A DNA stretch of 64,000 nucleotides, taken from the NCBI RefSeq assembly GCF_040436345.1, contig NC_133238.1, forward strand, positions 11,038,150-11,102,149, read 5' to 3'. Shown piece after piece: positions 1 through 64,000 of this stretch. Source of the stretch: Pagrus major. Taxonomy: Eukaryota > Chordata > Actinopteri > Spariformes > Sparidae. The position numbers and the translations under genes are program-made. The notes below the pieces were generated by a model that searched no databases, was not told the DNA's origin, and worked only from the letters and a program-made list of their open reading frames with translations. Numbering within the stretch: position 1 is the first letter of the stretch; each line of letters begins with the position of its first letter.

Positions 1-650
1 ATTGTAACGTCCTTTGAAGAAAATCTATATTATTAAAATACTGCCCTGATATTTTTTTGACTGAAGAGGCACCCATGCAGGCTATACAGCTTTTGGACTT
101 GTCACATTTGATAAAGTAGATGGATTTGGAGTTATTCATTTATTTTTGCAGTTTCAAGTGTCCCAAATGTGAGGATTTCCTGCCTTTCATCTGTATTATA
201 CCACTGTAAATAAAATATCTTTGTGTTTCAGACTGTTGACCGGACAAAATAGGCAATCTGAAGGTTTCACTTTGGGCTTTGGCAAATTGTGATAGATTTT
301 TCACTATTATCTGACATGTTATTGACAAAACCATTATTCAAACACACACAAAAACGAACCAGACGCATTTATTGAGCGCTAAAGATATCATTCGTTACAG
401 TACTAAATTGATTCAGTGTGTGGAGAGGTGGAGTTGACAGACGATAACCACAAGGGGCCCAAAACAACAAAGTTTTGTTGGTGTCCAGATTTTCTATTTA
501 CGCCCCTGCCGAATTCCCAACAGAAAGATGCGCGCGCACCTGTCGCCATCTTTGAAACTGAGGAGGAGGTGTGCACCATCAGCACTGGTCCACAAGCCTT
601 TTCCACAAAGTTTAATTTAGACAGCGTTACATTCACTACTTTGTCCCACC
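1..650 (+). other. 5' flank and putative 5'UTR of pspc1
   Basis: No coding exon is supported in this stretch. Positions about 155-330 hold an old interspersed repeat (listed separately). From about 400 onward base composition becomes more mixed and CpG-containing, as expected for promoter and 5'UTR sequence of a widely expressed gene. No clear TATA box was seen, and the transcription start cannot be placed from sequence alone. The bases just before the start codon at 651 form a near-ideal vertebrate initiation context (CCACCATGG). Confidence 0.5.
155..330. repeat. interspersed repeat copy, family A
   Basis: The stretch starting with AAATGTGAGGATT and running on to a GACTGTTG motif is clearly homologous to a second copy near 20215-20320, where the same words recur in the same order. 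More diverged relatives lie near 37640-37830 and 38620-38830. I recognise the wording as a repeat very common in teleost genomes, but I cannot name its class securely. Confidence 0.6.
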
Positions 651-658
651 ATGGATAA
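416..658 (+). other. upstream ORF overlapping the pspc1 start codon
   Basis: An ATG at 416 opens an 80-codon frame that ends in TAA at 656-658, so it overlaps the pspc1 start (651) by eight bases in another frame. If transcription starts upstream of 416, ribosomes using this ATG would pass the main start, which would lower pspc1 output. The peptide resembles no family I know. Whether 416 lies inside the mRNA is unknown. Confidence 0.3.
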
Positions 659-3600
659 CCGAGATATGCAACAAGCCAACATGCAAAACAGTAATTCTCC
701 TCAGCCGGCGAGACGCGGGACGGACTCCCCGGCCCTGGAGCAGTCACCGGCGAACAAAGACAGCCCAGCGCCGCCGCCGCAGCAGCAGTCCCCCGCGGCC
801 GAACAGGCGGAAGGAGCCGGGGAAGGAAGCGAAAAAGCCCCGGCAGAAATGACTCTGGATATCACGAGCTTTCGGAAGCCCGGAGAGAAGACGTTCACCC
901 AGCGCTCGCGTCTGTTCATCGGGAACGTCCCGGTGGATTTGCCCGAGGAGGAGTTCAAAAACATGTTCGCGAAATACGGGAACGTTAACGAGGTTTTCAT
1001 CAACAGAGACCGCGGGTTCGGCTTCGTTCGCTTGGTGTGTAAAAAGTTATGTTTATTAGATATAAACTGTGCTGTAGTGAGTGTTTTACTCTTCTTAAAC
1101 TGTCGTATATTACATGTGTAGTTGTTGTTTGTGGACGGACATTTCGTGGCTAACAGGAGCTAGCTACACTGTTAGCATTAGCACAGAGTGTTGATGCACT
1201 TGACACCCCCATTCATGTCTTGTTATCTTTTGCATTTAATATTAAATTATTACTGTATGGTTCTTTGTTTCAAAACTAAGGTTCAGCACATTACATTTGA
1301 CAGAACAGGTTAATATGACCCATGTTTTAACAACTGCTGTGCCAAAGCCATGTTATGGAAATTTGATTTATGACAGTAGGTTTAATGAATTTCTTCTTCT
1401 CTGGGCATTGCATTGCCATGTAGTTGCTTCCACACATGTTATATACAAAAATAATAATATTATTTTATTATTTATACACATCTGCAAACCTGGACAGTCA
1501 ATTAGCTTTAAGTGAATGTTGTAGTTTTAATACAATTTATTCTTCAGCCCTAATCAGTGCCATACTTAGTGCCTCACTGGAGCATCATCATCCTCTTCCT
1601 CCTCATCCCTTGTCTTCCAGGAAACCCGAACACTGGCAGAGATTGCTAAAGCTGAGCTGGATGGGACTATTTTGAATAATCGCCCAATCAGAATCCGCTT
1701 TGCCACACATGGTGCTGCGCTCACAGTACGCAACCTGTTGCCTGCAGTAACAAATGAGCTGCTGGAACAGGTACACCGAACAAGAGCTCTTAAATCTCAA
1801 GAATTTAGTTAATTTGGCTACTTGTGTCTGCTGCTTTCTGTGCTGTGATATTTAACCTGCAATCCACCTCTTTCCATCAGGCGTTTTCTCAGTTTGGACC
1901 GGTGGAACGGGCTGTTGTCGTGACAGATGATCGCGGCCGTCCGACAGGGAGAGGGATTGTGGAGTTCGCCAACAAAGCAGCTGCACGGAAAGCCCTGGAG
2001 CGCTGCACAGAGGGAGCGCTTCTGCTCACCACGTAAGGAGGGTGGGAAGGAGGTGGTTTGGAGGGAGCACACAGACAAGGATTGTGTAAAGGTTTTGTGT
2101 ATGCTAGTTGCATAATGTAAGTCAGCTTTCTTGTCAGATTCTACTTAACGCTTATCTGATAGCAAAGGAATATTTATTCCCAAAGTGAAGGGTGAAGGGT
2201 GCCCCAAAGGCATTCAGACCTAAAACCCTGCATGAAAAATGCAAGTTTATGCATTGGTACGGGCGTGTTGGTATGGGTACTGATAAGGAATGAAGGCAAG
2301 TTTTAACTTGAGTTACACATCCATTAGTTTGAATCCTTATCAAATGCCAAAAAAAACTGTTAAGTGGTTTATAAAACTATCCAAAATCCAAAGACTCTTT
2401 ATTTACTGTCATAAATGACAAAGAAGCAACATAAACTTACAGTTAAGAAGCTAATGTTTGTCTTTTTATCAGACTCTGGTCGGTGCCATTTGTCTTTCAT
2501 TGACAAGTCTTTTTCACACCAATGACCTTTGCTTTCAGGAAATTTAAATTCAGCGTTGTCCTCTCTTTCATCAGCACACCTTGTCCAGCTATTGTGGAGC
2601 CCTCAGAGCACTTTGATGATGAGGATGGACTCCCTGAAAAATTGTTGCCAAAAATACCAAAGTACCACAAGTAAGTGTTGTTTTTAGAAAATGTTGAACT
2701 TCACCATCATCAGTCTGACTCTTTTGGGTTGTAGTGTCTTGTTCACTGTTGTAGTTTATTATCATTATACATATCTTTCCCACCAGGGAACGAGAGCAGA
2801 TGCCACATTTTGCTCAGCCGGGCACATTTGAGTTTGAGTACGCGTCTCGGTGGAAAGCTCTTCACGAGATGGAGAAACAGCAAAGGGAGCAGGTGGACAA
2901 GAACATTAAAGAGGCCAAAGAGAAACTGGAGGCGGAGCTGGAGTCGGCCAAACATGAACATCAGCTCATGTTAATGAGACAAGGTAACGAGCTGTGGCTT
3001 TTAGTGTCTGCCTTTAGATCGGTGTTTTTAGATACCAGCCTTTATATGTGTGTATATAATGCTTGAATCGTTGCTTGTTGTTGTTGAGGCAAATAAATGT
3101 TGTGAAAATTTGGGGATTAAAGAATGATCACTGAGTTACAGGTAATACTGCTACAAGCATGCATGTCCTCCATTTCCTCCGTACTTATGTTGCCTTCTCG
3201 TGTCTTCCAGATCTAATGAGACGTCAGGAGGAGCTGAGGAGACTAGAGGAGCTCCGCAACCAGGAGCTGCAGAGACGGAAGCAGATAGAGATGAGGTGTG
3301 TGTCCTCATGAGTTAAATATTAGGACAGAGTGAGAGAGCCTATAGTAAATTTACTTCAGGCACAAAACATCTCATTTTAAGCTTATTTAGTCAAATAGTT
3401 TTGTCATTAGGTTGTTACTGTTAAGTCATTTTGATGTCGTGCTTTCTTTTATGTTTTTTGTATGAACTGATGATTTTGTTTGACTCATCTTTACTCTGTG
3501 TAGGCATGAAGAGGAGAGGAGGAGGAGAGAGGAGGAGATGATGAGACACAGAGAACAGGAAGACCTGAGACGCCACCCAGATGGCTTCAAACCAAACTAC

Positions 3601-6600
3601 ATGGACAATGTGAGTACAGCTGGAATACGTACATGCAGTCAAACACACTTCTGCACTAAAGCTGGTCCAGTTACATTAGCACTTAAGATATACTATAGTA
3701 TCGTACACACACACACACACACAGTAAAGACTGGTACCAGTCAAAGAGTTGACCAAAAGTTGTTTGGTTGATCATTTATTATTCTACAAATACATACACA
3801 ACCATTCTCTCTACTCTGAGCATCACCTCAGCACACTTCTCTTCAGTAAATATACATAGAAATCAAAAGAAAGTATAATATTTGCCTGAAATATAGCAAA
3901 AAATATAGTGTATGTGGATCTCAACAGCTTGTATATTGCACAAACATATTGCACACACATATTGTATATTGCAGTTTCTTCTGTAAGTTACTGCATCTAC
4001 TCTTGGGTAATACACATACAATATAGTCTTATGGTCAATAGACTTACAACTGAATTATTAAACAACAAGTAAACTGCCACTGGAAGTTAAACTTATTTCA
4101 CTGAGGCAATAAATGATCTGCTGAGAGAGAGAGAGAGAGCATAGTTTTCGGTCAGCTTTCTTAATTTTTTTCATCTTTTGCATTTGAGCAGCACTTCAAC
4201 TGAATTGTGTTGCTGTGCAGGGACTTCATATTTCCTTTCAGTAATATCTGTAGACAATATTCTTCTTTTTGTGTATTTGTAATGACTTTCCTGTATTTTC
4301 ATCGTTGCGGTCATTGTATCAAACTACTCGTGTGATAGGACAAACACTCACACTGACCACAGGTAGTAGGAATATACCTTTACTTTTATCTCCAAGTTAA
4401 ATACTAAAGTAACACTTTTCTTTTGTTTTCGTCTTCTTCTTTTTAAGATCCTTGTCTTTCAAAGCCTTTCCAAATTGATTTCTTATCCAGTCACAAAATG
4501 TGCACATTTAGCTTTTTCACATTACCTGACACAAATGAATGGAAATGAAATGAAGCACAATCTCCCTGCAATAGATATTACAGCTCCACGGCTTAAGATC
4601 ATAAATTTAGTTCATAATTCAGAAGCTTCTTATTGTATTGTATTGTATTGTACAGGTGTTCTTTTGACCGCCTATACAGATAAAAGGAATAAACAAATGT
4701 AAGTTTATAATTATCAGTGATGAGCCGTGGAACGATACCTTTTCAAAAAAAAATAACAACATTTATCTTCTTTGAAAACATAGCTTTGTAATACATTCAG
4801 TGTGAAATATCAAAATACAAAAGTTTGCATTTTGATCATTATTATACCACCACCCCGTCCCGCAGTGGAACATATCTTAATGCATTTTCTTACAGTGAGT
4901 TAATCATGGCTTATGAACGTTACAGTCTTATGTGCAGTCTGTTCCTCTCCGCTCTATAAATGTGTTTTACTTTTTATGTTGTGATGTCACTGAACACCTT
5001 TTATAAATGAGATGTAATGGCTTCCTGTAAGTTTAAGGGATCTTAATTCATCTTTATTTGATTTGATGAACATCTTAAGTTGTGTTTGAGCCTTTAATAA
5101 AAAACAAAAGTACAGTATAGATCTCTGGTAGTACCAGCTTTATGTGTTACATTTTATCAGAAGTAAGCACAATTGAAAAGACAGGAACATTGTTGGATAT
5201 ATGAATAGAAACGGTCAAATAGATATTCATAAAATAAGGTTTTGTGTTTTCCTAATTGAAGATAATTTTTCGACCATCAGCACTTCAGTTTGAGAGTCAG
5301 TTTAGAGAACACGTATCTTTATGACCCTGTTTGGATTGCCTGCCTAAATAAATTCTTTAGTAGGGAAAACTAACACATATGATTGGAAAATTTTAAAGCA
5401 GTGCTTTAAAAGCAATGAACAGGCTTGTAAAACAAAAGGAAATAACTGTGTTTGTAAGTGCTAATTCATGCAAGTTGATTTTCAGTGATTAAAAAAACAA
5501 CGAGAGCCATAATGTGATCTGGAGAAGGAGTGAGTGTCTGTGTGATACGTTGTTGATTAACTTTTCTCTTCAAATCCTTTGCTCTATTTAGAGGTCCTGT
5601 TGGAGTCTACATCTTTACAAATTACACCAATAATCAGTCTTACTAACGAACACATGTAGCTTTCAGTAGGATACATGGGAAGCTTAATTTGTATTGTTTT
5701 ATTATAAACTGAGTGAAGGCTTGTGTGGTGTCATACAGTTAGTGCGCATCATTATTCATGGAAAAACTTTAGTAATGTGTACAAGTAATACACTTTAATT
5801 TCCTAACTGTAATAGCTCGCACTCCACATTAGCCTATGTAGTCAGCTTAAAATGTATTTAATCTACATTGGTTTATTTTTCCAAATATTAATAAGAACAA
5901 GAAAGTACATTGATGCACATATTAAACTAAAAGATGTCAGAGATTCCTTTATGTTACTCACAACTCTTCTACACTGAAGTGCTAACTTGCTCTTCCCTGT
6001 GTTATAATTGTTAATGTGTACTTTAGTTTGCTGGGAGGATTATTGTCAACAAATTCCACACAGTTGTGAGGGATGACTCTTAGATAAATGATATCTGCTG
6101 CCATCTAGTGCTTAAATGCTCAGGCATCACTGTGCCTGAGCATCCACAGATGATAGTCTGTCAATGACAAAGGGTTTCTTTACACTTTCAGCACATTCAC
6201 TTTACTACCTTTTTTATTATAATTGCAACATATTGACCTTTTAACAGGTAAGTACATAAAGAATACAAGGATTGAGCATCACAGTTTTTACAGTAGTTCT
6301 TCATATTTTCTCAAACATTGGTGTGTACTGGATAAATTAGTTTGGCACACCAAACTAAACTTGCATACCTGACCATGCTACTTATTTAATCGTAATGTCT
6401 ACATGTCATTGCTTTACAATGAAGAGCATAAATATATTTACATACAGCTGCATTTCATCAGTATAACTTGTATGTACACATGTATTTACCCATTATAATG
6501 TCTTTTATAATACTCCCTGTAAAAAATATTCTAAGGTCATTGATGTCCAGCTGGTTTCAGTGATCTGGGTTAAGCCTTGTCTTGATTTTGTATTGGATGT

Positions 6601-8606
6601 TTTCACTAAAACCTAAGTCCCAAAGCAGACTCAACCCAGGTCAGTGAAATCTATCATTGTTGAATTTGATTCACTCTGTGTTTCCAAGATTATGTGTGAA
6701 ACAGATTATGTGTTGGTATGTGTGTGAATGAAATGTATCCCTAACTGTGGTATTGTGAGATGACGAATGAATGAAGAGATAATGACGCATCTCTGTTTTG
6801 TGTGTTTGGGCCCTGACATAGCAAGCTGACCGTTCACCAGCTGAGTTTATCCAGCACCATTAACTGTAGCTGTGCCTTATCTGCTGGCTATGTGTGTTGA
6901 ATCTGCATCCTAAGGAGTCACCAATTTAGTGCTTCTTTTCTTTTTTTCCCCTCCAGCTTTTCTTCCCTCTTGAGCAAAGAGTTTGGGCTGACAATACCAG
7001 TGCAAAATGAGAGTTATATTTGATAGTTTGTACTATATATGTATTTAAGAGTAAAGCAAAGTTGAAACAGATTAACAGTGGCATGATGGGGAACAGTATA
7101 CTTGTCTGTGTGTGGTCAGCAGTTGTCTTTGCTACACTGAACTAAGGTCTTTGTTGTAAATGTTGATGTCAACTTGGTGTCAGGGCCCCGTGTGAATGAG
7201 TGAATGCAGTAAAGATGTTTGACATAACTTTTAATTTTTTGTTGAGTCTCAAAGCTGAAAATAAATGCTTTAAAGTCAAACCACATTAAATAAAATAAAC
7301 ATACATGTGAATTCAATAGCCCATAGTCATTTTATATGGTCATTTTTTAAAAAGATTTCCATGCCCACTTCCAACCAGTTTGATTTGATGTAGGCTCATT
7401 TTTTACTGTGATGTTAATACACCTGTCTGTGACCAGTAAATCTACAGACGAGCAGGTGGATGGATATTTCTTCCTTGCTAGAATTTAAACTGAGGCAAGG
7501 AAGCATTGAAGCTTGACCACCTTTTTTCTATGAATAATAAAGAATGATAATGATATTCCTGAAGAGCCATGGCCATTCTGCAGGAAATATAGTTTTTTAT
7601 AGTGTTTTTTTAAAAACATTTTTTTATAGTGGTAGTGCTTTTAGAGTTTTTTACAGTAGGCTATCGACTGAAGATTTGGACTTCAGCAGAGTTTTGTTCT
7701 GAAGGCTCTTCTTCACTTCTTGCAGAGAGAACAGGAAATGAGAGTGGGTGAGCTGGGCCCTCGTGGAGCCATTAATATGGGAGGTACGGGCATGACTGTG
7801 TCAAGTATGGTTGATATAAAACCAGATCAAGTGGCGATGATACGTCAGTTATAACTGCCTTAATGTCATTTATCACTAATAATTGTCCTGCATCCCAAAT
7901 GGCTCCTTTTCAACAAAATGTTATTGTAATTATTACATACTTTGACACCCGTTTTGGTGTAAAATGGATCCACTTGGGATGCAGTGCAAAGTAAAAACAG
8001 GCATAATACACCACATGAAAACATAATGTCTATACTAACAGAATATATACGATGTACTGAACAGGGTTGTTTTTGTTGGGGGACGTTTGATAGTTTGAGA
8101 AGGACTTCGTCCCTGAGCTCTCATCCTCAGATATATGCAGATTCAAAATAAGGTTGTATAATATGGCATGCAGTGATAAAGGTGTTGAACAGGTATCCAA
8201 AATTTGGGTATTATATTTATTAACCATATAGCTCTTGAGTACATTTTAATACAGAATCCCGAAGGCCATAGAAATTATTTAACACTTTTATCATGCCAAG
8301 TACAGACAAACGTCTGCCGACTTCGATCAGAAATGGAAACTGTACTCCACAAAGTACATGTCGATCTGCTGTGATTCAGGATGAGGGGCTAGGGCCTATA
8401 ATGTGGGGCAGATTTATTGAGGTTCATGGTGGGTCTTCACCATACAAAAAATGACCTAAGATTGCACATCATCTCTCCAAACAAAACTGCCATGTTTCAG
8501 TGATTTTGTTTTTCGGTCGGGAGGGGGTTTGCAGTACTAACTACATGGGCATCCCATTTTTTCCTCACTTAAATCTTTGTCATGGCTGTTCGGCAACTGT
8601 TAAGTG

Positions 8607-8696
<90 letters not shown>

Positions 8697-11065
8697 ACGC
8701 GCAGTATTTAGGTCCTGTAAATTATTCTCATTATGGAGCTATGGTATTTCTGCTTGTTCTCCTTTGTCGTTCCACAGACCTCTTCAGTTGAGAAGAGTCT
8801 TCAAGGGGTCTTTAAATGCAGAGACGGTGATTTCAGCCACTAAGAGTCTCTCAATCGAAATAATGAAAAAAAAGAGACATAGTTTGATGACAGGTCGTAG
8901 CGTAAGATCGTGGGACTGGTCTTCATTGTTAAACAACCACTATTGAATGCATATTGTTGAAAAGAATGTGGTCTAATTCATTCATTCAGTCAAGTAATGC
9001 ATAAATAAGGCACCTTATTCTGACTTTGGAGTGTCGGTGCATTATTTCAAGGTGCTAATGCTAACCATGTAGCCACACTAGATAAAATAGCTACCTTTGC
9101 CTTAATAAGCTACTTTTGTTGGGGTACGTATATTTGTAGCAGTTAGTTACCAAATAAAACCATGTCAAAATAAACGGTGCATAGCTGCTATGAAATTGGG
9201 CAAATTGAATGTTAGTGCTAAGATTGGAGTTATATTTATGTAAATGCCAGTGGTTGGGCATTTGTCACAGAGGGGGAAATAATGTCGCTATCAGAAATCC
9301 CCATATCTGCAACTTGGAATTTTAACTACTACTACTTGTAGTTTGTGTGTGAATGCTGAGGAGTCTGTTGTCGGGGGTTGTGTTTGTTTGGGAGTGAACC
9401 TGTGATGTCTGTGCAGGTTTGACAGCTTTTTGGAATGGTCAAACAACAACTGTATATACCGAGGTGATGTGCAATCCAAGGTTTAGTCAGCATACGATCC
9501 AGACGTTGGCACTTGGCCTCAAAGTTAAGGTTTAAAAGTGAGAACCTCTCAGTCTGTTAACTACAAAATCTGCTGTCTTTGTATATTCTTCCTCTAAAAT
9601 GTAACTTTTAATGTGCACTTTAATATTACATACCACCCGCTGAACACTTAAGATTAACGTTGGTTTTTGGTTGTGTTGTTGTAATATTTATTTAATTGAA
9701 CTAACAAGGCATTGCTTGATTATACAGTTGCTTTGGCCTTACTTAAAACTGATGTGAAGTTTACTATTGGTGCTTTTGAGATGAGTAGCAAAGCTGTACC
9801 AATTATTATAAATGTTAGTAAAGGCTGGCCCAAATGCCTCGAAGCTTCTACCTTTTCTTTTCCAAGAAAATGTTTAATTAATCTGCACATTGCTTTGATG
9901 AGCATGTGCTCAACCCTTCCTAGGTAAGGCAACAGCTCTTGGCCTTTTATACTTTGGAGGTGGAGATGGAAAAGAAAAGGTGGAATATACTTCCCCTCCC
10001 ATCTTTGTCTCTAGACATATAGTTACAGCAACAGCAAAGTCTAGAGGTAAATACACCCCACCTCACATGAAGCTTCGAATATTGGCAGGAGATTCTCACT
10101 GGAGCTTCGAAGCTTCAAAAATGTTATTCAGGACAGCCCTAATGTTGGTCCTCAACATAGTCCTCAACATAGTCCTCAACATAGTCCTCAACATTTGACG
10201 GATCATATTAGCTGTTGACCAAAAGCCAACGTTAACGTTTACTTTGAAGTCATTGAGATTAGGTCTGGTGTCTACAGTTCTTGTGGGGCGTTGGGTACAT
10301 ATCACTCACCCACCAAATGATACACCAATGCTCCATTGTTTTGCGTTTAGATGGCTTTAACCAGGGCTCTCCGGGGCCCAGTGGTAACCAGGGTCAAATG
10401 ATGGGCATGAGTGGAAGGGGAGGAGCCGTTGGCCCAGAGGGAACGACAAATATGGGGACACCATTGATGTCAGAGAATGGAGCCATGGTAATGTATCAGG
10501 AAAAATAAGATTATCTCTCAATTAGTGATTCATTGAAATTAAAGCCATTTTCTTTTCTTGTAGAATATACAATAAAACTTCTGAAAGCAATACATTGCCT
10601 CAAGTTGTTCTAAAAAATAGAAAATAGAAAACTATAATTTGGCTTCTACGATACGATAAAAGTAGTTATTGACTTTTAGAATAAGCTTACCTGAGAAGCA
10701 TTATTTTGAAGTAAAAAATACTATATCAAGTTTTGAGTGACTTGAAAATTGACCTGAAAACTCGATTCTTAACTAAAAGTCTCCTTCCTCTCTCTCCCTT
10801 TGTCTGCTTGGTTCCACCAACCTTTTATTCTCGGATGGGGACACTTGGATCAAACATAACCCTGATCGATGACCTTTGAAAACCCCATCACTTTTTGTGG
10901 ATACACTGTATTTGTGTCTGACCCCCAAACTTTTTTCCCATACAATTGTTATGATCTCGCAACATTCCCGTCTTTTTTGCAATGCTGACCCCATGATATC
11001 ACAGCGAAACGATAGATACCCGCAGGGTGGATCAATGGGGGGCCGACCAGAAGTTGAGTCCCCAA

Positions 11066-11096
<31 letters not shown>

Positions 11097-11241
11097 GTCG
11101 CAGCCGCAGCAACAGCAGCAACAGCAGCAACAGCAGCAGCCACCATTGGGCCCTCAAGGTGGACCTGCCCCAGGATTTGGCAGGGGGAATCCGATTGGGG
11201 GAGTCTTTGATGGGCCAAATAACAAACGCCGCAGATACTAA
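651..11241 (+). CDS. pspc1: paraspeckle component 1 (PSPC1), DBHS-family RNA-binding protein, complete
   Basis: PSPC1 is a nuclear RNA-binding protein that dimerises with NONO or SFPQ and works in paraspeckles and transcription/splicing control. Coding exons: 651-1034, 1621-1770, 1881-2032, 2575-2670, 2787-2983, 3211-3295, 3504-3609, 7726-7783, 10351-10487, 11005-11241 (1602 nt, 533 aa, all GT-AG). Domains: Pro/Gln/Ala-rich N-terminus (1-80); RRM1 about 84-155 with RNP2 LFIGNV and RNP1 [11 protein letters not shown]2 about 156-237 ([19 protein letters not shown]); NOPS about 239-292 ([18 protein letters not shown]); long charged coiled coil about 290-390; C-terminus ending NKRRRY, a typical DBHS nuclear-localisation tail. 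The stretch [17 protein letters not shown] and the NDRYPQ and GFGRG motifs near the end match PSPC1 rather than NONO or SFPQ. A poly-Gln tract in the last exon is unlike mammalian PSPC1 as I recall it. The start was chosen for its strong Kozak context and its acceptable N-terminal length. Confidence 0.93.
3700..3722. repeat. short (CA)n microsatellite
   Basis: A short run of CA dinucleotides in pspc1 intron 7. This intron (3610-7725) is AT-rich. Apart from this run and small AG (about 4123-4139) and TATTG (about 4630-4650) simple repeats I see nothing coding in it. Confidence 0.7.
8608..8695. repeat. long (GT)n microsatellite
   Basis: About 88 bases of nearly pure GT dinucleotides in pspc1 intron 8, followed by a short CACGCGC stretch. 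It is the longest simple repeat in the window and is expected to vary in length between individuals. The open frames it creates (poly Cys-Val) are artefacts of the dinucleotide. Confidence 0.95.
9690..10145. repeat. possible interspersed element remnant
   Basis: This part of pspc1 intron 8 repeats the palindromic word GAAGCTTCGA and variants near 9840, 10070 and 10105, and ends close to GACAGCCCTAATG, a phrase I associate with ends of teleost DNA-transposon fragments. I could not find a matching inverted end on the left, so the borders and class are uncertain. Confidence 0.3.
10147..10194. repeat. 12-bp tandem repeat, four copies
   Basis: Four head-to-tail copies of a 12-base unit (GTCCTCAACATA) in pspc1 intron 8, with the copies almost identical. 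No function is apparent. Confidence 0.9.
11065..11142 (+). repeat. CAG/CAA tract encoding poly-glutamine in PSPC1
   Basis: In the last pspc1 exon, two runs of ten and eleven glutamines (mixed CAG and CAA codons) are separated by Ser-Gln-Pro. The mix of CAG and CAA should make it more stable than a pure CAG run. Poly-Q lies in the low-complexity C-terminal region that DBHS proteins use for condensate assembly (family knowledge), so length changes could affect paraspeckle formation (inference). Confidence 0.9.
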
Positions 11242-11757
11242 TTACACTCTGATCATGGACACACAGTTCTAATAGGTCTTTGTTACTGCCCCATCCCGAT
11301 CATTTCTTTTTCCGTGTTACGTCGGCTCACTTTCTCCTCTGTGACTTGGACATGTTCGCCGAAATACTCGGACCAATTTTTTGGGGAAGTTTTTTTATGT
11401 TTTTTTTGTTTGAATTTTTCTTGAACAGAAGTGGTCACAGAGGGGGATTTATTTTGTGATTGATAAAACTACAGGATATTGCTTTTTATCTGCAATGTTT
11501 ATAGATAATATTTTTCACAGCATGTATTTCTCCTCTGTTCTCGCAATGGAAGGGGTTGCCCCTTCCATGTTTTCGTGTGTTGAAGTTTGCAGACAAGTTT
11601 CATAGCATGTTGAGGAAGGACTTTGTGGTTTGACAACTTTTCACTGCTATAGTCTTGGATACAATTTGTTAAGCTGCTGTAGGGGAGTGACACATAAAGA
11701 TTAATTAGATTGGACAAACTAAAAAAGTAGTTTAACAAAAAGGTTCCGGATAGTAAA

Positions 11758-11806
11758 CAATCTTATTAACTTCGGAGTTTGTAATCTTATTAACTACGGA
11801 GTTTGT
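11758..11806. repeat. 24-bp direct tandem duplication
   Basis: Two adjacent copies of a 24-base unit (AATCTTATTAACTTCGGAG plus five bases) differing at one position, in the putative pspc1 3'UTR. Confidence 0.8.
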
Positions 11807-11921
11807 TTTGTCCTCCCTTTTAAGCATACCGTAACTCTACTGTAGCTAATTAGATGTTCAATCTTAAGGTGAGTGAATGTTTCTGCAGCTTCAGTGCTTC
11901 CTGTATTTGATGGTTACGAGA

Positions 11922-11927
11922 AATAAA
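11922..11927 (+). terminator. pspc1 poly(A) signal candidate 1 (AATAAA)
   Basis: A canonical AATAAA lies about 680 bases after the pspc1 stop. A GT-rich stretch (GTTGTTGGAAGTTCTGTC) follows directly, which fits a downstream element. This is the better supported of two candidates. Confidence 0.55.
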
Positions 11928-12115
11928 GAAGTTGTTGGAAGTTCTGTCTCGTGATTTGAAAGAATTGTTGTTTTCTCTCTAAACTCGGCAAGAAACAAAA
12001 TCTAATCTGCTAAATATCTTCAACCACCCACCACTCCCATGTTCTTTAACCTTGTTGTATGTTGGATACGTCTTTTACAGTTATGATCCAGGATTGCTGA
12101 ATGGCTTTTGGTTAC

Positions 12116-12121
12116 AATAAA
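12116..12121 (+). terminator. pspc1 poly(A) signal candidate 2 (AATAAA)
   Basis: A second canonical AATAAA about 875 bases after the pspc1 stop, followed by moderately T-rich sequence. It could be an alternative 3' end. Confidence 0.4.
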
Positions 12122-14825
12122 CGTTGAACTCTCATTGGTTATTTACTAACCTAGTGCACTGTATATACCTCACTCTATCTGAACTGGAAATCTTGAAACG
12201 TGACTCTGTCTGAATGACTGTGGGTCTAGCTGAATCACAGCGTGCTGATAGATCAGATACACTATTGGATCATTTGAACGAGAAAATAGAAAATATATCT
12301 TAACTTCTAAGCTTCTAACCCTCTCATTCTTCTTTTTAGTATTATTATTTTATGCTATGAGAGGTCTTTTTTAAAAAAAATTCTTGCTTAATTTCTTATT
12401 TGATTCCTATTTGTGGAAATAGATTTGACATTTTGATAAGAATGTAATAATCTTGGGAGAATGGGCTTTAACATACAATCTATGAACAACACAAACTAAT
12501 TACCACATCAAATCAGTGGATACAGATTTACATTGCATGTGTGGATAGTCTGTAGTCCTCAATTAAACTCTTGCCAGACAAGGTCCTGCAAAACCATTAG
12601 AATATATTCAGTGAGCTTCACTCATTCTGCCTGGCTTTGTAAAGGGCATGCTACTTCCTGTACTGGCACTAAACAAATGTGATATTACTTTGTGAAATCA
12701 TCCAATGTATCATTTAAACACATTTAAACCAAGTTTCTAACCTGGCATCAACACCAAGGGGTGTAATGAACAGAAACATATAAATATTGATATCTTTTTA
12801 AATAGACATGATAATATGTGAATAATCCAGTGAAGATCTTCGGCTTTGTGCATCTTTTGTTTGAGTTCATCTGGTCGCCTTTTCACTAGTAACTGAGGGC
12901 AGTTGTTCTTTCTGTACACTTCATAAAAGTTATGATTACAGACTCTTTCTACACTCGAACTTGAAGGTAATTATTTCCCAAAAAAGAGACAAAACATGCA
13001 GTTAACAAAGTTAAAGATAGATTTGATTGGTAGCATTTTTTTTTCTTTTTTCTTTTTTTCTTTTCTAGAGATCGCAAAGATTATATCGTTATCATGAATT
13101 TGTCTGGCCATTATAATTGTGTAGTTAAAATTTTATATTGCGACACCCCTAATTTATGTATTTTGAGCGTCACAATCCCCGCAAAATGACTCATTTCACT
13201 ATCAGAATTTGATCAGTTTGGTCTGATTACATTTGAAAACAGTCTAGAAAAGCCGAACGATTCAATCATTTAATCCCCATTCAAGTTAGTAAAGGCTAAA
13301 CTGGCAGTTAGCTGGCTCGGCCATAGGATTTCTCTAGTGCACATGCTCTATGGGCCGCACAATGCAGAAGCTATGCGGATAATTTGTGTGAGTGTCCAGA
13401 TATCTTTGCTGCGTGTGTGTGTGTGTGAACTGCATATGTGTGCATAAATCAAACATTTGTGAATGTTGCATCAGTTACAAAGCAAACAGTGCTCCTGGCT
13501 CTGTGTGCTCTCTGCGTTTGGATCTGGGAAATGTGATATACCCTGACCAGGTGTCCAGAATCTAAAGAATAGTTTTATAACAGGTAAATACATTTGATTT
13601 TCTTCTCTCTTGTATCTTTGCATTGCAAAACACACACACAAAGTACTTCTGCATATTACTTTTGTACTATATTTCTGTATAATGTGCATTTCTATGTGTA
13701 TCAAGTGTATGTGACAAATACTGTATCAGTGTCGTCAGTAATCAAGAATAAATCATCGCTTTTGCATCAACATAATAATAGCACCCAGTTTTACCACATT
13801 TAATGTAAATCAGACTTTGTGAAGAGGTTCAACAGGGCGATGTTGTAAGTGTATGTATGTGAAATGTGGAACTATAAATAAGCATTCGTTTTTAAGGGGT
13901 TTTTATACTACAGAAAGAGATATTCATAAAGTAGTTCAGCTGGGTCACATCATGATCATTTAAAGGCTCTTGAGTTATTTGGGCTGTAAAGGCAGTTTGT
14001 AGATTTAATCCATTGGCATGTTTACAGTTTTATTTGATGAACCATGAATAACATTAGAAAAAACGGGTTTTGAAATGAGTGCTTTCTACTGCTGCTTAGT
14101 CGGAAGCTGAAAGTTAGTAGGCTAAAGCCTGACCTGTGGAAGGACGCTTGGACGATGAGTGTCGCTTGACAGAAATGACGTATTTTCAGCAGGAAAGTGT
14201 CCCAGACGCTTTCCTTTTATGTTGAGCACCTGGAGAATTTTGTTTAGTCACTGTGGTATTTTGTTGTTTAATATGGTTGGGTAACAAACAAGCTGTCAGA
14301 AGGAGTTGTTTTCTTTGATATAAAAATAGCTAAAGCCAGCTGGAGGACAGTGTGTGGTTACCACGGAAATGACTGACACATTTTGCCGAAGCATTAATTG
14401 AAACTGTTGCAAGGCTCTTTAATTTCTGTGGAGCGACACTAATCACAAGTGTCAAGCGCTAACATTTGTGTTAACGTTTGAGTGTCGCTAATATTTTTTT
14501 TAGTAAATCAGAGGGTAAAAGACTTGATAGTCCAGCGGGGGATTCAGAGTGCCAGATCTGCCGGCTGAGGTGTATTTGGATAAAATGAAGAGTGACTGAA
14601 AGATGTGCCATCTGATGAGACAGTTTTTGATTCATTTGTTACTGTAGAATTCACTTGTCCGCTCTCATCTAGTTCATCTCCATCTTGCACACACATTTCA
14701 GAGGCTACATAAAAAGGTCACGTTTAGTTGTCTGCTAAGTGTTGCAGAATATTGTTTCTAAATTGTCTTCTTTTTCATCTCTCATAGGTCCTGTTTGTGT
14801 ACCGCGTCCAGTGAAGGTAAATCCC

Positions 14826-14826
14826 A

Positions 14827-14855
<29 letters not shown>
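14826..14855. repeat. (CA)n microsatellite
   Basis: About fifteen CA dinucleotides in the intergenic spacer. Confidence 0.9.
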
Positions 14856-14857
<2 letters not shown>

Positions 14858-17559
14858 CATAGAGTCTGTACACAGGCTTGAACATGTTTTATCCCAGTAA
14901 GGACTGGGATGAGAGTCTACAACTGTGTATGTGCATTATATTATATTTGAAATGTTACAGACATACTGGTAAATATTTTTGATAATAGACATATTTTCAA
15001 TACAGCCCCAAAAAGGTTATATATGTATGTGTGTGCAAATGTATTGTTTCTTCCTCCTTTCATTGTTATAACAATTTAAATTTAGCCGCAGACATGAGAT
15101 GCAAAATAAGAACAGGAGGACTATACAAAAGATGAGATAATGCAAAAAAGAGAGACGTCAGGGCTTCGTGCATATGCAGTGACTTTGCTTGAGAATAGTG
15201 ACAGACAGACGGTGAGTCAGCTCTGACGGTGCTGTTTTTGGAAAAGTCAAGGACAGTCCCAAAGACTCTGTACCATCTCGTTACATTTTTGAGACATGAA
15301 GTCACGACAAAATGGAGATTTTTCTGTCTGCAGCCCATAAATAGTCGCTGCTTTGCCTTTAATTTACAGACATTCAGTTTTTCAGTGCTGTTAATCTCTG
15401 TTGTTGAAAACAAAAGTGGGCTTCATTGAGGTTAAGGTGGATAACATTACACAACATAGTTTTACAGTAACATTAATTATTTTCAATTTGGCCAATGTGA
15501 TTGCACAGGTAGGTTTTCAATAATGTGTTTTGTGTCTTCATTAAATAAAGATGATTTATAAAACCAAAGTGTTGTTGATGCCTCTGATTTGTGACCTTTT
15601 GTTCTTTTGTCACATTATTGATTGATGTCAATGATTTACTGTTGATTTTTACTGTTGTTTGAAATATTTACATGCAACTATAAATCAGAAATTGATCCCA
15701 GGCAGATTATGTAATCCCTTAATTTGAGTTAAAGGTGCAGTATGTAAAATTGTTGATTCAGAATCACTTTTAGCAGCTTTAAGTTGAATAAACTGTAGTT
15801 TCTGTTGAGTCATACTTTATAGATAAGTTTTTCCTGTCCTATTTAAACAGAAAACATAAATTAGATTAGATGCTGTCATGATCCACTAAATTAGAATCTC
15901 AAACATTTAATTTGTTAATTAGGTCATGTCTGAAATTGATGTACAAAGATAATTGTTGTATTGTGGCAGGATCATTGACAGACTTTGTGATCTATTTGTA
16001 GCGAAACAGAACAATAAGGAACTATTGTTTTCATACATGTGTTCAGGAGATATAAACTACAGTATTGGGGCAACAGCCAGTGTTGATGAAGGTTATTGAT
16101 CCCCCATTGAAATCACCATCCATCTAGTATGTGTTTCATATATTTGAGTGGCATTTCATCTCTCAAACTCAGCTGTCTCTTGGCCAAATGAATGAATATA
16201 AGTGACAAGTCACACTGAGATGTGAAGGGTCTCTCTTGTCTCTGACATTTGGACCACCTCTGTTATTAATTCAAAGCACACTGATTGATGTTTTCAGGAT
16301 GGAAAAAGTGTGTTTGTAGCAGGAACGTTGGCAGCCAGTGAGGAGGGGCGTGTTGCTTTTCTTTGCCATGCCCAAGGCTGTTAATTATCAACAGGAGGGA
16401 AGGTAATCATTGAAGTGATCCAGTTTTTAACGGGGCTGATTGTGGCCAATTTGGGGAATGAATACTCAGTGTCTCTGTTCTTCACTTTCTGCCCTGGTTC
16501 TTCTTTAGCCCAGTTTGTGGCCCACTTCTGTTTCCAGAAGGACAATCGATTTTGGGGCAATTGTCATTTGTACATTAGAAAATGTGTCACGATTTCCTCC
16601 CTTCATTTAGTCAGGTGTTTACTTGTATCCATTACTGTATGTATAGAAATGTAAATTAATATCATTATTCTCTTTGTTTCAAACATCTTCAGAACATTAT
16701 CTGCTTTGCATTACAGTAAATTGAAGGAGAGTAACTTGATGTAAGGTATGAATGTGCCCTACATTACAACCTTATGGCCTAGATAGCAGTGAGTACTATT
16801 CGTGACTGTTTCCCAGAGACGCTGGGATCTAATAATGTGGCTTCAGACTGATGGAGAGCCTGCAGCTACTGTACTGACAGTGAGCACCAGACTCACGCTG
16901 TTGACCCATAATCTAATAACGTATGTCTGTTGGATGTAAACAACTTCTCTTAGTGTCGAACATGTTCCCAGGATTCCTTTGTTTATTCATCTACGCTGAT
17001 GACATCGACTTACTCTCTAATTGTTTGGGCTCCAATGCTGTAAATAATAATAATTAAGTACTGTACTTGAGTAAATGTACTTGGAACTTATCTCTTTAGA
17101 ACAAGTAAAGTTAGTAGTTAAAAATGAGTTATCATTCGGTTACATAATGTGAAACGTTCCATGTTAAAACTGGAAACATATCATTTTAAAGAAAACATTT
17201 TTAAATTTGATAATTTATTGTTAAACGATAAAATGTTTCATATCATTTGAAAAGTTATTGTTGAAATTTAAGATGTCATATTAATATTTGATAATTTATT
17301 GTTATGATATTAAACATTTCATGTTACAATGTGAAAAATGTATTTTTACCACAGGCCGATGAAACGTTTCACATAACAAGATATGTTTATTATATTATAA
17401 CAATGAATGTTTCCCGTTATAACAATGTTATATTAGGGTCAGTAGTATATTGTTATAACAACATACTTTTCATTTATTGTTATAAAGAGATAAGTTTGTG
17501 TTTTGTAATGTGAAAGTATTTTTTTATAACGCAACAAATCATCTTGTTAGAATAATAAA

Positions 17560-17920
17560 TAGAGCTGGACTGATACTTGATTTTCAGGCCGGTACCGATA
17601 TTGGTAAGTTAAAAATATCTGATATGGATATATTGAATATTATACACACATTTGTGGCATCGAACCCTTGTGAAAAAGATGTTTTACAGTTTAACAATCA
17701 ATTATATTGTCTAAAAAGACATCACTGAGATGAAACGTAAACTTTAGTGAGAATTTAATATTTATAAATTACTGCAAACATCTTTTTCTCCATTATGTTC
17801 TGTAAAAACAAAAGTTTTCATATGGACACATATCAAACAACATATATGCAGATATTGATTTATCTGATCGGGCAAATATCTGGTGATTACATCGGCCATC
17901 GATGTATCAGTCAGGCTCTA
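17560..17920. mobile_element. non-autonomous inverted-repeat (MITE-like) element
   Basis: The left end TAGAGCTGGACTGATAC is the reverse complement, with two mismatches in 17, of the right end at 17904-17920. The ends abut TA dinucleotides. Inside are phrases such as GGTACCGATATTGG and ATCGGCCATCGATG. A shortened relative with the same ATCGG-rich wording and the same right-end phrase (TATCGGTCAGGCT) lies in arhgap20 intron 7 near 26950-27062. There is no coding capacity. The family appears common in fish, but I do not assign a name. Confidence 0.65.
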
Positions 17921-18789
17921 ATAAGAAATATTCATGTTATATGGTGATGGTGATCCATTTTGTAAATGACCCTTTAGACAATATACACTGTTCTTTTGTA
18001 ACACGTTTGTACAAAGCAGCTGGCATCACTTATATAACCAGGAATTATTCAACTGTTTATTAGATAATAAGCTAATTATGTCACTTTGTTTAACAAGCTT
18101 CTGAGAAATGTTTGAGTCTAATCTACTAATTGAATTATCTTGTTTCTGCTAATAGGCCAGAGATGCAGACTCTTCTGTTTCTGCACAGAGTAACGTGTTG
18201 ATTTTCAGCTGGCTGAAACAACTCGACTTTTTTCTAACGCAGTTTGGTGTCAGTAATCAAAGCCACTCCGCCGGAACAAGCTGATCCCCAAAGCAAACAA
18301 CTGTTCTTGCCTCATAATATTACCGGTGTCATTGTTTGTTTTGGTGTAAAATCTGACTGTCTGCTGAAATGAATGGAGCAAAGCGGTTAAAAATAGATGG
18401 ACCTATTTTTTGTCGCGTGTTGGCGCCGCCTCCAATCTGTGCGTAAAGGCGCATTAAGAAGTGGCACAGCAGTTGATAATCCAGACAGGCGGCGCGTTTG
18501 GTTACAGCACAGCCTTTCACCGATGGTGAGAAGAGAAGGAGAGGTCTGTGAATCAGCTGAGCTAGAGTTTCTTTGACTTTTTAAAATTATTTTACTTTTA
18601 ACTGCTCTTTCCTCAGGGTTTCCACTGACGCGCCCTGCTCGCAGACTAAAAGTTTTCAGTGACTTTCTAACACGCTTGTGTTGAGATGGTTTCTGTCTTC
18701 CGGAGTCGGAGGTTATTAATGGGATATCTGTCACCTCTACATCACCTGAGGACAGTCGGACAGTGAGCTGTAGGTCGTCTGGAGGCTGG

Positions 18790-21700
18790 ATGGACAACAT
18801 GTCTCCACAACAGCAACAGGACAGCCTCAGCCGAGGCGGAGGACAGCAAGAGAACAAACGGGTATGACATTTCTGACAATGTTGTGAGTCTTTGTCAATG
18901 TTAACAGATAGTTCTGGTTTTAATTGTAATGGAAAACAAGTGTCGTAATTTCTTCTCAACCTGATTGCGCGCAGAGTTTGTCTCCAGATCTTCCAGGTTA
19001 TCAAATGGAAGACTGTTATTTTCAGCTTCTTTTATTCCGTTTGCGCTCATTTGCCCGATGAAATGAGAAAAAGGACATTTTCGTAGGAGGAAACCGACGC
19101 ATGAATGAGTGTATTGTGAACAGTCGGGTGAGAGAGGAGTTCAGAGTTCAAGACTTTTACCCAAGTGACACCCCGCCTCCATGAAGACAGTCAAACAACT
19201 GAAGGAGCAGGAACACTTTGGGATGACGGTGTACAAAATACCTCAAACGCCCATAAATAATATCATATTGGTGCAGCAGCGCCAGATGAACAGAAAGAGC
19301 CCATTATGACCAGTACACTGGCTGTCAGCCCGCCTCTGGGTAAAGTAGATTAAAAACACTGGTAATTAAGAGGTTTGTGTCTCCAAACTAATTGGCTAAA
19401 GCTCTGCGCGCCAGTAAAACACTGGCCAGTACTAGACAGTATAGCATCACAATGAAGATCATATCATTAATAACTAATTATTGGTGATAAATAGCCAGTA
19501 ATACAATTTATATACAATATATCAGTGTATTTTATCTTATAAAGTTATTTCCCAGTGTGATCACATTATTTAAAATACCCTCCATGACAGCATTTATATC
19601 ATTTGCTATAATGTAACTGTCAACAACTAAAACAATGAATAATGAATATGAAACGTTAAGTGTTCTTACAACATCATTATAGTGTGTTTGGACCATTTAT
19701 TAAAGCTACAAGGAACTTTTTATGTTGATTGGCGAAAACAAAAAGTCAGCTTTGTTTTAGTGTTGTGACATCCCACCAGACTGCCGAGCAGCTTCACTCC
19801 TCAGGCTGTGAATCTGACCTGGTGACAGGCGTCAGGAATAACAATAAGACTTGTGCAGAAAAGATTAAATCTTCTCACTGATGGTGTTGTTTAATTATGT
19901 AGGTCATATAGAGACATCAGTATTTAGATAAGACTGTTTCATAACCAGTTAAAGTGTCTTAAAATAAAGTTTTAACTAATTTAAACTAGTTTTGAACACA
20001 TAATTAGTTGATTATTAAAGTTGTTTAATATAGATAAGGAGACTTACTATTACCTTACGATGATAACAATTCATATCTGTAGTCTGGTATGCAGTTGGGT
20101 TGTTGGTTATGTGTATTTCTGCGCTGACACAAGTCAGAAAGCTAATCGCCAGCTGTTAATAATAATCAATTAATCGTTAAAGTTCATTTTCAAGCAAAAG
20201 TTTCAATCATTTTCTTGTTCCAGCTCCTCAAATGTGAGGATTCGCTTCTCTTCTCTGTTTTATATCACTCTAAAGTAAATGTGTTTGTTTCTTGGACTGC
20301 TTGTCCGTCTTAAAAATGAAACAGGAAAACAGTTTATAACCATCGTGCATCATCGCTGCTCGTACTGTGGAGACTCTTGACAGTATGAGTAAATACAGTG
20401 AGCACTTGAGACGTGCAGTCCCACCTGTACCGAACTCAATCCTGTGTTTGTCTCTTCTTTTATATATTTGGCACAAAATCTTAGCTGAATGTTTAAATCT
20501 GGCGTATCTCATGAGTTGAATCGTTGTACTTTGAGCCCTGTGGCACCTGCTGGCGGTATGATAGTCTGGAAACACTCTCTATGAATGAATTTCCTTTTAT
20601 GCTGCTTTCTGTTGAAATAGTCAGTAATATCAGAGCTGGGCTGGTGTTGGTCAGTGGATTTCTTTCCCAGCATAAACCCATATCTCCATGTTGGCTTATG
20701 TATGTTATTTTAAGGTAACATTGAGGCTGGAGTGTAAGGAATGTTTCACCACGGTGCGACCCCGCTAAGTCAGTCATATTACATTGTGAAATGTTAAAAA
20801 TGCTTAGACGTGCATGGTGGATGGTGGATGGATGGAGGCGGATTGATCTTTTCTCACTGTGGAGATTTTTTTTGGACTGAAAGGTCAAAGAGGCAAACAG
20901 ACGAATTGCTGACTAATGTCAGTCTCCTGGTTCGCCTGCACCAGTGTGAAATATCTCAAAACCTCTTGATGGATTGACATGAAATTTGGTTCCGACATTC
21001 ATGTAACCCTTGGGATGAGTTGTTAAAACTTGAGTATTTCATATACTTATATATGTAATACTTTGTATTTAATATTGATTAGTAGTATGAATTATATGAG
21101 TAAATGACTGAGAGGTTAATTGGCTGTTCACTTCATTACTTCTCACTTCACAGCAACACATTCAACACTTTTAAATAACAAAATACAATTAAATAAGAAC
21201 TTTTAATAAGCAAATAATGAATTGTAAACATAAAAGAATAGCCTGCAGTATTTGGTGCAACTAGTCTGTCGCTGGTTCCCATCCCTCTAAACTCTCAAGG
21301 GCCCAAGCCTACATGCTAATGCTAACATGCTTAAATCTTAGCATGTTGACTTTTAGCTCAAATAATATGAAATTCATTTTACAAAGTTATGTAAAGAAAA
21401 GAGGAACACTTTTTAAAGTTAAACGTGTTTAAAGACTTTTAAAGCAACAAAATTTAACTTCCTGGAGAAAGATAGTTGATTGTTGAGTCTCATCCCCAGG
21501 TCGTTGAATACTGATGTTTTGGGTTGGCAGCTCGGGTTGGACGCCAACCCAAAGCGTCAGTATTTCATCCTGAAGTCACTGTGGTTACAACAGTGTTACC
21601 TGTAAACTGCCATTAAGTATAAAATGTCAGGCAGACGGTTGCAACTGTGTACTCAGGCTTATTCACATTAGGCTCTTCATTTAGATTTTAATCACAAAAC

Positions 21701-24700
21701 TTTATGGTTAGATTACCTTTAAAACCCACAAACCTAAGAATGATTAAACTTAACACAATAACTATTAGGTGGCGGTACCACAGAGTGTGTTAATCTGACA
21801 TACAATGAAAAAACTCATTATGTAATGTTTGTCAGCTTCACACTCAAATCCCTCTGCAATTAGATTAAATGAAACTTTAATGATCCTCGTGAGGAAACTG
21901 GGATAATAGGATCCAGCACAGAAAAGAGGGATCTTAATATGCAGCAATGTTTTATTCAGTAGGAGGGAACAATGGATTGATTCAGTACTGAAGTGCCATG
22001 TATTTGTCTAGTCTTGTTTTATTTCAACTTAGAAGACTTTGGATGAAGAAAAGGCATTATGTACTTATGAAATGACACAATTTAAACACTTAAATATAAC
22101 GAGTAAAGATTAAATTGAGAAATGTATAAATAAAATAAATTCTAGCTGGTTTTTATGGAGTAGTTGAAGTGTGAGAGAGGTCCAGAGTGTCATGGTACAG
22201 ACGGATAGTAAAGACTACCTCCAACATTCCTCCGTGTTTAAATTCTCCTGCTTCAGCCTGATGTTCCCGTCCTTTTCGAGGCCACAGTCAGTCCCAATGA
22301 TCTGATTAATGTGTTGAACACTATGTGTGGAACATTTTGTGTTAGGCATCGGCTTATGTAACGAACGAGGAAAGTGTAAACATGACATAAGCATGGAGTA
22401 AACTCCGTCCAGCTGTCGTTGTAGATCTGAGCCTTTTTATATGTGCAGGGCAGTGTGGTCAGATAGAGCAGGCAGAAGTAAAAAGGTTTCATTCAGGTTA
22501 TTTGTGTGTTTTTTTTAGACATTTCAGCGTAGACCTATGAGACTATTGAGAAAGATGAGAGCGGGAAGAGCTTATGGTGTACAACATGACTTTCTGCCAC
22601 ACCCTTAATACATAAATGTTATGAATATGTGGTAATTATGCAGTGGACAGACAGTATTTTGATTCAGATTAACTTTCACTGTCTCTCTTTGTCTGTTTTA
22701 GCGGTTGAAGTCTCAGAGTTATCGGCGCCAGTCCGCCCCGTCTCTGGTCATCAGCAAGGCTCTCACCAGGTCCAAGACCCTCTCCAGGTACTGTAAAATA
22801 CATTTAAAGCAGCAGTCGTTGATTATGTACTCGATCAAAACCAACATCGCATTCTATGAGTTCACCCAGTTTTAAAAATCCCTTGTAAATTTGTAATCTC
22901 ACAATCTTTAGGACTAGTTATTACTACTTTAGTTTTCAACCGTGTGTTTGTTGGTTGGTTTGTCAGCAGGATTACACAAAAACTGTTGAACGGATTTCCA
23001 CAAAACTTCCATGGAGGATGGGTCCCGACCCAGAATAGACCACATTAACGCTTGGCGCGAATCTGGGTAAAGGGATCCAGGAATTTAGTCTCATTAATGC
23101 AATTGCCCCTTTTTTGCAAAATAATCTGATTTAGTTATAGGTCGAGGTGTCTTTTCTCACCACAACCTTCTTTGTGGCTCATGTAAATCCTGTCTGTGCT
23201 GGGCAATGAACTTCTGCACAAAACTGACCAACACAAATCGCCTGACTTCCAGTCGAAAACTTAGCCAGCTATAGTTAGGAACTGTCCACTTTTAGTCTTT
23301 ATTGTCCCAGAGTGAGATTTGTTTTCACAACCTGTACATATTCCACACAGACACATGCAGATATAGACAACACTGTATGACATGTACACTTATAAATAGA
23401 CACTATACAATGTGTCCCTGTCTATACTTAAATACACCTATATGCACCAACACAGACGACTCTGGAATTGTATAACCGTGTCAGTGGGGCAGTCTGATCA
23501 GGGTTGTTCTGGCTGACAGGACAAAACTCCTGCCAAGGTGAGCTCTTACTGTATGTAAGAGAGGTGCACCTTGCCAACACTTTATATCAACCATCTGTAT
23601 TTGAGCTATCCCAGGCTGCAGGTGTATCTGCATCCTCAGTGTCACCACAGGTACCAACAATGCTCAACAGTGTCGGTAAGTCAGTTATAACATCCTCAGA
23701 AATCAGTCTTCATCCAGTTCTGCAGCCCAGAGGTCACTGATGTCAGGCCACGCTGAAGCCACACACTCTCACGCACGCACACGCACGCACGCTCGCATGC
23801 CCCGGGAACAACCCCGAGCGAGGTGTTGAACCCACACGATAGATAATCCTCCTGTAACTAGACTTATCGGAGGATCAGGCATCTATTAATAACTCTGCCG
23901 TTGAACATATGGAGTGGGAAAGTGAAGAAGAAATAACCTCGTTAAAAAGCTCCTGCAGGGGGTGGGCTGGGTCAGCTGGCTGAACAAACACCCACCCCAA
24001 CTGTTGACTCACTCCGAGTTTAAACACGGTTAATTCGATATAACACAGACGTATGAAGTCATATCTCTTAAAAACTGGTTGACAACCTTATTTTATGTCT
24101 CGGACAATTATTAGATCTGCTCAATTGGAATTATTTGTCTGTTTAACTGCATTTTTGGTCATTTAATTGAATTGGTCTTGAGTCCACTGAACCGAGCAAT
24201 ATAAGCTCTAAAAAAACGCTTATTCACTATCATGCTCAGCTATAAATAAAAAGAACGATCTATACGTCTGTCCACTAATTGTCTAACTATTTTTTCTTGA
24301 TCTTTATTGTTATATTTTTGTTGACTTGTTCAAGACTTGGAGCTGGAAGCTGTCGTCTCCAGTCTTTGTGCTAAGCTAAGCTAAGCGGCTACTGGCTGTA
24401 GCTTCTGACAGAGCGAACAGATCTTTCTCATCTAATTCTTGCACAGAAATCAAATAAGCACTGTAAATATCACACAAATTAATCCACTAATTCGTTTAAA
24501 TGGTGGCCTGGTTCTGAAGTAAACAAAACCACTGAACAATAATAAAAATGCCAAAAATAAAGCAATAAATAATTTTTGGCTCAGTAAACATTCAGTAACA
24601 CGTACACTTTCGCTGCTTATTAACCATTTTAAAAGATCCCATTCAAAAGTTGCATCAATTTAAGGAATGAGAGTACAGATTCGACTTTATGAAACCTGCA

Positions 24701-27700
24701 GATTCCCTGACCCCACACCACACTCAACTCTCAGGCTAACCAGCTATACATCACAGTATATAACACAGTTTACATAATGAAGAGCGCTGTGATCTCTTAT
24801 CAGTCTCTGAATCTGAAAAATCAAGTCAAATCAGGATCAGGCAAATTTAATATGTCAGTATTTGGAAGATATATTTGATGAAGGACACCAGACTGAGAGA
24901 GAGACAGACATCTGAAGTGAATAATCTAATAAAATCTATTATTTAATAAACGAGGCACTGACTGACCACGCATTATATGAAACAGTCTTTGTTCAGAACG
25001 TGACGTCACCACCGAACACGCCCTCTAATAGACAAACACTTTAAACTTTAATGTCTCCTTATTTGACTCAGTGAGCTGTTCAGCATTACCGGTCAGTCAC
25101 ACTGGTTCAAAAGCAAGTTTCTGCATCACATGCTGTCGGTACGATATGGCAGAGATTTGGAAGCTGACAGTAATCCTGGCAGTATTTTTGATCAGCAGCC
25201 TTTGCAATAAGTGTCTGAGGAATGATCTGTTTTGTAATTGTACTGAAACTATTTCAATGTGTAAAATGAAATACATCAGTGATTTTTGTCTCCATGTGTT
25301 TGTGTTCCAGAGAGAGCTTCCTGGTTCCTGTGTGCCCAGAGAGCTGCCCGTTGGTCCAGTCCTTCCTCGTCGGCTCTGATAGGTCGTTTCTTCTCCACGG
25401 TCACGCTCAGCTCAAGACCGGGATGCAGACCCAGGACAGACACCTCTTCCTGTTCACTGACACGCTGGTGATCGCCAAAGCCAAGTAAGCACATGTGTGT
25501 GTTGCTGTATTTTAATCCTCGTGCGGAGCCGTTCAGGAACATTTTGGCCGCTCCTCGCGCCCTTCACCTGTGAATCAGGTTAATACCTGCGTCTAATGTT
25601 AAAATTGGAGTGTGTGTGGGCGTTTGCACTGGTGCTCATTTCTCTGTGTTTTCAGATCAGCCAACCACTTCAAACAGAAGGCCCAGGTGCGTGTGTGTGA
25701 GATGTGGACGGCCTGCTGCATGGACGAGGTGTGTGAGGGCAGCACGAACCCCGAGAGGAGCTTCGTCATGGGCTGGCCCACCTGCAACTATGTCGCCATG
25801 TTTAGGTAACAAACACACCCGTAAATATTTGAAACCAGTCCAGTGATGTTATTATTTATGTTGCTATGAATCTGCACATACACTGTACACAGAAACACAC
25901 AAATACTGACACATACTGGAATGGCTTTCATTTATAAACAGATAAATAACTGAGATCAATCTCATAAACACAAAAACAGATGATCCAGCCTTTTTTTGTC
26001 TCCTTATTCAGGCTCCTGGTTTATGTTCATGCTGCCTTACGTCAGAGGCTGTAAAATGTGTTTATGCTTCATTAGTAAATATGTTGGTGATGCCGTAAAC
26101 TTGACCCTGAATGCAACACGAAGATAAACCAGACAGGATGAGCCATAAAGACTTAAATTCTTAAGTCTTAAATTTGGATTTGTGAGGTCTTATACCTTAT
26201 TCCTTGGTTAAAAATACCTTGAAAAAAGTGGAAAATACCATCAAATTTAAATGTCTGACACCTGTAGACGACACCATGTCCTGCTCAACCTGATATTGAA
26301 ATCTTTTCCGACTAGAACCCATTAAAACTTGTTAACACTTATAAATCCCATTAAAAGATTAAAAACTATATAACCACGCACTGCAGTGATGTGTGACTGT
26401 GACGTTCTCCTCCGTGTCTCCTCAGCTCAGCAGAACAGAAAGAGAAATGGCTCTCCCTCCTCAAAAGGTAAACTCCTTTTAAAGCCTCCACACATCAACA
26501 TTAAGTGTGTCCACGTGTGTGTAGAGAGAAATCTCACACGTCGTGTTTTCCTCTTTGATTTCCCTCCAGTCGGATAAAAGAAGAGAAGGAGAATGAAGAA
26601 CCTAAAACTATTCCTCTGAGAGTGTACGGGAAGGGGATCAATACTTTTGCCGTCGTAAGTTTGCATTTTTTCCCACTTTGAGATGATGGTACATGATTTT
26701 CTGGCTCTGTCACTTTTATTAATGATCCAGAGATGAAATGTTAATGTGTGTTGAGAGTATGTGATCCTCTGTTGATCCTGTGTGTGTGTCTGCTGCCCTC
26801 TCCCCCTGATTAGACCAAGACGCTTCCCGTCAGCAACTGGGATTCAACCAATGAGGTGGTGCGACTGGCCCTGCAGCAGTTTAGCATCATAGTGAGTGAA
26901 GAAAATATTTTTTAGCCCACATTAATGCAATCATGTAATAATATCAGTTAGAGTTAGACCAATATATCGACCTAAATCAGCTTGTTGCAGATATAGCATA
27001 TCGGTAAGCAACCAGATTTGTATTTGTAAGAGAACAGTTTGTATCTTGTATCGGTCAGGCTTTTTTTATTATATTCATTAATCTAGTGTTGTAATCACAG
27101 CAGCCAGCTGCTCTGTTTGCTGTCCCATCAGATAAGCTAACCAATCACGGAACAGATAAAATTGAAGGGGTGTTGCTGTCCATTAAAGCAAACTTATCTG
27201 ACGATGGCTGACCTTGATAAAACAAATGTCACACAGCAGTACCGACATTTTCTCACCGACATAGGAGCCCTGTAGCCTCACCGGCCAGGTTACACAACGC
27301 GCATGTGATGTAAACACGCAGCATGTGAAAACTGAGAGAGAATACTTGTCTTTGTCACATCTCGGCTTCCGAATACGTATCCCTTCCTGCACCCTGCAGA
27401 AGAGCCTGGTGTGGTTTTTGAGGCTTCTTGTTCTCCGAGGCTGTGAAGAGTGTGTGTCTTGTTTCTCTGACTATCTTTGTCTCTGTTTCACACAGGGAAA
27501 TGTGAAGGACTTCCAGCTTTGGGTCATCTCTAAAAGAGACAACACCCCCTATCCTCTCATCGGTCAGTGAGCGACAGCTAGACTAGTTTGACAAAATGTC
27601 ATCACTTCCTGTTGTTGTGTGGTGTGAATGTTTTCTGAAAAGGTTTGAGAAGCAGCGCTCTGAGTCTTGACAGAGGGGTGAGATGTTGTTTCAGACACAC

Positions 27701-30700
27701 TAGTACCATTCATTCCCAGAGAAGTGTGTTGTGTGATGTTGCTCCTGCTGGGAAGGAACCAGGGGTAACAGCGTGTGTGTGCTGACGAACATTGTGATGT
27801 TGTGGTGGTGTTGATGCTATAGCAACTACAACGAGCCTCCGGGGAGTGATGTGATGCTGCCTCTCCTCTGTCTCAGGTCATGAGTTCCCCTTCAGTATCC
27901 AGATGAGCCATGTGAGACACTCTCAGGGAGGAGGCGGTGGTGGAAGGGACGCAGCTGCATCACCTGCGGACAGACAGGAGGCCATGCAGGTGGAGCAGCT
28001 GCAGGTGTACAAGCAGTGCCAGTTCATCCTGAAGCCTCGACCCACTGACATAATGCACTTGTCTGTGGGGGAGGTCAGATCAGAGTTGCCTCGGAAGTCG
28101 TTTAAAAGGAGGCGCTCTCTGATCACCTGGGCCTTCTGGAGAGGCTCCTCCTCTCACCTCAATGAACTGTCCCTCGGCGTGGCTCGCGGCTGCCTGTTCG
28201 GACAGCCGCTCAGCTCTGTTTGTGTGGAGGACGCTCTGCCGAAGCCAGTCATGGTGAGTGGGTACATCTCAGATCGTATCAAAACGCAACAGATCAAAAT
28301 TGAGCCTTCTAGTTTGAATCCATCAACCAAATCATGTTTATGCATCTGCAGACATCCTCAATATGTTTTAAAGTCAATCACATCAAACTGAAATATTTTT
28401 TTTGCTTTGTCTTCCTTTGAGAAACGAGACCAAGTGTCTACTGCCATGCTAGCAGCCTTATGAGGCTGTACGCTAAACGCTAACCTGCTCACAATAGCAA
28501 TGTTAGCATGTAGATGTTTGACAAGCAAGTATGACGTTTATCTTGTCAACATTTTAGTTTGTGTTGGCATGCTAACATTTGCTAAATTGCACTAAACACA
28601 AGTATAGCGGAGGTTGATGGGACTAGATTAAAGGTGCAATATGTAAGAATTGGCCACGTGTCAAATCCAAACCAATCAGGAGCAACATATCACCAGAGTA
28701 ACTGCTAACTGCTGCCAAATGTAGCTGCTATTAGATTGTTAACTCAGTTAGCCATGCAGCTAGCAGTTTGGCTACAGTTAGCAGCAGTTAGCGGTTAGTC
28801 TGATGATAAGCTGCCCCCTACTTGTTTTGAGTGTGATTTTGACAGGTGGCTAATTTTTTTAAGACTGAAACAGGCTGGGGAACAATTTGAAGCACACTGG
28901 ATGTCCACTGGAGGGGGTCATACTTCTTTCCTCCGTCTTTCTCATTCAGTATTGTAATGGTAAACAAATAGCAAGAAACTGTTGACTTCCTGTCCTCTCA
29001 CCAGGACATGCTGGCGTTTCTGTACTCCGAGGGTTCATGGACGCGGGGGATCTTCCGTCGGCCGGCTGGAGCTCGGGCTGTCAGGGAACTGCGGGACTCT
29101 CTGGACAGCGGATCGTCTCACCTTCCTCTCACAAAAGACCACGTCTTTATCATCGCTGGAGTCTTTAAGGTGCAGCAGTATGAGTGTGTTCGTCTCTGTG
29201 TGAATATTTCAGACGGATTTGAAAGAAGCACTCATATTCAGGTGGAATTATGATCTTACCTGTTTAGTTTGAGAAATAATGGGTCTGTTACTTTATTGAC
29301 CCACATCTGTAAGCACAGAATTAATCTGCATTCATCCTACTCAGCCTGTGCGTGACAAGCGATGCAGCTTCGTTATCAGGACAAGCTGTTCGGATTGGTT
29401 TGTTAATGTGATCGGGATTATAATGTCTTATTATCTGGAGGGATAACAGAGCTTCTGTGCACGAGTGTTTAAACTGAGTCACGTCTTCACATGGCAACTC
29501 TTTCATATCCATTATTTTTATTTGTCACAGTCACGGCCCATTTTCATCTCACTTATACCAACTCATAAAAATGTCTCACACCAACTCAGTTATCCAACAC
29601 AGTCATTTGTAAATTTCTTTTATACTGAGTGATACATTTTCAGTCGGACATCATCTTGCGTGCATGTTTTCAGGATTTCTTGCGCAGCATCCCGGGCAGC
29701 TTGTTGTGTTGCGAGCTGCATGAAGAATGGATGGACGTGCTGGAGGAAGAAGAGGACGAGGAAGAACAGGTGCAGGACGTAAAGAGGTAACATGCACAGT
29801 CTGTTTAGTGCCTTTTAATGAGATTCCTTACGGTATTTTAACCACTGAAGAGTGTCAATGTTCAAAGTCGACACAAAACACCATTTTATTCTTTTCCCGT
29901 TCTCTGCTTTATGTCTTTCTGCAGGATGATTTGTCGTCTGCCCAAAGAGAACGCGCTGCTGCTACGCTACCTGTTAGCCATGCTGCACGGTATTCAGAGC
30001 AACGCGCAGGAGAACCAGATGACCACTTTCAATTTATCAGTGTGCATCGCTCCCAGCTTGCTTTGGCCTCCTGGAGCGCCTTGTAGCCCTGAGGTGGAGG
30101 GAGAAGGAGCTAAGAAGGTAAGAGGGGGAGGAAGTTCACCCTGTTGCAGCTTTGAAAAAAGGCTGATCAGACTGTTTTTGTCTGAGAAGATCAGCTGTGG
30201 TGAGCTGAAACTCAGTCGCTTTTATAATGGATTCCATTTTTTGGGTTTACAATGAATGATTGTGTAAATGAAACACCAGGTTATGTTTAAAATCAACCAT
30301 TTTCTGGGATTTAATTTGTATTCAAGCTTATTCCTAACAACAATATTTTGATATATTTTTCCAAAAAGCTTTAAAGACCTTAAGTGGGATCAGATTTTGA
30401 CACTCAATGACATTTCATTTCATTCTGAATATCAGTTTAACAGCGAACAATTTGTGGAATTTGACCCAGACCTCAATAGAATTGGCCGTTGTAACTTTGG
30501 CTACTCCTGCTATAATGACTTTGTAACCCAGGATTGTTGCAACACAATTAAATCAGTGTGTCTAAGCCGAGACACGGCTCAGAAACAAAGAGAAGTTTGT
30601 TGGTTTTGTCTGCAGGGCATTAAAAACAGAAAAACAACTGCTTCTCCTCTGATTCGGATATAGAAATTCTTTTTTACAGCTTGTTTACACAGTATTTTGT

Positions 30701-33596
30701 ATTATTTGGTCTTAAAATATTCATTCACACACGTTGAACTGCCTAAACAGTCAACTTAATGATTTCTGTTTGTTTAATTCCTGTATTAGTGAGTGCACTG
30801 TAACACCTCTGACCAGCTTTTCTTATAGGAATGTCTCAAATTAGCTTTCTAGAAAGGATAAAACGTCTCATTTTAGAGCAGTTTCACCTTTTGAAATATG
30901 GACAGGAACAGAACAAGCTCTAGAAATAAGGTCAGATGAAAGCACACTGACACTCGATCTCTTGTTTTCAGCACTTAAAGTGTAACATTTCTGGAACAAA
31001 GTGTTTCCATGCAGCCTTGAAAACACTGAGAACACTAAAACAATTGTTTCACTTGTTAAATACCAGTTCTCTTCCTGTTGTCTGCTGCAGGTTTGCGAGC
31101 TGGTGAAGTTTATGATTGAACACTGTCAGCAGATTCTGGGAGAGGATCCGTCCTCTCTGTTCGGAGGGCCGCCACAAAGATGCAACACTGACGATTTGGG
31201 ATCAGGTAGAAAAACAACTGACATATACTGAATGTTTTTGTTGAAGTCTCAACTGGAGAGGGGTTAACAGTCATGGTACCGGTCTACTTCCTATTCATCT
31301 TCTGCATGTATTTTGAGTTTTGTTTCGTTCCCAAGTCCTGAGCAGAAAAATATATATATATATATATATTGCAAACAGTTTCTCAGTCTTCCTACATCTG
31401 TTTTTCTGTTCTCCCTCAATTCTCGTCGCTTCTCCTGGACCATCAGACCCGTGGCTGTTCCCTCTGACCGACTCATCCTACGACAGTCTTGAGAACGAGC
31501 TGGACAACAGCAGCGGTGGCTCACCGGGCTTCTGCAGCAGAAGGCAGCTCAGACCCAAACCACTACAAGGCAGCATGGACTCCATCCTCACATTCAGCGA
31601 CTACGACCCAGACACAGACCCGGATATAAACCAGACCCAAACCGACAGCCTGCACGGCCTCAAGTTAAGAACCAGAGGCAGGAGGCAGGACCCAGACCTC
31701 TCCTGCCACAACCAGGATGCACCACCTGTGGACAACTCCTCCCTCCTGGACTCCCTGTCTCTGGATGGTCTGCGCAGACAGCGGCGGCGCTCAGAGCCAG
31801 CTATAGCATACATGGCCAAGTTTGGACCGTGTGCTTCAAGAAGCACTGAAGGTCTCACTGGTGAGGATAACGATGGTGAAGAAGAGCCTGCCAAGAAGCA
31901 CAGCAGCCTCACTGTCCCAAGAGGTCAGACCAGGATGGGTGGAGGTGAGCATGGGGTGAGGTCAGCAGCTCTGGACACGAGCTTGTCCAGCCTCTCCTCT
32001 ACCCCCGTCTCCCCTGCACCAACCAACTCCCCCCTGGACTCTCCGGACTCCCTCAGCGGTGACAAAACCTGGATGACCAGAAGGACGCTGCAGCCAACCA
32101 AGACAGACCTGCCCAACTCCTCCTCCTCATCATCTGTTCCCTCCTCCTCTACACCCGTCACCATCACCTCTACTCTGACCTCTAGCGGAAACCCAGACCA
32201 GGGGACCTGTCCAAAAGGCTCCCCACCTAAAGAACCAGTCAACTGGGGGACTTTAAAAGGCTGCAGGGGCCTCCACCCAAACTCCTGGCTAAAGAAAGGC
32301 CGGAGGCTGTCACTAACCCAACAAGACAATTTAGAGAAGGAAGAGGAAGACAAGACTGGGGTGAGTCTTATAGCAGATTATCTAAAATCAAATTATACGC
32401 ACTATTAATGCCACTATGGATGTAAAACACATGGGATCTTTAGATGTTGAATGGTTTGTGAGCAGAAGGAGTGGATAATCAAAATCCTGCCATAACGTGA
32501 CACGTGTGACATTACAGGGACAACCAAAGGCAACCCAGTGAGACACATTACGTGGCTGGACTGTCAGGACATGTAGTGAGCATTTGTCACAAACCATTCA
32601 ACACCTTAAGATCTCTGCTGGTACTGAGCCACTGAGTGACCTCACTGGAGGCAATTTATCATATTACATGTAGCTTCCTCTGGAGCCACAGAAGGCTTTA
32701 TGCTACTTTTTCCACATATGCAGTAGTACTCCACAAGACCTGTAAACACACTTTAATGTGTAAAATTGGCGGAGTTACCCTTTAATAAGTTTGGATTTTT
32801 CTCCCTGTGTTTCTTCAAGCAGGGAGGACCCACTGACAAGTCGCTCACTCTTGGGAAACTCATCCCAGAGAAAGGAAAAGCAGGCGAAAAGGGAGATGGG
32901 AAACGCATCTCCAGCAGCCAACCCAAGCCCAAAACAACCTGCAGGACCTCAAAAGATGGAGGAGGTGGTGGTGTAAAGGGGAAGCCTGCACAGGAGTCCC
33001 ACAAGTCTACACATCTTAAACAGAACTCATCCAGCCCTCCTTCCCACCATCGCTCTACAGGGAGCCTCCACTTTCCTAAATCTCCCTGGTCCCACTCCTC
33101 AGACACACATGCCAACAAAGGAGGTGGCACCAACCACAGCCACGCAGCAGAAAGTGAGCTGAAGCAGCCGTCGCCATCTTTATTTTACAAGCAGAGTGGG
33201 CCATCTCTGTCTCTGTTCAAGCAAAACAAGTCTCACTCCGTGGAGGAGCAACACCACCCCAGGCTCTACCAGCGCCGGGGCTCAGAACCCGGACGGCAGG
33301 TTGTGGAGCGAGCCTCCACCCTCGCGCGGGCGAGGCTGCCCAGCGACCCAGGACTGAAGGTTACAGAGGTGGACGCACAGGGCGGGACGACAGAGGCCCG
33401 TTTCTGCCTCTCCCCGTACGCCACCAAAGCTGTGAAGGACTACTTCTCCTCTCACCCGTGCAGTAACCCTCAGAGCAGCCAGCAGGTGGCGCTCGCTCTG
33501 GTGGAGAGTCGCAGGGAGTGGGTGAAGAGATGCAGCGACCCCTCAGCAGAAGCAGACTTTGACCAGCTTCTGTTTGCTGAAGAGTCCTACGTCTGA
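18790..33596 (+). CDS. arhgap20: Rho GTPase-activating protein 20 (ARHGAP20), complete
   Basis: ARHGAP20 stimulates GTP hydrolysis by Rho-family GTPases and is linked to Rap1 signalling through a Ras-association-like domain. Coding exons: 18790-18861, 22702-22787, 25311-25484, 25656-25805, 26426-26467, 26570-26654, 26814-26891, 27496-27562, 27877-28253, 29005-29169, 29674-29786, 29925-30117, 31091-31205, 31447-32360, 32823-33596 (3405 nt, 1134 aa). Conserved N-terminus MDNMSPQQ, then a basic RRQSAPSLVISKAL motif; PH domain about 65-170; Ras-association-like region about 180-280; FKRRRS-ITWAFWRGSS linker typical of the family; RhoGAP domain about 360-545 with the catalytic arginine finger in GIFRR (Arg395); then the conserved TDSSYDSLENEL motif and a long Ser/Pro-rich tail ending ESYV. 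Start chosen because MxxMSPQQ matches the mammalian N-terminus as I recall it. The last exon has a tandem NAG acceptor. Confidence 0.92.
20140..20330. repeat. interspersed repeat copy, family A
   Basis: In arhgap20 intron 1. It begins with an AATCAATTAATCG motif and continues with CAAATGTGAGGATT and GACTGCTTGTCCG. It aligns by eye with the copy at 155-330. Confidence 0.65.
20940..21020. repeat. interspersed repeat fragment, family B
   Basis: The phrase GATGGATTGACATGAAATTT followed by a GACATTCATG word matches the order of words in a longer copy at about 43755-43980. This wording is common in teleost introns. It lies in arhgap20 intron 1. Confidence 0.55.
22940..23070. repeat. interspersed repeat fragment, family C
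   Basis: In arhgap20 intron 2. The phrases CAGGATTACACAAAAACT and GATTTCCACAAAACTTC, followed by a GGATGGG word, are those of a repeat widespread in fish genomes. This rests on memory of the family, since no second copy was found in the window. Confidence 0.45.
24345..24440. repeat. interspersed repeat fragment with GCTAA units
   Basis: In arhgap20 intron 2. The phrase CCAGTCTTTGTGCTAAGC with repeated GCTAA units followed by GGCTACTGGCTGTAGCTTC is a common teleost repeat segment. Only one copy is seen in this window. Confidence 0.5.
25001..25008. promoter_or_regulatory. perfect CRE palindrome (TGACGTCA) in arhgap20 intron 2
   Basis: A full 8-base cyclic-AMP response element lies 303 bases before exon 3, in locally less AT-rich sequence. 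An ATG at 25279 is in frame with exon 3, so a transcript beginning here could encode a shorter protein that keeps the PH domain. A perfect octamer of this kind occurs by chance about once in 65 kb, so it may be fortuitous. Confidence 0.3.
26130..26275. repeat. interspersed repeat fragment (AGTCTTAAATTT words)
   Basis: In arhgap20 intron 4. Short palindromic words (CTTAAATTCTTAAGTCTTAA) are followed by ACACCTGTAGAC. It resembles a common fish repeat. Borders are uncertain. Confidence 0.4.
26948..27065. mobile_element. truncated copy of the 17560-17920 inverted-repeat family
   Basis: In arhgap20 intron 7. It starts with a degenerate TAGAGTTAGACCAATA end, contains ATATCGACC and CATATCGGTAAG words, and ends with GTATCGGTCAGGCT, which matches the right end of the element at 17560-17920. 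Confidence 0.5.
28440..28625. repeat. interspersed repeat fragment (GCTAACATG words)
   Basis: In arhgap20 intron 9. The repeated words GCTAAC, TTAGCATG and GCATGCTAACATTTGCTAA, ending in a GGTTGATGGGA phrase, belong to a repeat very common in teleosts. A shorter stretch with similar words lies at 21310-21355. Confidence 0.6.
28628..28870. mobile_element. MITE-like element copy, family D
   Basis: In arhgap20 intron 9. The left end TTAAAGGTGCAATATGTAAG is followed by about 120 bases homologous by eye to the element at 34421-34751. Near the right side GACAGGTGGCTAATT is inversely complementary to the left AATTGGCCACGTGTC, so the transcript could fold back. A bare left end of the same family occurs at about 15729. 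Confidence 0.6.
31350..31370. repeat. (TA)n microsatellite
   Basis: About ten TA dinucleotides in arhgap20 intron 13, shortly before exon 14. Confidence 0.85.
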
Positions 33597-34420
33597 TTCT
33601 GACCGTAACCTGTGGCGCAGCCAACGCTGGAAATACATGACTTCACTGCTGTTCTCGACCTTAGAATAAAAATATCAGATATACTCACTTCCTTTAAAAA
33701 TGATGCTTTTCTGTGTTTCATTAGATGCATTGGGCTCTACCATAGTACACAGCGATACGTTTTTTCTGAATTTGTAACAGGACTTAATTGGTTTTCTGTG
33801 GTAGAACAAACAGAGAAAACTCGTTTCACGCAAGACTAGGTACATTTTTTTAAACAAATGAGAAAATAAGCACATTTCAATCTTTGCCTAGAGCTTATTG
33901 CCATTAAGGGAATGTAAACATTGCACAACACGCAGAAGGAAAATTACTTTGTAACCTTATTTATATTGAAAGATTTATCTTGGCCTAAGCTGATGGGTTG
34001 TCTTTTAATTTTACACTATATTAGGCCAAAGTTGAAACCTGCCAATTAAAACTACCTGCTGTTGCCTTGTTCATAAAAACTGTTTTGCGTATTTGGTGGG
34101 ATGTTACTTTTTTTTCACATTTTATTCTTAGAAATGTTCAAGCATGACAGCTAAAGTGTTAAGAACTGGTTAAGGATCGTGTTAACACTTGACTTCTATA
34201 GTTAAATAGGATGCTTAATAGAGTACCACTGACCTAGACAACTTTTTCAACGCCATACGCCTTTCAAAACAAAAGCATAAAAGTGTAAGAAATGGATTTA
34301 ACAGTGTGTTTGTCTGCTGTAACTTACTGTATGCTACTAATTTTAGCATTAGTACCTGAACATTACGTCCAAAGCTCAGAAGCATTAACAATAGCTAACA
34401 AAAAGATGTTTCGGGATAGG

Positions 34421-34751
34421 TTAAAGGCATGTAAGAATTGGCCACCTGTCGAATTCGAACGGACAGGGGGCAGCGTATCACCAGAATAACCGCTAAATGC
34501 TGCTAAATGTAGCTGGTGTTAGCTAGTTAGCTGTGCTGCTAGCAATTGTATAGGATGACACTGCCTGTACTGGGAGTTTTGGGGAGCTCTGACGTTGTTT
34601 ACTATCAGACTATAACCTCGTTAGCATGTTAACTTCAATAGATATCCCTGCAACACAATACATGACTGTTCCTTCACGTTTTGTGGATAACTTTAGTTCA
34701 TTTTGAAATGTGAATGTTTTAAACTGAAATTCTTACATATTGCACCTTTAA
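34421..34751. mobile_element. MITE-like element with terminal inverted repeats, family D, in arhgap20 3'UTR
   Basis: The left end TTAAAGGCATGTAAGAATT and the right end at 34728-34751 are reverse complements apart from a five-base gap. The right end, read backwards, begins TTAAAGGTGCAATATG, exactly like the left end of the intronic copy at 28628. The interior includes GCTAGTTAGCTGTGCTGCTA words shared with that copy. No protein is encoded. Confidence 0.7.
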
Positions 34752-35401
34752 TTAAAAAAAATCAAGCCCAATTGTGGGATGTAATTAGATTTGTTAACTT
34801 GGCCTGTAGTAATTTCATAAGAAAATAGAAGCTTATTTAATGGCTAACACAATCATGATTATAGTTTAGATATCATGCTACTGTTAGCATCTTAACTTAC
34901 ACAATATGTACTGAATGTACACAGCTTTTGTAGTGAATGGTCATATTATTATTCATTATTTCGAACAGATCTGTGCTTTTATTTTGGTCTCTAGTCATGG
35001 TTGTACGGCTTTTTGCCAACTCAAGTGTCTGGAGTGAAATATCATTATTGAACTTTACTAGAGGACACTGATTAGGTTTTGCCAGCCGCCGTGAGTCTTT
35101 GCTCTTTTATGTCCTTTTACATTACGCACATTTCAAACGCTTCAATGCATTAGCACTTAAATCACGTGTTCCAGCTCATATATGCAGTAGATTTAATCCT
35201 CGTTTCCCATTTGTTGCCAACTTTGTGGTTTTCACAGAAGCCTGTATTGATTTGAATTAATCACATGTCCCAATATTTCTATTATGTAAACATTTTCAAG
35301 CTTTATGTTTTATGCAGCTCAAGACTGTTGCTTTATTATATTGTCTATGCCTCCTTTCTATATTCATACGCTGTGTTGATACGCCTAAAAATCTGCTTTT
35401 A

Positions 35402-35407
35402 AATAAA
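35402..35407 (+). terminator. arhgap20 poly(A) signal candidate (AATAAA)
   Basis: AATAAA followed within 20-50 bases by TG-rich sequence (AGTGTGATG, TTGGTTGATGTTTTT), a good downstream element. A second AATAAA lies at 35475-35480. Either would place the end of arhgap20 very close to the end of fdx1 on the other strand. Confidence 0.55.
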
Positions 35408-35518
35408 ATTACGAGTGAAAATCTGATCAGTGTGATGTAATTATTGGTTGATGTTTTTCAATACAAACGGCATGAATAAAAAGTGACAGTTCAACACACC
35501 GCTAGAAAGGTTATTTCT

Positions 35519-35524
35519 TTTATT
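35519..35524 (-). terminator. fdx1 poly(A) signal candidate (AATAAA on - strand)
   Basis: TTTATT on the + strand reads AATAAA on the - strand, about 745 bases after the fdx1 stop. Only about 110 bases separate it from the arhgap20 signal at 35402, so the two 3' ends are adjacent or overlap. Confidence 0.45.
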
Positions 35525-36266
35525 ACATTACTTTTCACTCTATACACAGATATACGTGTGTGCTCTAGATATGTACAATCACATGATGAAATTATACGGT
35601 TACATGGAGGATTTGATCAAACCAAACAATGGCAGGGGTATACATGATGTGGAGAATAAAATAAAATATGTTGGGGAGGATTTCTGCATCAGCACATTCT
35701 CTAATGCGAACATTGATGACTGTTAGTTTTACGTTTCAGTCACAGGAGTCAGCCGTCTATCTGTTCATTTACTTTTTTAGTAGATATGACTAGAATTTAC
35801 ACACAAAGAAAGTGTTTGATGTGTCCGTGTAAATTCAGTCATAGTTACAAAATGAAATACAGTCTTTGATAATCGAAGGCACAGCCACAAACGAGAGGTG
35901 GACAGCAGTGACAGGTTGGAATCTGAGTGTTAATAAATGACGAGTTATATTTGTTTGGACCAACCTTAAATCAGGGCGGATTAACAGTTTACAATGATAC
36001 AATATCATATACACATCATATATATTGTCTTATAATTTACTGTTTCACTCTATAAAAATCTCCTTGTGCAGTTTGACCTTCTAGAAAAAATCCTGTATTA
36101 CTCATCTGTGACTTGGAAAAAGGAGGAGATACTGTTGCCGCCGAGCAGATAGAGCGGTGCTGGCAGAGCTACACCTAGCATCCATCGTCCCCGTACGTAC
36201 ACGCACGTCGTGCCCTCAGTTCTGACCGGGCAACGACCACACTGTCTGCATCTGCAGGGCTGCCGG

Positions 36267-39200
36267 TTAAGAGGATCCGTCTTTGCTCTGTCGGATGTCC
36301 GCTACGCTCTCTGGAACCCTGGCCACCATGCCGTCCAGTGACTTGGTCAGACAGATCTGGCAACCCAGACGAGATCTGAAGGGAAAAATGAGAACCTTTT
36401 ATTATTGTTTGAGGAAAATATCAGGCTCTTTAGCTGCTGAATGCACCACCACGTTCAACAGCTAATCGCTAACTATGTCTGTCTACTGTTTTATGATGTT
36501 TTGTGTATTTATTTATTATTTATTCCTGGAAATGACACCAATGAGAGCAATTAATAGACCAAAACAAGGAGCTGAAAGACACTAAAAAGCTCCATCGTGC
36601 ATTGTAACTGAAGAGTCTGTTTTCTTGTATCATTTTGAGTTAATGAGCTTGTTGAGCAGTAACAAGGGAGGAGCTCACTTGTGTTTACTCCTTTGTCCCC
36701 CGCTGATTAACTGATCTACTCTGACAAATCTCATTACCTCAACAGAACCATCTCATCAGCATCAGGCAGTGTGAAACCACTTTCCTAAAAAGGATCAAGC
36801 TGACATTGACCATCTTATCACTTTTATCAACACATTACAGAGAAAAAACTAACACGTTAAATAATCTAATTAACAAGTACTGTATTTATGTTTTATAACA
36901 TCCTTACGTGTCGGTCAGGCCGTACGCCAAGTCTAGCATGTCCATCTCCTCATCTGTGACTCGCCCCAGGTTCTTGTAGACGTCCTCGTCAAAGATCAGA
37001 TGGCACGTGGAGCATGCCAGGGTTCCCTCACACGCTCCTGAAGACACACACACACACACACTTTTACTGCACAACTTTATCTGATGGATGAGGTGGAGCT
37101 CAGCCACGAGGCAGCCATCTCTTTCTGTGTGAATCAAGTCGGACAGGTCTTTGCATGCCAGTGAAGAGTGTGAACATTGAAAGTGGTAAGAGACGGCAAA
37201 AATGTGAGGGAGAGAGGTCGCTGGTTACACCAATCCAAACACTATTCAGTGTGTGTGCTGACGTACCAAAGCCGTCAAAGTCGAGGTCCTCATTAATAAC
37301 AAGATCTAGCAGTGAGTCTCCAGGCGAGCCCTTCACTGTGATCTTCTCCCCGTCTCTGTTGATGAAGTTGACAGTCACCTTGTTGTCTGACCTGAAACAC
37401 ACAGAGAAGAGTTTCAGCCTCAGTATAAAGTTGACTTACACTTTGCTGCCCTCTGGTGGTCAGAGCTCATCACTACATACAGAGGAACGTCAACAAGTGG
37501 ATATAAAATCAGATTTTAAAGTCTGATTTATTCATCAGAGCACAGTTCATGTACCAAGAAATGTTCATTCCCATTTAAAGTTGAGTGTAGGAAGTAAAAT
37601 CTTCACACTAAAAATATTTTAAATTCTCATCAATGAAATATTAAGAGCTCCAACGATAGACAGAAAAGAATCTGCAACTATTTTAATTTAATTTTTAATT
37701 TTAATAATCGATTAATCATTTAAGTCATTTCTTTAGCAAAATGTAAAAATCATTTGATGGTTTCATCTTCTCAGATGTGAACAGTTGCTGGATTTCCTTG
37801 TTTCACGTTACAGTACATGTAATATTTTAAATGACACCCGCTAAATCCACTAAATCTTTTGAGGAAACCTAACCTTCTCACTTCTTTCACTACGAGTCAC
37901 TGTGCATCAGGGAAAATTAACATTTATAAGACCTCACATATTATATACATCAACATGAAATACATGTTAAACCTCTGTGACAATCCCTAACTGTATTCGG
38001 CAAATTAATGTTTCTTTACGGCCTAATTTAGTTTGAGGATCAACATTTATCCGATTACCATCGCCAGGCAATTCAACGTTTAATGACAAGTGAATGTTTA
38101 GGTGCAGATTAAATTAAAACGCCAACTTTTTCAGCTTTATACCAGATAGGTTTGAACAAGGATTGGAAACAATAAAGTCAGATTGTGAAAAGAACTCTGT
38201 CGACTGTAAGCAGAACGTGAACAAAGTCAGCATTTTGCATCCAATGAATTTTAGCACAGAGAGAACTAACGCAGCAAGTCCTTTTTCACCAAACACCAAA
38301 ATGAACCACTGCTCCACGTTAATGCTTCAGGGAGAACGTACCTGAGCGATGCCAAACTGATGCAGCCACTTATTCATCTACTTCAGAGTTATTTGTGAAC
38401 CAAGGCTCACTATTATCAAAGGCTACAGACTCTTTCCATAAACTAATATTCAGAGGTCGTACAACTTTTTAGGAGTCAAGCACTTTCAAGTTACCCAAAA
38501 CAACTTCCAGACTCTTGAAGCTGTCACCGTCACATCTTGTTATTATAAATGCAAGTGCGAACAACCCATAGCAATCAACATATATAAATAGTCACTTTGG
38601 TTTTTGTTCCAGCTAATAATTAGAGCTGCGATGATTTTGATAACTGATTAAATTAAGTCAAAATTCTCTGATTCTGGCTTTTTGAAATGGGACTAATTTC
38701 TTTTTTTCCCCCTCTTCTATGACGGTAATCTGAATATCTTTGGGTTGAGGACAAAACAAGACGTGAGGACGTCATCTTTGTCTTTGGGAAACACTGATTG
38801 ATTCATCATGATTATTCCTTCTTCCCAATTTCAGGAGACAGAAAAGATTTGGTCATAATATTTGTTTTTCTTAAATATAAAAACATTTTGGTTTGCGTGC
38901 GTGAATGTGAAGATGAAACACCAGATTATGTTGAAAATCAAGCTTTTTTTCAAGGATTATATTGAAATTCCAGCATTTTCCCCAACATTGAAAACACAAT
39001 GGTTAAAATCAAGCTTTTCTCAAACCCTTAATAACAAAATGTGTTTGCAAAGTTCCCTGACATTCTCAGTCAACAGATGAAATGCTCTCATTTCCCGGCC
39101 ATTACCATTAAACTCAATGACCTTCTGCAAATCTCCAGACTAGTGGAAACCCTGTTTAATCCTCTTAAAAAAATATATGTCAATTACCAAACTTTACTCC

Positions 39201-40176
39201 ATGACCTTTTAAGACATTAGCAGGAAAAGTGCATGAAACTTTGATCACCAAGTGTTTTTCTTTAAAGAATGAGAGTTATGGGAGGGTCAGGGCCAGCCAT
39301 GCCCGCCTGACGTGAGCACACAGGGACAGTGCTAACCGGTTTAAGGCCAAAACTCCAAACCTTCAACCTGAGCTGCATGTCAGCGCTCATTATGCAATTC
39401 AACAAGTTGTTTGGCCCTGGGATGCCCGGCCTCAGTTAGAGAGCCTTGTACCTGAACAGAAGGATGGATCTCTTCAGCCTTGTGGACACATTTATGATGA
39501 TAACTACCAGTCTGTGTGTATTTTCTGACATAAACACACCTGTTTTCACACAGTTTCAGATTTTCATATAAACTCAAATGCAAACCTGATCAGGTTGTTT
39601 CATTCCTGCAAGTCAGTTTTGTTGATCTGTTTACCTTGGAAAAAAGGTTTCACACCAAACTCCATTCAAAATTATGACATTTTTGAGAAACCTCGGGGCT
39701 TCATGAGGCAGTCTCAAGTTATATTGTGATACTAATGAAGGAAACAAACATTATCAAACATACTAAAGTTCAGCTTGGTGTTTCCTGCACACATGTCTCA
39801 ATATTGAGGACAAAATGAAGTACTGACCCCACCCAAAAAAGGGATAACAAAGCGAGATGAATCAGCCTGCACACTGTAAAGGTCTTTCTACCTGATACTG
39901 TACCAGCCGCACACTGATAACAAAGGTCATATTTAACTGCCTGTTTACTGAATGGAGTTTGGTGTGACAGACAGTGGTGAACCTCGCCGAGTTCAAGCTT
40001 AATATTTGAGCAGTGCCCTCTTGACAAAGTGACATAACTTACCTCAGAGGCTGTGTTCCGGTGGTAAAACTCCTCTGACCCGTGAGCCAGGCACCTGAAG
40101 TTACCGCCGCCGTCCGCCGAGAACATTCACGTAACCGAACATGAGCTAGTCTCCTCAACGCGGTTACCAGGGCCAT
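36267..40176 (-). CDS. fdx1: ferredoxin 1 (adrenodoxin), mitochondrial 2Fe-2S protein, complete
   Basis: FDX1 carries electrons from ferredoxin reductase to mitochondrial cytochromes P450 (steroid synthesis) and takes part in lipoylation and Fe-S metabolism. Exons on the - strand: 40176-40043, 37391-37267, 37037-36908, 36375-36267 (498 nt, 165 aa, GT-AG introns). The first exon encodes an Arg-rich, acid-poor mitochondrial presequence starting [15 protein letters not shown]. The mature domain starts near [16 protein letters not shown]. The four cluster ligands are Cys89, Cys95 and Cys98 ([11 protein letters not shown]) and Cys135 (RLGCQIC), with the same 37-residue spacing as human FDX1. The acidic interaction helix ([15 protein letters not shown]) is intact. 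Length is a little below human FDX1 (184 aa), mainly through a shorter presequence and tail. FDX2 is less likely, because the IFEDHIY/DEENDMLD-like region and tail follow FDX1. It is convergent with arhgap20, as in human. Confidence 0.93.
37640..37830. repeat. interspersed repeat copy, family A (diverged)
   Basis: In fdx1 intron 1. It contains AATAATCGATTAATCATTTA and CTTCTCAGATGTGAACAGTTG words in the same order as family A copies. Confidence 0.5.
38620..38830. repeat. interspersed repeat copy, family A (diverged)
   Basis: In fdx1 intron 1. AGAGCTGCGATGATTTTGAT starts it. ATCTTTGGGTTGAGGACAAA matches the GACTGTTGACCGGACAAA part of the copy at 155-330. The rest of this 2.65-kb intron shows nothing coding. 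Confidence 0.5.
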
Positions 40177-42000
40177 TTAAAAAGTCACGTTACGGAGAAG
40201 AAGTCGAAAAGAAAGCAGAGAGCAGCGACTATCCGAGCTGCTGGGCACTAAACACGCCGGGTAACACGGTCCACTTCGGTCGAGCTCTTCGCTTCTCCAC
40301 GCAGAGACACCCAAAGATGTTTGACTTAGCACACGGAGCTAGCTACCCGAAGCTAGCTTGTTTTATCTGCGAGAAGTCACTCTGTCACTGTCACGTTCAT
40401 TGCGTAACGCACAACATGTGTCACCTGCTCGTCGTCTGAGGTCTCAGATCAATTAGTCGAGCGGCTCGTGATGACCGGCTAAAGAAAGCACACGGAAAGC
40501 AGATGTTATCGGCTGCAATCACACCACACAGGTTTCTGCGGTCAGTCGGTAAATGTGAGCGAACTCTGATGTATTTCCTTGTGAGGAAAACATTGTAAGA
40601 GTAGGGAAATTAAATCAACATCCTGTCACGACTTCAAAAATAAAAGCTATAGCATGTTACATGTTGAAACGTTTCGGGAATTACACCATCCAGAAGTTAC
40701 AAATAAGTATTTACATAGTGAGACAATTTGAGCTAATAAATATCCAACATTTTGTTGTTCATAGAACCCAAGCTTTCATTGATTTTAACGTAAATGTTTT
40801 TGTTTTACCTTTATTTTGAAAGCTAATCCGCCACGCTTCCTGCTGTGTGCTGCTTGATTATCGCTAGCTTGACGCAGCTAACAGAAACGGCTCGGTGCCC
40901 TCTACACGTGCTTGCGTTTGCCAATCAGGGTCTGAGTGAGTTTAACGCTCGTTTTGACTCACAGCGTCAGCCGGCAGAGCGGGGTTAAAGCGTTTATTTA
41001 CATAGTAGTGTTGACTTGACTAGTGTAACTACCGCTCAGTGTAGCGGAGTATTACAGCCGAGACACTCCCAAAGTATTGAACAGTGACAGTCAAAGCCGC
41101 CAAAGTGTAAGAGCTCCGCACTCTTCTCTCCTGCCAAAGGGATTAAAGGAAATCCAAATCAAATGCCACACAACCTTGAAGTTTCGAAATGTTTAAACAG
41201 GGCACACTTTTCATAACTCATTGTACATAAGCTCTTCAGTTCGTTCCTGACATGACAGAAACAGGAATGCACAATGCTGTATTCACAAATACAAGGCAAT
41301 CTATGACTGACTAATCCATAAAAAATATTGAAACTATAAGTTTACGGTAATTCCATCTGCAGTGTGTGTATGTGTGTGTGTGTGTGTGTGTGTGACTCCA
41401 TATACACCAGGTGGAGCCAGAGATATAAAATCATTTGTCACATCCTCCATAAAGAATCTATATGATTTACTCTATCTTTAGACTTTAACATTGATGAAAT
41501 GCAGTGATAAATCTGGAAATGTCAGTATCCACTAACATATGCTTTTATCTTTTTAATCAGTGGCCCCAAATTTCTACCCAGCCCTCTGTTTTCTAAGTCA
41601 AAGGTACTAACACAGTGTACATGTATACCTACAAACACATCAAAATAACCTGTAAAATACCTCCCAAAACAATCACGGTCATGTTTACCATCTGTTCACA
41701 TTGGTCTCCATTCTCTGACTATGTTCACAAATATTGATTGACCCTTGATTAAACCAAGTGCCATTCACCTGGAACATATTTACAAGACCCTGAAAACGGG
41801 ATAAGCATGTTATAATAGGATGTCCAGGAAAACTAACAATTTCTCTGATGACTTAACATCACAGGTCAAATGTTGACCTAATGTTGTGTTCAGGCAGGCA
41901 AAGTGCATCCAATATCAGTGGTCAGATTTATCTGTAATCTCATTCAAAGTCTTATTGGTAGGGTTGGGTTTATGACCAAGACAGTGACATATTAACGCAC
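40177..42000. promoter_or_regulatory. head-to-head region between fdx1 and the lectin-like gene
   Basis: About 1.8 kb separates the divergently transcribed fdx1 and lectin-like genes. The fdx1-proximal part (40177-41130) has many CpGs and looks like a housekeeping promoter. The distal part is AT-rich, with a GT microsatellite at 41362-41394. No clear TATA box or exon was seen. Confidence 0.45.
41362..41394. repeat. (GT)n microsatellite
   Basis: Interrupted run of about sixteen GT dinucleotides in the fdx1/lectin spacer. Confidence 0.85.
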
Positions 42001-42019
42001 TGCCCTTTGTTTCCGCGGT

Positions 42020-42046
42020 GCTCAGTGTTCATCGCCGCCGTCTCAG
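42020..42046 (+). other. putative 5'UTR exon end of the lectin-like gene
   Basis: A GTCTCAG|GTAAGC donor at 42046/42047 and a TTCACAG acceptor at 42157 fit a non-coding first exon spliced to the exon with the start codon. The 5' border is not visible from sequence. Confidence 0.5.
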
Positions 42047-42158
42047 GTAAGCTGCACAAAAAAGTGGCAAAGAGTCTCTGCACTGAAACAGCCTCTGTGT
42101 TTACGGTCATCTTAAATACGAAACTGACATCTTAAAAGGTTGTTCTGGTGTTCACAGG

Positions 42159-45100
42159 ATGTTCAAGTTAGTGCTGCTGTTCCTGACGCTGTCAGGTAAG
42201 AACCCTTCTACGATAGTTTTTATGTTTATTTCATATCTGTCAAATGTAGTCATTCTTGTGAATTCTTCTTTGTCATTGATGTGTGTCTCAGGGTTTGTTT
42301 TATCATGAGCAAAATATCCGTTTCTCTACATTGATATAACTAGATGTTTTACTTCAAGATAGTTTTATTACACACAGCCTTGGAGGTTTTCTAATGAATC
42401 AGTTTTTTAAAACTTTATTATTCTGAGATCATACCAGAAGCGGTTTGACAGCTTCTCATGCAAAACAAAACAAAAAATAGCACAATCGAAATCAAATAAT
42501 CCTGACATAATGTCAAGATAATACAATATCTTTCATGTAATCAAGAAAAAAACAAAACAAAATATATTTTGCTTCTCGTGATCAATTTTCAATTGTTTTG
42601 ATGTACCAAGCTTTTCTTTGACATTTTATCACATTAAAATCTGGTAAAAAATGTCAACTTTATAAGTCCCCTATGGGCTTCTGTATTCATATATTTCCAT
42701 TGCTAATTAGATGTCTTGATAGACTGTTATTTTGAAGATGTACATCACTGCTTCCTGTAAAAAATGTGAGAAATATTTTTGAGACTCAGCCAAACAATTT
42801 AAGAACACATTTATTCCTTTTGACAATCCAAGTTAATTGTTCCTTCTAAGAGAGTTAATTGATCATTGTCAAGCCAAAACTAATAGCGGCCTCGTTGCCT
42901 CGGCAGTAAAAGTGTTTACTGGGGCAAATAATCTAATCAGTTGGACTGACGTATGCAGATATTAGACTTTGGCCATTATTGATTTATTACACTGTTAAAG
43001 AAAAGCTGTGCCCCACATAGTTTTCTGGCACAACAGTTAATAATTGATGTAATAGGCCAAACAGTTATGTATCCTATAACTGGCAAAGGTATTTGTTTAA
43101 TCGAGGTTGTGAATTCAAACACTAACTGTAAAACAAACAACAGCCTTCACAGGCCTCCAGGCTGCCCCACTTGCAGTCCCTAGAAGATTGCAGAAGACAT
43201 CTTCAACCTACCGGCTCCCTGATGGCTTTCGACAGGGCACCGAACACTCCTACATCCGCCGGGCTCTTCCTGACGGCTTCAGACAAGGTACTGAGCCCTC
43301 CAGGAGAATAATTGTTGACCTCAACACCGGCCGGATGCAAGAACACATCAGTGAGATGGAAAGGAGAGTGGGTAAGTACATATTCAAACCCTATGAGGAA
43401 CTAATGACTTTAAGGGTCATTTGTCTCATTTTGGCTGCTTATTGATTAGATGGAATGACACAAATATGCTAATGTAAGTACCTATTTGAGAGAGTTCATT
43501 AGCAACAAGACCTGAGAACATTTGTACATTTCTTCTTCCAGATGTCGCCCGTTCTTCTCTGGGAAATAGAGAGACGGAAAGAAGACACTGGCTGACTGAT
43601 GAGGGTGAGCAAATGCAATCATGATTTATCCTCCACTACTTTCAGCCCTCACCTACAAGAAACTATCAAGATACAGCAAAGATGTTTATAAAACTACATC
43701 CTATTTGGTCATAATGGTGTCATTACTCTTTGGATCAAAATGTATGTCTGTTAGTTGGTCTACCACTTTGGTTTCAGGCTTAAATATCTCAACAAGCATT
43801 GGATGGATTGGCACAAATGTTGTACAAACATTCATTGTTCCCAGATGATGGATCCCATAACTTTGGCGATCCATTGACTTTATTACTAACAGCAGATTGA
43901 AATTTTTGAGTTGTTACAAAAGAATCTCAACTATTGGATAGACTTATGTGAAATTTGGACACTTATGGTCTGCAGAGGACAAACTATAATAACTTGTAAT
44001 AGATACTAGATCCACCCAAAGTACATTAGCCTCACATAGCCACTAGCATGGCTGTAACATCTTCGTCTTGTATTGAATGTACTTAATAGAATATCACTAT
44101 GTTCAAGTCTGTATAATCTAAAGAACATCTGTCTTCCAGTCGCTGTTGATGTTCCAGCCGAGAGAAGTGGTGCTGGTTGGGTCCGGGTGGAGGAACTCTC
44201 TGCTCCTCGTCTTCCTGACGGTTTCAGACAGGGAACTGAACCAAAGATGTCTATCCCTGTTGGTTTCAGACAGGGAACTGAACCTTTCATGTCAATCCCA
44301 GAAGGTTTTAGACAGGGAACCGAACCAGTTATGTCTGCCTCAAATGGTCTTAAGATAGAAGCAGAAGCTGTGTTGTCTAGACAGGAAATTGAACCCATCC
44401 ACATGGTCCCAGACGCCTTTCGACAAGGAACAGAGCCATCATCTCGTATCCCAGAGGGCTTCAGGCAGGGAACCGAACCAGTTATGTCTGCCTCAAATGG
44501 TCTTAAGATAGAAGCAGAAGCTGTGTTGTCTAGACAGGAAATTGAACCCATCCACATGGTCCCAGACGCCTTTCGACAAGGAACAGAGCCATCATCTCGT
44601 ATCCCAGAGGGCTTTAGGCAGGGAACCGAACCATCTTCTCGTATCCCAGAGGGCTTTAGGCAGGGAACCGAACCATCCTCTCGTATCCCAGAGGGCTTTA
44701 GGCAGGGAACCGAACCATCCTCTCGTATCCCAGAGGGCTTTAGGCAGGGAACCGAACCATCCTCTCGTATCCCAGAGGGCTTTAGGCAGGGAACCGAACC
44801 ATCTTTTCGTATCCCAGAGGGCTTTAGGCAGGGAACCGAACCATCCTCTCGTATCCCATTGGGCTTCAGGCAGGGAACTGAACCCTCCACCAATAGCCGC
44901 CAAACACAGACAGTGGCATGCAAGGGGGAGGTCATCAATGGAAACTGCTACGAGTTCAACCCCACTCCACTGGCCTTCCAAGAGGCACAGGTAAGAGACA
45001 TTATCTCTCACATTACAAGGAGGGTAATACAGCCCAGTTGAACTTTAACTGGTGAGTCCATGTCACCGGAGTCTGTGTGGCTCTGTAAATACAATCTCAC

Positions 45101-46617
45101 ACTTTTCTTTGTCCTTTGTTCTCCAGGCCTTATGCAGAGCTCTCGCCCCAAATGCTGAGCTTGCATCTGTAACCAGTGGTGATCTGCATTCCCGCCTGGT
45201 CTCCCTGGTGACCAAGGGTGGGAAGAACCACCCTGTGTTGACCTGGCTCGGAGGCACGGTCAAGGCAAGTTCCTCTCATCAACACTCAACAACCCACATT
45301 TTGAAGGAGACTGTTTGTTCTGAAAATATACACTTTCTTTAAAGAGAAAGGAGAAACATTAGAATCTCAAATCAACATGTTTACTTCATGCGCTCATCGA
45401 CTGTGACGCCAGCAGTCTGGTCTTGTACTGTGGCACAGACTGGAGGCCAAGGAGACTATCATTAGATATGTTATCAACAGACAGATAGTGTTATTCTTAC
45501 CTTGGTGAAACATTGACCTTTAAACTTTTTATTTTAGGATGTTCCATCTGTGTCTGTACAAGTACATTTTCCTGATAAAACTTCTGTACTGTTACATAAC
45601 TAAGACTTTTAACAATATTTTTTTTTAAATAAGAATGGTTTGTGTGCAAATGTTTGATATACTGTATATATGTTGTGTTGCACACCTCAGAACCAGCAGG
45701 GATCGTGGGTCGATGGGTCAGAGTGGAGTTACAGTGACTGGATGCCAGGTCACCCCAACATTCACACTGATAAGCCTGTCTGTGTAGAGATGTTCAAGAT
45801 AGGTAAGAACTGCACTCACACGCTACACACACAGTAACACACATTAATCACTGACTTTTGTCTGAAGTCAGCATTTCTCAGAAGTCTTCTGTGTCAGACA
45901 GGCAGACCATTAAAGTGAGACTGCGAGCCTTGAAAGAATAAATAACACATTTGTTACTTTAAAAACTAAATGTTGAACTTTGTTGCTCTGTCATGCACAA
46001 GTTACATGTGCTCGCTTTAACATCCTTACGAAGAAGTATTAATAGTTAAAGTACTATGTGTTATCATAATGCACCTTTAAACCAGAAAGAACCAACAAGA
46101 TCAGGGTGTTGTTTAATCTGTTTAATCTGTGTACCACCTCTTTTAGTTCCCAGTGTCCCAGGACTCATGACTTATTGATAAAATATGTACTCGTGTATGT
46201 GTTACACATTAAACAATAGAGCTTTAGTTGCGCAACGACTCAAAGGGTTATGGGTCAGGGAAGCTCATATTACTCTCTGACTGTCTTGGAAAGATAATAA
46301 AACACTAAAATATTAACTTGTATGGTGTTCTTGGCCCTTTCGGCACAAAGGACTATCTCCCCTTGGATTTATTTACTCTTTGTTCTTTCCCTTATGCATA
46401 ATTATAAAACATTTTTAAGTGGCTTAAACAGTGCAGATATTTTATACTCTACCAGACATGTTGGGTTCAGTCATATTTTACTTGATGCTCTTAGAAATAC
46501 TCTATGAATGTGTGTTACAATCTGTCCCTACCGCTGTTTGCAGATGAGAGCTGGTGGACAGCCAACGATTGTGAACTGAAGAGGGCGTCTATCTGCTCAT
46601 ACTCGATCACTGCATGA
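42159..46617 (+). CDS. secreted C-type-lectin-like protein with GFRQGTEP tandem repeats, complete
   Basis: I do not recognise a named gene. Coding exons: 42159-42195, 43144-43371, 43542-43604, 44140-44990, 45127-45264, 45691-45802, 46544-46617 (1503 nt, 500 aa). Residues 1-19 (MFKLVLLFLTLSAFTGLQA) form a clear signal peptide and no membrane segment follows, so it should be secreted. Two repeats with core GFRQGTE lie at about 37-70 and thirteen more at about 133-362. The C-terminal C-type lectin-like domain (about 370-498) has all six cysteines of the long form, TWLGG (for WIGL), and GSWVDGSEWSYSDW. The calcium-site motifs are altered: HPN (460-462) replaces EPN/QPD, and AND (483-485) replaces WND. 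CTLD wording (CYEFNPTPLAFQEAQ, WVDGS, ICSY) recalls eosinophil major basic protein/PRG2-type domains, but this is only suggestive. Intron 6 uses a GC donor. A role in binding or matrix is inference. Confidence 0.82.
43755..43985. repeat. interspersed repeat copy, family B
   Basis: In intron 4 of the lectin-like gene. It contains TTAAATATCTCAACAAGC, TTGGATGGATTGGCACAAAT and ACATTCATTGTTCCCAG in the order typical of a common teleost repeat. A fragment of the same family lies at 20940. Confidence 0.6.
44208..44890 (+). repeat. coding minisatellite: 42-bp units, thirteen GFRQGTEP repeats
   Basis: The 42-base (14-residue) unit encodes IPEGFRQGTEPSSR. Units from about 44600 to 44850 are nearly identical at the DNA level, with several copies base-for-base the same, while the outer copies (PDG, PVG, PLG variants) have diverged. 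A 153-base block (44328-44480) is repeated at 44481-44633 with a single difference. The period is a multiple of three and has no stops, so long artefactual open frames also appear on both strands. Confidence 0.95.
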
Positions 46618-46727
46618 AAACCACAAAGAGACACAACATCTTGATTTGTCTCCTCCCGAACATCCTTAACAATCAGACATTGTTTCCATTGGTTTGGGCT
46701 ACCATCCTGTACATTCATGTGTCCCTG

Positions 46728-46733
46728 AATAAA
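46728..46733 (+). terminator. poly(A) signal of the lectin-like gene (AATAAA)
   Basis: AATAAA 111 bases after the stop codon, followed by a GT-rich downstream element (CATGTGTGTGTTTTTTATG). The 3'UTR is therefore short. Confidence 0.8.
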
Positions 46734-46897
46734 ACTTGGCATATTACATGTGTGTGTTTTTTATGTTCTTGCTTAAAAGTCACAGGAAGTAAACATAAGA
46801 CTTTTTTACCTTAGCCATGGCAGTCACTCTTCATTCTTGTTCAGACCTCAGACAGATGAACCACAATCCAAACAATCCATTTAAATTTAGACAAGAC

Positions 46898-46903
46898 TTT
46901 AAT
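46898..46903 (-). terminator. nbeal1 poly(A) signal candidate (ATTAAA on - strand)
   Basis: TTTAAT on the + strand reads ATTAAA on the - strand. It would give nbeal1 a 3'UTR of about 2.45 kb ending about 150 bases from the end of the lectin-like gene. Other weaker candidates exist nearer the stop. Confidence 0.3.
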
Positions 46904-48562
46904 GATCATTTTCCACTTGTGTATACAAAGCAGTTTGTACAGATTAGGGAGCCAAGTTAAAACAATTTGTTACAATTTAGTACCTGGAAAGTGCAAAAGT
47001 ACATTTCAAATACACTGAAATAAAAATCATGCTGTACATTATATACTGTATTCATAAATAATCACAGATATACACACATCCATTTGGTGACAGTCACAGA
47101 GAATGTTGCTAAGACACAAAATAGTACGTTTTTTTGATTTTGAAGTCCTACAGTATATTCTTGGTTCCCGTTGAACCTGTGGAGGTTTTAACATCTGGAA
47201 TGCTGCTTTTATTTGAGTTACGGTAAGGTCGGGGATGATTATCTTAAACCTAGCTCTATGTCAACACCACACTGGGGGATAAAGGCACTCCGTTTTGTTG
47301 CAGTCGTGGAACAACTCAAACAGTGGTCTTTTGTCTGAATGACAAAATGTGGATGAACGAATGAAAAAAAAAAACTGCATTGAAAAACATTTTATGCACC
47401 TTTCACAGAAATCTCTTAGAAGGACACAGATTGGTCTTTGCACTCCACCTCGCTGTGACATTTAAATACAAACCAAACACAAAAAAGGGAACCACTAGAG
47501 CAACCCTATGTCCAATGCCTAAACCATGACTGAGGGCTGCCATGGTTCACAGAAACAGTATCAACATGTATGATCAAATCAAGAATTTGGCTATAAAAAA
47601 ATATTCTCACACACACACACAAATTCAATCATACACACACACACACACGTATGGTGCAAAAATATAAACCACACAGTCTTATCCACAGGAGCTTCATACT
47701 GTGGCTTTTTTGTGATTCTGACAATCACATTCACACAAGCGAACAACGCGTCTTTTGAGCGAACTACACAAGGCATGCGGACCTTCTCGATAAAAGGAAA
47801 AGCTCCTCTGAAATCAGTCACTTCACAATGAGCAGGAAGGAGAATGAGATGTAAAAACAACAAAGAATGATAGTTTGATGCGTTGATGAGAGCTGAAGGC
47901 AGTTGAGGGCGGGGATGTTAGGGTGCATTTACTGTCCCAGTTAAGCTAAAGGAAGACGGGATACGATACGGGACAGAAAAAACAGGAAGGAAGCATCGAC
48001 AGCCACCCGATGAAGGAGCTGTATTGCTGTTAACACTGACATCTCATAAAGCCCTTGAGGATTTCTTCTTTCTCCTTCTTTTACAGGTGTCTAAACAGTC
48101 AGAAGAGTTTAAAGTATGCCATGAAAGTGTAATTTTAAAAAACTGCTACTTTGACTTATAAATAAACACGGATTCAAGTAACTTAAAAACATTCGATGAA
48201 GCACTGAGAGCATTTTTTCTCTCTACTGCTGTGATAAATCTTCACATGGAAGCATCTTGCGTTTCAGAGTGTAGTGTTTCCTTGCCTGTAGTGTGATTTT
48301 TTTTGTATAAAACTACATCTTAAATGATATGCTAACATTAAAGACAGACGCTACAGATGCTATCTTCTGTTGTGTGGCAGATGTTTCTAAAACAAAACAA
48401 GTCAAGCGTAAAAAAAACCCCAAACTTCTCCATCACTTTGCTACCTAATCTCAAACTGGACCAAAAATGCCATGCGTACAAACAGATGCCAAGTTGCTGG
48501 GCACATGCATAAAGAAACAGAAAACAACAAAGAAATCCACAATAAAAAACAAATGACACACA

Positions 48563-48609
<47 letters not shown>

Positions 48610-49340
48610 TTTTATATATAAAAACACACAGGAAAGGCAGAGAGTTTGGTCTTGTGAGTGATGGAGCCGTCTTACTGCATAAGGCTGCTGTGTGGCAGCT
48701 TTGAGGCAACCATGAGGAGTCTCCGCCTACAGAGCACAGGCCCGCCTGTCTGCATCGAAGGCAAACTAAGAGGAGGCGAAAAGGCCACTTGAAACTATAT
48801 TTTGAGATAGAGCATGGCAATACATTGCGCATGCACGCACACACACACACGCACGCACACGCACACACACACATACATACAAACATGAGAGCAGTAAGCT
48901 GACCGATCCTGTTAAACCAAAGCTGAGCAGGTCAGAGAGTACACAGTGCCTCTTAGCATAACCATGTAGCATCATGTGAAAACGTTGATGACTGGCTGAG
49001 AGATTAGGATGTTTGGGAGTGGTGGGTAGTGGTGGTGAGGGTGGTGCTGCGTCTGGATTTGAACCACAGCGCCGGCGCCATGCAGTCAATCCAAAGCAGC
49101 AACACACACACAGAAAAAATACACATGGACAAGCGGACTTTGTGACGCTTAATGTTTTTAGCACCCCAAACACAGCTGCCCACCACCTGTTAAACTTTGG
49201 AAAGGTGCTGAGGAGAGCTCCTCAGACAGAGTATGTATGGAGGCAAACTGGGTGACAGGAATGTGGGTGGATGTGTGTGGAGGAAGGGAAGGGGGGGTTC
49301 AGGGCTTGAGGGGTAAGGATGGATGGTAAGGATGGTCACG
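46904..49340 (-). other. putative long 3'UTR / 3' flank of nbeal1
   Basis: No coding exon is supported. The stretch contains CA microsatellites (about 47611-47649, 48556-48608, 48838-48872). Its apparent open frames are low-complexity Cys/Val runs from these repeats. The length would be normal for a large vertebrate gene's 3'UTR, but the end is not fixed. Confidence 0.4.
48556..48608. repeat. (CA)n microsatellite
   Basis: About 25 CA dinucleotides with a CGCG interruption near the start, in the putative nbeal1 3'UTR. Confidence 0.9.

Positions 49341-64000
<14,660 letters not shown>

Follow-up and report, generated by a model that had tools for sequence, protein, structure and literature searches.

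The locus analysed here raises the question of what kind of protein combines a lectin-like domain with a long array of short peptide repeats, and whether such an array would be a passive spacer or a functional part of its own. The gene lies in a stretch of 64,000 nucleotides from Pagrus major (the 64-kb window). The first-pass annotation had joined its exons into a secreted protein of 500 amino acids, and this join was borne out. As predicted from the genomic sequence, seven exons combine into one uninterrupted frame of 500 codons plus a stop codon. The intron ends are GT/AG throughout, except for one GC/AG intron after exon 5, and an AATAAA signal follows downstream (Table 1). The seven-exon model was the sole open join among the exon-boundary variants that were tried. 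Exons 2 and 3, with phase 1 at either end, could each be left out without a shift of frame, although exon 2 carries the last part of the signal sequence. A non-coding first exon with its end at position 42046 is plausible.

Table 1. Features of the repeat-bearing lectin-like gene; positions refer to the window.
Feature	Position	Strand	Description
Coding exon 1	42159..42195	+	Start codon plus the larger part of the signal sequence (MFKLVLLFLTLS...); phase 1 at its end
Coding exon 2	43144..43371	+	End of the signal sequence; 2 units (GFRQGTEH, GFRQGTEP), RR pairs around both; both ends in phase 1
Coding exon 3	43542..43604	+	21 residues; both ends in phase 1
Coding exon 4	44140..44990	+	Possible glycosaminoglycan site (SGAG); repeat segments, 13 of them intact and 4 decayed; first part of the CTLD
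Repeat array of exon 4	44211..44894	+	Residues 134-361; 14-aa period; FRQGTE core identical in 13 intact units
Tandem duplication within the array, 153-bp	44295..44633	+	2.2 copies, 97%; copied both types of decayed segment
Coding exon 5	45127..45264	+	CTLD; starts just upstream of C1 (C396); WLGG inside; followed by the GC donor
Coding exon 6	45691..45802	+	CTLD: WVDGSEW...GHPN...C2 (C470)
Coding exon 7	46544..46617	+	End of the CTLD: C3 (C486), C4 (C494), stop codon
AATAAA polyadenylation-type signal	46728..46733	+	111 bases beyond the stop codon

It is extremely improbable that this gene model is wrong, be it that the repeat exons and the exons of the C-type lectin-like domain (CTLD) belong to separate transcripts or that the gene is dead. 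The one GC donor could be taken as a sign of such an error, as could the fact that the model is known here from genomic sequence alone. However, a single frame stays open through all seven exons, the introns are GT/GC-AG, a poly(A) signal is present, and exon 4 alone carries the array and the first 24 residues of the CTLD. Apart from the exons themselves and the antisense strand of the array, no second copy of the gene was found in the 64-kb window by tblastn with E values up to 10; two weak matches (E = 8.1 and 9.5) were taken as chance. A minus-strand ORF of 313 amino acids opposite the array (44006-44947) was rejected as a gene, because the 42-bp period is a multiple of three, so that any frame without a stop in one unit remains open along the array.

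The N-terminus is hydrophobic, with a best 19-residue mean hydropathy of 1.79, at residue 4, and a maximum beyond residue 30 of 0.65. From this profile we infer that the protein is secreted and that the signal is cleaved near residue 19; the computed mass of the mature protein is about 53.4 kDa. The six cysteines are located at residues 370, 379, 396, 470, 486 and 494, and none precedes residue 370. Hydropathy, the Pfam search and the cysteine count together uphold the architecture proposed in the first-pass annotation, i.e. a signal peptide (which we regard as probable), a repeat region rich in proline, glutamate and glycine, and a six-cysteine CTLD. The protein contains two SG pairs. One of them, in AERSGAG, is situated within the most acidic 30-residue window (residues 108-137, pI 4.2) and could be a glycosaminoglycan site.

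The Pfam profile Lectin_C matched residues 387-495 (E = 1.8e-11; 45.2 bits compared with a cut-off of 22.6), which together with the six cysteines represents the signature of the CTLD superfamily. Two further Pfam matches were below their cut-offs and were taken as a cross-match (Chordopox_A33R, E = 0.0063) and as chance (CotJA, E = 0.1). Among the 60 listed of 139 PDB matches, the best E values overall belonged to multi-CTLD receptors (IgY receptor, 2.2e-17; LY75, 5.5e-16), which score so low because several weak domains are summed. The leading single domains among these 60 were those of mannose receptor CRD4 (1egg, 5.3e-9; 7jub, 5.8e-9), and fish type II antifreeze proteins (AFPs) were also among the best single domains (2py2, 7.9e-9; 6jk4, 2.7e-8). 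Because the best single domain is CRD4 and not an AFP, the subgroup is not fixed by sequence alone. In the alignment with 1egg, E-P-N reads H-P-N, the E two residues before C2 reads P, and W-N-D reads W-T-A. Accordingly, the residues E, N, E, N and D of 1egg, which we take to be the calcium ligands, correspond to H, N, P, T and A, i.e. one of the five is kept and four are replaced, and HPN and WTA stand where EPN/QPD and WND would be expected for calcium-dependent sugar binding. With four of the five presumed ligands replaced, canonical calcium-dependent sugar binding is unlikely, and the CTLD probably no longer has the canonical calcium/sugar site.

The intron positions and one motif help to place the domain. 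According to the available text of the 2004 Fugu survey (Zelensky and Gready 2004, PMC514892), AFP-like CTLD genes are interrupted by three introns, the first lying upstream of C1, the second downstream of WIGL and the third between C2 and C3; EMBP genes have these same positions; and EMBPs and most AFPs share a rare G at the fourth WIGL position (WxGG). All three intron positions described in that text are present in the P. major gene, and the fourth WIGL position is a G (WLGG). These two characters therefore group the domain with the soluble AFP-like/EMBP-like CTLDs. As they are common to AFP-like and EMBP genes, they are not diagnostic for CTLD group XII, to which EMBP/PRG2 belongs. Consequently, it had to be considered whether the gene is a fish orthologue of EMBP/PRG2 with an unusual propeptide. 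The motif and the intron positions agree with those given for EMBP, and the C-terminal 73 residues weakly match EMBP structures (1h8u, E = 0.012), but EMBP is absent among the 60 listed of 139 PDB matches to the whole CTLD. Moreover, the acidic neck, the hallmark of group XII, is missing: the pI is 9.51 for the last 30 residues ahead of the CTLD, and among the 321 windows of 30 residues in residues 20-369 none has a pI below 4.2, compared with a neck pI of 3.62 for Fugu EMBPL in the available text of PMC514892. Because of the absent neck, we do not call the gene EMBP, and orthology to EMBP appears improbable.

Counting the repeat units upheld two repeats in one exon and thirteen in another, i.e. 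15 units with an FRQGTE core, two in exon 2 and 13 in exon 4. Other details of the first-pass annotation had to be revised. It had listed 15 copies of GFRQGTEP; all 15 units contain FRQGTE, but the exact GFRQGTEP occurs in only 12, while two units read AFRQGTEP and one reads GFRQGTEH. It had also let each inner unit end with TEPSSR; however, SSR ends were found in only 7 of the 15 units, the others being VMS (two units) and SFR, KMS, FMS, STN, SRR and SYI (one unit each). For the exon 4 array, enumeration by period was used, such that decayed units were retained. This yielded 17 segments, 13 intact ones, two of the sequence ASNGLKIEAEAVLS, and two short ones with RQEIEPIHM. The four decayed segments, which are absent from the earlier description, have either lost five of the six core residues or, in the two short segments, contain SRQEIE in place of FRQGTE (three changes, by eye). 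Segments with just one or two core changes were not found in the array. The two compared copies of the 153-bp duplication differ at four bases, and the number of units has changed recently, through duplication. The array is not a chance product, because about 6e-5 copies of FRQGTE would be expected by composition, compared with the 15 present, and Tandem Repeats Finder reported it in three rows, with scores of 148, 546 and 650.

The codons of the core differ considerably more than its residues. The FRQGTE codons of the 15 intact units exist in eight distinct DNA versions, which require at least nine changes (13 if counted along a minimum spanning tree), and every one of them is silent. Quantification yielded a pS of 0.76 and a pN of 0 for the core over 15 units (0.80 and 0 over the 11 distinct units), in a comparison of paralogous units of one genome that were selected by their intact core. 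When the neighbouring G/A and P/H positions were included, pS was 0.63 and pN was 0.024. For the six flanking codons, the values were 0.46 and 0.37 (0.55 and 0.43 over distinct units). With nine independent random changes, the probability of all being silent lies between 0.9e-6 and 8.5e-6 when the transition bias is set from 1 to 4. Homogenisation between units does not explain this pattern, because it would also erase silent differences. We read the pattern as selection on the exact core in intact units, and a conserved binding or processing motif fits better than a passive spacer. The four array segments of two types that lack the core indicate that some units are dispensable.

The stretch that includes the 13-unit array, residues 116-369, contains 69% disorder-promoting residues. 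It is just on the disordered side of the charge-hydropathy boundary, by a small margin (0.409 versus 0.42). An AlphaFold model of the repeat region had a pLDDT of 46.5 and almost no helix. This is in line with disorder, but the model was calculated from a single sequence without alignment and is poor and uninformative. Judged by composition, and with this small margin, the repeat region is probably unstructured.

Taken together, our preferred reading, to which we assign somewhat less than an even chance, is that of a secreted AFP-like/EMBP-like CTLD protein with a flexible, polyvalent motif array. It starts from the open exons, the domain, the intron positions and a core that is invariant in intact units in spite of silent change. 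A soluble protein of this type would have gained a long array of 14-residue units between signal peptide and CTLD. Since the canonical calcium/sugar site has probably been lost, the CTLD would likely hold a different target, be it a protein, a matrix or another surface, via another face. The array, probably unstructured, would present the core at intervals of about 14 residues, spaced by variable linkers. Such an arrangement suggests that it would most likely be a polyvalent ligand, which would bind or crosslink many copies of a partner around the target of the CTLD.

Several other explanations of the array were weighed against this reading. It is unlikely, though not far-fetched, that the array merely serves as an extended, passive and perhaps O-glycosylated stalk, which would keep the CTLD off a surface or matrix. 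The array is rich in P, G, S, T and E and has 38 S/T among its 228 residues, no cysteine precedes residue 370, the unit number has changed by duplication, and four segments lack the core, all of which would be in line with a stalk. However, a spacer would need a composition and not an exact hexapeptide, the at least nine core changes in the 15 intact units include no replacement while the flanks vary freely, and the whole protein is devoid of N-glycosylation sequons. Therefore, the plain O-glycosylated stalk envisaged in the first-pass annotation is a poor account of the array. We consider it improbable that the protein is a repeat-peptide precursor, in which a trypsin- or kallikrein-like protease would cut after FR, or dibasic cuts in the exon 2 part would liberate two peptides. 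Kallikreins favour Phe-Arg, and an arginine is found after Phe and before Gln in 15 of 15 units, so that a kallikrein-like cut would give 14-residue peptides with an N-terminal Gln. The single arginines that had been proposed as cleavage sites earlier fared less well, because that of SSR is present in only 7 of the 15 units, whereas the one kept throughout is part of FR-Q. Residues 20-115 contain five RR pairs, two of which bracket the second unit, but this excess is weak (5 versus 2.5 expected, P about 0.07). Dibasic sites between repeats, as expected for a prohormone, are lacking in the exon 4 array; residues 116-369 contain no dibasic pair at all, which was true for 2.2% of shuffles of that stretch. 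In addition, a CTLD is, to our knowledge, not usual in prohormones. Peptides with an N-terminal Gln could cyclise to pyroglutamate.

A role as a mineral or egg-coat matrix protein, by analogy with sea-urchin spicule matrix proteins, is very unlikely. By description, the SM50-type architecture is similar, as SM50 and its kin are secreted CTLD proteins with P-rich repeats, but in the available text of PMC4336488 the low-complexity part of the described proteins follows the CTLD, whereas it precedes the CTLD here, and the net charge of the array is almost nil. A bolder proposal, to which we give a low probability, is an undescribed family in which a CTLD without sugar binding tethers a string of conserved FRQGTE motifs, which would serve as a polyvalent ligand or as a tethered depot from which a protease releases signalling peptides of 14 residues with Gln first.

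The first-pass annotation had called the lectin-like protein unrecognised. This is not true for the CTLD, which is of a known kind by its introns and WxGG, but it holds for the repeat, of which we found no description in the open literature. None of 5.39 million open papers contained the repeat strings, and a 14-residue repeat together with a C-type lectin was likewise not found there. Among the open papers listed on tandem-repeat fish C-type lectins, fish EMBP and EMBP-like proteins and the neighbouring genes, none looked relevant, apart from the 2004 Fugu survey and those on antifreeze proteins. The array is thus the new part of the protein, and its core looks strongly conserved among intact units. 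The exon 4 repeat region was the sole query for searches of viral and genome contigs; it had no match among PDB chains at E values up to 1, one pattern match but no confirmed match in viral contigs, and 34 pattern matches but one confirmed locus in genome contigs (Enterovibrio norvegicus; 33% identity, E = 3e-5). The respective ORF (4935-5723) contains several short G/Q-rich units in a row, among them EGFRQGTEQG. It presumably encodes a FliH-like flagellar protein, and the similarity was rejected as chance.

For the search for orthologues, IPEGFRQGTEPSSR can be used as a query beside the 500-aa protein. The neighbouring genes provide an address for locating them: an RRM gene at the start of the window, read as NONO/PSPC1-like; upstream a plus-strand RhoGAP gene with an RHG20_PH domain, read as ARHGAP20-like, and a minus-strand gene read as FDX1-like (Fer2, E = 6.4e-5, two joined exon pieces); and downstream a minus-strand gene read as NBEAL2-like (DUF4800, 8.1e-46; BEACH, 6.8e-16; a neurobeachin propeller match below its cut-off). 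If the core were conserved among fishes, FRQGTE would be a new extracellular motif on a lectin-like scaffold, in a countable array that changes its length by duplication. It could then be tested whether copy number gives function to short extracellular motifs on a secreted CTLD. If the array were only a spacer, this would be an unremarkable case of a common fish lectin type being elaborated in one lineage.

PRG2 is a proteoglycan, and the CTLD of EMBP is basic in mammals. The protein described here resembles EMBP/PRG2, as far as the available sources describe it, in having a region ahead of a WxGG CTLD, in the CTLD introns and in a possible SG-type glycosaminoglycan site, whereas it lacks the acidic neck and the sequence match is weak. 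The pI of its CTLD is 5.46, compared with 7.1 in Fugu EMBPL (available text of PMC514892). With the fish type II AFP and AFPL genes it shares the single CTLD, the CTLD introns and the G in WIGL, but it contains a long repeat array, which the available text of PMC2440524, PMC3499448 and PMC514892 does not mention for them, and at least six introns, in contrast to five in AFP genes (PMC2440524). In CLEC4M (L-SIGN), too, a large exon 4 encodes tandem repeats ahead of the lectin domain; their number varies, and that of the P. major units has changed recently. However, according to the available text of PMC5794141, CLEC4M is a transmembrane protein whose repeat is 23 aa long and tetramerises, whereas the P. 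major protein has a signal-like start and a P/G-rich unit of 14 residues with almost no helix in the poor model. Lastly, in the available text of PMC4336488, the repeat of SM50 and its kin is PQNPNQPG-like and follows the CTLD, whereas the P. major protein carries a different repeat, ahead of the CTLD.

Within the repeat array in exon 4 of the lectin gene, which encodes 14-aa units with an FRQGTE core, a recent tandem duplication of 153 bp was found at 44295-44633. The two copies that were compared differ at 4 positions, all of them within the first 18 bases. The recent origin of this duplication suggests that the number of array units may be polymorphic. Antisense to the array, a frame of 313 aa (44006-44947, minus strand) is open because the 42-bp period is a multiple of three, and it was thus discarded as a gene. 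The donor of the CTLD-coding exon 5 (45264/45265) reads AAG/GCAAGT, with GC in place of GT.

Other features of the window
Feature	Position	Strand	Basis
Poly-Q frame	10873-11241	+	AGC repeat at 11066-11140
ARHGAP20-like gene	25270-33596	+	RHG20_PH and RhoGAP pieces; 3' part by position only
FDX1 (adrenodoxin)-like exons	36175-40176	-	Fer2 match and our reading
NBEAL2-like gene	51960-61778	-	DUF4800 and BEACH matches; sub-cut-off neurobeachin propeller match

The AGC repeat encodes poly-Q runs, and the frame that holds them possibly forms the C terminus of the NONO/PSPC1-like RRM gene at the window start. For the ARHGAP20-like gene, the RHG20_PH match (E=2.6e-11) and two RhoGAP pieces all lie within 25270-30252; the long frames reaching 33596 had no match in the Pfam search and were assigned by position.

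Two exon pieces joined as one query matched Fer2 (E=6.4e-5), and these exons are read as an FDX1-like gene, which is arranged head-to-head with the lectin gene. The NBEAL2-like gene is convergent with the lectin gene.
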